A stretch of 49,213 nt of DNA from assembly GCA_012729725.1 (NCBI GenBank), contig JAAYCO010000048.1, forward strand, positions 1-49,213. The letters are read 5' to 3'. Each line of letters starts with the position of its first letter. Positions within the stretch are counted from its first letter, which is position 1. A program made the position numbers and the translations under genes. This document shows, in pieces, positions 1-49,213 of this stretch. The notes below the pieces were generated by a model. That model worked only from the letters and a program-made list of their open reading frames with translations. It ran no database searches and was not told where the DNA came from. Origin of the DNA: Planctomycetota bacterium. GTDB lineage: Bacteria > Planctomycetota > Phycisphaerae > SM23-33.

Positions 1-3
1 GAA

Positions 4-76
<73 letters not shown>

Positions 77-222
77 TCCAAGAAGGCGGTACGTTAATCA
101 CAACCGGCTACGACGTCAAGAGGAAAAAGCAGTTGGAGCATCCAAAAGCCTCACCCCTTGACTCGCGGGCGGCCATAGAAGTGTATACTGCCGGAAAACG
201 GCCAGGGGACGGCGAAAAACGG

Positions 223-732
223 CTACTTGAGTACGTATTTTTCAGATGGAACCTTCCGCTCCACCATCTCAACGAGCTTGCGGAAGTCCTGTATCTTGTA
301 GCTGTCCAGCGTAAGGCGCGGGCCTCGAATGGAGTCGATGCGCATGATGCCCTTCGACTTGAGCGAGGTTGCGTCGACGGCGGCTATGTCGTCCCAACTG
401 ATCCGCTTGCCGCTTGTGTAGCCGATGCCGCAGCAGTCGGCCTTGACCTTGCGCCGCAACTGCATTATGGCCAGAATCGCCAGCAAGGCGCCCGCCGGCG
501 CCAGGACGTAAGGCGACCAGTGATTCAACACGTACCCGGCAGTGGGATTGTTCAGGCCGAACTCCTCGGGCGGGGGATACTTCGCCTGGTCCGCGATGCA
601 CAACACCGCAAAGCCCAGCAGCATCGCCGCGAGTATAAACAGCTTGACCGACGGTTCCTTCGTCGGCAGGCAAATGAGGGTTTCACCTTGGCACTTGGCT
701 GGCGTTGATTCCGCCGGTTGTGTCGCTGTCAT
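223..732 (-). CDS. Hypothetical membrane protein (two hydrophobic segments, PH-like C-terminal part)
   Basis: ORF with two TM-like stretches (LFILAAMLLGFAVLCIA, YVLAPAGALLAILAIM). Confidence 0.6.
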   Translation of the reverse strand: MTATQPAESTPAKCQGETLICLPTKEPSVKLFILAAMLLGFAVLCIADQAKYPPPEEFGLNNPTAGYVLNHWSPYVLAPAGALLAILAIMQLRRKVKADCCGIGYTSGKRISWDDIAAVDATSLKSKGIMRIDSIRGPRLTLDSYKIQDFRKLVEMVERKVPSEKYVLK

Positions 733-895
733 GTCAATCCTCTGCTAAAAAAACCTGATGTGAACCGAACAGAAGCATTCTACCCGATGGCCAAAAACCT
801 GTAAACAGAATGTGCTTCCGGAGGTGTATCATGTCAATGGTTGACGCCGGCGTCGGCGGGGGTTTTACTACCGCGACGTCTTTCTGGAGAATGCC

Positions 896-1354
896 GTGAG
901 TGAAGAATGCATCAGGTGCGGCGCCAAGTGCTGCCGCTATTTCTGCCACGAAATCGACACGCCCGAGTCGTATGAGGACTTCGAGAACATCCGCTGGTTC
1001 ATAATGCACAAGGGTGTGTCAGTCCACGTTGACGAGAAACGATGGTACATGGCCGTTGTTGCGCCGTGCATCCATCTTCGTCCCGACAACCGCTGCGGCA
1101 TCTATGAAGATCGCCCGCTCATCTGCCGCCAGTACGGTCACGACAGTTGCGAGGCCTCCGACGGCGATTATGGGTACGAGATCGAGTTCACCACCGCAGC
1201 GCACGTGGAAGCCTACGCAAGAGAGAAGCTTGGAGAGAAGACCTTCCTTCGCGAGCGGTCGAAACACAGGCTAAAGGCCGAAAAGGCGAAGCTCAAGGCA
1301 TCGGGCAAATCGATATCGGCCGGGGCGTCGGCGTCTTCGGGCAGGGCCAGGTAG
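896..1354 (+). CDS. YkgJ-type CxxCxxxCC cysteine-cluster protein
   Basis: GTG start; CIRCGAKCC...C..PDNRCGIYEDRPLICRQY pattern. Confidence 0.8.
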   Translation: MSEECIRCGAKCCRYFCHEIDTPESYEDFENIRWFIMHKGVSVHVDEKRWYMAVVAPCIHLRPDNRCGIYEDRPLICRQYGHDSCEASDGDYGYEIEFTTAAHVEAYAREKLGEKTFLRERSKHRLKAEKAKLKASGKSISAGASASSGRAR

Positions 1355-1378
1355 CAGGATTCCGTCTGCGCGAGCGCA

Positions 1379-1411
1379 TAAAAAAGCGACGGCTTTTAAG
1401 TTCCGTCGCTT
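1379..1411 (-). terminator. Rho-independent terminator downstream of HU gene
   Basis: AAGCGACGG/CCGTCGCTT stem followed by a T-run on the minus strand. Confidence 0.7.
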
Positions 1412-1434
1412 GACATCTGTGATCGCGGCCGAAA

Positions 1435-1719
1435 TTACTTCTTGAGGACTGTGTCCTTCGCGGCCTTGGCGATGCGGAATTTCAGCACTGTGCGGGCCGG
1501 GATCTTGATCTGCTCGCCGGTCTGCGGGTTGCGACCCATGCGGGCCTTCCTCTTCATGAGCACGAGTTTGCCCAGGCCCGGGATGGTGAAGCCGTTCTTC
1601 GCCTCTTTGTAGGCCATCTGAACCAGGTCTTCCAGCAGGGCGGCAATCTGCTTCTTGGGCAGGTTTGCGCCTTCGGCCAACTTGCCGACGATCTGGGACT
1701 TCGTCATTGCCTTTGCCAT
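1435..1719 (-). CDS. HU-family DNA-binding protein
   Basis: MAKAMTKSQIVGKLAEGANLPKKQIAALLEDL...GFTIPGLGKLVLMKRKARMGRNPQTGEQIKIPA; AAGGAG RBS upstream of this ATG. Confidence 0.92.
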   Translation of the reverse strand: MAKAMTKSQIVGKLAEGANLPKKQIAALLEDLVQMAYKEAKNGFTIPGLGKLVLMKRKARMGRNPQTGEQIKIPARTVLKFRIAKAAKDTVLKK

Positions 1720-2329
1720 CTTTACGCTCCTTCTTGCTAAGTTCGAAATTTCCTCGGCGTGACGGATTGACTTCCTTGACCGACGCCGCCGAAGTTCCGG
1801 GCTACGCTGCCCGAAGACGCTGAATATGTTGTACTCGTGAGGGCCGCACGTCAAGCTCAAAACGCCTGATACCCCTGAAAACAAAGGGTTTTGCGCCCCA
1901 TCGATGCGCGGATCAAACACCCGGTCAATCGGCAGCGCGCAGTTGCCCCACGCCTGCTTGGATATTCTGTAGTAGTGCATAAAAAACATATGTCAATATA
2001 ATATGCGGCGGTCTGCCGACATTTGTTGAATAGGCACGTAAATCCGGTTGCCGGCGGCACTTACACGCTAAATGCCTCTGCGGCGATAATGATGAGGCGC
2101 TTGTTGTGGCCGCATAAAAAGAAGTACATATACAACAATGAGTGTCTTGGGCCGCCAACGGCGTTATTTGGCTTGGGCTGGTCTGGGCCGGGCGATTTTG
2201 CCCATCTGGCCGGGCCGGAAGAATTTTTGTTTTTCTGGCGTGTTTTGCTGTTTTCTCGAGTCTGTTGTTGTCTTGTCGCGGGGATTGGCTTGTTTCCCGC
2301 ATGCTGCGTGGATATAGTAATCGGCCGCT

Positions 2330-2416
2330 GGAGAGGTGCCAGAGCGGCTGATCGGGCGGCATTGGAAATGCCGTGTGCCCTAACGGGTACCCCGGGTTCG
2401 AATCCCGGCCTCTCCG
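2330..2416 (+). tRNA. tRNA-Ser(GGA)
   Basis: GGAGAGG/CCTCTCC acceptor, anticodon loop TTGGAAA, long variable arm, GGTTCGAATCC T-loop. Confidence 0.95.
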
Positions 2417-2530
2417 ATAGGAAGGCCGGGATTCGGGCCCGGCCGCCGCGTAGCGGTCCCCGGGTTTGACGCCCTCGGGCGCTGCCTTGCAAATCCCGGC
2501 CTCTGTGATAAGGTTCGGGATTCAGACCCG
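2401..2530 (+). repeat. tRNA-Ser 3' tail partial duplication (about 91-bp spacing) with inverted complement
   Basis: AATCCCGGCCTCT at 2401 and 2492, each followed by ...GGGATTC(A/G)G(A/G)CCCG; AATCCCGGCCT/AGGCCGGGATT inverted repeat 2401-2433. Confidence 0.6.
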
Positions 2531-2566
2531 CCGCGAGTTCTGATACCACCCGCGCACAGGTGAACC

Positions 2567-2767
2567 ATGCAGATTACCTACCAAGGCAAGCCAACAGAAA
2601 CGGCCGCGGGCACGTTGGCTGCTTTTCTGGCGGAGCAGAACTTCGCCTCCGAGACGATCGTGCTGGAGCTCAACGGCCAGATCCGCGGCAAGGAGCATGA
2701 TCTGGGCGCGACGGCGCTGCGCGAAGGCGACGTCTTGAACGTGTTCCGGATCGTCGGGGGGGGGTGA
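2567..2767 (+). CDS. thiS: Sulfur carrier protein ThiS
   Basis: 66 aa beta-grasp protein with C-terminal GG(G), directly upstream of thiF/thiG/thiH. Confidence 0.92.
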   Translation: MQITYQGKPTETAAGTLAAFLAEQNFASETIVLELNGQIRGKEHDLGATALREGDVLNVFRIVGGG

Positions 2768-2770
2768 CGT

Positions 2771-3376
2771 ATGCCAGCCAATCCGTTTCTTACTCCTCAT
2801 GAGCGTCAGGTTCTCGAAAACGCCACCGTCGGCATCGCCGGCGCGGGCGGGCTGGGCTCCAACTGTGCAGCCCATCTGGTGCGAGCCGGAATCCGCCGCC
2901 TGGTAATCGCCGATTTTGACGTAGTGAGCGAGGGCAACCTGAACCGCCAGTTCTTCTTCCGCGACCAGGTGGGACTCAAGAAGGTTGACGCGCTTCGGGA
3001 GAACCTGCTGAGGATTGACTGCGATCTGACGCTGGAGATGCACGACATCAAGCTCAACGACGCCAATATCGGGCCGATGTTCGCTGCCTGCGGCATCGTG
3101 GCCGAGGCGCTCGACAGCGCACAGGACAAGGCAATGCTCGTGGATACCCTCTTGCCCGCCGGCAAAACCGTGGTTACAGTCAGCGGCATCGCGGGGTGGG
3201 GCCGTTCCAACGATATCATCGCTCGCCAGGTTGGCGGGAATCTGGTGATGATTGGAGATTGCCACACCGCAGTCGATCCGTCCATGTGTGTCTGGCCGGT
3301 GTCGCCTCGCGTTGGCATAGCAGCCGCCATGCAGGCCAACAGCATCGTCGCCAGGTTGTTGAAGAAGAATATCTGA
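2771..3376 (+). CDS. thiF: ThiF-family adenylyltransferase (short form)
   Basis: GIAGAGGLGSNCAAHLVRAGI...DFDVVSEGNLNRQ. Confidence 0.9.
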   Translation: MPANPFLTPHERQVLENATVGIAGAGGLGSNCAAHLVRAGIRRLVIADFDVVSEGNLNRQFFFRDQVGLKKVDALRENLLRIDCDLTLEMHDIKLNDANIGPMFAACGIVAEALDSAQDKAMLVDTLLPAGKTVVTVSGIAGWGRSNDIIARQVGGNLVMIGDCHTAVDPSMCVWPVSPRVGIAAAMQANSIVARLLKKNI

Positions 3377-3421
3377 CGCGCCATCGCCAACCGACGACGC
3401 TAGATCGGTAAGGATTGCAGT

Positions 3422-4195
3422 ATGAAGGAACTCGTGATTGCCGGCAGACGGTTCACCAACCGGTTCTTCCTTGGAACCGGCAAGTTTGCCTCTACCGAGC
3501 TTTTCTCAGCGGCTCTTGAAGCCTCGCAAACGCAACTGGTCACCACCGCCCTGACGCGCGTGAATCCGGATGACGCCGAGCATGACGACATACTGCGCGC
3601 CATCGACAGGAATCGCATTGAGATCATGCTTAATACCTCCGGCGCTCGCAATGCCGACGAAGCCGTCCGCATCGCGCAACTTGGCGAAGCTGCCGGCTTC
3701 ACGTGGATCAAGCTCGAAATTCACCCTGACGCCCGCTACCTTCTGCCTGATCCGATCGAAACGCTCAAGGCCGTCGAGATTCTAGCAAAGCGAGGGCTGG
3801 TCGTGTTGCCGTACATCAATGCGGATCCGGTGCTTGCCCGCCATCTCGAAGAGGCCGGCGCCGCTGCCGTTATGCCGCTGGGTTCGCCCATCGGGTCCAA
3901 CCAGGGGCTTCGCACGCGAAGCATGATCGAGATCATCGTCGAACAGAGCCACGTTCCGGTGATCGTTGATGCCGGAATCGGCCTGCCGTCGCACGCTGCC
4001 GAGGCCATCGAGCTCGGCGCGGATGCGGTGCTGGTGAATACGGCAGTGGCTTCGGCGGACGATCCGGTTGGCATGGCCGAGGCGTTCAGGCTTGCTGTTC
4101 GTGCCGCCGAGTTGGGCATGATGTCCGGCCCGCCAACTGCCGGAAGACTGGCCTCGGCCACCAGCCCGATGGACACCTTCGACATCTTCAAGTGA
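3422..4195 (+). CDS. thiG: Thiazole synthase ThiG
   Basis: F.LGTGKFAS...VTTALTRVN...[17 protein letters not shown]...[14 protein letters not shown]...[29 protein letters not shown]. Confidence 0.96.
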
Positions 4196-4208
4196 CAGAA
4201 CAGGCGTC

Positions 4209-5309
4209 ATGTTTCCCAAACTGAAATTCACCGAACGCCAGATTCTTGATTACTACCGCTCCGTCACGCCGCGGATGGTCGCCGCCTCGCTGGATGCGTC
4301 CAGGTGCAGTTTTTTCGACCTGCTGAATCTGCTCTCCCCGGCAGCGGCGGGATGCATCGACGAGATGCGAGAGCGGGCCACCCTGGCGCGCCGGCGATAT
4401 TATGGTAAAACCGTTTCGGTCTATGCGCCGCTGTACATCTCCAATTCCTGCGTGAATTGCTGCAAGTATTGCGACTTCAACAGCCGCCGAAAGGTGGAGC
4501 GCAAGATACTGACGCTTGACGAAATCCGGCTCGAGTGCCAGGCCATCCGACAGAGCGGAAGCGATTCGGTGCTGATCGTGGCCGGCGAAGATCCCAAACG
4601 CATGAACGTCGATTTTCTGGGCCAGGTGGGGCGGATGCTCCGGGAGATGTTCTCATATGTGGCTCTGGAAGTTGCTCCTCGCGACGAAGCCGAATACCGC
4701 CAGCTCTTCGCCGCGGGGTATGAAGGCGTGACGTGCTTCCAGGAAACATACGACCAGGATCTGTATCGAGATTTGCATCCTGCCGGCCCCAAGAGCAACT
4801 ACGATTATCGGCTCTGGACCCTGTTGCGCGCCGGCAGGGCTGGGTTCCGCGTTCTGGGCATGGCGTTCCTGCTGGGCTTGGCGCCATGGCGGCTGGAAGC
4901 TGCAAGCCTGGGCGCGCACGCGCTGTACCTGATGAAAGAGTGCTACCGAAGCAGGATTCAGTTCGCCTTTCCGCGAATCACGCCAGTAAACGGCGGCTTC
5001 CAGCCGGCAAACCCGGTCAGCGACGCCGATCTCGAACAAATGATGCTGGCCTTCCGCATCGCGTTTCCACAGAGCGCCATGACCGTTTCAACGCGGGAAT
5101 CGCCGGCTTTTCGCGATGCGATTGTGCGAAGCTGCGCGGACAACATGAGCGCCGGTTCTCGCGTCACCCCCGGCGGCTACGCCGTGCTTGCAGACCGCGA
5201 GGTGGCGCAGTTCACGCTTAAAGACGACCGAAAGGCCGCCGATGTGTACGCCGCCATCCGCCAAAACGGGCAGGAAGTCGTGTTCAAGAACTGGGACAGC
5301 CGCATCTGA
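4209..5309 (+). CDS. thiH: 2-iminoacetate synthase ThiH (radical SAM)
   Basis: SNSCVNCCKYCDF radical SAM motif; position in thiSFGH operon. Confidence 0.94.
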   Translation: MFPKLKFTERQILDYYRSVTPRMVAASLDASRCSFFDLLNLLSPAAAGCIDEMRERATLARRRYYGKTVSVYAPLYISNSCVNCCKYCDFNSRRKVERKILTLDEIRLECQAIRQSGSDSVLIVAGEDPKRMNVDFLGQVGRMLREMFSYVALEVAPRDEAEYRQLFAAGYEGVTCFQETYDQDLYRDLHPAGPKSNYDYRLWTLLRAGRAGFRVLGMAFLLGLAPWRLEAASLGAHALYLMKECYRSRIQFAFPRITPVNGGFQPANPVSDADLEQMMLAFRIAFPQSAMTVSTRESPAFRDAIVRSCADNMSAGSRVTPGGYAVLADREVAQFTLKDDRKAADVYAAIRQNGQEVVFKNWDSRI

Positions 5310-5324
5310 TCCCATGCGGGTCGG

Positions 5325-6296
5325 TCATATCCTCTCTTCCAGCCAGGCGTAGGCATATTCCCTCATGTGCTTGAGAGTGGTGTGCCCGTCGCCGTGGCAG
5401 AGTATTTGAAGGTTGTTTGTCGCGTCGCACAGTTGGAAGACGAACCGCGCCTTGGTGAAGCACTCGAAAATGGGCTCGACCATGGGGTTGTACAGGTCGT
5501 TCCACGGCTCGATCAGCAATACTGATCTGGGGGCGATCAGCGAGAGCAGCTCCTGGTATTCGAACGGCGGCTGGCCCGTGTAACTGGTCATCAGATCAAG
5601 CACCGGGCTGAGGCTGTTCTTGTGGGGCCGGTTGCGGTAAATGTTCGTCAGGTTCGGACTCAAGCCCGCTGCCGACACTGCCGCCTTGATTCGATCATCC
5701 AAGGCAGTCAGATACAGCACGCATCTGCCGCCCGTGGACAGGCCCACGCATGCAATCCTGTCGGGATTGACGAAAGACTGAGATGTCAGGACATCAAGTG
5801 CGCATTGTTGCACCCAAAGCCTGACGCCGTCGAGCGACCAGTTGGGATACCGCCCGTAAAACCGCTCCGCCATCTGTGCAGCCGAGCGCCCTTCGTTGCC
5901 TTCGCCGAACCCGAACTGATCCACCGCCAGCGTAACCCATCCGCGCCTGGCGAGTTCAACGGCGTACTGCTGGTTGCTTCCTGGCATAAGCACGCTGCGG
6001 TGACCGGTCTTGACGTTTGGGCCGTGAATGACAAGGGCGGCGGGATATTTCTTCCTCGGCTTGAAAGCCGGGGGGTAGATAAGTGCGCCGTATGTGGCGT
6101 AGTCCGGCACTGCCGTCAGGCGGATGTGCTTCATATGCAGGCCGAGGTCTTCGTAGTCGCGGATGCACTGCATTCGCCGCCTGAATCGCAGCGGGGGCGC
6201 CTGGCCGAGCGTTGCGACAATTCTACCGCGGGTTTCCTGCCGGATCTTGTCCCATTCTTTACGGGTGCAGCCGCGCCTGATTACGTCTCTGAACAT
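5325..6296 (-). CDS. Alpha/beta hydrolase (acetylxylan-esterase/dienelactone-hydrolase-like)
   Basis: ALVIHGPN, GLSTGG nucleophile elbow, C-terminal HGDGH. Confidence 0.75.
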   Translation of the reverse strand: MFRDVIRRGCTRKEWDKIRQETRGRIVATLGQAPPLRFRRRMQCIRDYEDLGLHMKHIRLTAVPDYATYGALIYPPAFKPRKKYPAALVIHGPNVKTGHRSVLMPGSNQQYAVELARRGWVTLAVDQFGFGEGNEGRSAAQMAERFYGRYPNWSLDGVRLWVQQCALDVLTSQSFVNPDRIACVGLSTGGRCVLYLTALDDRIKAAVSAAGLSPNLTNIYRNRPHKNSLSPVLDLMTSYTGQPPFEYQELLSLIAPRSVLLIEPWNDLYNPMVEPIFECFTKARFVFQLCDATNNLQILCHGDGHTTLKHMREYAYAWLEERI

Positions 6297-6724
6297 AGTT
6301 AGCGCCTCCCATTGAAGAAATGTCCCGCACCATCGACGTTTTGGTTAGTGCACAAGCCCAGACAGAGCCTGTATGCCGCATTTGCCCGCCCTATGTGCTC
6401 GCTAAACATCAGCTTTTGCTCACCGTTTCTGCCGTAGTTCCGGTTAGCAGCATGTACACCAGAGGCCACTTGTGGAGGCCGTTTTCGTGAGTGCCTCCAG
6501 ATATGATCTACTACTATGCTACCACAATCTGCGAATTACGCCAGTGTCAAACGCCAAATGTCAGACGCCGCAGGCCAAGTCTCTCTCGCCGAGTAATGCC
6601 AGAATGCCCTAACCAACCCGCCACGCATCTGTCCAATATCCACACCTGCCAACGTGTAGACTGCCGGGCGGGAAGGTCTTACAATCCGCTCATCAGTTCC
6701 GTGGCGGCAAAGGAGTTTGGATAC

Positions 6725-9700
6725 ATGGGCGAAAAGGTTGATATTCGTGTGGATGGTTACCATCTGACCGATGCCATCGGCACGGGCGGCATGGGCAGCG
6801 TGTTCCGGGCCACGGTCGAGGCTGACGACAAGCCGGTGGCCAGGGGCACAACCGTCGCCGTCAAATTGCTTCATCCGCATCTGCGGACGATAGAGGAATT
6901 CGTCAAGCGGTTCCATCGCGAGGCCCGTCTGGCTGCGTCCATCGATCACCCCAACGTCGTGCGCGTGCTCGACGAAGGCTGCGAAGACCGCAAGCACTAT
7001 ATCGTTATGGAGATGGCTGAGGGCCTCAAGCTCAACGACCTCATCGGCGACAACCAGCCGCTAAGCCCCCAGCAGACCATCGAGGTGATGAACCAGGTGT
7101 GCGACGCCCTCGGGGCCGCTGCCGCCGTGGCAGACCCCGACCAACCCGGCCGCGTGCGGAATCTCGTCCATCGCGACATCAAGCCCGACAACATCATGAT
7201 CCAGCCGCTGGATCGCAAACAGTACGACACAATGACCCGCACGGGCGACAAGACCGCCCTGGCCAACATCCGCGTCAAGCTGCTGGACTTCGGCCTGGCC
7301 AAAGACGTCAAGGCCCTCTCGACCATCCTCTCACAGACCGGCCAGTCGCTGGGCACGCCCGCTTACATGTCACCCGAGCAGTGTCGCGGCGACGACGTTG
7401 ACGGCAGAAGCGACATCTACTCACTGGGCGTGGTTGCGTATCACATGATCACCGGCACCCAGCCGTTCGCCGGGCCAACAACGGTTGCATACGCCACGCA
7501 GCACGCCGAAGAGATTCCGCCTGACATCCTTGGCCGCAATCCGCTGTGCCCCAAAAACCTTGCCGATTGCATCTATCGCTGCCTGGCGAAAGACCCCAAG
7601 GATCGCTACGCCGAGGCGGCTGAGCTTCAAGCCGATCTGGTGCGGGTGTCGAAGGGCCAAACCGTCGCCAAGGTGTACAAGTTCAAGAAGAAAGGCAGCT
7701 TCAGCCATCGAAAGGTGGCGGCGATTATGGCGGCAACCGCCGTTATCCTGCTGCTTGCCGTGGCGGGCGGCTGGTTTTTCCTTACCGATCGCGCCAAGGC
7801 GGACTTTGCCGAGGCGGTGCGTCAGGCTGATGTGCTGATAGCAGCCCAGGACTACGCCGGGGCCAGCTCGAAGCTTCAGCAGGCGATAGCGGATTTTCCA
7901 AACCGTGCCAACAAGGCCCAACTGACAGCACCCGCCCACGATCGGCTGAGGGATATCGCTGCTAAGGCAGCCGAGCAGGAATCCGCCCGGATGGTCTCAC
8001 AGGAGCAGCAGCGCCGTCGCGAACACGAAGCCGCCGCCGTTGCAGCCGTCGCGGCCATCAAGGCAAAAACCGCGGCCGCGGATTATCAAGGCGCCATAGA
8101 CGCCGCCAACGCAGCACTCACCACCTTTGCCGACACGCCCGCGGGGGCCCAACTGCCCGATCTTCTGGCGGGGGCCACGGAAAAACTTCGGGGCCGGCAG
8201 GAGGCGGACAAGGCACTCGCTGAAGCCCAGCGTAAGCAGCAGGAAGAGCAGGCCCGCATCGAGCGAGATCGACAGACAGCCGAGGCCGCCGCCCGCCGCG
8301 AGCGATTTGTTCGCTACCGTGATGAGGGGCAGGTCGCCTATAACCGTGCCGTTGCTTCCGGCAGCCGATCTGATTATCTCACCGCGCGAGCATCGTTTGA
8401 GGCCGCCATCGCTGAGCAGCAAGACGCCGAGGTTCAGCGTTTATTGCAGCAGTGCATCGACCGCACAACGCGGCATCGCATCGCGGTGGCGGACTTTTCC
8501 GTCACCGGGGATGTGGGCATTGCCGATGCTGGCAAGGCGGTTGGCGAGTTGCTGCTGAGTCGCTTCGGGGCCGACCGTTACCAGCTTGTGGAGCGTTCGC
8601 ACCTGGCTGCCATCTTGGCTGAGCACGATCTGACGATGGCGGAGATTGTCTCCAATCCCGCCCGCCTTCGCGGCAAGAACCTCGCCGGCGTGCGGTATAT
8701 CGCGCTTGGTAGCGTGGTTCGCCTGGGCAACATCGCCATCTCTGCTCGGGTGGTTGACGTGACTTCGGGCGACATTATCCAGACGGCTGAGGTATCTGCC
8801 GAAGATGCTCGGGGCCTTCAGAATGCACTGGCCGAACTCGCCCGCATCCTCCAGATGACGCCGGAGGAGAAGAAGGCGTATCTGGACTCGGCGCTGTATC
8901 CCCAGCTTCTGGCAGAGGCTCGTTCCAAGCGTCAGGCCCGCCAATATGACGATGCCATATCCATTTATCAGCGGGTGCTGGCCATTCGTTCAACGGTGGA
9001 CATTCAGGATGAGCTTTCAGCCTGCCGCCGCGACAAGGATGCATGGGAGCGGCTGCAGGCAGATGAGCGTGAGCGCCAGCGGCAGGAGGCCCAGCGTGCG
9101 AAGGAACGCCAGGAAGCCGATCGCGAGCGTGATCAACAATTCGCATCGCTGGTTCAACAGGCCCGCGCCATTGCCGATACGCTGCCTGCTGACCGCAGCC
9201 GCCTGACGGAATCGCAGAAGTCGCAGGCTCAGCGCGGGGTTTCATTGACGGATCAGGCCTTGGCTATCAAGCCCGGCGACGCCACCGCTACGGCCCTGAA
9301 GTCCCGCCTGGCGGGATATCTTGGGCCGGAGAAGGAACTCACACTCGATCTCGGCGGCGGTGTTAGCATGAAGCTGGTGCTCATCCCCGCCGGTCGCTTC
9401 ATGATGGGCAGCCCCTCCAACGAGAAGGATCGTGACGGCGATGAAGGCCCCCAACGCCAGGTGACGATCTCCAAGCCGTTCTACATGGGCGTGTACGAGG
9501 TGACACAGGCTCAGTATGAGGCAGTAATGGGCAATAATCCCAGTCATTTCAAAGGGGCGAACAATCCGGTGGAGCAGGTTTCGTGGAACGACGCCACAGA
9601 ATTCTGCCGTCGTTTGAGTCAGCGAACGGGCAAGACTGTCCGTCTTCCTACCGAGGCCGAGTGGGAATACGCCTGCCGTGCTGGCACGACTACCCGTTTC

Positions 9701-10051
9701 TATTATGGTGACGATCCCGACTATCGCCAGCTTGGCGAATATGCGTGGTATAACACAAACAGCAATAGTCGGACTCAGCCTGTCGGCCAGAAGCGGCCCA
9801 ACGCCTTTGGCCTGTACGATATGCACGGCAATGTCTACGAGTGGTGCAGCGATTGGTTTGCGGATTCATACGCGAATGCGAATAATACTAACCCCACAGG
9901 ACCGGCTTCGGGCAGCCGCCGCGTGCTGCGCGGCGGTTCGTGGATCTGCTATCCGCGCCTCTGCCGCTCGGCGCTCCGCTACTGGTTCTCCCCGGTCCAC
10001 CGGGGCAGCTACTACGGGTTTCGGGTCGTGGTGGTTTCCGGCGTGGACTGA
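6725..10051 (+). CDS. Hanks-type Ser/Thr protein kinase - TM - coiled coil - CsgG-like - FGE-sulfatase/C-type lectin fold protein; DGR target
   Basis: GTGGMGSVFRA, VAVKLL, HRDIKPDN, DFGLAK, GTPAYMSPEQ kinase motifs; TM AAIMAATAVILLLAVAGGWFFL; RHRIAVADFSV...VGELLLSRF...VERSHLAAIL CsgG-like; GGGVSMKLVLIPAGRFMMGSPSNEKDRDGDEGPQRQVTISKPFYMGVYEVTQAQYEAVMG...RLPTEAEWEYACRAG...GLYDMHGNVYEWCSDWF FGE domain. Start chosen at ATG 6725 (MGEKVDIRVDGY). Confidence 0.93.
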   Translation: MGEKVDIRVDGYHLTDAIGTGGMGSVFRATVEADDKPVARGTTVAVKLLHPHLRTIEEFVKRFHREARLAASIDHPNVVRVLDEGCEDRKHYIVMEMAEGLKLNDLIGDNQPLSPQQTIEVMNQVCDALGAAAAVADPDQPGRVRNLVHRDIKPDNIMIQPLDRKQYDTMTRTGDKTALANIRVKLLDFGLAKDVKALSTILSQTGQSLGTPAYMSPEQCRGDDVDGRSDIYSLGVVAYHMITGTQPFAGPTTVAYATQHAEEIPPDILGRNPLCPKNLADCIYRCLAKDPKDRYAEAAELQADLVRVSKGQTVAKVYKFKKKGSFSHRKVAAIMAATAVILLLAVAGGWFFLTDRAKADFAEAVRQADVLIAAQDYAGASSKLQQAIADFPNRANKAQLTAPAHDRLRDIAAKAAEQESARMVSQEQQRRREHEAAAVAAVAAIKAKTAAADYQGAIDAANAALTTFADTPAGAQLPDLLAGATEKLRGRQEADKALAEAQRKQQEEQARIERDRQTAEAAARRERFVRYRDEGQVAYNRAVASGSRSDYLTARASFEAAIAEQQDAEVQRLLQQCIDRTTRHRIAVADFSVTGDVGIADAGKAVGELLLSRFGADRYQLVERSHLAAILAEHDLTMAEIVSNPARLRGKNLAGVRYIALGSVVRLGNIAISARVVDVTSGDIIQTAEVSAEDARGLQNALAELARILQMTPEEKKAYLDSALYPQLLAEARSKRQARQYDDAISIYQRVLAIRSTVDIQDELSACRRDKDAWERLQADERERQRQEAQRAKERQEADRERDQQFASLVQQARAIADTLPADRSRLTESQKSQAQRGVSLTDQALAIKPGDATATALKSRLAGYLGPEKELTLDLGGGVSMKLVLIPAGRFMMGSPSNEKDRDGDEGPQRQVTISKPFYMGVYEVTQAQYEAVMGNNPSHFKGANNPVEQVSWNDATEFCRRLSQRTGKTVRLPTEAEWEYACRAGTTTRFYYGDDPDYRQLGEYAWYNTNSNSRTQPVGQKRPNAFGLYDMHGNVYEWCSDWFADSYANANNTNPTGPASGSRRVLRGGSWICYPRLCRSALRYWFSPVHRGSYYGFRVVVVSGVD
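9914..10046 (+). repeat. DGR variable repeat (VR) at the 3' end of the kinase/FGE gene
   Basis: RVLRGGSW-ICYPRLCRSALRYWFSPVHRGSYY-GFRV: FGE consensus with substitutions concentrated in NNC/NNT codons (ATC TGC TAT CTC CTC TAC TTC GTC CAC AGC TAC TAC), as expected from AAC codons in a template; A-free 3' stretch 10016-10046 as candidate IMH. Confidence 0.85.
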
Positions 10052-10103
10052 TTTTTATTACACTTTGCCCTTTGTTCTTTTACCCTTTGCCTTTCCTGGG
10101 GTT

Positions 10104-10140
10104 CCAAGGGGCGAAGCCCCTTGGCCGCCCGACGGGCGGC
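10104..10140 (+). promoter_or_regulatory. Tandem hairpins just downstream of VR (DGR hairpin/cruciform candidate)
   Basis: CCAAGGGGC-GAA-GCCCCTTGG (9-bp stem) followed by GCCGCCC-GAC-GGGCGGC (7-bp stem). Confidence 0.65.
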
Positions 10141-10163
10141 GCAGGTGTAGAAATGGTTTCTTC

Positions 10164-10508
10164 ATGGCGCAGGAACTGAAGGTTATTCAGGATTTCTACG
10201 ACTTCATGCTGTGGATAATTCACCACACTGAGAAGTTCCCGCGCCATCACCGCTACAGCCTTGGGTTGGCAATTGAAAACCGCCTCCAGAAAATCCTTGA
10301 TCTGTTGCTTCGGGCGAAGTTCTCGCCGAACAAGGCCGGATTCCTCAACGACGCCAACATGGAGCTTGAGGTGCTGCGATTTCAGGTCCGCCTGGCGAAG
10401 GATCTCAAGGCTATGCCGATCAAAAGCCACGGCCATGCAGCCACGGTAATGCATGGCATCGGCGCTCAGATCGGCGGATGGCTATCAAGCAAGGTTGTTA
10501 AATCATGA
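10164..10508 (+). CDS. avd: DGR accessory variability determinant (Avd-like four-helix bundle)
   Basis: 114 aa helical protein (MAQELKVIQDFYDFMLWIIHHTEKFPRHHRYSLGLAIENRLQKILDLLLRAKF) overlapping the RT start. Confidence 0.88.
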   Translation: MAQELKVIQDFYDFMLWIIHHTEKFPRHHRYSLGLAIENRLQKILDLLLRAKFSPNKAGFLNDANMELEVLRFQVRLAKDLKAMPIKSHGHAATVMHGIGAQIGGWLSSKVVKS

Positions 10509-11695
10509 AAAGATACGGCAATCTATGGGATGCTCTTGTGTCGTGGGAGAACCTGCTGCTGGCCGCTCGCAAGGCCCGCCGCGGCAAGCGCGACCGCTCG
10601 GCCGTGCAAAGGTTCGAATTCGATCTTGAGGCCAATCTTCTCGCCCTTCAGAAAGAAATGATGAACGGGTTCTACAGCCCAGGCGACTTCCGGACCCATT
10701 GGATCAGCCGTCCCAAACCACGGTTGATTTCTGCGGCCCCTTATCGAGACCGTGTAGTGCATCACGCTCTGATGAACGTGCTGGAGCCGATCCTGGAGCG
10801 GCACTTCCACCCGCACAGCTATGCCTGCAGGAGTGGCAAGGGTACTCATTCCGCCGCGGACAGATTGCAGAGACTTCTTAAACACAACCGGTATTTCTTG
10901 CAGTGCGACATTCAGAAATACTTCCCCAGCATCGATCACGAAATACTTAAAGGGATGATCCGGCGGCTGATTAAAGACAACCGCATATTGTGGCTGGCGG
11001 ATCTTGTCGTAGACCACTCGAATGAGCAGGAATCGAGATGCGAATACTTTTCTGGTGATGATCTCTTTGCCCCTTACCGGCGTCGGCGCGGGCTTCCGAT
11101 CGGCAACCTTACCAGTCAGTGGCTGGCGAACTGGTACCTGACGCCACTGGACCATTTCGTGACAAGCAAACTTGGGCTGGGCGCATACGTCCGCTACTGC
11201 GACGACTTTATCTTGTGCCACAACAGGCGCTCGGCGTTAATGGAGGCAGCCGGAGCCATTCGTCAGTTCCTGTCGGGCCTTCGCTTGCGGCTGCACGAAC
11301 GCAAGCTTCAGATACAGCCCTCCGGCCTGGGCGCAACGTTTGTGGGCTTCCGCCTGTGGTCCTCGCACCGGCTCGTCCGCAAGGCAAATGTTCGCCAGTT
11401 CCGTAGGCGGGTGCGGTGGATGCGACGAGCATACGCCAATGGGATAATCCAGTGGACTGACATCAAGCCGCGTCTTGCCAGTTGGATTGGACACGCGCGG
11501 CAAGCTGATAGTGAGAGGCTGATCCGCCGCATCGCGAGCGAATGGGTCTTCACGAGGGACAGCGCCGAAGAGCAACCGCGTGCTGCGAGGGGGAAAAAGG
11601 GGTCAGGAACCTTTTTCGATTGGCCATTCTGGCTATATCGTCATGCCAAGAAGTTGCCGAGTAACCACTGGTGGCGTGGAGCATCATGTGCCTAA
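10505..11695 (+). CDS. DGR-type reverse transcriptase
   Basis: KPRLISAAPYRDRVVHHALMNVLEPI...FLQCDIQKYFPSIDHEIL...RGLPIGNLTSQWLANWYLTPLDHFV...YVRYCDDF; IGNLTSQ motif typical of DGR RTs. Confidence 0.93.
   Translation: MKRYGNLWDALVSWENLLLAARKARRGKRDRSAVQRFEFDLEANLLALQKEMMNGFYSPGDFRTHWISRPKPRLISAAPYRDRVVHHALMNVLEPILERHFHPHSYACRSGKGTHSAADRLQRLLKHNRYFLQCDIQKYFPSIDHEILKGMIRRLIKDNRILWLADLVVDHSNEQESRCEYFSGDDLFAPYRRRRGLPIGNLTSQWLANWYLTPLDHFVTSKLGLGAYVRYCDDFILCHNRRSALMEAAGAIRQFLSGLRLRLHERKLQIQPSGLGATFVGFRLWSSHRLVRKANVRQFRRRVRWMRRAYANGIIQWTDIKPRLASWIGHARQADSERLIRRIASEWVFTRDSAEEQPRAARGKKGSGTFFDWPFWLYRHAKKLPSNHWWRGASCA
11571..11593 (+). repeat. Probable remnant of DGR template repeat (TR)
   Basis: AGCAACCGCGTGCTGCGAGGGGG vs VR 9914-9936 AGCCGCCGCGTGCTGCGCGGCGG: 19/23 identical, 3 of 4 mismatches at TR adenines, same orientation, immediately 3' of the RT core. 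Confidence 0.6.
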
Positions 11696-11887
11696 CCGGT
11701 CACATGCACGTCTAAGACTGGTTGAATAGCAGGCGGATTATCGTGCTTTCTTCAGTCCGTGGCGGGAGAGGCCCACGAGCGGGTTGCAATGCGGCCCTGC
11801 TCCCTTTAACCCCCTGACGCCAAACAGCCCAAAGACCAAACCTCCTGCCGCCGATCGCGGAATCCGGCGTGTTTCGGTGTGGGGGGG
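11594..11887 (+). repeat. Repeat unit A of ~294-bp tandem repeat with GAAAAAGG..CCTTTTTC palindrome
   Basis: Near-identical to 11888-12180; starts AAAAAGGGGTCAGGAACCTTTTTCGA. Confidence 0.9.
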
Positions 11888-12180
11888 AAAAAGGGGTCAG
11901 GAACCTTTTTCGAGTGGACATTCTGGCTATATCGTCATGCCAAGAAGTTGCCGAGTAACCACTGGTGGCGTGGAGCATCATGTGCCTAACCGGTCACATG
12001 CACGTCTGGCAGTGGTGGAATAGCAGGCGGATTATCGTGCTTTCTTCAGTCCGTGGCGGCAGAGGCCCACGAGCGGGTTGCAATGCGGCCCTGCTCCCTT
12101 TAACCCCCTGACACCAAACAGCACAAAGTCCCAACTTCCTGCCGCCGATCGCGGAATCGGCGCGTTTCGGGATGTGCGGG
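11888..12180 (+). repeat. Repeat unit B of ~294-bp tandem repeat
   Basis: Starts AAAAAGGGGTCAGGAACCTTTTTCGA; same order and text as unit A with scattered differences. Confidence 0.9.
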
Positions 12181-12210
12181 AAGCTGGAACCGATCAGCGA
12201 AAACCCCTGC

Positions 12211-12585
12211 CTAAGCATATCCCAGCCGGTCCAGGTCGTCTTCGTCCATTCCGAAATGGTGGCCGATTTCGTGCAGGATGGTCTTGCGAACCTGCTGCAC
12301 GATCCGACGGCGGGTGGGGCAGATGCTTTCGATGTTGTCCTTGAAGATGTAGATGATTTCAGGCATCGAGTTATTGGCGAGCACGGACTTCTCGGTGAGC
12401 GGCAGCCCGCGGTAAAGGCCAAGCAGCACGTCGCGGCGGCGAAGCTTCAGGTCGCGCAGCATCTTCTTGTCCGGCTGGGGCTGAACCTGGATGATCACGT
12501 TGTCGAGGTGTTTCTTAAAATCCTCTGGCAGCGAATCAATAGCATCCCTCACGGCGGCGTCGAAATCTTCGTCATCAAGTCGCAT
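12211..12585 (-). CDS. Zincin-like metallopeptidase family protein
   Basis: MRLDDEDFDAAVRDAIDSLPEDFKKHLDNVIIQVQ...TILHEIGHHFGMDEDDLDRLGY (HExxH). Confidence 0.85.
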   Translation of the reverse strand: MRLDDEDFDAAVRDAIDSLPEDFKKHLDNVIIQVQPQPDKKMLRDLKLRRRDVLLGLYRGLPLTEKSVLANNSMPEIIYIFKDNIESICPTRRRIVQQVRKTILHEIGHHFGMDEDDLDRLGYA

Positions 12586-12721
12586 CTGCTCTCCGGCTGA
12601 CGGTCTGACTCTAAAATACGAAAAATTTTCAACTTTGTCGAACCCATACATGCCCGTCGCGTATCACTTGGTGAGCAGAGTCGATGCGGGCCGTTTCTCC
12701 TCCTTTCCGGCCCGCTACATG

Positions 12722-12764
12722 AAAAGACAAGCGCGGTCCCCCTTCGCCGCGTTTGTCTTTTTTT
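12722..12764. terminator. Rho-independent terminator
   Basis: AAAAGACAAGCGCGG / CCGCGTTTGTCTTTT stem with T-run. Confidence 0.7.
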
Positions 12765-12800
12765 ATGGAGTGGCCATCAAGCTTGTCGCCGCCGGCAATA

Positions 12801-13949
12801 TCAGGCGGCCTTCGCGCCCGGCGTCGAGGCGAAAGCGTCGGCCTCCTGGGCAAGCTCCAACGCCAGCAGCCCGTTGCGCTCGTTGATCCGCCGCGGGTGC
12901 GCAGCGTCGCCAAGGAAGGCTATCTGATCCGCCAGAAGGCTCCGCACGCCGTTTGAGTACACGGTCTGCTTGGTTGCGTCGATCTTGTACTCAAGCGACG
13001 TCATGCGGGTGTACGACCGCTCCCGGCCTCGTGAAAAAACCTTGGCGGTTGTGGCGGAAATCTCCTGCTCTGTCGTAACCTGCGCGGACGGCGCGATGGC
13101 GGAAAGCCGGTTCTGGCCGTTCTCGTCCAGCAGCGCAGCCAGCCGCATCGACATTGGGATCCACCCGTCCACCACGATCTCGCCCAACTCGCAGATTATG
13201 CGGTGAGTGGTGCGGTCCAACTCGGCGGGCTGGTCGAATCCGTGGTAGTGCGACGCAATCGCGCCGCCTTCGTGCAGCACCTCGCACATCACCCGGTCTT
13301 CCATTCCCTGGCCGTCTCTTGTCAGTGCCCCGGCCCACACAACGCTGCCCCTGGAAAACCAGAAGCGGTACAGATCGAAGAAGTGCACGCCGTGCTCGAT
13401 GAATATGCCGCCCGATTCGCTCTTGTCCCAGAACCAGTGGCTGTGCGGCAGCTTTGAATCGCTGGCGCAGTTGATCATCTGCGCCCGCAGCACCTTGCCC
13501 AGCAGGCCCGATTCGAGCACTGCCTTCACCATGTCCGTAACGGGATTGTACCGCAGGACGAAGTTCACCGGCGCTATCGTGCCCGCCTGACGCGTGACGC
13601 TGAGCATCTCGTCGGCCTGCGAGATATTCAGCGCCAGCGGCTTTTCGCAAAGGCAGTGCTTTCCGTGCCTGGCCGCCTGAATGACAAGCAGGTGATGCGT
13701 TGACGGCGGGGTTGCGATATGAACCAGGTCCACGTCCGCCTGGTTAAAGAGGTCTTGAGCCTTGTAGAAGGCCCGCGTGTTGAACTGCCGTGCCGTCAGA
13801 TCGGCCACTTCCTTGCGCACATCCGCCACGGCGGCGATTCTTACCTGTGGCATTGTCGAGAACGCCTCAAGACAGAACGTTCCGAAGCCGCCGCAGCCGA
13901 TGAGCCCAAGGCCGATGGGTTTGGTTTTCTCCACGACGTATCCTTTCAT
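12801..13949 (-). CDS. Gfo/Idh/MocA family oxidoreductase
   Basis: PIGLGLIGCGGFGTFCLEAF...DVDLVHIATPPSTHHLLVIQAARHGKHCLCEKPLALN. Confidence 0.93.
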   Translation of the reverse strand: MKGYVVEKTKPIGLGLIGCGGFGTFCLEAFSTMPQVRIAAVADVRKEVADLTARQFNTRAFYKAQDLFNQADVDLVHIATPPSTHHLLVIQAARHGKHCLCEKPLALNISQADEMLSVTRQAGTIAPVNFVLRYNPVTDMVKAVLESGLLGKVLRAQMINCASDSKLPHSHWFWDKSESGGIFIEHGVHFFDLYRFWFSRGSVVWAGALTRDGQGMEDRVMCEVLHEGGAIASHYHGFDQPAELDRTTHRIICELGEIVVDGWIPMSMRLAALLDENGQNRLSAIAPSAQVTTEQEISATTAKVFSRGRERSYTRMTSLEYKIDATKQTVYSNGVRSLLADQIAFLGDAAHPRRINERNGLLALELAQEADAFASTPGAKAA

Positions 13950-14076
13950 TGTGCAATGAATGATACGCGCCGCGCCCGCGAGGGCTTTCTTTCGTCATGC
14001 AGTCGGCCCGCGCGAAAACGCGTCTCGGGCCTCCTATAATTCTCGCAAGCAGTGCCACAGAAGAAAGGAGAAACAC

Positions 14077-14886
14077 ATGTTCTTCGACTTTCTGATCCGC
14101 CCCAGCGCCTTTGGCCCCATGGTCCCAGCGCCTTTGCAGGGCAGGTCGAACCGGCGAGTCTTCAGGGCTAACGCGGGCAACACAGGCGGTGGGCCCGGTA
14201 GGGGCGAAATGCCCGACGAGCCGCCGTCCACCGGCGAAGGCAGCCGGCTTCCAAGGACGCCGCACGTAAAAGGTTTGTCGCTTTGGCGAATCCTGACCGC
14301 AATTGGCGGGCTGGTGATGATCATCTCGTTCTTCACGCCGTGGTGGCGGATGAGCATCGATGTTCGCAGCCCCGGCCAGCAGGACGTCGCCAGGCGCACG
14401 CTGGAGCAGGAACTATCCGAGTATCGCCTTGTCCGGATGGATCATGCTGAGTTTCACAATCGCCGTTTTGGCGGCGGGCAGTTGAACCGGTTCGAGCGTC
14501 CCCTTGATCAGCAAGGCGGCTCTCACGCGCTGCGCGCATGGGGATGGGATTTTGGCAGGGGAATCGCCACGCTGATTCTCGGCCTGGTGGTTCTGGCGGT
14601 TGCGATGGTCGTGATGTTCGTGCCGATAATGCGATACTACGCGTGGACGGCCATGCTTCCGGCAGCGCTTTTCGGGTTGATCGTCGTGATACTCAGCCTG
14701 ACGGTGTGGATCGGCTCTCCCGGCGAGGATGTTGTCGGCTCGTACATTCGATTCTGGCAGGGCGTGCACGTCGGGCCGTTCCTGGCGCTGGCGGGCGGAT
14801 TGCTTGCACTGGTCGGCGGCGTTCTTGACGGGCTTATCAACCTGATCTGGCACAGCAGGCGAACCAAGCGGCGCGTAGTTGCCTAA
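14077..14886 (+). CDS. Hypothetical multi-TM membrane protein
   Basis: Four TM-like segments (e.g. ILTAIGGLVMIISFFTPWW); RBS GAAAGGAG upstream of ATG 14077. Confidence 0.65.
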   Translation: MFFDFLIRPSAFGPMVPAPLQGRSNRRVFRANAGNTGGGPGRGEMPDEPPSTGEGSRLPRTPHVKGLSLWRILTAIGGLVMIISFFTPWWRMSIDVRSPGQQDVARRTLEQELSEYRLVRMDHAEFHNRRFGGGQLNRFERPLDQQGGSHALRAWGWDFGRGIATLILGLVVLAVAMVVMFVPIMRYYAWTAMLPAALFGLIVVILSLTVWIGSPGEDVVGSYIRFWQGVHVGPFLALAGGLLALVGGVLDGLINLIWHSRRTKRRVVA

Positions 14887-15662
14887 ATGCCGGTCAGATT
14901 GAAGAATGCAATTGCATTGTCGGTGGTGATTTGTGCGAATTCCTCGGCGTCCATGCCTCTTGCCGCGGCCAGGCAGGCGGCAACGTGAGATACGTTCGCC
15001 GGTTCGTTGGTCTTCATCCTGCGGACGGGCTCTGGGCTGAGGAAAGGCGCATCGGTCTCAACCATTAGTCGTGATTCAGGCGCCAGGGTCGCAAGGCGCC
15101 TGATTTCTTGCGCGTTGGCGAACGTCGAGATTCCCGAAAAACTGATCATCGCGCCGATGTCCAGGGCCTTTGCCCCGCCGGCCGGGCCTTCCGTAAACGA
15201 GTGAAACAGCACCGTTGTCGTTTCGATGCCGCTGTTGGCGAGTATCGCCAGGGTGTCGTCGAACGCCTCGCGGGTGTGGATGACGACAGGTTTGCCCAGG
15301 CGTTTGGCCAGGTCGAGTTGTTGCTGAAAGACCAACTGCTGCTGCCGGCGGGGAGAAAAGTCGTAGTGGTAGTCCAGGCCGATCTCGCCGATGGCGACAT
15401 TGTTGGCGTCGGCTGCAAGATTCTCAAGCTCGCGGAGGTAATCCTCCGGGGCATCCTTCGCCTCGTGCGGATGAATGCCCGCGATGAAGCGGACATTGCC
15501 CTTCCGGCCGGCGAGCGTTTGCGACAGGTGCGATTCGGCAAGGTTTGCAGCAGCGCATATGCATGCTATCACGCCGGCGCCGGCAGCGCGGTCAAGGACG
15601 GCGTCGACATCATCTCTGAGCCGTGGGTTCGTCAGATGGCAGTGCGTGTCAATCAGTTTCAT
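14883..15662 (-). CDS. tatD: TatD family hydrolase
   Basis: MKLIDTHCHL...GEIGLDYHYDFSPRRQQQLVFQQQLDLAKRLGKPVVIHTREAF...LMVETDAPFLSPEP. Confidence 0.93.
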   Translation of the reverse strand: MKLIDTHCHLTNPRLRDDVDAVLDRAAGAGVIACICAAANLAESHLSQTLAGRKGNVRFIAGIHPHEAKDAPEDYLRELENLAADANNVAIGEIGLDYHYDFSPRRQQQLVFQQQLDLAKRLGKPVVIHTREAFDDTLAILANSGIETTTVLFHSFTEGPAGGAKALDIGAMISFSGISTFANAQEIRRLATLAPESRLMVETDAPFLSPEPVRRMKTNEPANVSHVAACLAAARGMDAEEFAQITTDNAIAFFNLTGI

Positions 15663-15799
15663 GTCGGCAGGATACCTGCGATCAGCGGTTGCGTCCACTA
15701 AAGCGGGGCGGGGCGGTGAAACGCTTGCTCTCCGAGGCCGCGGAACGGGCGGCAGCGAATTCTGGTTTTTTCTCTTGCCATTTGCCCCGGGTAAAGGCA

Positions 15800-15823
15800 T
15801 TTTATGTTTTATAAAACGTAAAA
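15800..15823. promoter_or_regulatory. 24-bp near-perfect AT-rich palindrome, candidate operator
   Basis: TTTTATGTTTTATAAAACGTAAAA; one mismatched pair; 41 bp upstream of MerR-like gene. Confidence 0.5.
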
Positions 15824-15863
15824 GTGAGTCGCCCCCGCATCTGGGCATCTGTGAAAGGTCAGG

Positions 15864-16199
15864 ATGATCGACAAGAACACGTCATCACGGCAGGGCGAGG
15901 CGGTGAGTCGGCAGTCGCCGGCGGTCTCTCGCTGGCGTCAGGCGGGCGGTCGAAAACCTATTCCGCCCAAGCTCTACAGGATCGGCGAGGTCGTCGAGTA
16001 CTCTGGGATGAGTCGTCAGACGATCCACAATTACACCATCATGGGACTTTTGCCCGAAACGCAATGGACGCAAGGCGGGCATCGGTTATATGACCAGAGC
16101 GTCTTCGGCCGGCTCGACAGGATAGCCCGGCTCAAGGCGCAGCGCAAGTCGATGCAATACATCAGGGAGTTCTTCGTAAGGTTCGATAGCCGAAAGTGA
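15864..16199 (+). CDS. MerR-type helix-turn-helix regulator
   Basis: LYRIGEVVEYSGMSRQTIHNYTIMGLLPETQWTQGGHRLYDQSVFGRLDRIARLKAQ. Confidence 0.85.
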   Translation: MIDKNTSSRQGEAVSRQSPAVSRWRQAGGRKPIPPKLYRIGEVVEYSGMSRQTIHNYTIMGLLPETQWTQGGHRLYDQSVFGRLDRIARLKAQRKSMQYIREFFVRFDSRK

Positions 16200-16230
16200 T
16201 CGCAGGCCACGGTCAGGGAGGACCAGGCCA

Positions 16231-17934
16231 ATGAATGAACTGAAAAAACATCTCGCCGCCCTCCGCGCGTGGGCGCTGGGGCTTGGCATTGGCGGGCGCG
16301 CGGCCCTTGCAGTGTCGGCGCTTTTGCTTCTTGCCGGATGCCTATGGTTGGCGCTGTCGGGCGACAAGACGCAGAAGGTCGTCCTGCCCGTGGACGTTGC
16401 CGCCGCCGATGTCGCCGAGGCGCTGAAGGCCATTCAAGCCCAGGGCATAGACGCTTCCGTCGACGGGGGCAGGATTCACGTTCCTCCCGGCGCTCAGGAA
16501 TCCGCGAAGATGGCGCTTGTCTCGGCGGGCATTGGCTCGCCTTCGTCGTTTGAACAGGCGCTGGCGCATGAGGGCCTGTGGTCTTCCGCATCTCAGAATC
16601 ACAAGCGATGGCTGGCCGCCAAGATGACGGCGCTGTCTCGCGGCATTGGCAAGTTCCCCGGCGTCAAGCGCGCGGTGGTTCTGCTGGAAGAACCCGCGCA
16701 GCGTTCGCTGGGTTCCGTTGGCGCCTCGGCGAGCGTGCAGGTGGAGCTATCAACGCCGCTGGCGATGACTCGCGATGTTCAGCACGCCATTGCCGATCTT
16801 GTCGCCGGAAGCGTCTCGGGCCTCAAGCCCCAGGATGTTCGGATCGTCGATACCGCCGGCAGAAGCTACCGGCTTGACGAGGAAGACCGTCCCGTTGGTC
16901 CCGAGCAGCGGCTGGTCGCCGCCAGACTGGAGATGCTCGAGCAGGCGCGATCGGTGCTATCGCAAATTCCCGACGTCCTGCTGCACGTGCAGATGCGGAT
17001 GCGGGACGACAAGTGCGAGTGCGAGTCGCTGTGGGCATCGATACCCTTGAGCTACATCCAGGCGGTGGCTGCACAGAGAAAGAGCGACGTTCAGTCGTCG
17101 GCGGAGGTTTGCCTGAACAAGACGCGGGCGGCCCTGGCTGGCGCGCTGGGCGCCGACCCGCGGATCATCAGGGTTGATTGGCATTACGACGTCGGGTCTT
17201 CGTCCCCGGCTGAGGCGCAATGGAAGGCCCATCTGTCGTGGGCGCTGCCGCCTGTCGGCGGCGTGATCGTCGTGGCATGCATCGCCGTTTTTCTCTTCAA
17301 ACGCCGCCGAGCCCATTCGAGGCATCCCCTCGACGTGCTGGAACTGGCCAGCCCCAACGACCTGTGCGAAATTCTGTCTCTTGAGCACCCGCAGACAATC
17401 GCGGCAGTGCTTGGCCGGCTTTCCCCGGCGCGGCGCGAAGCGGTTCTCGAATCGATGGACGAGGCCGCGCGTATGGAAGTGGAGCGTCGGCTGGACTCGA
17501 ACGTGGCCCCTGATCGGCGCGTTCTGGACGAGGTTCACACCGCCATCGCGGCCCGCCTTGCGCAGTTTGTCTCTCGCCGGCAGGATGTGCAGGCCCGAGA
17601 GGCGCCTTTCGCCGCCGGTGCGGGCGGCGAGGTTGCCGACAACGCCCTTGATTTTGACGATCTGCTGGCGATGGACGATTCGACTCTGGGCGAGGCGCTG
17701 GCTGATCTTGACACTCACTGCCTTGCAATCGCCCTTCGCACCGCCGACGCCAGGCTTGCGCAGAAGATAGTCGCCTGCATGCCGTTGGATCAGGCCCAGG
17801 AATTGCGCGAGCGGATGGACAGCATCGGCCCGGTGCGTCTGAGCGACGTCGAAGCCGCACAGAGACAGGTAGTTCGTGCAATCCGCACACCCGCCGGCAG
17901 GTACGTTTCGCATGCCGGAGAGAGGATAGCGTGA
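16231..17934 (+). CDS. fliF: Flagellar FliF (MS ring) - FliG (middle and C-terminal domains) fusion protein
   Basis: FliF-like N-terminal part with two TMs, then FliG-M (LSLEHPQTIAAVLGRLSPARREAVLESM) and FliG-C (FDDLLAMDDSTLGEALADLDTHCLAIALRTADARLAQKIVACM...SIGPVRLSDVEAAQRQVV) in one ORF. Confidence 0.88.
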   Translation: MNELKKHLAALRAWALGLGIGGRAALAVSALLLLAGCLWLALSGDKTQKVVLPVDVAAADVAEALKAIQAQGIDASVDGGRIHVPPGAQESAKMALVSAGIGSPSSFEQALAHEGLWSSASQNHKRWLAAKMTALSRGIGKFPGVKRAVVLLEEPAQRSLGSVGASASVQVELSTPLAMTRDVQHAIADLVAGSVSGLKPQDVRIVDTAGRSYRLDEEDRPVGPEQRLVAARLEMLEQARSVLSQIPDVLLHVQMRMRDDKCECESLWASIPLSYIQAVAAQRKSDVQSSAEVCLNKTRAALAGALGADPRIIRVDWHYDVGSSSPAEAQWKAHLSWALPPVGGVIVVACIAVFLFKRRRAHSRHPLDVLELASPNDLCEILSLEHPQTIAAVLGRLSPARREAVLESMDEAARMEVERRLDSNVAPDRRVLDEVHTAIAARLAQFVSRRQDVQAREAPFAAGAGGEVADNALDFDDLLAMDDSTLGEALADLDTHCLAIALRTADARLAQKIVACMPLDQAQELRERMDSIGPVRLSDVEAAQRQVVRAIRTPAGRYVSHAGERIA

Positions 17935-17941
17935 GGTGAGC

Positions 17942-18673
17942 ATGAAACGCGTAATCAAAATGCAGGACGCCGGCGAAATGTTGGGCGACGCGGCAGTCCC
18001 GCTTGAGCTTGCCGACGTCGCGGCGGAGGCAAGGGACATTATCTCTCGCGCGCGTTCGGCCGCCCAGAAGATCGTCAACGACGCGCAGGAGCAGGCCAGG
18101 CAGATCCAACAACTTGCCGCCGACGACGCCAGGTCTGCCGGTTTTGCAAAGGGACGAGAAGAAGGCTTTGCTCAGGGCCTCGCCGCGGGGCGGAAGGAAA
18201 TCGAGGCGGAGCTTAAGACCCAGTCGGTGGAACTGACACAGCTTGCCGGCAGGATTCTGGGCGAACTGGCGGGCGCCAGAGAAGAACTGCTGCGAGAGGC
18301 GTCCGGCGAGCTTCTGAACCTTGCCATAGACATCGCCCGCAAGGTTGTAGGCACAGTTGCGATACGCGACATATCGGCGGCCCGCGCGAATCTGGCCAAG
18401 GCTCTTGAGCTTGCAGACCCCGCCGGCCAAGTGGTTGTGCGAGTGAACCCACGGCAACTGGAACAATTAAGTCTGCGGCTTGACGGCCTGACGGAAAGCC
18501 TGTGCGTTCGCGGCACGGTAAAGCTTGTCGCCGACGAGCGCATCGCCCCAGGCGGCGTGAAGCTGGGCACGCGCCAGGGCGAAATAGACGCCACGATTGA
18601 CACGCAGATCAGGAATGTGGTTGAGGCGCTCGTCGGTCCGGGCTTCGGCCCGCTGCCACAGGAGGCGTCTTGA
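17942..18673 (+). CDS. fliH: FliH-like flagellar assembly protein
   Basis: Coiled-coil N-terminus; AIDIARKVVG...VVVRVNPRQLEQL...VKLVADERIAPGGVKLGTRQGEIDATIDTQI; between fliF and fliI. Confidence 0.85.
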   Translation: MKRVIKMQDAGEMLGDAAVPLELADVAAEARDIISRARSAAQKIVNDAQEQARQIQQLAADDARSAGFAKGREEGFAQGLAAGRKEIEAELKTQSVELTQLAGRILGELAGAREELLREASGELLNLAIDIARKVVGTVAIRDISAARANLAKALELADPAGQVVVRVNPRQLEQLSLRLDGLTESLCVRGTVKLVADERIAPGGVKLGTRQGEIDATIDTQIRNVVEALVGPGFGPLPQEAS

Positions 18674-20016
18674 ATTCGCTTGAATCATACAGGCGGATCG
18701 TTCGCAACGTCGTGCCCGTCGGGCTGACGGGTCGCGTTCACGGCGTTCGCGGCCTGACGGTTACGGTGGGCGATTTTCCCGCGCCAGTCGGCGCCTCGTG
18801 CCGCATTGTCCGCACGGGCAGGGGAGTAGACGCCCGCGTCGTTGGCTTCACCGGAAGGCACACGCTGGTCATGCCGATCGGGCAGTGCGCAGGCATATGC
18901 AAGGGCGACAGGGTGATATTCACATCCGGCGAGCAATCGCTTGGAGTTGGCAAGTCGATGCTGGGGCGGATTATCGACGGCGTGGGCAGGCCCATAGACG
19001 GCAAGGGCGAGATCGTCTGCGATGCCAGAGCGGCGATATGGCCCGCGCCGCTGGGTCCGATGCAGCGCCGCAGGATAGACCAGCCGCTGGCGACCGGCAT
19101 TCGCGCGATCGACGGCCTGTTGACCGTTGGCAAGGGCCAGCGAATGGGAATATTCAGCGGCTCGGGCGTTGGAAAAAGCGTCATGCTTGGCATGATCGGC
19201 AGGTACACGGCCGCCGATGTTACGGTTATTGCGCTTGTGGGCGAACGAGGCAGGGAAGTTCGTGATTTTGTTGAACGCGATCTTGGCGAAGAAGGGCTTG
19301 CTCGAAGCGTTATCGTTGTTTCAACAAGCGAAGATCCGCCGCTGCTTCGAGTTCAGGCGGCTGCGGTGGCGGCAGCGGTGGCGGAATTCTTCCGAGATCG
19401 CGGCCTTGACGTGCTTCTGCTGATGGACAGTCTAAGCAGGCTTGCCTCCGCGCAGCGCACCGTCGCGCTGGCTGCCGGCGAACCCCCGGCCACGCGCGGA
19501 TACCCGCCAAGCGTATTCAACCTGCTGCCCGAGCTGCTTGAACGCAGCGGAAGGACCGAGCGGGGATCCATAACCGCCTTCTACACCGTGCTGGTTGAGG
19601 GTGACGATTTCTCCGAGCCCGTCGCCGACGCCGTGCGCAGCGTAACGGATGGACACATCTGCCTTAACAGGCAGTTGGCCAACCAGGGCCACTACCCGGC
19701 TGTGGACGTGCTGGCCAGCATCAGCAGGGTGATGATAGATGTTGCAAGCCAGCCGCAGCTCGCCGCCGCCAGGGAGATTCAGGGCCTGATGGCGGCTCAT
19801 GCAGAGATACAGGATCTCATCAGCGTTGGGGCATACAAGACCGGCGCAAACCCGCGAGCCGATCTGGCGATTGCGGCAATGCCGCTGGTGCGCGATTTTC
19901 TGGTGCAATCAATCAGCGAGAGCTCGCCCCTCGATCAGACGATGAGCAGGCTTGCCGAATTACGTGGAACCATCGAACGAATCAGCAAGGATCTGCAACG
20001 CGGATCGCAAGGATGA
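18670..20016 (+). CDS. fliI: Flagellar export ATPase FliI
   Basis: GKGQRMGIFSGSGVGKSVMLGMI, ALVGERGREVRDF, LLLMDSLSRLASAQR. Confidence 0.96.
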   Translation: MNSLESYRRIVRNVVPVGLTGRVHGVRGLTVTVGDFPAPVGASCRIVRTGRGVDARVVGFTGRHTLVMPIGQCAGICKGDRVIFTSGEQSLGVGKSMLGRIIDGVGRPIDGKGEIVCDARAAIWPAPLGPMQRRRIDQPLATGIRAIDGLLTVGKGQRMGIFSGSGVGKSVMLGMIGRYTAADVTVIALVGERGREVRDFVERDLGEEGLARSVIVVSTSEDPPLLRVQAAAVAAAVAEFFRDRGLDVLLLMDSLSRLASAQRTVALAAGEPPATRGYPPSVFNLLPELLERSGRTERGSITAFYTVLVEGDDFSEPVADAVRSVTDGHICLNRQLANQGHYPAVDVLASISRVMIDVASQPQLAAAREIQGLMAAHAEIQDLISVGAYKTGANPRADLAIAAMPLVRDFLVQSISESSPLDQTMSRLAELRGTIERISKDLQRGSQG

Positions 20017-20510
20017 CAAACATGGTTTCAAAACAGGAAAAACGCCTTGGAGTAATGCTCAGGCCGATGCGTCACAGCGAAGAGGTTGCCCGGCAGGACT
20101 TCGCTCGCGCCACTTGCAGGGCGCAGGAGTATCTTGATCAGGCGCTTCAACTCGAAGCCGAACTGCGATGCCAGCACGCGGCCGCGGGCAGAAGCCTGCG
20201 CAACGGCGACGAGTTCTCAACCGACGGCTACCGGCATGCCGTCGCGACCATTCAGAACAAGCTCTCGCGCATCATGCGTCTGGCCGATCAGGCGCAGGAG
20301 CAGGTCGAGAAATGCCGCATCGAGCTGATCGAGTCAATGGGCAGGCGCAAGGCATTCGGAAAAATGCTGGAGAGGATTTCTCACGATCGCCGGCTCCGCG
20401 CGGATCAAAAGGAAAGCGCCGAACTGGATGACGTTCACGCGGCGTCAACGGCATGGCGGCGAGAGAGCTTGGACTACAGCCAGGCGGATGCAGTGACGGT
20501 GGAGGCGTAA
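20013..20510 (+). CDS. fliJ: FliJ-like coiled-coil protein
   Basis: Coiled-coil-rich 165 aa ORF immediately after fliI. Confidence 0.65.
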   Translation: MTNMVSKQEKRLGVMLRPMRHSEEVARQDFARATCRAQEYLDQALQLEAELRCQHAAAGRSLRNGDEFSTDGYRHAVATIQNKLSRIMRLADQAQEQVEKCRIELIESMGRRKAFGKMLERISHDRRLRADQKESAELDDVHAASTAWRRESLDYSQADAVTVEA

Positions 20511-20755
20511 TGATAAGGCCACGCAACACCGATCGTATGCGGATCAACCTTGGCAGGCGGTGCATCAGCGTCTGCCAGATGGCCTCGCTGAAACCAGGCG
20601 CCATCATCGAACTGGACAAGCCTGCCGGCGACCACGTGGAGGTGTTTCTCGGATCGCGCCTGCATGCCAAAGGCAATCTGGTGTGCATCGACGGCAAGCT
20701 GTGCGTGCGGGTCTGTCAGGCGGTGGACGCCTCAGCAGCGACGGTGCAGACATGA
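20510..20755 (+). CDS. Minimal SpoA-domain (FliN/FliM C-terminal-like) protein
   Basis: 81 aa: RMRINLGRRCISVCQMASLKPGAIIELDKPAGDHVEVFLGSRLHAKGNLVCIDGKLCVRV; TAATG overlap with upstream gene. Confidence 0.85.
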   Translation: MIRPRNTDRMRINLGRRCISVCQMASLKPGAIIELDKPAGDHVEVFLGSRLHAKGNLVCIDGKLCVRVCQAVDASAATVQT

Positions 20756-21267
20756 TCAGGAGCATGCGACTATTCGCCATGCTCGCATGCATCGGCCTGA
20801 CGGTCGCCGCCGCATCTGCTCAATCGACGCAGCCGGGCGGCCCTTCGACCGGCGAGTCTTTGGAGCAGAAACCTGTTGGCGGCATCGAACAGAACAAGGT
20901 GGGCGAATCCTCGCAATCCGGGCAGTTGATGCAGTGGCTTCAAAGCATTGCCGCACTGGGCGTGGTTGTGGGCGTGATATTCCTGCTGCGGTTCGTGCTT
21001 CGCAGGATGGTTCGCACCGGCGGCGTTGGGTTCGCTCGCCGCCAAGGCCCGCTCGATGTGCTTCACCAGGTTTCCGCCGGGGCAGGGCGGCAGTTGCTGC
21101 TGGTGCGCCTCGGTCGGCGACTGCTGCTGATAGGAAGCACAAGCGGCGGCCTGCGAACGCTGGCCGAGGTGGACGATGAGATGCAGGCGGCGGAAATGAT
21201 GCGTCAACTCGGTCTTGACGCGCAAGCCAAACCCGGCCGAGACGCAGAAAAATCGGAGGAAGCATGA
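20752..21267 (+). CDS. fliO: FliO-like protein
   Basis: Signal/TM, then ...QGPLDVLHQVSAGAGRQLLLVRLGRRLLLIGSTSGGLRTLAEV; directly upstream of fliP. Confidence 0.85.
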   Translation: MIRSMRLFAMLACIGLTVAAASAQSTQPGGPSTGESLEQKPVGGIEQNKVGESSQSGQLMQWLQSIAALGVVVGVIFLLRFVLRRMVRTGGVGFARRQGPLDVLHQVSAGAGRQLLLVRLGRRLLLIGSTSGGLRTLAEVDDEMQAAEMMRQLGLDAQAKPGRDAEKSEEA

Positions 21268-21908
21268 ATTCCTCCATGCCGGCGATGATCACGTGGATAT
21301 CGATGGGCCTGGTGGCGACGGTGGCCCTTCTTGCCACTTGTTTCACGCGGGTGATTGTCGTGCTGGGCCTGCTCAAGCAGGCGATAGGCGCGCAGCAGCC
21401 CCCGCCGCAGGTGGTGCTGGCGATGTCGCTGCTGATTACCGTTGTGGTTATGGCGCCAGTTTACACGCAGGTGTACTCGCAGGCGATCGAGCCGTACTCA
21501 GCCGGCAAGCTGGACATGTCCTCGGCGGTGTCAGCCGGCGAAGGCCCGGTCAGAGCGTTCATGATTCGACAGATCGAGAGCACCGCTAACCGCGGCGACG
21601 TTCGCCTGTTTCTGCCGAAGGAACTCGCCCAGAAAGATGACCTTGCCTGGAGCGAAGTCGCCACGCCGGCGCTGGTGGCGGGTTTCGTCGTCAGCGAGTT
21701 GAAAATCGCGTTCATAATCGGCGTGCAGATATTCCTGCCATTCGTGGTGATAGACCTGCTGGTCGCGACGATTCTTACTTCAATGGGCATGCTGATGCTG
21801 CCGCCAGTGCTTATATCGTTGCCGCTGAAGCTGCTGATGTTCGTTCTGGCGGACGGCTGGCACAGGGTTATCGGCACGCTGATGCAGAGCATTGGATGGA
21901 GCTCATGA
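21264..21908 (+). CDS. fliP: Flagellar export protein FliP
   Basis: TCFTRVIVVLGLLKQAIGAQQPPPQVVLAMSL...FVVSELKIAFIIGVQIFLPFVVIDL. Confidence 0.96.
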   Translation: MNSSMPAMITWISMGLVATVALLATCFTRVIVVLGLLKQAIGAQQPPPQVVLAMSLLITVVVMAPVYTQVYSQAIEPYSAGKLDMSSAVSAGEGPVRAFMIRQIESTANRGDVRLFLPKELAQKDDLAWSEVATPALVAGFVVSELKIAFIIGVQIFLPFVVIDLLVATILTSMGMLMLPPVLISLPLKLLMFVLADGWHRVIGTLMQSIGWSS

Positions 21909-22165
21909 TGGACGTTAACTTCGCGGTGGACCTGGGCCGCGAGGCCCTTATTCTGACGCTGACGGTGGCGGCGCCGGCCCTCATTGCCGGCGTTATCGTG
22001 GCTCTTATCGTGGCGATTGTGCAGGCGGCGACGGGAATACAGGAACAGACCATCGGCCTGCTTCCCAAAATCGCGGCAATGCTTGCAGCTGCTTTGGCGG
22101 CAGGTCCGTGGGCTATGGGCAGACTGGTCGAATTCGGAGAGAGGATGTTCTCGCTTTTACCGTGA
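21905..22165 (+). CDS. fliQ: Flagellar export protein FliQ
   Basis: LIAGVIVALIVAIVQAATGIQEQTIGLLPKIAAML. Confidence 0.94.
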   Translation: MMDVNFAVDLGREALILTLTVAAPALIAGVIVALIVAIVQAATGIQEQTIGLLPKIAAMLAAALAAGPWAMGRLVEFGERMFSLLP

Positions 22166-22169
22166 TCCA

Positions 22170-22919
22170 ATGATTGCAGATGCGACAAATATACTTCTTG
22201 CGGCTGGCAGATTCAGCGGGCTGGCGTTTACCGCGCCGCTGCTTTCACATGCCGGTGTGGGAAGATTTGTTCGCGTATTGGCGGCGATTGCGCTGGCCAT
22301 AGGTCTGGGGGGCGAAGGCGGCCCTTCGGCCAGACTGTATGAACCGTTCGGGCTTGCAATTGCGACTGCCGTTGAATTCGCCATCGGGGCGGCGGTTGGA
22401 CTGGCGGCCCGGTTGGCTTTTGTCGGCATTGACCTGGCGGCCGAGCAGATCAGCGTACAGATGGGCATATCTCTCGGTCAGGTGTACTCGAACGACCAGC
22501 AGGATTCCTCGCCGCTTGTAACGCTGTTCGGATTGATTGCCGCGCTTGTCTTCATCTTCATTGGCGGAGTTGACGATCTTGTCTGGGCGGTTGGCGAAAG
22601 CCTTCGGCTGCTGCCGGTGGGCGTAACCGTTGGCCCGTCTTCGCTGATTCCGTCGCTTATTGCGGGCCTGAGCGGCGCGTTCGTGCTTGCGCTCAAGATC
22701 GCCGCCGGGGCGCTTGCGGCGATGCTGATTGCATCGGCGGGGCTGGGAATACTTCAAAGAATGCTGCCGCAGGCGCACATCCTGACGACGGGTTTGCCCG
22801 TTCGTTCCGCCCTTGGCCTGCTTGCGGCGGCAGGAGGGCTTAAGGCGCTTGGATGGGCGCTTGAGGCGTATTGGCCCGCGGTCCGGCCAATGCTTCCGGC
22901 AGTGTGGAAAGGCGCGTAA
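22170..22919 (+). CDS. fliR: Flagellar export protein FliR
   Basis: FliR-type multi-TM protein with ISVQMGISLGQVYSNDQQDSSPLVTLFGLIAALVFI; fliPQR order. Confidence 0.93.
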   Translation: MIADATNILLAAGRFSGLAFTAPLLSHAGVGRFVRVLAAIALAIGLGGEGGPSARLYEPFGLAIATAVEFAIGAAVGLAARLAFVGIDLAAEQISVQMGISLGQVYSNDQQDSSPLVTLFGLIAALVFIFIGGVDDLVWAVGESLRLLPVGVTVGPSSLIPSLIAGLSGAFVLALKIAAGALAAMLIASAGLGILQRMLPQAHILTTGLPVRSALGLLAAAGGLKALGWALEAYWPAVRPMLPAVWKGA

Positions 22920-22922
22920 ACG

Positions 22923-23660
22923 TTGAGCGACGACGCACACAGCGACGACAAGCAGTTTGAACCGACGCCGTACAAGCTTCAGCAGGCTCACCAGGACGGG
23001 CTTGCCGCCAGAAGCTCGGATCTCGCGGCGGCGGCGGGAATGCTGTTGTCCCTGGCGGTTGTCACTTTCGCCGGCCCCGTCCTGATGCGTGAGTTGCAGT
23101 TGATGACCGGCGAGATGCTTGGCGGAATCTCCGCAAACGCAATCAGGATGCCCGGCGCGCTGCCGATAGCCAGGTTGGGCATGCTCGTGGCGCTGGTTGG
23201 CGTCGGTGCGATTGTCGGGGGCGTCGCGGCTGCGGTGATCATGGGCAACGCAGCCTTCAACAGCGCCCGGCTGAGATTCAACTGGGACAAGATCAACCCA
23301 GGCGCGGGTCTGTCGCGAATGGTTGGCAGGGCGGCGGGCGTGCGCGCAGTGTTTGCTGCATGCAAGATATTGTTGGTTGGCGGCGTAATGCTTGACGCGC
23401 TTGTTCGCTCGTCGGTTGGGCTTGCGAGCCTGGGCGGCGTTTCGCCGCGTGAAATGGCCCTATCGGCATGGACGCTGCTGCTTTGGGCTGCGTGGAAGAT
23501 TGCCGGCGGGCTTGCAATTCTTGCGATTGCGGACGCCATTTATCAGCGATGGGAATTCCGCCAGGGCTTGAAAATGACGCGTCGGGAGCTTATGGAAGAG
23601 CTTAAACGCACTGAAGGCGATGTACGGTTTCGCAAACGCCGCATGACGCGGGTTACTTAG
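22923..23660 (+). CDS. flhB: Truncated FlhB (membrane domain only)
   Basis: DDKQFEPTPYKLQQAHQDG...ADAIYQRWEFRQGLKMTRRELMEELKRTEGDVRFRKRRMTRVT*; no NPTH/FlhBC domain. Confidence 0.9.
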   Translation: MSDDAHSDDKQFEPTPYKLQQAHQDGLAARSSDLAAAAGMLLSLAVVTFAGPVLMRELQLMTGEMLGGISANAIRMPGALPIARLGMLVALVGVGAIVGGVAAAVIMGNAAFNSARLRFNWDKINPGAGLSRMVGRAAGVRAVFAACKILLVGGVMLDALVRSSVGLASLGGVSPREMALSAWTLLLWAAWKIAGGLAILAIADAIYQRWEFRQGLKMTRRELMEELKRTEGDVRFRKRRMTRVT

Positions 23661-23682
23661 CGAGCCGAAGGACGAGAAGTTG

Positions 23683-25773
23683 ATGGCAAGGATGCCGGAC
23701 ATTCTCAGCAGGGCCAGCGGCGCGGTGGCGGCGCACAGGGGGCTGTTTCTGCCGCTTGCGGCGATCGGCCTGATACTCGTGATCATCATTCCGCTGCCGG
23801 CGATGGTCATGGACATTCTTCTGTGCGCCAACCTCGCCATCTCGGCAGTGATTCTGCTGACCGCGCTTCAGGTTTCGACGCCGCTGGAGTTCAGCGCCTT
23901 CCCAACTTTGCTTCTGCTGGCCACGCTGTGGCGGCTCGTGTTGAACGTCGCAAGCACGCGACTCATTCTTACAGCCGGCAGAAACGGCCTGCAGGATGCG
24001 CAGTTGGGAGCGGGACATGTTATCAACGCCTTCGGCGGGTTCGTGCCCTCAGGTTCGCTGGCCGTCGGGTTGATACTCTTCGGGATTATCGTTCTCGTGC
24101 AGTTCATGGTGATTACCAAGGGCGCATCACGCATCAGCGAAGTGGCTGCGAGATTCACCCTTGACGCCATGCCCGGCAGACAGATGGCGATAGACGCCGA
24201 ACTGGCGTCGGGGCGAATAGAGGCTGCCCAGGCGTCGCGGCAGCGGGCGGAAATCGCGCGCAGTGCCGATTTCTACGGCGCGATGGACGGCGCATCGAAG
24301 TTCCTTCGCGGGGATGCGCTTGCGGGGCTTGTCATCACCGTGGTGAACCTGCTTGGCGGCATGTACGTGGGCATGGTCGAATACGGATGGTCGTGGAGCG
24401 ATACTTCGGCCGTCTTCTCCAGGCTGACCGTGGGCGATGGGCTTGTAACGCAGATACCCGCGTTTCTTCTGTCGATCTCGGCAGCGCTTCTGGTAAGCAG
24501 GAGCGGCCGGAGCGAGGACCTTGGCAGGCAGGTGATATCACAGCTTGCGGCGCGGCCGGTTGTGCTGGCAATTGCGGCGGGATTCCTTGGCATGCTGCTG
24601 TTCACGCAATTGCCCAAGCTGCCGCTGCTGATGCTTGGTGGCGGCCTGGCCGGACTGGCGTACACCGTTCGAGGCAGGGCGCGGAACCGAGCAGCCTCGA
24701 AGCCCGCGTCCTGCGCCGCCATAGAACGACATGAATCCCAGGATGCGGTCAAGATGCCCGCGGTGGATCCTGTGCGGCTTGATCTTGGGTTCGCACTCGT
24801 CCGACTTGCCGACAAGGCACGCGGCGGCGACTTGACCGACAGGATCGCGCAGATGCGAATGACGATTGCCGAGGAGCTGGGCCTGATGCTCGGCCCGATT
24901 CGCATCAGGGACGACATGCGGCTGGAATCGCACGAATACGCCATATTCATTCGGGGTGCGAAAATCGCCTCCGGCAGGCTGTATCCAAACCAGCGGCTGG
25001 CGGTGGGTGGCGATTTGAAGGAAGGCGATCTTCACGGCAGAGCAACCACCGAGCCGGTGTTCGGCACGCCGGCGGTGTGGATCAGCCCGTCGCAAAGCGA
25101 AAAGGCCATCGCCTTGAAGTGTATGCTTGTCGAGCCCGCTGCCGTGCTGATAGCCCATCTTGGAGACATCCTGCGAAGTCACGCGCCCCAGTTGCTTGCG
25201 CGCAAGCAGGTGGCAGACATGCTGGAGACGCTGAAAGTCTCGGCGCCGGGTCTTGTGCAGGAGATAACGCAGCGGCTTTCTGTCGGCGACGTGCAGAAGG
25301 TGCTTGGGAACCTGCTGTCCGAGCGGGTGAGCATCCGCGACCTCGAGATGATACTCGAAGCGGCAGGCGACGCCGTAGCAGACGGCGTCCAGGGCCACGA
25401 GGCGATCACAGAGCGGGTTCGCTCGTCGCTTGGTCGCGCGCTATGCCAGCAGTACGCCTCCGCCGACGGCAGGCTGTGGTGCGTGAGCCTCGATGCTTCG
25501 CTTGAGGATTCGCTGTGCCGCTACGTGGGACACGGCAAGAGCGGGGCGATACCGCCCGAAGTGAACAGGAAGGTCGCTCGCACTGTCGCGTCGAGGCTGG
25601 AGGATTTGCGCCGCTCGGGCCGGCAGGCGGTTGTGCTTTGCTCGCCGCCGCTTAGACCCGCCATCAGGCGCATGCTTGCCGACATATCGCCGAAATCGAC
25701 GGTGCTTGCTTATAACGAAGTCAATTCAGTGGAAGTTAATTCCGTCGCGACCGTGGGAGCCGATGAATCATGA
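23683..25773 (+). CDS. flhA: Flagellar export protein FlhA
   Basis: PLEFSAFPTLLLLATLWRLVLNVASTRLIL...FVVITKGA-like FMVITKGASRISEVAARFTLDAMPGRQMAIDAEL. Confidence 0.97.
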   Translation: MARMPDILSRASGAVAAHRGLFLPLAAIGLILVIIIPLPAMVMDILLCANLAISAVILLTALQVSTPLEFSAFPTLLLLATLWRLVLNVASTRLILTAGRNGLQDAQLGAGHVINAFGGFVPSGSLAVGLILFGIIVLVQFMVITKGASRISEVAARFTLDAMPGRQMAIDAELASGRIEAAQASRQRAEIARSADFYGAMDGASKFLRGDALAGLVITVVNLLGGMYVGMVEYGWSWSDTSAVFSRLTVGDGLVTQIPAFLLSISAALLVSRSGRSEDLGRQVISQLAARPVVLAIAAGFLGMLLFTQLPKLPLLMLGGGLAGLAYTVRGRARNRAASKPASCAAIERHESQDAVKMPAVDPVRLDLGFALVRLADKARGGDLTDRIAQMRMTIAEELGLMLGPIRIRDDMRLESHEYAIFIRGAKIASGRLYPNQRLAVGGDLKEGDLHGRATTEPVFGTPAVWISPSQSEKAIALKCMLVEPAAVLIAHLGDILRSHAPQLLARKQVADMLETLKVSAPGLVQEITQRLSVGDVQKVLGNLLSERVSIRDLEMILEAAGDAVADGVQGHEAITERVRSSLGRALCQQYASADGRLWCVSLDASLEDSLCRYVGHGKSGAIPPEVNRKVARTVASRLEDLRRSGRQAVVLCSPPLRPAIRRMLADISPKSTVLAYNEVNSVEVNSVATVGADES

Positions 25774-26927
25774 TCGAAACGCCAGTAAAGACTTATCAGG
25801 CAACGACGATGGCTCAAGCCCTGGCGCAGGTGAAGCGCGACCTGGGGCGCGACGCCATTATTGTCCGCACGCGGAGCTACCGCAAAGGCCGGCTGTGGGG
25901 CCTGTTCGGCGGCAGAAACATTTGGGAAGTAAGCGCAACCGCCAATGCTCGCCCGCCAGTTCAGTCCGGCAGCTACAGCCACGACTATGCCCCGGTCGTC
26001 AAGCAGCCGGCCGCAGTGCCGCCAACCGATCAGCCCGCCGCCTCGGCGGAGATGGACACCCAGGTGGGGCACATCCGGCGGATGGTCGAGGCGCTGCTGA
26101 CGATGCAATCGCAGTCTGTCTCGCACACTCCGACCGAGCTTCAGGCCGTGCGCGATCACCTGCTGAAGCAGGAAGTGCAGGAGGAAATCGTCACGGATGT
26201 CGTTCATCAGCTTTCGCAGGATCTCACCGGAAGGCAGATGGAAGACCCTCGCGTCCTTGGCGAAAGCCTGGTAAACCGCATCAGCGAGAGAATACTCACC
26301 CAACAGAGCGGCCAACCCGCCGTCGAAGGTTGCAGGATATCCGCCCTGATCGGCCCGACGGGCGTGGGCAAGACAACGACAATCGCCAAGCTGGCCGCGA
26401 ATCACAAGCTGCGCGAAGGCCGGCGCGTCGGCATGATCACCATCGACACGTATCGAATCGCGGCCGTTGACCAGCTTAAGATCTACGCCGAGATAATAGA
26501 CGTTCCTCTGCACGTGGTTCTGACGGCGGGCGAGTTGAAGGCCGCGATTGATTCAATGCGCGACTACGACGTGGTGTTGATCGACACCGCCGGGCGCAGC
26601 CAGTACGACCGACTCAGGCTCAGTCAACTGTCGGGCTTCATGCGAGCCGCCCAGCCGCACGATGTTCACCTGGTGATGGCCGCCACGGCCGGACGGGCCG
26701 CAATGAGCAGCACGCTGGAGCGGTTCGTGCAATTGGGCGCCAACAGCGTTATAGTGACCAAGCTCGACGAGGCAACCGCCTGCGGTAGCGTGCTTAACAT
26801 CGCAGCCGCCGGCAAGTTGCCAATCAGTTTCGTGACGACGGGCCAGGATGTTCCGGACGATATTCAACCTGCCGACGCGCGGCGTCTGGCCAAGTGCATA
26901 GTAGAAGGCAATCTGAATGTCGGATGA
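25770..26927 (+). CDS. flhF: FlhF SRP-like GTPase
   Basis: ALIGPTGVGKTTTIAKLAANH...ITIDTYRIAAVDQLKIYAEI...LIDTAGRSQYD...TKLDEA. Confidence 0.95.
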   Translation: MIETPVKTYQATTMAQALAQVKRDLGRDAIIVRTRSYRKGRLWGLFGGRNIWEVSATANARPPVQSGSYSHDYAPVVKQPAAVPPTDQPAASAEMDTQVGHIRRMVEALLTMQSQSVSHTPTELQAVRDHLLKQEVQEEIVTDVVHQLSQDLTGRQMEDPRVLGESLVNRISERILTQQSGQPAVEGCRISALIGPTGVGKTTTIAKLAANHKLREGRRVGMITIDTYRIAAVDQLKIYAEIIDVPLHVVLTAGELKAAIDSMRDYDVVLIDTAGRSQYDRLRLSQLSGFMRAAQPHDVHLVMAATAGRAAMSSTLERFVQLGANSVIVTKLDEATACGSVLNIAAAGKLPISFVTTGQDVPDDIQPADARRLAKCIVEGNLNVG

Positions 26928-27762
26928 TCAGGCTACCAAACTTCGTCGCTTGATGCACAAGGTGCGGCAGACACGCACCATCGCCGTCGCCAGCGGAAAA
27001 GGCGGCGTGGGCAAGAGCAACATCGCGCTGAACCTGTCCATTCTGCTTTCGGCGGCAGGAAACCGCGTGGCGCTTGTCGACGCCGATCTGGGGCTGGCGA
27101 ACCTCGATGTCCTGCTGGACGTGGATGTGCGGGCGAATCTTTCGCACGTCATCGCGGGCAGCAGAAAGCTTGAGGATGTCGTGGTCGATCTGCCCTGCGG
27201 CGTGCAATTTGTGCCAGGCGCCAGCGGCATCGCACAACTGGCGAATCTTTCGGAGTTTCAGCGGGCGGCGCTGCTTGATCAGCTCGCATCTCTCGAAACA
27301 GACAACGACCTCATCGTCGTGGACTGCGGCGCGGGCATAGGCAGAGACGTGCTGCAAATGGTCGCCGGAAGCGATAACGCCCTGATAGTGGCCAACCCCG
27401 AACCCCCGGCCATTACCGACGCCTACGCGCTTATCAAGGTGCTCAAGAGGCACGGTTACACCGGAACGATAAGCCTTCTGGTGAACATGGCGGGGGACAG
27501 GCAGGAGGCCAGGGCAACCTTCCAGCGAATCGCCGGGGTCGCCAGGCAGTTCCTGGACGTGCGGGTGATCGACGCCGGACACGTGCTTGCCGACCAGAAG
27601 GTGCGAGACGCTGTTCGCCGCCGCCAGCCCTTCGTGCTTGAATACCCCAGATGCCAGGCCAGCAGGTGTCTTGCTGCCTTGGCTAACAAACTTTGTCAGG
27701 GAAGCTGGCTGGTGGGGCAGAAGGAAGGCTTCTTCCAGAGAGTCGCAAACTGGTTCGGATAA
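26917..27762 (+). CDS. flhG: FlhG/MinD-family ATPase
   Basis: IAVASGKGGVGKSNIALNLSILLSAAGNRVALVDADLGLANLDVLL. Confidence 0.95.
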   Translation: MSDDQATKLRRLMHKVRQTRTIAVASGKGGVGKSNIALNLSILLSAAGNRVALVDADLGLANLDVLLDVDVRANLSHVIAGSRKLEDVVVDLPCGVQFVPGASGIAQLANLSEFQRAALLDQLASLETDNDLIVVDCGAGIGRDVLQMVAGSDNALIVANPEPPAITDAYALIKVLKRHGYTGTISLLVNMAGDRQEARATFQRIAGVARQFLDVRVIDAGHVLADQKVRDAVRRRQPFVLEYPRCQASRCLAALANKLCQGSWLVGQKEGFFQRVANWFG

Positions 27763-27892
27763 GTAACTTACACGTTATCGGACGATTCGATCAGCTTCTT
27801 TCACAAAAAGTTCCAAAGGCCCTTACGAATATGCTGTGCGGCTCGATAATAAGGTAGCGTTTGAGGATCGCACAATTCTTTAAAAATAGTTC

Positions 27893-27921
27893 TTGCGAAT
27901 TGTCAAACTGGGCAATATAAG
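27893..27921 (+). promoter_or_regulatory. Candidate sigma70-type promoter upstream of fliA
   Basis: TTGCGA - 17 nt - TATAAG in an AT-rich intergenic region. Confidence 0.4.
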
Positions 27922-28014
27922 TAAGATGTAGAAGATGTGCAGTTTGGGTAATTTGAGAGCTTGGAACAATTACACTGATGCTTCATGGATGGTCTCAGAA
28001 AAAAGGAGCGATTC

Positions 28015-28809
28015 ATGCTTAAGACGAGCCAGCCGAAGGCCTCGCCCGAGCAAGTGGCCCAGTGGTGGGCAACTTTTCACAAAAACAAGTGCGAGGACGC
28101 TCGCAACCGGCTTCTTGAGCACTATCTGCCGATAGTTCGTTACGCAGCGGAAAGAATTCGCACCAAGCTGCCCGACGAGGTTGATGTGGACGACCTGGTT
28201 TCCTCGGGCATCTTCGGGCTGATGGACGCCGTGAACGCCTTTGACCCAGCCCGCGGAGTGAAGTTCGAGACATATTGCGCGGCTCGCATTCGCGGCGCCA
28301 TTCTTGACGAACTTCGTTCGCTGGACTGGGTTCCGCGGCTCGTCCGCAGCAGGGCGCATAAACTCAACGACGCGGTGGCGTCGCTGGAATCCAGCCTGGG
28401 AAGAAAGCCAAATGAAAAGGAGCTTGCCCAGGAAATGAAGCTTCCCATGGACGAGTTCCGCCGGCTTCAACAGGATGCAAAAGCGGTGGGGCTGGTCTCG
28501 CTGAGCAGGAAGTGGTTCGAGACCGATTCACACAAGGATGTGCGCGAGATCGACGTGCTTGAAGACAAGCGCAGCGACGATCCGTTGCGCGTGGCCAACC
28601 GTAAGGACATCAAGGATCTGGTCACCCGCGGCCTCAACCGCGCCGAACGACTGATCATCCTCCTATACTACTTCGAAGAGATGACCATGAAAGAGATAGG
28701 AGAAACGCTGGATCTGTCCGAAAGCCGGGTCAGCCAGATGCACTCGGCAGTGCTGGCGAGGCTTCGCAATCAGCTTGAGCGCAGACAGAAAGAGCTTCAG
28801 ACGGTATAA
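28015..28809 (+). CDS. fliA: FliA/WhiG family RNA polymerase sigma factor
   Basis: VDVDDLVSSGIFGLMDAVNAFDPARGVKFETYCAARIRGAILDELRSLDWVPR...GETLDLSESRVSQMHSAVLARLR. Confidence 0.95.
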   Translation: MLKTSQPKASPEQVAQWWATFHKNKCEDARNRLLEHYLPIVRYAAERIRTKLPDEVDVDDLVSSGIFGLMDAVNAFDPARGVKFETYCAARIRGAILDELRSLDWVPRLVRSRAHKLNDAVASLESSLGRKPNEKELAQEMKLPMDEFRRLQQDAKAVGLVSLSRKWFETDSHKDVREIDVLEDKRSDDPLRVANRKDIKDLVTRGLNRAERLIILLYYFEEMTMKEIGETLDLSESRVSQMHSAVLARLRNQLERRQKELQTV

Positions 28810-28892
28810 ACGCATAATCAAGCGGTTCACTCAAGGCCACGCATCCCGCCCGACGGGCGCAGTGTGGCCTGCATATTTTGCAGGAAGAAACG

Positions 28893-29735
28893 ATGCAGTT
28901 TACGAAGATGCAAGGCCTGGGCAACGATTACGTGTACGTCGACTTCCGCCAGGAGCAGGTTGACGACCCTGCCGCCGTCGCCAGGGCAATCAGTGACAGG
29001 CATTTTGGCGTGGGCGCCGACGGGCTGATCCTGATACTGCCAAGCGACAAGGCCGATGTGCGTATGCGCATGTTCAATGCCGACGGGTCCGAAGGCATGA
29101 TGTGCGGAAACGGCATTCGCTGCGTGGCCAAGTACTCGTGGGACCACGGCCTGTCGAAGGCCAACCCCATGAGGGTGGAATCGGCAGCGGGCGTCAAGAC
29201 TATCGACCTGGTCGTTGGCGACGATGGAAAGGTCGCCTCGGCGACGGTTGACATGGGCGAGCCTATTCTCGACGCCGCCGACATACCCGTGAACATGAGA
29301 CAGCGCCGAGTTATCGACGTTCCGATCCGCACGTCCAAGCACGCTTATTCAACCATGACCTGCGTGTCCATGGGCAATCCGCACGCGGTGATATTTGTGG
29401 ACGATGCCTCGGCTGTTCCGCTTGAACAGGTCGGGCCGGAGATCGAGACCAACCCGCTGTTTCCCAACAGGATAAACGTTCACTTCGTGCAGGTTCATTC
29501 CGCCGGCGAGGTGACCATGCGAACGTGGGAACGCGGCAGCGGCGTGACGCTTGCATGCGGCACGGGCGCTTCGGCGGTGTGCGTGGCGGGGTCTCTCACT
29601 GGCAGAACCTCGCGTGAAATTCTCGCGCATCTTCCCGGCGGCGACCTCCATTTGGCGTGGAAGCAGGACAACAACCACGTTTACATGACCGGTCCGGCTG
29701 TTGAGGTATTCACTGGCCAGTGGCCCTCTAAGTAG
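28893..29735 (+). CDS. dapF: Diaminopimelate epimerase
   Basis: KMQGLGNDYVYVD...MFNADGSEGMMCGNGIRCVAKY...ERGSGVTLACGTGASAV. Confidence 0.97.
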   Translation: MQFTKMQGLGNDYVYVDFRQEQVDDPAAVARAISDRHFGVGADGLILILPSDKADVRMRMFNADGSEGMMCGNGIRCVAKYSWDHGLSKANPMRVESAAGVKTIDLVVGDDGKVASATVDMGEPILDAADIPVNMRQRRVIDVPIRTSKHAYSTMTCVSMGNPHAVIFVDDASAVPLEQVGPEIETNPLFPNRINVHFVQVHSAGEVTMRTWERGSGVTLACGTGASAVCVAGSLTGRTSREILAHLPGGDLHLAWKQDNNHVYMTGPAVEVFTGQWPSK

Positions 29736-29765
29736 CCGCACGACAATAACTTACAGCGAATCCTA

Positions 29766-29801
29766 AAAACGGCGTCCGCCCATATTTGGCGGCGCCGTTT
29801 T
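29766..29801 (+). terminator. Rho-independent terminator after dapF
   Basis: AAAACGGCG..CGCC..GGCG..CGCCGTTTT. Confidence 0.85.
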
Positions 29802-29834
29802 CATATCCTAGCTTTCTGTTGTTCCAGTCGATTT

Positions 29835-29867
29835 GCCCCCGGGCAGGCGCGGCGCCTGCCGGGGGGC
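29835..29867 (+). promoter_or_regulatory. Strong GC-rich hairpin in 5' leader of PEP-CTERM gene
   Basis: GCCCCCGGGCAGGCGC/GGCGCCTGCCGGGGGGC, one mismatch, ends 15 nt before ATG 29883. Confidence 0.5.
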
Positions 29868-29882
29868 ATTCTTGAGAGACAT

Positions 29883-30642
29883 ATGAACAACAGAAAACAT
29901 GCCACTGAACTCGTTATGTTGATGGTCGGTTTGACGGTGCTTGTCTGCTCGTCCGCCCAGGCCTGCATTACGCAGGTTGGACAGGACGGGCTTGCCTTGC
30001 ATGCGGGCAAGGAGATATGGCTTGGCGCCGGAACCACCGTAAATGGCGACATTGCCGCGATTGGCCAGATCAGCGCCGATTCCGGATCGAGCCTCCAGAA
30101 CGTCACCAGCATGAGCGGCGTGTGGGTTGGCTCGAACGTGCAGATTCGGGGTGACGTTGTCGCCGGCGGCGCCGCAAACGCCGGCAGCGGGCTTGATCTG
30201 GAAGGAACGTGGAGCGGCGCAAGCGTGGGCCTTGGCAGAGATGCGCGGGTTACGGGCTCGGTGCTTGGCGGCAGTGTGAGCATTGACCGCAATGCCCGCA
30301 TCGACGGCAGCGTCAGGTCCAACAGCACGCTGTGGATCGACCGTGACGGCAGTGTTACGGGCGACGCCACGCCGGGCCTGGGATATAAAATCTCCACTGG
30401 CAAGAAGGTCAGCATAGGCGGTTCAACTGCTCCGGCGGCGGTGCAGATTCCCGCGCCCGATGTTGACAAGCCTGAACATGCTTGGCGCGGTTTGCACCAC
30501 GGGGACCATCGGCATCGGCGCGAACTCCACCATCACTTATTCACCGATGGCGGGCGAGGTTCCCGAACCGGCGACGGTTGTGATGATCTGCCTTGGTGGA
30601 ATGCTGCTGCTTAAGAGGCGTTCAAGCCCGCTGCGGGCCTGA
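29883..30642 (+). pseudogene. PEP-CTERM sorting-domain secreted protein, split by a +1 frameshift near 30460-30475
   Basis: Signal peptide and Gly/Asp repeat-rich body in frame of 29883; C-terminal VPEPATVVMICLGGMLLLKRR in the frame of ORF 30460-30642. Confidence 0.75.
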
Positions 30643-30645
30643 GCG

Positions 30646-31761
30646 TCAGCCCTTCGCCAGCTTGACCAGAATCTCCAGCCCCTGCTGGAGTTTCTGGTCG
30701 TTAGTGGCGTAGGAGATCCTGAAGTGCGTATCTCGTGACGAGAAGACGTTTCCAGGAATAACCAGCACGTTGTTGTCGATGGCCTTCTGCACGAAGGCCG
30801 TCGCGTTTTTACCGGGGGCGGGAACGAACGCATAGAACGCCCCAGCCGGGCGGACAAGGCCGAACGTCTCGCCCAGCATGTCGTAAACCATGTCACGCTT
30901 GCGGCGATACTGCGCAACCTCGGCGGACATGTCGGCTTGAAGCGCCGGAACGCATGCAGCCTGCGCCATGCTGGGCGCACAGACAAAGCTGTACTGCTGA
31001 AGCATGGTCATCTTCTCGATGATGGGTTTTGGACCGGTCACCCATGCCACGCGCCATCCGGTCATGGCGTAGCTCTTCGAGAAGCCGCGCATCAGCAGCG
31101 TGTTCTCGTACAGAGACGCCATCGAAACAAATGGCTGGTCGTAGCAGAAGAGGTTGTATATCTCGTCGCTGATGACCAGCAGGTTGTGCCGCCCCGCAAG
31201 CTCGGCCAGTTGGCGAAGCTGGGATTCGTCGTAGACCGCGCCGGTCGGATTGGCCGGCGAGTTCAGAATCAGCAGGCGCGTTTTGGGCGTGATCGCCCGG
31301 GCGATCTTATCCACGTCCAGCTTGAAGTCCGGATAGGTGTCAACCGCAATCGGAACGCCCCCGGCCAGGTTCACCAGGTGCTTGTACATCACGAAGTAGG
31401 GGTCCAGGAACAACACTTCATCGCCTGGATTCACCAGGGTGAGCATGGCGAGCACAAGAGCGCCGCTCACACCGCTGGCGACCAGGAACGGGTGGTCGTT
31501 GTTCCAGCCGAACTCGGCCTGACAAGCTTTGCCAAGCGCTTCGTGAAGCTCGGCAAGGCCCTGTGTTTGCGTGTACTTGTTGTATCCATTCTGTATCGCC
31601 TGCACCGCGGCCTGCCTGAGCTGCTCGGGCACGTCAAAATCGGGCTGGCCGATGGACAGGTTGATCGGGTCGCGCATCTTCGCGGCCAGGTCAAACACCT
31701 TGCGAATGCCCGATGCGTCCAACAGCCGCATCCTGTCGGCGATTTGGAATGGATTGGACAC
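30646..31761 (-). CDS. Class I/II PLP-dependent aminotransferase
   Basis: INLSIGQPDFDVPEQLRQAA...NSPANPTGAVY...SDEIYNLFCYD...GFSKSYAMTGWRVAW. Confidence 0.95.
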   Translation of the reverse strand: MSNPFQIADRMRLLDASGIRKVFDLAAKMRDPINLSIGQPDFDVPEQLRQAAVQAIQNGYNKYTQTQGLAELHEALGKACQAEFGWNNDHPFLVASGVSGALVLAMLTLVNPGDEVLFLDPYFVMYKHLVNLAGGVPIAVDTYPDFKLDVDKIARAITPKTRLLILNSPANPTGAVYDESQLRQLAELAGRHNLLVISDEIYNLFCYDQPFVSMASLYENTLLMRGFSKSYAMTGWRVAWVTGPKPIIEKMTMLQQYSFVCAPSMAQAACVPALQADMSAEVAQYRRKRDMVYDMLGETFGLVRPAGAFYAFVPAPGKNATAFVQKAIDNNVLVIPGNVFSSRDTHFRISYATNDQKLQQGLEILVKLAKG

Positions 31762-31766
31762 GGCGA

Positions 31767-32060
31767 CTACTTCTTGCCTTTGCCCGCGGCGGCCTTGGCT
31801 TCGGGTTTCGCGGCGGCAGCGGCTGCGGGGGCAGCGGCAGGGGCGGCGCCCTCAGCGCCGGCGGCTTCGGCGGCCTCTTTCTTGGCCTTTCCGCCCGCCT
31901 TCGAGTGGCGAACCTTGACCTTCGGCAGGCCCAACGGGGAATTCTTCTGGGCGTCGAATTTGCCTTCATCGGTCAACTGGGCCACGCGCTCCGCCCTTGT
32001 CAGGACGCTTCGGGTGCGTCCCAGACCGCCACGAATCTTCAGTGTTCTGTCAAGCGACAT
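31767..32060 (-). CDS. TIGR04137-type small basic protein with Ala-rich low-complexity tail
   Basis: MSLDRTLKIRGGLGRTRSVLTRAERVAQLTDEGKFDAQKNSPLGLPKVKVRH followed by (A/P/K/E)-rich tail. Confidence 0.85.
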   Translation of the reverse strand: MSLDRTLKIRGGLGRTRSVLTRAERVAQLTDEGKFDAQKNSPLGLPKVKVRHSKAGGKAKKEAAEAAGAEGAAPAAAPAAAAAAKPEAKAAAGKGKK

Positions 32061-32071
32061 ATATGCTCCGT

Positions 32072-32782
32072 TCAATTATCCCAGCGGTAATAGCTGGGGT
32101 CGAAAACACGCCTTCCAGAGGCGTCACGTCTTGTCTGAGAAAAAGTATACTGCGCTCGCGGCGGCGCCGCCCGGTACTGCTTGCCCAGGTTGTCCATCAC
32201 CGCTGCATAGTCCGTTGCTTCCTGACTTCTAGGATTCTCAAAAGGCTTCAAAGACAGCACCAGGTATCTGTCCCTGGTCTGTGCAATTGTCGCGTCATGG
32301 CCCTGCGTTTTGAGCCATTCTATGATGGCCTCGGCGTCGAGCCTGTTGCTCTCTGTCAAGCCGGTGGCCATGCGGTCGATTATCAGGTAGTACATCCCGG
32401 CTATTCTTGCCGGTTGCTCCTGACCGGCAGCGCCAGGCCCAGCGCCCTGCGGCTGCGGCGAATCCTGCTGGCGCCATTCAACCGACGAGCCTTCTTGCGC
32501 CTCACCGGCCGGCGACGCCTTGGCGCCGGTGATCCTGCCCAGCCAAAACATCGTTCCCAGAAGCACAACCAGTCCAAGCCCTGCCGCGACGCAGGATGCG
32601 TAATTCAGCGAAAAACTCAACCTTTTCGCCGATGCATCCACGGGCGATTTCGGCTCCGCCTCACGCGCAACGGGGGCTGCGTCAACCTCTGGGGGGTTGA
32701 AATCCGCTTCCGCCTCCGCGGGGCGTTTAACCCGGCCCTTTGAAATCACCTCAAAAAGGGCTACCGAATCCTTTCGTTTCAT
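32072..32782 (-). CDS. Hypothetical single-TM protein with SPOR-like C-terminal region
   Basis: TM ASCVAAGLGLVVLLGTMFWLG; YYLIIDRMATGLTESNRLDAEAIIEWLKTQGHDATIAQTRDRYLVLSLKPFENP. Confidence 0.6.
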   Translation of the reverse strand: MKRKDSVALFEVISKGRVKRPAEAEADFNPPEVDAAPVAREAEPKSPVDASAKRLSFSLNYASCVAAGLGLVVLLGTMFWLGRITGAKASPAGEAQEGSSVEWRQQDSPQPQGAGPGAAGQEQPARIAGMYYLIIDRMATGLTESNRLDAEAIIEWLKTQGHDATIAQTRDRYLVLSLKPFENPRSQEATDYAAVMDNLGKQYRAAPPRAQYTFSQTRRDASGRRVFDPSYYRWDN

Positions 32783-32855
32783 GGTTGCGCTCCGGCCCTG
32801 GCAGGCAGGTTCCTCGAAAGACTCTAATCACTTCCGGCAAGACTGTCAATGATAC

Positions 32856-34308
32856 TTATGGAGCCTCGACCTGTTCAATACGGTAGTTGCCAAGCATTCG
32901 GCTTAGCGATAGGAAGCTGACGGCTTCGCCGTTGCTCCAGGCTATGGCTATGTGCCCCGAGTCGAAGCCAAGGGCGGGGTCGATGTCCATCCACTGTCCG
33001 TTGATGTTCACCTGAACCCACATGTGCGGCACAAAGATCTCAAGCCTGCTTGCGAATGCCGGCGTGTAAGCCACGCCCGCTACAAGTCTTGCGGGAATTC
33101 CCACCGATCTGCACATCGCGCCTGCAAGGACGGCATGCTCGGTGCAATCTCCCTGCCTGCTGGCGACAACCTCCGCAGCCGTCGCGTAACCAACTGAAAG
33201 ATCCTTGGTGGTGATGTACTCATGCACGAACTGCTCGATTTTCATGGCAGCCTGGGCGGCGTCTGTTGCCCCCGCAATTGCCTGGCGCGCCAAGTCGGCG
33301 ACCGCCTCGTGATCGCTCTGCATGTACTCGTTTGGCCTGGTTGCTTCGATGAGTTCCTTATTTAAATCGCCCAGCGGCAGGCTCTGGCCCGAAGGCGGCC
33401 TGGCGGGCGTGACGGTGACAATCATGCCGCCGTCGGCCAGGGCTTCGACCTTCTGGTTGCCGGTGTTGATGATGCTTAGCGTCGCGTCGTTTCTGGGCCT
33501 GATGGTGTACTTCAGGGCGGAGGTCAGTTCCTGCTTGGATATCGGCTGGGGACTTGAGACCAGGAGGCTGTCGAAGTAATCCGAATCCTGACTTGGGCTC
33601 AATGCGAACGTCTTGTCGCACGAGATCATGTCCAGCATCATCCCGCCCATTTCGATCCTCGACTTGAGGATGTCGTAATTGTCATCGCACCAGTTAATGG
33701 TTGTCGTGCCCGCAAGGGGACCCTCGCCGCATACCGCGATCACCTTCACCAGTTGCACAACCCTTCCGAGCAGATCGACTTGCTCTTTCGCTCCAATGGT
33801 GACGGTCATGTTCATGGCGACCATCGTAGAGGGGTCGTACATCTTGGTCTGGTAACTTACGCCTTCAGTCAGTCCATGCCGGCGAGCCTGAAGCCTGAGG
33901 CCTTCAGACAGCAACGCGCCCTTGGGCCAGGGCATTCGGCGGTTCTGAGTGCTTTCGGGCGAGTTGACGACAACATCCAGCATGCCGTCGGCTCCGATGA
34001 CGCCCTTGGTTGACATCCTGCTCAGGCCCAGGTCCTGCTGAGCCTCGAACGATATCGGCTTGCCGTCTTCGGTTTCCTCACTGGATATAGCAATGGAGAT
34101 ATCAAGCGGCGTTTGGCCTCGCATAAGCTTAATGGACATGCTTTCAGTATGCGTGACTCGTCCCCCCTGGGCCTGCCTCGACGAAAACGCGCTGCCGATC
34201 TTCACCCCGTTGAGCATGACTGCCATGTACGTTTCCTCGGCCCCGAAGGAAGGGGCCGCGAAGATGAACGTCACAGCCGCAACGATTAATGCTCTACATG
34301 CCCTCATG
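32856..34308 (-). CDS. Transglutaminase-like domain secreted protein
   Basis: Signal peptide MRACRALIVAAVTFIFAAPSFG; GDCTEHAVLAGAMCRSVGIPARLVAGVAY...HMWVQVNINGQWMDIDPALG Cys-His-Asp core. Confidence 0.88.
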
Positions 34309-34336
34309 CCCAATTCCTTTCGATAATAGGCCGGCC

Positions 34337-35383
34337 TCACGTGCAGGAGGCTTGCAGTACGCCGTCGTCGTAATGCCGCTCCAGCACGTCGTGCCATTGT
34401 GCGGCGTTCTTGACCTCGACGAAGGCCATTCTGATTTTCGTCGGCGTCGGGTGCAGCCGGGCGTATCGTATGCCGACCTTGCGCATGATCTTCGGTCCCT
34501 GCGAACCGTACAAATCGCACGCGCCCTGGAAGTGCTCAAGCAGAATCGCTTTCTGTTCGGCCAGCGAGGGATGGTATGGCGCATCGCCGCCGGCCACGTC
34601 GCAGACCTGGCGGAAGAACCATGGATTGCCAAGCGCCCCGCGTGCGGCGGCAACACCGTCGAGTTTCGCGTGCATTAGCAATTCAACTGCCTTTTTAGGA
34701 CAGGTGACGTCTCCTGAGCCGATAACCGTGCGGTCGGCGAATCGCTGCTTGACGGCGGCGAGGAAGTCCCAGTCCGCCTGGCCCGAATACTTGGCCTCGA
34801 CGCTGCGTGCGTGAACGGTTATCGCAGCCGCCCCGGCCCCGAAGGCGTGCTCGGCTATTTCCCAGAACGAATCGTCGGCGTCCGCAGATTTGAGTTTTTG
34901 CCTTACCTTTATGGTAACGGGCCGGTCGGCAGCAGCCACGACGGCGTCAACAATCTGGTTGACGATCTTCGGCGATCCCATCAGATGCCCGCCCCTGCGC
35001 CGGCTGAGGGCCTTGTGAACGGGGCAGGCGAAGTTCAGGTCGATCACGTCGAAACCGTGCCGGCAGAGTTCCTCGGCGGCGCGGGCCATCTCCGCAGGAT
35101 CGTTGCCGATCAACTGCCCAGCGAGCGGGTGATCGTCGCCGGTCATGGCCATCATGCGGTGATGCAGCTTGCCGCAGACCAGCACCATGCGGTCAAGCAT
35201 CATCTCTGTTGTGCAGTAGGCCGCCCCGAACCGGCGGCACAGCAGCCTGAATGGCAGGTCCGAATAACCCGCCAGCGGCGCAAGCACAACCGGGTGCTTT
35301 ACGACAATATGCCCGATACGGAATGGTTTCAGTTCAAACTTCACAGGTATGAGTATAACGATGATCCGCCCGTGGGGGATCAC
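34337..35383 (-). CDS. tRNA-dihydrouridine synthase family protein
   Basis: VVLAPLAGYSDLPFRLLCRRFGAAYCTTEMM...DLNFACPV...ITVHARSVEAKYSGQADWDF...VIGSGDV. Confidence 0.93.
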   Translation of the reverse strand: MIPHGRIIVILIPVKFELKPFRIGHIVVKHPVVLAPLAGYSDLPFRLLCRRFGAAYCTTEMMLDRMVLVCGKLHHRMMAMTGDDHPLAGQLIGNDPAEMARAAEELCRHGFDVIDLNFACPVHKALSRRRGGHLMGSPKIVNQIVDAVVAAADRPVTIKVRQKLKSADADDSFWEIAEHAFGAGAAAITVHARSVEAKYSGQADWDFLAAVKQRFADRTVIGSGDVTCPKKAVELLMHAKLDGVAAARGALGNPWFFRQVCDVAGGDAPYHPSLAEQKAILLEHFQGACDLYGSQGPKIMRKVGIRYARLHPTPTKIRMAFVEVKNAAQWHDVLERHYDDGVLQASCT

Positions 35384-35398
35384 CCTGGTTTGAATTAA

Positions 35399-37903
35399 TC
35401 ACTTTCCCAGGATCCGCCTGAGGCTTTCCCCGATGTCGCCCAGCGGCCGGCCTTCGGCGTCAAGCGTCGCGTGCGCCTCCTCCAGGCGGCCCTGGGCCCA
35501 GGCAAGCCCCGCGACACGAACGCGGTCGTCCTGATCCAGCAGGCAGCGGGCGTCAGAGAGGCGTCCAGTTGCGGCAAGTGCGTCCAGCAGCGCCTGCGAG
35601 ACCTGCCGGTTGCGGGGCGCTGCCTCCAACTCGGCAACGGCAAGGGCGTCAAGGCCCAAGGCGCCGTACTGCTTCGACCGGGCAACGGGGTCTTCAACTC
35701 CCTCAAGCATTTGCCGGGCCTGAGCCTTCTTCAGTTCGATGCTGTCGGCAAGCGCCGCCCGCATGCGGATGTAGTCGTTCGTGGGCTTGACCTTCTGTGG
35801 CCCGGGCAGATGCGCCCGTAGCGAATCAAGAGTGTCCAGCGCGGTTTGAAGCTGATTCGCCTGTATCATCGTCTGAATCTGCAAAAGGCCCACAGGCCAG
35901 ACATGCTGATCGTCCAGCTTTGAAAGGTCGATTTCGCGCGCAAGGAACATGGCGCGTGCCGCCGCCGGATCGAAGCCAGGGGCGTCCTTGTCCCGCTGCG
36001 AGAATGAATACTGCATCCATGCCTCGCCCAATGACGCCTTCAGGGCCTGGGGGTCGCTCAGGCCGGCCCGAGCCGCAGCCTCAAGATATCTCACCGCCAG
36101 AACGGTGCTTTTCTGTCGCACGGCCCGAAGCTCGGCGGGCGAGGTCCACGCGGGCGAAGCGTCGCCGGCGTCTGGATCGAACTTGCCCAGTGAAAGCAGC
36201 ATCTGCCCGATCTGGTGGTAGGGGCATTGCGGGTTAGCCCGCCACCATCGCCTCGCGGGGGCCGGCGGGTTGCGAAGCCCGCGGGGCGTCAGCGGGCTGT
36301 CGAAGTCGTCCAGGTTGGGTCCGTCAGGCAGGGGAGCGCCGTCGTCGCCGCCCCATCCGAGGTATGCAAAGCATGCCCCGGCGGGATCAACCCTGATAAG
36401 TCTGTGGCGCGGGGAATGCATCAGCGCCGTCAGCGCCTGATGCCTGTCTTTGCCGGCGTAGATGAACCTGACCGCGGCGGGAGGGCGCGCCGCCAGCGAA
36501 TCATGCCGCAGCAAATCGCCGCCGCGGAAGCTGTTGTTCATCTCCTGCAATTGGCGGAACCGCTCGGTGCTGTGTATTTCGAGCCTGCCGTCCATCCAGA
36601 CCTTGCGGGCGGGGTAGCTGTAGTAAATGAATGTGGATGCGTCACCAAAACCCAGCGAGAGCACGTCCCCCTCGAGCTGCGACTGCCCAAGCCATGTCGC
36701 TATGGCGGAGGGGTACTTGGCGGCGTCTATGCCCGCCACGAACCGCTGCGACGAACCTTGCATGCGATAGAGGTTTTCAGAGGCGCACAGCACGATAAGG
36801 CAAATCGCCGCGCAGGCCGCCGCGTAGGTGAAAACACGCCTGACGATCGGCGTCGTCTTCAACGAGCCGATCAGCCTGCCGCCGTGGAAGGCCAGAAGGT
36901 ATCCGACGGGCACTGCAGCCAGCGCCACGTTGCGCCGGGCCAGCAGGGCAATTCCGATCATCGCCGCCGACCAGAGCCAGTGAGCCGCAGGGATGCGCCT
37001 GGCGTTAATCAGCATTGCTCCAATCGCCATGAGCACCAGCACCAACGCGGGGATGTGCCCGGAGAACGCGCTCCACGTGCGCTGAAGCTCGCTGACGCCG
37101 TATATGTAGTAATCACCGGTGGCGTCTATGCGGGTCGCGAGCGTCAGCGGGTGCAGGAAGGCCTCTATCGGCCAGGGCGAAACCAGGCACGCCGCCGTCG
37201 CCGCAAGCAGCGGGGCCAGCGCGTGCGACGACCATAATCCGCCGGCAGCGCCGCCCCTGCCGGCAAGTCTGTCGATTGCAGTGCCGAGCATGCCCAGCCA
37301 CATGATCATCAGGCCGAGGAAGAACAACCCGTGCATATTCACCCAGGCCGTCATCATCGGCACGAGCCACCAGAGCCGGCGCGGCGAAAGGCCCCGGCGA
37401 ACATCGTCAACCAGCGAGACCGTGACCATCAGCATTGGCAGCGTGAACATCTCCGGCCGGACTCGAACGCGATCCGCCGACGCCAGCACCGTCAACATCA
37501 TACTGACAATAACCCAGCCCGCCGGCGCGCTGCGCAGAAGCGAACGAGCGGCAACCCAAACGCCGCCGGCGAACACCAGCGCCTTGAAGACTGTCAGCGC
37601 CTCGAAACCGCCGATTGAATGAACGCCGGCAACTATCAACTGGAACAGCCAGTACACGTTCACCCACGTTCCGCCGGGGTTTTCGGGCATTGATGTGAAC
37701 GGGTCGTGGTCAAGCAGGCGATGGTTCTGCATCATCCATTCGCCCGAGGCGAGGTGCCAGTATGCATCGTAATCCTGCTCCTGCGTGAAGCAGAATACGA
37801 CCGCTCCCATCAGCACGATGGCGACGGCTGCGTGTTTCCATCGCCCGGAGGCAGGCGCGGCGCAAAGCTCGCTCAAGGCAAGCTGTTGTTCACCCTTTTG
37901 CAT
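35399..37903 (-). CDS. Large multi-TM membrane protein with soluble C-terminal repeat-like domain
   Basis: 834 aa, many TM segments N-terminal, helical C-terminal region. Confidence 0.75.
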   Translation of the reverse strand: MQKGEQQLALSELCAAPASGRWKHAAVAIVLMGAVVFCFTQEQDYDAYWHLASGEWMMQNHRLLDHDPFTSMPENPGGTWVNVYWLFQLIVAGVHSIGGFEALTVFKALVFAGGVWVAARSLLRSAPAGWVIVSMMLTVLASADRVRVRPEMFTLPMLMVTVSLVDDVRRGLSPRRLWWLVPMMTAWVNMHGLFFLGLMIMWLGMLGTAIDRLAGRGGAAGGLWSSHALAPLLAATAACLVSPWPIEAFLHPLTLATRIDATGDYYIYGVSELQRTWSAFSGHIPALVLVLMAIGAMLINARRIPAAHWLWSAAMIGIALLARRNVALAAVPVGYLLAFHGGRLIGSLKTTPIVRRVFTYAAACAAICLIVLCASENLYRMQGSSQRFVAGIDAAKYPSAIATWLGQSQLEGDVLSLGFGDASTFIYYSYPARKVWMDGRLEIHSTERFRQLQEMNNSFRGGDLLRHDSLAARPPAAVRFIYAGKDRHQALTALMHSPRHRLIRVDPAGACFAYLGWGGDDGAPLPDGPNLDDFDSPLTPRGLRNPPAPARRWWRANPQCPYHQIGQMLLSLGKFDPDAGDASPAWTSPAELRAVRQKSTVLAVRYLEAAARAGLSDPQALKASLGEAWMQYSFSQRDKDAPGFDPAAARAMFLAREIDLSKLDDQHVWPVGLLQIQTMIQANQLQTALDTLDSLRAHLPGPQKVKPTNDYIRMRAALADSIELKKAQARQMLEGVEDPVARSKQYGALGLDALAVAELEAAPRNRQVSQALLDALAATGRLSDARCLLDQDDRVRVAGLAWAQGRLEEAHATLDAEGRPLGDIGESLRRILGK

Positions 37904-37959
37904 GGACAGACTTTAACGGTTCGGGCATGTCGCGGGCAAGCGCAACAAAGCCCGTATGT

Positions 37960-39075
37960 TCATCGCCGGCCTCTGCTGGTGGCGATCTTCTGCTTTAACA
38001 GCTCTCCGAATCGCTTCTCATCAACTGGAACGTCGGCCCAGTCGTTCGTCCAGGACGACAGGTGAATCGCGTTGGAGATGCTCAGGCCGTTGATGCCCTC
38101 GGCGCCCGGCGAGATAAGCTTCTCGCCTTTGCGGATGGCGTTGATCCAGTTGCGAAGCAGTATGACGTGTGGGCCGCCTTCGGAATTGGAGGGGATGTTG
38201 ATGTCCCACACCTCGTTCTTCGCCCACATGTCGGATGTGGTTTTGGTGAATTCCTTAACCGGCGTTCGGGTGCGTCGCCAAATGAGCTTGTTGTCCTCGA
38301 GGACCAGTTTTCCACGGTCGCATGTAATCTCAAGCCGGTTGGTGCCGGGTGCGTCGCCGGTGGAGGTTATTATTACGCCGGTCGCCCCGTTTTCGTATTC
38401 CATATAGGCGGTCACATCGTCTTCGACCTCGATATCGTGGTGCTTGCCGAAGTGGCAGAAGCCGCGGATTCGCTTTGGCATGCCGCATATCCACTGCCAG
38501 AGGTCGAGGTTGTGGGGGCACTGGTTGATCAGCACACCGCCGCCCTCGCCGGCCCACGTCGCGCGCCAGCCGCCGCTTTTGTAGTAGGCCTCGTTGCGGA
38601 ACCATTCGGTGATGATCCAGACGATTCGCGTGATCGGGCCGGTCTCGCCCGAGTTGATGAGTTCGCGCAGTTTTCCGTATACGCCCACGGTGCGCTGGTT
38701 AAACATTATGGAGAACACCTTGCCGCTGGCTGCTGCCGCTTCGTTCATCTCGCGCACCGATGCGGTGTCAACGCCGGCGGGCTTTTCGATCATGACGTGC
38801 AGGCCCTTCTTGAAGGCGGCTATGGCCTGACGTGGGTGATCATAATGGGCGGATGCCACAACCACCGCGTCGATCGCGCCCGAGGCGAGCATCGCATCGT
38901 AGTTGTCGAACAGTTGCACCTTGTCGCCGAAGGTTTCCTTCGCCCAATCAAGGCGTTGCCTGCTGGCGTCGCAAACCGCCGTCAACTGCGAACCTTCAAC
39001 ATCATTCGCAAGGTTTTTAGCGTGCGAGGAGCCCATGATCCCTATGCCAACTACGCCAGTACGAACAGCATCCAC
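37960..39075 (-). CDS. Gfo/Idh/MocA family oxidoreductase
   Basis: RTGVVGIGIMGSSHAKNLAND...AIDAVVVASAHYDHPRQAIAAFKKGLHVMIEKPAGVD. Confidence 0.93.
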   Translation of the reverse strand: MDAVRTGVVGIGIMGSSHAKNLANDVEGSQLTAVCDASRQRLDWAKETFGDKVQLFDNYDAMLASGAIDAVVVASAHYDHPRQAIAAFKKGLHVMIEKPAGVDTASVREMNEAAAASGKVFSIMFNQRTVGVYGKLRELINSGETGPITRIVWIITEWFRNEAYYKSGGWRATWAGEGGGVLINQCPHNLDLWQWICGMPKRIRGFCHFGKHHDIEVEDDVTAYMEYENGATGVIITSTGDAPGTNRLEITCDRGKLVLEDNKLIWRRTRTPVKEFTKTTSDMWAKNEVWDINIPSNSEGGPHVILLRNWINAIRKGEKLISPGAEGINGLSISNAIHLSSWTNDWADVPVDEKRFGELLKQKIATSRGRR

Positions 39076-39213
39076 GGCATGTCCTTTCGCTAGTATTACC
39101 GATAATTCTCAAGAGTATTAACATGTTTTTACCATAGTGGCGGGATTATGCAATGCTAATTCCCCCCAGCGGCGCATTTGACGTAACGCGACTAAGCATG
39201 ATCAGGCGATTCT

Positions 39214-40536
39214 TCAGATTCCAACCGACCGCCACGCCCCCTCGGCGCGTGCAAAGAGTTCGACGGCTTGGGCGGAATTCCGCGCCGCCGCCAATTGCAG
39301 GCGGTTGGTCGGCTCGTTCATGAATCTGGCGATACGCGCAAGGATCGGCAGGTAGACCTCGTAGCTCTCCTTGGGAGTGAGCAGAAGGAACACGAACCTG
39401 GCCTTCTCGCCCAACTTGCCGAACGGAACCCCCTCGGGAAACACGCCCAGCATGCCGACAAGCCCGCGAAAGCCTGCCAAAGCCGCATGCGGAATTGCCG
39501 TCTCGTGTCCAATGTACGTCACTCCGGCTCGCTCGCGTTCCATGACGGATGAGATGATCTCATTTCGACGAGCATCCGGCGCCTGCCGGCACTCGATCAG
39601 CATGTCCACCAGCATTTCGATGGCCGAGAGTTTTCCATCAGCGTTGAGGCCCACCTGGACCGTGCGGTCCCAGAACACATCCGTCAAGGCGGAAGGTCGC
39701 CCGCGATTTGTAAGGACCATTACTACCGGTCCCGATGCTCCCGCAGCCACGCGGCTTGGAATTGAGGCCGAGGCGTTGTTCTCCATTAACCACTGACTTG
39801 ACCCGCCTATCACGATGATGTCACCCTGGCGAGAACGGCAGATGATCTCGTTGGCGACATCGCTGCCCAAACGCACCTTGACGGGCATGTTCACATCCGC
39901 CACGTCCATGTACAGACGAACGGCGTCGCGGATGTGCCTGCATCGAAGCTTAAGGTCGGCGCGATTAGGCCAGAAATCCTTGCCCGGTTGAACGATGCGC
40001 AGAACGCGGGCGTCCAGCGACCACGCATTCGCCAGGGCGTCGGCAACTCGAATGCCTTCGAGCGCATGCGCGCCGCCACCAGCGGGAACGACGACCCGTC
40101 GAAGCGGTTGATCACTCCGTCTGACCAGCACGGCCGTCACGTTGACATCCTTGACGACGCAGGCATGAGCTGCAACATCCCTGTCAGACTCGGGCCACTC
40201 GGCAATCAGCATGTCGAAAGGCCAACTGGCTGCAATTCCCCCTATGCCGGCGGCGAGGCTCTTGCCCGCCAGTGCATCGCCCGCCGGCATCATTGTGCTA
40301 AGGCCGCCCTCCATGGGCAGTTCAACCTGACAGCAGGTCGCCCCCGTGTCCTGGCGAACGTAATTGCGCAGTATCGCCACCTGGGCGGACCATGGCTTGG
40401 CCAAGGCGTCGGCATACGAACGCAAGCACCGCTCCTGGCGAGGATCATCGAGCAACAGCAGGATTCGGTAGGCGCGCCGGCCCCCTGCCGGGTGGGCGCG
40501 CTCATCTTCCTGAAATGGCACAGAGGCCAGACTCAT
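39214..40536 (-). CDS. Universal-stress-like domains fused to PTS EIIA type-2 domain
   Basis: RRVVVPAGGGAHALEGIRVADALA...DIIVIGGSSQWLMENN Usp-like; GVTYIGHETAIPHAALAGFRGLVGMLGVFPEGVPFG...KARFVFLLLTPKE EIIA with His site. Confidence 0.82.
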   Translation of the reverse strand: MSLASVPFQEDERAHPAGGRRAYRILLLLDDPRQERCLRSYADALAKPWSAQVAILRNYVRQDTGATCCQVELPMEGGLSTMMPAGDALAGKSLAAGIGGIAASWPFDMLIAEWPESDRDVAAHACVVKDVNVTAVLVRRSDQPLRRVVVPAGGGAHALEGIRVADALANAWSLDARVLRIVQPGKDFWPNRADLKLRCRHIRDAVRLYMDVADVNMPVKVRLGSDVANEIICRSRQGDIIVIGGSSQWLMENNASASIPSRVAAGASGPVVMVLTNRGRPSALTDVFWDRTVQVGLNADGKLSAIEMLVDMLIECRQAPDARRNEIISSVMERERAGVTYIGHETAIPHAALAGFRGLVGMLGVFPEGVPFGKLGEKARFVFLLLTPKESYEVYLPILARIARFMNEPTNRLQLAAARNSAQAVELFARAEGAWRSVGI

Positions 40537-40592
40537 GGTGCAATCTCCATTCTGCGCGTGTCTAAGCTGAATGCAAAAAAGTCTGATCAGTA

Positions 40593-40710
40593 GAACAGGT
40601 GAACGCCCTTCGATTCGCTGCGCTCACTCAGGGCCAGAAGACCGCAGGCGAGCCGCAGGGACGACCGGCAGCAGAATCCCTCAGGGATTTTTTCACCTGC
40701 TCACCTGTTC
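40593..40710. repeat. Small inverted-repeat-bounded intergenic element
   Basis: GAACAGGTGA at 40593-40602 and TCACCTGTTC at 40701-40710. Confidence 0.45.
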
Positions 40711-40727
40711 AGCTTCTCGCCTGCTCT

Positions 40728-40757
40728 AGCACTGTGCAATCTTTTCTGCACAGTGCT
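40728..40757. terminator. 11-bp perfect hairpin, terminator-like
   Basis: AGCACTGTGCA-ATCTTTTC-TGCACAGTGCT. Confidence 0.5.
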
Positions 40758-40769
40758 TAGTGGAAAGCG

Positions 40770-41021
40770 CTAGCCGGCGCCGCCACAAGCTATCAGATCA
40801 TCAACAACAACGTGCGAAACGCCCTGTTCCTGAGCTTCGTGAAAGCTCACGTGCGGCTGCGTTACGGCATCCATGCTGGCCAGGTATGCCGCTACCGCCT
40901 CCTTCACCTTGTGTTCGAGGTCAGCTTTGGCGCCGGCGCTGATCACGCATCCAGGCAGCGACGGGCAATAAGCGGTGTACCTGCCGTCCCGTTCGCCGCG
41001 TATCAATACTCTAATTCTCAC
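40770..41021 (-). CDS. HicB-like (UPF0150) antitoxin-family protein
   Basis: RDGRYTAYCPSLPGCVISAGAKADLEHKVKEAVAAYL. Confidence 0.8.
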   Translation of the reverse strand: MRIRVLIRGERDGRYTAYCPSLPGCVISAGAKADLEHKVKEAVAAYLASMDAVTQPHVSFHEAQEQGVSHVVVDDLIACGGAG

Positions 41022-41137
41022 GGTCAGCCTCCTTCTTCGCGGCCTCGACTGCCCGCACTCGAACCGGGATCACGGTTCACCTTTCTTCCTTCTGATTGCG
41101 CACGCAAGGTCGGCGCGGGAACCTTCTGCAAGCCTCT

Positions 41138-41989
41138 TCATGATGACGCATGCTCGACGGCGTGGTCGTCCGAGGGCTCCCTATCCCGGCCCTGAGCGAG
41201 AAGGTTGCGGGCGTCATCAACGTGCAGCGAAACGATCTGCCCATCATCGTCTCCGGGCGGGGTCTCAAGCACCACCCAGCCGTCATACCCCAACGCATGG
41301 AGCATGCCCGCAACGCCTCGGAAATCTACGTTGCCTCTGCCCATGCGGACATTGAAGTCGGGCGGAGTGCGACTGGCCAGGCGGACATCTCGGAAGTGAA
41401 CTTGAGCGATCCCGCTCAAACCCAGGCCCGAAATCATGCTCACCGGGTCGTGACGACAAGCGGTCACGTCGCCTGTGTCCAGGCAGACCTTCACGAAGTC
41501 GCTGCCGCAACCTGCAAGGAACTGCTGGAGCTGGCCCAGGTGAAGACTGCTCTCGATGGCCAGCGTGACGCCCAGATCCTCAGCGGCTTGGGCAACTGTG
41601 GAAAACGCCATTCCTGCTGTGTCAAATTCCTTGGGCAACTCGATACGGTTCTTGCCGAAGAACGGCACGATCACGTCGGGCTTGCCCAGTTGGGCGGCAG
41701 CGGTCAGGGCTTTTTCGATCAGATTGACTGATCGGGAAACCACGGGGGCGGGGCCGATCAACGACTGATCCAGACACAAGACGCCCAGGTGCAATCCTGT
41801 TATGGACAATTCGAAGCGCTCGAACAGCGAACGCGTCTTCAGGATGTACCGAGGATCCTCCAAGGCGAGGGCCTCTTCCTGAGTGCGATAGCACAGGCCC
41901 AGGCCTTCGGCGCCGGCGAGCCGCGCCCGGCTCAGAGATTCTTCAAGGCTTGTTTCTCCAAATGCCGTCTGCTGGATTCCGATTCTCAT
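41138..41989 (-). CDS. Sugar phosphate isomerase/epimerase (xylose isomerase-like TIM barrel)
   Basis: MRIGIQQTAFGETSLEESLSRARLAGAEGLGL...VTLAIESSLHLGQLQQFL...CLDTGDV...HFRDVRL. Confidence 0.82.
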   Translation of the reverse strand: MRIGIQQTAFGETSLEESLSRARLAGAEGLGLCYRTQEEALALEDPRYILKTRSLFERFELSITGLHLGVLCLDQSLIGPAPVVSRSVNLIEKALTAAAQLGKPDVIVPFFGKNRIELPKEFDTAGMAFSTVAQAAEDLGVTLAIESSLHLGQLQQFLAGCGSDFVKVCLDTGDVTACRHDPVSMISGLGLSGIAQVHFRDVRLASRTPPDFNVRMGRGNVDFRGVAGMLHALGYDGWVVLETPPGDDDGQIVSLHVDDARNLLAQGRDREPSDDHAVEHASS

Positions 41990-42486
41990 GTCATGTTCCT
42001 TCACTCTGGTTGCTCGGACTCGATTGCTGCCGAGTCTTGACTCAGGCGCCCGCGGATGATCATCAAAAATGGACAAAGGCGAATGCTGCGCGGCGATCAA
42101 GCAGGGGCGTAAGTCAAGCGATGGGCGCGTAGCTTAACCCTTGCGATTGGGCCGGCTAAAACCTGATTCGGAAGGTTGCCAACGTATTACGACGGGAAAC
42201 GACAGAGAATGGCAACCGCCATCAGAACCTGCCGGCGCAGCGCAAATAGTCGCCGCTGCTGCTGGGGAGCGTGTTGCGAGGTTTTATGTAGAAACGATGG
42301 TACATTAGGACATTCTCCGCTTGGAAAACATTATATACTGGAACCGCCGCGAAATGTCAACTCAAGGCCATCATATTTGCCCTGAAAGCCGGCAGCCAGC
42401 CGGCTGTGGCTCATGTCAGCCTAGAATGAAGCTACGCCCGACCGGCGCGGGTGCGCCGGCCAAAATGGCGGCATGGGGAGAGAGTC

Positions 42487-42729
42487 ATGGCGCATCATGA
42501 AGAAGGCAAGAGCGGCAGGGGGAACCCGCAAAACGCTCCAATCGCCGTTGAGAAATATCTTAAAGGGGTCGATTATCCCGCCACCAAAGACGACCTGCTT
42601 GAACATGCACAGGATAGCGGGGCGCCGGAGGATGTGCTCGACATCATCGAGCAGATGGACGACCGCGACTACGAAAGCCCCGTTGACGTGTCAAAGGAAG
42701 TGGCCAAGGTCCATAGGTCCGCAGCCTGA
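42487..42729 (+). CDS. DUF2795-like small protein
   Basis: IAVEKYLKGVDYPATKDDLLEHAQDSGAPEDVLDIIEQMDDRDYESPVDVSKEV. Confidence 0.8.
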   Translation: MAHHEEGKSGRGNPQNAPIAVEKYLKGVDYPATKDDLLEHAQDSGAPEDVLDIIEQMDDRDYESPVDVSKEVAKVHRSAA

Positions 42730-42776
42730 CAGACGCCACGCAATGCCAAACGGGTTTGGCTAGCTGCCAGGCGCCG

Positions 42777-43472
42777 TCAGCCGGCTCGACGCAGGAAGTC
42801 GGGGCCGATCGTAAGGCCGTGCAACCAAGCCTTGGGCAGGGCGTGATATAGAAGCACGGCCAGGATGCCGTGTGAAACGCCCAGCGTAATTATGTTCGGG
42901 CGGCGGATGAAGATGCGGCACCAGACCACGCCCGCGATGAACGTTGCGCCGACGAGCACCCAGTTTGGCGAATGCACGGCTGCGAATGCGGCAGCGGCAA
43001 CGACAGCGCCAGCCCGCCCGGAAACGCCTGCCTGAACCAACCGGCGAAGCATGAACGCCTGAAGCAGGTATTGCTGAGCGATTCCCCATGCGGCGTAAGT
43101 GCAAAGCATCATCGGCAGACGGGCTGGTTTGCTTGCGTGAAACCCCGCTGCCGCAATGCCGACGCCGACGACAATCGCAGCCATTATCGCCGTTGCCGCC
43201 GCCGCTTGCATCGCGGCAGGTCGAAGATTGTCCAGCCGCAATCCGCTATCGGCGGGCGTGTCGCCGGCAAGAAGGTTGACGACTATCGGAAATGCAGCGG
43301 CAAAGATGTAGAAGGCGATCTTGCCCGGCAGATAGCCCTTTATGGGCAGCGCCAGCCAGATGAACGCCGCAAGGGCAGAGAAATACAGCGCCGGGGCCAT
43401 GCAGAGGATGATGCGCCGTTGGACCGGACGCGAAGTCCGGCAAGGCGGACGTAGAATAGATGTTTCGAGCAT
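42777..43472 (-). CDS. CPBP family intramembrane protease-like protein (QQ variant)
   Basis: YAAWGIAQQYLLQAFMLRRL...AAAFAAVHSPNWVLVGATFIAGVVWCRIFIRRPNIITLGVSHGILAVLL. Confidence 0.8.
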   Translation of the reverse strand: MLETSILRPPCRTSRPVQRRIILCMAPALYFSALAAFIWLALPIKGYLPGKIAFYIFAAAFPIVVNLLAGDTPADSGLRLDNLRPAAMQAAAATAIMAAIVVGVGIAAAGFHASKPARLPMMLCTYAAWGIAQQYLLQAFMLRRLVQAGVSGRAGAVVAAAAFAAVHSPNWVLVGATFIAGVVWCRIFIRRPNIITLGVSHGILAVLLYHALPKAWLHGLTIGPDFLRRAG

Positions 43473-43557
43473 CGGCGGTTTTATGTCCTTGACGCCGTGA
43501 GGGCGTCGTGCTAAAAAGTTCCCGTTCGCGATAGTATAGTAGTATGATAGCAGTCCC

Positions 43558-43630
43558 GGGGCCGTGGCGCAGTTGGGAGCGCGCTTGCATGGCATGCAAG
43601 AGGTCATGGGTTCGACCCCCATCGGCTCCA
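43558..43630 (+). tRNA. tRNA-Ala(GGC)
   Basis: GGGGCCG/CGGCTCC acceptor, CTTGC-ATGGCAT-GCAAG anticodon arm, GGTTCGACCCC. Confidence 0.95.
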
Positions 43631-43632
43631 TT

Positions 43633-43666
43633 CTTCGTTCGCCGCAACCATAGCGGGCGAACGAAG
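43633..43666 (+). terminator. Hairpin after tRNA-Ala
   Basis: CTTCGTTCGCC / GGCGAACGAAG perfect 11-bp stem. Confidence 0.5.
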
Positions 43667-43800
43667 TTGCCGCGTCGTAGCCGCAGGCTTGGACGGGCGC
43701 AACTCCCTTCATTCCCGCCAACCGCGATGGCGCAAGCATCAAGCAATATCCGTGCTGCTATGGGCGCGCAAAGCTGTTGGCGTGGTAGAATGAACGCGCT

Positions 43801-43894
43801 GGAGGTGACGGGCGACCTGGTGGCGCTCCTGGTCTTCAAAACCAGCGCGGGGCTCAACAAAGCCTCGGGTGGGTTCGATTCCCATTCGCCTCCG
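43801..43894 (+). tRNA. selC: tRNA-Sec(TCA), selenocysteine tRNA
   Basis: 94 nt; 8-bp acceptor GGAGGTGA/TCGCCTCC, anticodon arm CTGGT-CTTCAAA-ACCAG, long variable arm GGGGCTCAACAAAGCCTC, T-loop GGTTCGATTCC, G discriminator. Confidence 0.95.
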
Positions 43895-43917
43895 TTCAGA
43901 ATGCGCAGGAACAGGAT

Positions 43918-44217
43918 ATGATCAAGGTTCCCCAACCGCCGATAGACCGCAACCGATCATCGGAAGATCGCCGCGCGTGGTTTGGCATGTTCCTGGCTGC
44001 TGTTGCGGCCGGGGCGATCGCGCTGGGCGTGGTCCACCCGCGACAGTGGGTGGTGGACGGAATCGACCGGACACTGGCGGAACACGAACTGGTGGCGCAG
44101 GTCACTCACCGCGTGCCATCCAAGCCCACGGCTGCCGTCGAGACTCTCGCCGCCACGACCAAACCCGCCGACGAACCGCAGGCGCCGAAGAAAGAGCCCG
44201 ATTTTTGCCCTACCTGA
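43918..44217 (+). CDS. Hypothetical single-TM protein
   Basis: TM WFGMFLAAVAAGAIALGVVHP; precedes 4Fe-4S membrane protein gene. Confidence 0.6.
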   Translation: MIKVPQPPIDRNRSSEDRRAWFGMFLAAVAAGAIALGVVHPRQWVVDGIDRTLAEHELVAQVTHRVPSKPTAAVETLAATTKPADEPQAPKKEPDFCPT

Positions 44218-44235
44218 GTAAACTAGATATGGGTC

Positions 44236-45135
44236 ATGCGTGACATGGCCGAGACTACTTCCACCAGAAGTGCAAAGAGCGTCAAGCGACGCAATCGTCT
44301 GCCGCGCCTGCGCCCATGGGTGCAGACGTTGTTCCTGAGCGTGTGGCTTGCGCCGATCTCTTATGTTCACGGCATCCCCGGCTGCGTGCTTCACTGCTAC
44401 GCGTGCCCGCTGGCCAGTTTCGCCTGCCCGATAGGCGTTGCGGCCCAGTTTTCGGCAATGCATGCCCTTCCGCTGATGGTGTTCGGGGCGGTGGTGCTTG
44501 CGGGTTCGCTGGTGGGGTCGCTGGTGTGCGGGTGGGCGTGCCCGTTCGGATTCATCCAGGATTTGCTTGGCAGAATCAGGTCGGTGAAATTCCGCCTGCC
44601 CGCGTGGACAGGATACTTCAGATATGTAGTGCTCCTGGTTGCCGTCGTGGCAGTGCCTTATTTCTGGGGCACGGGTCACAGTTTGTTCATCTGCCGCATC
44701 TGCCCGTCGGGCGCGCTTGAAGGCGGCGTTGGGCAAATCATCTACCGAGCGGCGACCGGTCAGCATATTTACTGGCCAAGCGCCGCCAAGTGGGCCATTC
44801 TTGCCGCGTTTGTGGTGGCCGCGATTGTGACATACCGGCCGTGGTGCAAGGTCTTTTGCCCCCTGGGCGGGGTGTTGGCGCTGTTCAACCGCATCAGCGT
44901 GTTTCACATGCGATACGAATCCAGCGCCTGCACCGAGTGCAACACGTGCCGCAGCCGGTGCATGCTTGGCGTAAACGTCGATCAATCCGCCAATTCGGCG
45001 TCATGCATCCGTTGCCTCGAATGCACCAAGTGCGGCGCGATCCAACCGGCGGTGGGGTTCGGCAGAAGGCCCAAAGACGCCAAAGACCAGCTCGACCAAT
45101 CGCGGGCCGCCACGCCGGACCAGAAGCGGGTTTAG
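44236..45135 (+). CDS. NapH/RdxA-like 4Fe-4S membrane protein
   Basis: CYACPLASFACPIG, CGWACPFGFIQDL, CTECNTCRSRCML, CIRCLECTKC and multiple TMs. Confidence 0.88.
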   Translation: MRDMAETTSTRSAKSVKRRNRLPRLRPWVQTLFLSVWLAPISYVHGIPGCVLHCYACPLASFACPIGVAAQFSAMHALPLMVFGAVVLAGSLVGSLVCGWACPFGFIQDLLGRIRSVKFRLPAWTGYFRYVVLLVAVVAVPYFWGTGHSLFICRICPSGALEGGVGQIIYRAATGQHIYWPSAAKWAILAAFVVAAIVTYRPWCKVFCPLGGVLALFNRISVFHMRYESSACTECNTCRSRCMLGVNVDQSANSASCIRCLECTKCGAIQPAVGFGRRPKDAKDQLDQSRAATPDQKRV

Positions 45136-45136
45136 G

Positions 45137-47194
45137 TCATTTCCAGCGGATGCACACGAACATCGGCCGGTCGTAAGGAATGGAAGCGTCGCAACGTATT
45201 GTTATGTGCCGGCCTTTCTTTCGAGCCTTCAGGCTTGACGATGCCCGCCATTGCCCCGACGTGTTGAGCAACTGCATTTGGGCAACGTCGCGAGCGTCGG
45301 TGAGCTCGAATTCAGCGAACGGCCAGGGGTCCAGGGAAAGGTTGAACAGGCCAAGCAGCGTCTTGTCGCCGCAGTCCCTTCGCAGCGCCAGCGGGTAGAC
45401 GCCGCCGCCGGTGGCAAGCACGGCCGCCGAGCCTCGCGACAACCAGCGAACGGCGCCCTGGTATTGCCTCTGGCGGGCCGGATTGAGAAACGCCTTGCCG
45501 AAGACGCTTGTGATATCCCATGCGTGCACGACAACCCTGCCGCCAAGACTGTTCTCAAACGCGATCATCGCCGGCGGGCCCGCCTTCATGTCAGGATCTA
45601 CAAGCCTGCTGACAATCCTTGCGCCGCTTACCGGCGAGAGCATCGAAAACGGCGGATCGCCGCCGAGGTGCGGCAGGCGGGTAGTGACGAGCGTCTTCGG
45701 CCCGCCGCCGAAATGGGCATCCGTTATTTCCTCAGCAGCCCATGCGCCCAGGGAATCCATCGGCGCGGGCGGTGCGATTCGCTTGAGCCCGATGTTCCGG
45801 GCGAAGCCGCGCTCGGCCAGCACGCAGGCAGCGGGGGCGTCAAGCAGCAGCGAGCCGCAAAGAAGCTCGCGAATCTCGCGGTCGCCGAAGGCGCGCAATA
45901 CCTGTCCGCATGCGGCTGTCACGTTCGACTCGTCGTAGGTCGTCGGAATGCCCATGGCTTCGAGGGCCTGCATCATCTCCTGGCCTTCTTCATAAAGGCT
46001 CGCGTATTGCGGCGGGCTTTCAAGTTGTTTGGCCCGGCTGGCGTCGTCATGGTGCAGCAGCCTGACGCCCCTGAATTTGCCCTCCAGCTGCGACACCTTC
46101 GCAAGGCCGGTGAGAAACGCCTTGCGGTCGCCGAGCATCTGGCCCATGGACGGGTCCGCCTGCATCGGCGTTCCGCAATGGTCGAAGAGGTTCAGCGTTA
46201 CGCCGTGGGCGGAGTAGGCGAACGAAATCGCCATTTCCAGAAACGTGAATGCCGTGCTCTTGGAGTAAGCAGTGAAAGGCGCGTTTTCGACCTCGGTCTG
46301 TTCGGTCGTGCCCGGCGGCATGCAGTGGCGCGTCAGCTTGATCGAGTCATGCGAGTAGTAGAACCCGCGTAGTTCGCTTTCGGCGTAGTTTCCCATGGGC
46401 GGCCGGCTCAGCAGCGGCATGCCGTCGGCGAGGGCGTCGGCGAAGCGTCGCCACTGTCGCCCTTCCATGCAGTGAAGCCGGGGACCGCTGGACATCAGCC
46501 CCATGCGGGTCTGCGGGCTGATCTCGTGAACCGCGCCCGCCAGGAATGCGACGGTATCGATCATCAACTCGCCTTGCAGGTCCAGCCAGGCCTTTCGCCA
46601 CGGGTGGGGCCTGCCGGGCGATAGCAGAGCATTGACGAGCTGCTCGCGCGTGACCTTTTGGCCGATAATCTGCGAAAACCGCTTCATGTGCAGCGGGCAG
46701 AAGCAGCCGAACCTGACGGGAAGGTGGTTGAAGGTGCGAATGTCATCTTCAACCCATATCACCGCGGGCTTCGTCTGGGCGTAGATTTGCCATACCTGCC
46801 GCGTGTGGCTGCGCCATGCCGGGTCGATGGGGCAGGCGCAGACGCGGCAGGTAGTTCCGTCGTGACCCACCATGCCCTGCATGCCGCGAACTTCGCTGAG
46901 GGAATCCCTGCCGCGATCACAATGACCAACGGTTATCCATGGATTGAGCGAGTACACGACGCCAAGCGATTCCATCGCCTCCCGAACGCGAAACAGACGC
47001 TTCTGGTAGTTCTTGGCCCACTGAATCGGCGGCTGGCCGTGGAAGAACTCCTCGGTGTCTATCTTGACGATCAGTTCATCCACCCTATAGCGGGGCAGTT
47101 GAGTCTTCAGTTCTTCAAGCAGCTCGTCAAATCGCCACGGCGGCAGCGTTCTGCGAAGTGCGTACCATGCATGAGGGGGCTTGTTGGTGGGCAT
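45137..47194 (-). CDS. Glycoside-hydrolase-like (TIM-barrel) protein
   Basis: 685 aa from MPTNKPPHAW; VIWVEDDIRTFNH, adjacent to LacI regulator; family not identified with certainty. Confidence 0.6.
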   Translation of the reverse strand: MPTNKPPHAWYALRRTLPPWRFDELLEELKTQLPRYRVDELIVKIDTEEFFHGQPPIQWAKNYQKRLFRVREAMESLGVVYSLNPWITVGHCDRGRDSLSEVRGMQGMVGHDGTTCRVCACPIDPAWRSHTRQVWQIYAQTKPAVIWVEDDIRTFNHLPVRFGCFCPLHMKRFSQIIGQKVTREQLVNALLSPGRPHPWRKAWLDLQGELMIDTVAFLAGAVHEISPQTRMGLMSSGPRLHCMEGRQWRRFADALADGMPLLSRPPMGNYAESELRGFYYSHDSIKLTRHCMPPGTTEQTEVENAPFTAYSKSTAFTFLEMAISFAYSAHGVTLNLFDHCGTPMQADPSMGQMLGDRKAFLTGLAKVSQLEGKFRGVRLLHHDDASRAKQLESPPQYASLYEEGQEMMQALEAMGIPTTYDESNVTAACGQVLRAFGDREIRELLCGSLLLDAPAACVLAERGFARNIGLKRIAPPAPMDSLGAWAAEEITDAHFGGGPKTLVTTRLPHLGGDPPFSMLSPVSGARIVSRLVDPDMKAGPPAMIAFENSLGGRVVVHAWDITSVFGKAFLNPARQRQYQGAVRWLSRGSAAVLATGGGVYPLALRRDCGDKTLLGLFNLSLDPWPFAEFELTDARDVAQMQLLNTSGQWRASSSLKARKKGRHITIRCDASIPYDRPMFVCIRWK

Positions 47195-47213
47195 TGTGTG
47201 CTGGCTTTTCGCT

Positions 47214-48284
47214 TTAAACCGCGGTGGATTCCCTTGCCACAATGGAGGCCTTCACGAGAACCTGCTTATCGACCACCTCCTGGCCGCCGTACATTCGCAT
47301 GGCCATGTCGGCGATCCTTCTGCCGATTTCGTCGTTGCTCCAGTTGAAGCTGGTGATGGACGGCTCGTAATACTCGGCCAGCGGGCTGTCGTCGACGGCG
47401 ACTATCGCGACATCCCGCGGGATGGCCAGTCCGACAGTCTTGAGGTATTTTGCCGCGAAGACGGCACTTCGGCCACAGGTGGCGAAAATGGCGTCGATCT
47501 TCAGCTTCGCGACCAGTTCGTGCATCACCGCGGGCATGATCGAGGGCGACGCCTCGTTCGAAACCCCCAGGCACCTGAGCAGGTTGTGGTCGAATTCGAT
47601 GCCGCTTTCGGCGAGGCCCGCGCGGTAGCCCCCGCAGAAATCGCGGATGACGTTGTACGCCATCGACCCAAGCGAGACGAAGGCAATTCTCTTTCTGCCG
47701 ATTTTGTGCAGGTGGTTCACCGCCTGGCGCGCGATGTCGGCGTGATCAAGCCCGACGAAGTGAACCTCCTGGTCCACGACGGCGGGGGAGTCTACGAATA
47801 TCACGTGTTTGAACCCGGCGAAGACCTGCCTGAATTCGGTGCCAGCGCCCGGGTAGTCGTGCGCGAAGCATATCACGCCTTCGATGCCTCTCGATTGGAA
47901 CGTTCTGCTGTGCTGCTGCATGGCCTGCATGTCGTCGTGAATCTGCATGATGAGCAGGTCGAGCTTGTGGGCCTTGAGTGCGGCAGTGACGGCGGCCAAC
48001 TGGGAATACTTGTTCCATGGGGCGTGGGTGTCGATGATCGCGCCGAGCATGCTGCTGCTTCCGCCCGCAAGCTGCCTTGCGGCGTAGTTGGGAATGTATC
48101 CCAGCTTGTCGGCGGCCCTGATAACCTTCTGGCTTGTCTTCGGGCCTACCCGTACGTTTCCGCCCGCGCCGTTAAGTACGCGCGCCACGGTGGCCAAAGA
48201 CACGCCCGTTTCCCGGGCGACGTCAACCAGTCGTATTCTGCCGCCGACTTTTCCTGATGCTGTCCTGTCCATAGTGCCGCTCAT
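47214..48284 (-). CDS. LacI family transcriptional regulator
   Basis: IRLVDVARETGVSLATVARVLNGAGGNVRVGPKTSQKVIRAADKLGYIPNYAARQL. Confidence 0.96.
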   Translation of the reverse strand: MSGTMDRTASGKVGGRIRLVDVARETGVSLATVARVLNGAGGNVRVGPKTSQKVIRAADKLGYIPNYAARQLAGGSSSMLGAIIDTHAPWNKYSQLAAVTAALKAHKLDLLIMQIHDDMQAMQQHSRTFQSRGIEGVICFAHDYPGAGTEFRQVFAGFKHVIFVDSPAVVDQEVHFVGLDHADIARQAVNHLHKIGRKRIAFVSLGSMAYNVIRDFCGGYRAGLAESGIEFDHNLLRCLGVSNEASPSIMPAVMHELVAKLKIDAIFATCGRSAVFAAKYLKTVGLAIPRDVAIVAVDDSPLAEYYEPSITSFNWSNDEIGRRIADMAMRMYGGQEVVDKQVLVKASIVARESTAV

Positions 48285-48287
48285 AAT

Positions 48288-48305
48288 GATTAAACGTTTT
48301 CAATC
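48288..48305. promoter_or_regulatory. Candidate LacI-family operator
   Basis: GATTAAACGTTTTCAATC, imperfect palindrome around ACGT just upstream of the lacI-family start. Confidence 0.4.
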
Positions 48306-48738
48306 TCCAATTGTAACTGCATCCGCTATTCCTGTCAACCAAGAAGAATTGCCTTATGGCGTGCAATCATGATATTGCCAAAACCCTTTGTTACCAGGCT
48401 TTTGAGCCACATCGGCGTCGGCCGGCGACTTCTATCTCAAGTGCGGGCAGATGCTGGCGAAAACGTGGATTAACCGGTTTCATCTATGGTTAAAGTCAAT
48501 TTTGCGGAAAAAAGCTCGTGACCCCGTCCCAAATCTAGCGAGAACTATCCATGGCATGCAATGACATACTGCATAAGGACATGGAAGGCAAATACATAAA
48601 GACTTATCTGTTAAAGAGTTATGGCACTTAATGCCCGCGCCGCTCATGCTTCCGGCGCTTGATGATGAAACATGCGCATGCAATCAAATACGCTATCATT
48701 AAGAATAGGCCAAAGAGATACGGGAGGCGGAATTATAG

Positions 48739-48767
48739 TTGACAAGATTAAGCGCTCTCATTACAAT
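48739..48767 (+). promoter_or_regulatory. Sigma70-type promoter for gene at 48840
   Basis: TTGACA - 17 nt - TACAAT. Confidence 0.7.
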
Positions 48768-48839
48768 CGGGTCAGTCGGTCAACTCCAGAGAGTTAACCG
48801 GGTGCATTGCGAAACATCGTCTTAATCAAGGAGAGGCAG

Positions 48840-49213
48840 ATGAAAATGATGAAGGTTGGCACGGCTGTGATGGTTGCAGTGCTGTTGGCGACGGGCGCGA
48901 TTGCTCAGGCGGCATTTGTCGGCAGCTTCATTGATGTTCCCGAAGAATCGGTCCTCGCGACCCAGTTCGACGGGCACTGGTTCACCTATGGAACCACGGG
49001 CCAGATGACAAAGTTCACAGCGGCGGATGTCTACAGCTACCACAACATCAGCTTCAATAGTGACGGCAAGATCTACTGCCCCGGTTCTGCGCCCAGCGAG
49101 CAGACGGGTTACGTCGTGTACGCCTTTAAGGCCGCCGAGGGCGAGAAGATCGATCAGTTCAAGTACGGCTTCACGGTCTATCCGGCCGGCGGCGGCACGT
49201 ACGGCACTGCCGA
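48840..49213 (+). CDS. Secreted protein with signal peptide, truncated by window end
   Basis: AAGGAG RBS; MKMMKVGTAVMVAVLLATGAIAQAAFVGSFIDVPEESVLATQFDGHWFTYGTTGQ, open to window end. Confidence 0.75.
   Translation, partial: MKMMKVGTAVMVAVLLATGAIAQAAFVGSFIDVPEESVLATQFDGHWFTYGTTGQMTKFTAADVYSYHNISFNSDGKIYCPGSAPSEQTGYVVYAFKAAEGEKIDQFKYGFTVYPAGGGTYGTA

Follow-up and report, generated by a model that had tools for sequence, protein, structure and literature searches.

The window analysed here is an entire contig (C225, 49,213 nt) of a Phycisphaerae-type MAG, and the locus is known from this one consensus contig. The host genome amounts to 3.22 Mb in 250 contigs, with a completeness of 96.6% and a contamination of 2.3%, so that a few percent of it is unseen. 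Domains were called with Pfam and NCBIfam, structural neighbors were taken from the PDB, and the host's own genome was searched with masked patterns, at the DNA level (blastn) and with a covariance model. The locus harbors the following features of a DGR, together with the remains of a mobile element.

6491 to 10051, + strand: DGR target gene, encoding the variable protein (1186 aa, assuming that the GTG start is correct)
Residues 90 to 374 of its product: Ser/Thr protein kinase
Residues 663 to 745: CsgG-like segment, a weak match
Residues 961 to 1180 of 1186: C-terminal FGE/CLec-fold domain (FGE-sulfatase)
9914 to 10033, + strand: variable repeat (VR)
10015 to 10033, + strand: IMH-like 3' end of VR, core GGGTTTCGGGTCGTGGTG
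10104 to 10139, + strand: pair of neighboring stem-loops downstream of VR, with stems of 9 and 6 bp and loops of 3 nt; candidate homing hairpins
10164 to 10508, + strand: Avd accessory protein, 114 aa
10505 to 11695, + strand: DGR reverse transcriptase (RT)
11571 to 11590, + strand: stump of the template repeat (TR), AGCAACCGCGTGCTGCGAGG, 20 nt (to 11593 if GGG is counted)
11591 to 11884, + strand: decayed RAYT/IS200-like remnant, copy 1 (repeat family D1)
11885 to 12158, + strand: decayed RAYT/IS200-like remnant, copy 2, in tandem

The VR sits at the 3' end of the gene for the CLec-fold target, the best PDB match of which is the Treponema denticola variable protein 1 (TvpA; 2y3c, E 3e-40). 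A frame-broken FGE paralogue of the target domain is found elsewhere in the host genome (L002, G000:C128, approximately 20749-20831). Further downstream in the window, a single ORF (16231-17934) with YscJ_FliF and FliG domains appears to encode a FliF-FliG fusion, in the vicinity of genes for a FliI-like ATPase (18670-20016) and for FHIPEP/FlhA (23680-25773).

The product of the second gene is recognized as Avd by two models, both above their cut-offs (PF22296 bAvd, 2.5e-20; NF033474 DivGenRetAVD, 2.7e-26). The RT (PF00078, 3.6e-20; PDB 8ub7, 7.8e-55) carries the motifs GLPIGNLTSQ and YCDD, the IGNLTSQ-type and YxDD signatures of the DGR clade, and many loci with related RTs (up to 71% identity) hold TR/VR pairs. 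It is 69-71% identical to the RTs of the genomes G056, G072 and G010 and about 42-55% identical to most cyanobacterial and other RTs gathered from genome contigs. It is also the sole DGR RT of its own genome, the one further match being that of its read-through tail to the second repeat copy. Both the RT and the Avd ORFs are open. The native, homologous part of the RT stops at about position 11569, and its final ~40 codons cover the TR stump and extend into the RAYT remnant.

The coordinates and translation of VR (ending in SRRVLRGGSWICYPRLCRSALRYWFSPVHRGSYYGFRVVVVSGVD and the stop codon) agree with the original prediction, and the GGSW, CRSA and GFRV scaffold is conserved. Where most of the TRs of 14 relatives have AAC or AAT, the VR codons are ATC, TGC, TAT, CTC, CTC, TAC, TTC, CAC, GGC, AGC and TAC; in addition, GTC in VR pairs with GAC in the relatives' TRs, and TGG at 9983 pairs with AGG in 9 of the 14. 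Adenines apart, the VR codons correspond to the TR codons of these relatives. The codon signature of an adenine template that had been proposed is thus real, but the list of codons given for it was loose, since TGG and GGC were left out and TAT is not an NNC codon. The enrichment in NNC codons itself constitutes moderate evidence only, because such codons make up 39% of the entire target CDS.

Two other indicators carry less weight than they might seem to. The A-free tract proposed as a site for the initiation of mutagenic homing does exist (10015-10046, 32 nt) but is ordinary: the + strand of the window holds 21 tracts without A that are 31 nt or longer, and such a tract, uninformative by itself, was rejected as evidence for an IMH. 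What is informative about the 3' end of VR is that positions 10015-10033 are identical over 19 nt to the TR 3' end in L109, a locus of G072 with an intact TR (blastn, 19/19). Likewise, a Fisher test contrasting mismatches at A with those at other bases was rejected as sole evidence, as a significant result was also obtained when a non-DGR FGE paralogue stood in for the template; this simple contrast is confounded because VR is A-poor. A comparison by class of site is more telling. At the sites where the TRs of the 14 relatives have bases other than A, VR differs from them by 23%, close to the 25.5% found among the TRs themselves, whereas the non-DGR FGE paralogue of the same genome differs by 34%. 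At TR-adenine sites, VR differs by 78%, against 10.7% for the TRs among themselves.

These points bear on the idea that the target never belonged to a DGR and is simply an ordinary protein of the FGE fold, whose codon pattern arose by chance in a G+C-rich gene. The abundance of NNC codons and of A-free tracts and the success of the paralogue in the Fisher test would be in line with such an origin. Nevertheless, the presence of bAvd and DGR RT genes directly downstream and a TR stump mismatched at adenines only already contradict it, and the 19-nt identity to an intact TR end and the smaller non-A difference to TRs compared with the paralogue make it extremely improbable. In keeping with the claim first made for this locus, the adjacent genes, the TR/VR pairs of relatives and the stump together indicate that VR has genuinely been shaped by adenine mutagenesis in the past. 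As for the stem-loops at 10104-10139, they have a fold z of -4.2, and a similar pair is found at the same place in G072 (L109; z = -5.2); they may function as homing hairpins.

The search for repeats yielded one VR-related repeat in the area, which matches VR 9914-9936 with 11571-11593. Over the 20 nt of the stump, the three mismatches to VR 9914-9933 all fall on an A of TR (3/3); a fourth mismatch, at 11591 (G for C), lies in a G-run that can equally well be assigned to the adjacent repeat unit. By direct count, no other site of the window comes within three mismatches of any kind to the first 20 bases of VR. The position of the stump, directly behind the RT, is homologous to that of the intact TR of G072. 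The original prediction had proposed to align VR with a TR and held that a template differing from it throughout at non-adenine positions would speak against it. The stump is not such a template, and its mismatches occur at adenines only, but the alignment ends after ~20 nt, the remaining ~100 nt of TR being absent from the assembled genome.

After position 11590, the sequence switches to GGGAAAAAGGGGTCAGGAACCTTTTT and continues as a 294-nt tandem repeat, the two copies of which are 95% identical. The first one starts with a REP-like palindrome, AAAAAGGGGTCAGGAACCTTTTT, followed by the beginning of a Y1 transposase gene whose frame is broken. Over ~210 nt, each unit aligns with the 5' portion of a RAYT-like gene on contig C117 of the same genome, the product of which has a Y1_Tnp domain (PF01797). 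This relative is intact, and the copies in the window, in which the left palindrome and a stop-interrupted 5' region of the gene survive, do not represent a working RAYT/IS200-like element. Insertion plus deletion is a reconstruction, because the right end of the remnant is not recognizable.

No complete TR with an IMH* was found by pattern scans and blastn in the assembly, which is 96.6% complete. An ungapped, adenine-tolerant scan showed that a full TR is absent from the window. Any adenine template of the present VR must match adenine-masked patterns of it, and such 60-mers, taken from each half of VR and allowed up to three mismatches, matched only VR itself in the host genome. Similarly, blastn of the G072 TR with its spacer against the host genome retrieved only the 3' end of VR (10015-10033). 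Matches to VR on contigs C128 and C241 were rejected as TRs, the former being the broken FGE paralogue and the latter a chance match. The working TR-to-VR system implied by the original prediction is therefore not borne out, as TR is truncated after ~20 nt and the assembled genome holds no other.

What is absent from the assembly can be gauged from relatives. The adenine-tolerant scan detected TR/VR pairs at about three dozen of the RT-related loci, typically with no non-A mismatch in 60-nt windows. In G072, the TR lies directly behind the RT and, over 60 nt, departs from its VR at 11 adenines and at no other base. The TR is directly followed by a conserved structured RNA of ~180 nt in FGE-type DGRs of cyanobacteria, Thiotrichaceae/Beggiatoa-like and Phycisphaerae-type genomes. 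It was aligned from 18 loci (alignment A2), and examples include L109:1747-1940, L108:4184-4406 and L067:7180-7361, among others. In this alignment, a two-sided change that preserves the pairing occurs in one sequence or more for 28 of the 38 predicted pairs, a count not set against shuffles. The covariance model built for it (R1) recovers 10 loci outside its alignment, with E values of 2e-18 to 4e-50, and Rfam has no family for this spacer RNA or for the locus in the window. In BPP-1, the spacer recruits RT-Avd and primes cDNA synthesis (PMC12875486); the RNA described here has the same placement relative to TR and may, by analogy, play an equal role.

Model R1 recovers G072 and G056, which both belonged to its training set, but has no match in the window or in the host genome. 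Its scores are lowest for these G+C-rich Phycisphaerae-type members (57-61 bits), and it misses L111, a locus that has a TR. Because of these low scores and of this miss, a divergent spacer could escape the model, but the pattern scans for TR are unaffected. Two relatives depart from the usual arrangement. In G056 (L108:4064-4190, contig C126), the TR lies upstream of avd and is preceded by sequence resembling an RT C-terminus, which suggests that it may have moved from an RT-TR arrangement. In G010, of the same family (L110:5668-7250, contig C126), VR and an intact RT are present, avd is shortened, and neither TR nor spacer RNA was detected at this locus, which is possibly a second template-less DGR.

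Two ways in which a functional DGR might persist have to be weighed. The first is that all or some cells of the organism retain an intact system, the contig being either a minority variant or a chimera joined at a dispersed REP-like repeat. The window is, after all, a MAG contig, the REP-like 23-mer recurs on contigs C117, C25 and C101 of the same genome, and in Thiohalocapsa PB-PSB1, variants that possess a complete TR occur alongside others that lack it (PMC10907252). Yet the junction shares only ~23-31 nt, which is probably below the usual final assembly k-mers, the two tandem copies differ by 5% and were resolved, and no fragment of TR or spacer occurs on other contigs of the bin, which makes this scenario rather unlikely. 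The second is that the DGR still works with a TR provided in trans by an unassembled part of the genome, of which 3-4% may be missing; remote VRs are known, hence action at a distance (PMC7517822). As there is only one DGR RT, with no TR or spacer element in the assembled 3.22 Mb, and as the stump in cis marks the former site of TR, this is very unlikely.

The interpretation favored here, with a probability of about 0.82, is that of a once active, chromosomal DGR of the kinase-FGE type that has lost its template, so that retrohoming is impossible from the assembled genome and VR is frozen. In its active past, the RT-Avd complex would have copied the TR RNA, erring at adenines, and the mutated cDNA would have replaced VR at the 3' end of the target gene, giving rise to variable, NNC-rich codons for the ligand-binding surface of the FGE/CLec domain. 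Later, a RAYT-like (REP-associated Y1 transposase) element would have entered TR after its 20th base, or recombined there, and then decayed and duplicated in tandem; a deletion would have removed the structured spacer RNA and the 3' part of TR, including its IMH*. With neither template nor spacer RNA, no mutagenic retrohoming should take place from this genome and VR should no longer change. In the reconstituted BPP-1 system, inactivation of TR, Avd or RT reduces retrohoming to background (PMC12875486). That the RT and Avd genes stay open suggests that the loss is recent, or that both are still under selection.

The closest known counterpart is the DGR of G072, a genome of the same class (contig C95, loci L020/L109), which shares the VR-avd-RT order, an RT of 69% identity, the same IMH, similar hairpins after VR and the place of TR directly behind the RT. 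Its TR and spacer RNA are intact, in contrast with the template cut after 20 nt here. Cyanobacterial variable proteins similarly fuse a Ser/Thr kinase to a C-terminal, VR-bearing CLec domain of the FGE type (PMC7517822); their RTs are about 44-54% identical to the one described here, and most carry the TR downstream of the RT, with a matching spacer RNA. They belong to another phylum, and it is in the present locus that TR is lost. In degenerate DGR loci of Thiohalocapsa PB-PSB1 (DGR 7), MITE-like repeats matching the ends of insertion sequences replace a TR and, as in the present locus, other DGR parts remain (PMC10907252). There, the arrays derive from insertion sequences, and intact strain variants were found by long reads (PMC10907252), whereas RAYT-like remnants on a single contig are seen here. 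BPP-1 and Treponema TvpA have in common with this locus an RT, Avd, a CLec-fold target, adenine mutagenesis, an IMH, a hairpin and the presumed spacer RNA role; here, in contrast, there is no phage, the FGE-type target is fused to a kinase and the template is lost. Since both the replacement of TR, in PB-PSB1, and kinase-CLec targets, in cyanobacteria, are known, the locus is a degraded DGR of a known sort, and otherwise an ordinary one.

The locus warns that a clean VR signature next to intact RT and Avd genes does not amount to an active DGR. A single chromosome bears the outcome of adenine mutagenesis and, alongside it, the loss of the template, which makes it a place to ask how quickly a DGR target settles once retrohoming has ended. 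It is a tentative idea, and on balance an improbable one, that Phycisphaerae-type lineages might recurrently lose their DGR templates to REP/RAYT elements and in this way freeze a selected variant of a signaling kinase. If so, it would amount to the domestication of a hypermutated sensor, of which G010 would provide a second case in the same family.

Follow-up and report, generated by a model that had tools for sequence, protein, structure and literature searches.

A single open reading frame of 567 residues joins the ring-building part of FliF to the middle and C-terminal domains of FliG in the window, by which we mean the whole 49,213-nucleotide stretch of planctomycete DNA analyzed here. 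The fused gene lies in an operon that is a second flagellar set of its genome, and its product is probably the base on which a second, non-rotating type III export complex of flagellar origin is built, with no rod, hook, or filament. We found no published case of a natural FliF–FliG fusion in the open-license literature, where laboratory fusions are already known. The gene and its parts, all on the + strand, are as follows.

16231–17934, +, fliFG fusion gene, 567 aa in a single ORF (Pfam, AlphaFold, and PDB neighbors)
16366–16866, +, FliF ring-building part (YscJ_FliF, RBM1–RBM2; Pfam 2.5e-24, high-confidence fold)
17251–17313, +, second TM helix, residues 341–361, running straight into the FliG part (model helix, hydrophobic stretch)
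17353–17574, +, FliG middle domain with the EHPQ motif (Pfam 3e-9, motif counts)
17629–17889, +, FliG C-terminal domain, in which the equivalents of R281, D288, and D289 lack their usual charges (Pfam 1e-23, alignment)

Matches of the window protein to YscJ_FliF (residues 46–212), FliG_M (residues 375–448), and FliG_C (residues 467–553) each exceeded the curated Pfam cut-off. In an AlphaFold model built with both FliF and FliG rows (mean pLDDT 80), the RBM1, RBM2, FliG M, and FliG C folds were confident, and helices spanning residues 20–42 and 341–361 fit two TM segments with confident folds on both sides. Residues 247–340, the expected place of RBM3 and the β-collar, were poorly modeled, and no YscJ_FliF_C match was detected by Pfam in any of 18 fused proteins. 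The PDB neighbors of the model were FliF/EscJ and FliG chains, and a profile of the 18 fused proteins matched solved structures of FliG (1lkv, 3e-65) and FliF (6scn, 8e-23) as well as both ends of 8z4d, the chain of an engineered Vibrio FliF–FliG fusion. These results bear out the initial annotation, which had read the frame as a FliF part with two TMs leading into the middle and C-terminal domains of FliG and had noted that the FliG N-terminal domain is missing. Pfam found no separate FliG_N domain in the fused proteins, and what has been lost is exactly the interface by which the FliF tail docks on FliG_N. A hidden FliG_N was rejected, as the FliG_N matches of relatives overlapped FliG_M and represent one stretch only. 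About half or more of the ARM_C segment of FliG is lost in the window copy and in six relatives, and most relatives keep ARM_C. The proposal that fusion fixes FliF and FliG at 1:1 adds little, because the MS-ring and C-ring have already been reported to share 34-fold symmetry (PMC10128058).

A fused frame carrying FliG_C, 513–697 residues long, was present in 19 of 35 genomes of the window genome's family, spanning 15 genera, and the remaining 16 genomes had no fusion. The FliF and FliG domains shared a single frame in all 18 aligned members; these come from independent assemblies, and thus a lost stop or start between two genes, the artifact that the initial annotation had considered, is excluded. 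Sequencing error as the source was also rejected on the basis of the same fusion in 15 genera, and the architecture is therefore a natural one. The survey of planctomycetes that had been suggested recovered the architecture in this family and nowhere else, either among other families in a class survey (299 genomes) or in a phylum survey (395 genomes) run with a strict cut-off that could miss very divergent cases. A Planctomycetota MAG, UR.bin180, contains the same fused locus and operon (L058). The fusion arose once. Among close relatives, dN/dS was 0.12–0.32 for fliFG, compared with 0.05–0.44 across all compared genes, and fliFG is under purifying selection.

The operon of the window reads merR-fliFG-fliH-fliI-fliJ-short fliN-fliO-fliP-fliQ-fliR-truncated flhB-flhA-flhF-flhG, with a sigma-factor gene as downstream neighbor. 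Genes other than fliFG are listed below.

15864–16199, +, MerR-type regulator gene directly upstream of fliFG (Pfam MerR_1 7e-12)
17936–18673, +, fliH (Pfam FliH 2.5e-17)
18670–20016, +, fliI, export ATPase with the P-loop GSGVGKS present (Pfam ATP-synt_ab 8e-87, T3SS_ATPase_C 6e-21)
20013–20510, +, fliJ-like gene (Pfam FliJ 2e-5, slightly below cut-off)
20510–20755, +, short fliN-like gene with a SpoA domain only (Pfam FliMN_C 8e-15)
20752–21267, +, fliO (Pfam FliO 2e-9)
21264–21908, +, fliP (Pfam FliP 1e-59)
21908–22165, +, fliQ (Pfam Bac_export_3 4e-23)
22149–22919, +, fliR, start approximate (Pfam Bac_export_1 6.5e-37)
22923–23660, +, flhB, membrane part only, 245 aa without the NPTH autocleavage domain (profile positions 2–233 of 335; stop codon read)
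23680–25773, +, flhA (Pfam FHIPEP 2e-220)
25770–26927, +, flhF, SRP-type GTPase (Pfam SRP54 8e-48)
26917–27762, +, flhG, MinD-type ATPase (Pfam ParA/CbiA matches)
27985–28809, +, FliA/WhiG-like sigma-factor gene (Pfam sigma-70 regions 2–4)

The export-apparatus proteins FliP, FliQ, FliR, FlhA, and the membrane part of FlhB all exceeded their Pfam cut-offs in the window, which also encodes the FliH/FliI/FliJ ATPase complex, with FliJ as a weak match. Operon order was largely kept across relatives. The merR gene immediately preceded fliFG in 17 of 19 (the exceptions being L045, whose contig starts there, and L051), and flhF and flhG were kept in most fused members; fliH, fliI, fliJ, and fliN were not found between fliFG and fliO in five relatives. 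Beside the operon, the relatives' neighborhoods contained neither axial genes (rod, hook, or filament) nor mot genes, and no secretin, needle (SctF), or SctD gene stood out within the operon or on either side of it. Conserved axial substrates were likewise absent next to the operon, where the only recurring neighbor was a TPR-repeat lipoprotein, encoded near it in eight genomes (L040, at 17410–18543, L042, L053, L054, L041, L044, L055, and L023); this lipoprotein is a possible partner of the fused system. The FliA/WhiG-like sigma factor, which also occurs in family members without the fused system, was rejected as a dedicated regulator and probably does not belong to that system alone.

Upstream of the operon, positions 6491–11695 of the window look, when read by eye, like a diversity-generating retroelement, with a Ser/Thr kinase bearing a C-terminal FGE/sulfatase-like domain (6491–10051), an Avd-like frame (within 9678–10508), and a reverse transcriptase (10505–11695, motif YVRYCDDF); ungapped comparison revealed no template repeat. 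At 11584–12158, a 281-nt unit occurs twice in direct orientation (95% identity, spacing 294 nt), spanning the last part of the reverse transcriptase frame and adjoining DNA with no obvious gene.

The separate fliG for which the initial annotation had proposed a search does exist in the window genome. Contig C49 encodes a FliG of 327 aa and its own FliF, together with fliH, fliI, fliJ, motA/motB, fliL, fliM, and fliN, and contig C194 encodes fliO-P-Q-R, a full flhB (355 aa), flhA (the second FlhA of the genome), and a sigma factor; we take these gene names from similarity and from our reading of the translations. The window operon is therefore a second set beside this canonical one. Ordinary flagellar FliG was encoded in 12 of the 19 fused genomes, the window genome included. 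The other seven (G057, G204, G105, G200, G184, G212, and G208) had the fused system only: none of the seven had a separate FliG, none had a MotB plug domain, and none had Flg_bbr_C rod/hook proteins in a search that covers the FlgC/E/F/G/K type only. These genomes are drafts, 68–91% complete, in which a single absence is weak evidence. The family's ordinary FliG is itself odd. In the C49 copy (L001, 850–1833) and 14 relatives (L150–L163), GPVRL is replaced, for example by SSPKP, and most copies have V in place of K264 but retain R281 and the acidic pair.

We compared 20 fused with 80 ordinary FliG sequences by alignment at R281, D288, and D289 (E. coli numbering), the stator-facing torque residues, and at the EHPQ motif, which binds FliM. 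Position 281 was arginine in 4/20 fused proteins versus 76/80 ordinary ones, position 288 was acidic in 4/20 versus 79/80, and position 289 was acidic in 7/20 versus 78/80. By contrast, the glutamate of EHPQ was present in 18/20 fused and 80/80 ordinary proteins and its glutamine in 17/20 fused proteins; the arginine of GPVR was invariant (20/20). In the fused proteins, the stator-facing charges are degraded and the FliM-binding motif is largely kept. Because ordinary FliG in other families of the class retains the charges at 281, 288, and 289, they were lost en route to the present fused proteins. The idea of the initial annotation that the fusion works within a motor is unsupported, given this degradation, the separate fliF–fliG operon, and the fused-only relatives without detected rod/hook or MotB genes.

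The cytoplasmic domain of FlhB is normally important for export. In most fused members, FlhB ends at profile position 225–247 of 335, NPTH is absent even from the two long copies, and a search of the fused-only genomes for a separate FlhB C-domain found none. In flagella, FlhB switches substrate specificity (PMC7064499, PMC3708937), and a machine without the C-domain should be unable to switch by autocleavage. An additional FliM-like SpoA protein of 250–330 aa was encoded in 10/19 fused genomes versus 1/16 other genomes of the family and was not found in the window genome. Its genes (L138–L147) are unlinked to the operon, and their products show a clear SpoA domain alongside a weak FliM domain. 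Where the flank is long enough, an HflX-like gene lies nearby in most of the loci and a CstA-like gene in several, both names being our reading of the translations.

In a FliG tree, the fused proteins formed one clade (100/100) inside the ordinary FliG of the class, and the family's present FliG fell outside this group on a long branch. MAGs labeled Phycisphaerae/Phycisphaerales (L066, L072) sat among the ordinary FliG proteins of the class, which is therefore probably Phycisphaerae. In a FliI tree, the fused clade adjoined planctomycete FliI (100/96), and a quick tree placed the flagellar FliI of the sister family closest to it (SH-aLRT 98). An AU test rejected union of the fused FliI with the family's own flagellar FliI (p-AU 0.0002), and with it, for FliI, the candidate that the fused operon was recently duplicated from the flagellum that the family now has. 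These groupings with the flagella of the class, in trees that include no injectisome ATPase, argue that the ancestor of the fused operon was the native flagellum of this planctomycete class and that the family's present flagellum has another history. Acquisition of the present flagellum by transfer is likely. Reduction of the native flagellum would either have followed the family's switch to a flagellum of another lineage or have overlapped with it.

By homology, FliFG would assemble into a ring in the inner membrane that surrounds the FliPQR–FlhB–FlhA export gate, and this ring would carry its own docking site because the FliG part is covalently joined. A SpoA-type sorting platform, made of the FliN-like protein and, in many relatives, the unlinked FliM-like protein, would dock on the EHPQ face of the middle domain and bring FliH–FliI–FliJ to the gate. 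With the FlhB cytoplasmic domain gone, there would be no autocleavage-driven switch, and the gate may pass one substrate class, most likely into the periplasm. FlhF and FlhG would probably position the complex in the cell. Export is suggested by the retained gate and ATPase. Our analysis identified neither a substrate nor an outer-membrane exit for the fused system, and, as a point against the exporter reading, the ordinary flagellum of the 12 two-system genomes could lend parts. The five members without fliH/I/J/N ahead of fliO and the lack of a FliM-like extra protein in the window genome also count against it.

Borrowing of that kind is central to the idea that FliFG serves as rotor in a second, genuine flagellum whose rod, hook, filament, and stators are lent by the other set. 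Retention of FlhF/FlhG and C-ring-like proteins is in keeping with this idea, as are the presence of ordinary FliG in those 12 genomes and the fact that a Salmonella fusion cut at almost the same places remains able to swim (PMC6445934). However, seven genomes keep the fused system with no rod/hook or MotB genes detected, the residues that would face a stator are degraded, and the FlhB domain responsible for the change from rod/hook to filament substrates is missing. Moreover, most two-system genomes have five or six Flg_bbr_C proteins, as do family members with an ordinary flagellum only, and thus mostly one set irrespective of the fused system. A second rotor is quite improbable.

That the operon is a decaying, functionless relic of the native flagellum would fit its progressive loss, with RBM1, RBM3, ARM_C, FlhB-C, or fliHIJN gone in various lineages, and its absence from 16 family members, but open frames and gene order persist in 15 genera, dN/dS is well below 1, the GPVR arginine is never replaced, and the fused system is retained where other tested flagellar genes are lost; decay is quite improbable on this evidence. 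A membrane scaffold that exports nothing is unlikely, if less so. It might act as a polar landmark through FlhF/FlhG, which most members keep, as a membrane-tube platform, or as a structure like the hat-shaped fT3SS-related complex; hat-shaped inner-membrane structures and a nanotube role of T3SS proteins have been reported in other bacteria (PMC9380563), and loss of the FlhB cytoplasmic domain could also mean that the gate is unused for protein export. Against a scaffold, FliI, FlhA, and FliPQR are conserved under purifying selection, which suggests energized export.

The derivation of secretion machines from flagella has been argued mostly from one old event, the origin of injectisomes. The chances seem to us evenly balanced that the planctomycete system is a second, independent conversion of a flagellum into a non-motile secretion machine, seen partway through: it would have lost rod, hook, filament, and stator, joined the MS-ring covalently to the C-ring, given up the FlhB switch, and persisted as an exporter of one substrate class beside, or without, a replacement flagellum. 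This case would be younger and traceable, as it allows direct comparison of the reduced operon with the present-day flagellum and with the ordinary flagella found in sister families. It would mark the stator face, FliG_N, the β-collar domain, and FlhB-C as dispensable parts of a flagellar base whose gate and FliM/FliN docking face are maintained by selection, and would provide a natural test of the roles of FlhB-C and FliG_N.

Evolution made nearly the same cut as Salmonella geneticists. The Salmonella deletion fusion lacks 56 residues of the FliF tail and 94 of FliG, comprising FliG_N and part of the next helix, and yet the strain still assembles flagella and can swim, though strongly biased toward clockwise rotation (PMC6445934); the ring therefore tolerates such a cut. 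Unlike the planctomycete protein, that fusion is engineered and works inside a flagellum with stators. Full-length engineered fusions (PDB 8z4d; PMC11481574; PMC6079021) also join FliF to FliG, whereas natural FliFG additionally lacks the FliF β-collar, the torque residues, and, in the window copy, part of ARM_C, and is encoded in a separate operon. With the canonical flagellum, the fused system shares FliF RBM1–2, FliG M and C, FliH/I/J, FliO/P/Q/R, FlhA, the FlhB membrane part, and FlhF/G, but it lacks rod, hook, filament, and stator genes, FlhB-C, and FliG_N, and its torque residues are degraded. The chlamydial orthologs of FliF, FliI, and FlhA (PMC2830194) likewise represent a few flagellar export proteins without a known flagellum, but there are about three genes there, in contrast to the almost complete export operon, fused ring protein included, described here. 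The Myxococcales NF-T3SS (Abby and Rocha, 2012; PMC3459982) is similar in being a conserved apparatus without rod, hook, stator, or filament genes; it lacks FlgBCDEK, FliEG, and MotAB and is thought to be functional from its conservation. The Myxococcales system has no FliG and belongs to the NF-T3SS branch, whereas the planctomycete system kept FliG by fusion, retained FliO, FlhF, and FlhG, and has FliI and FliG that follow the flagella of its host class.
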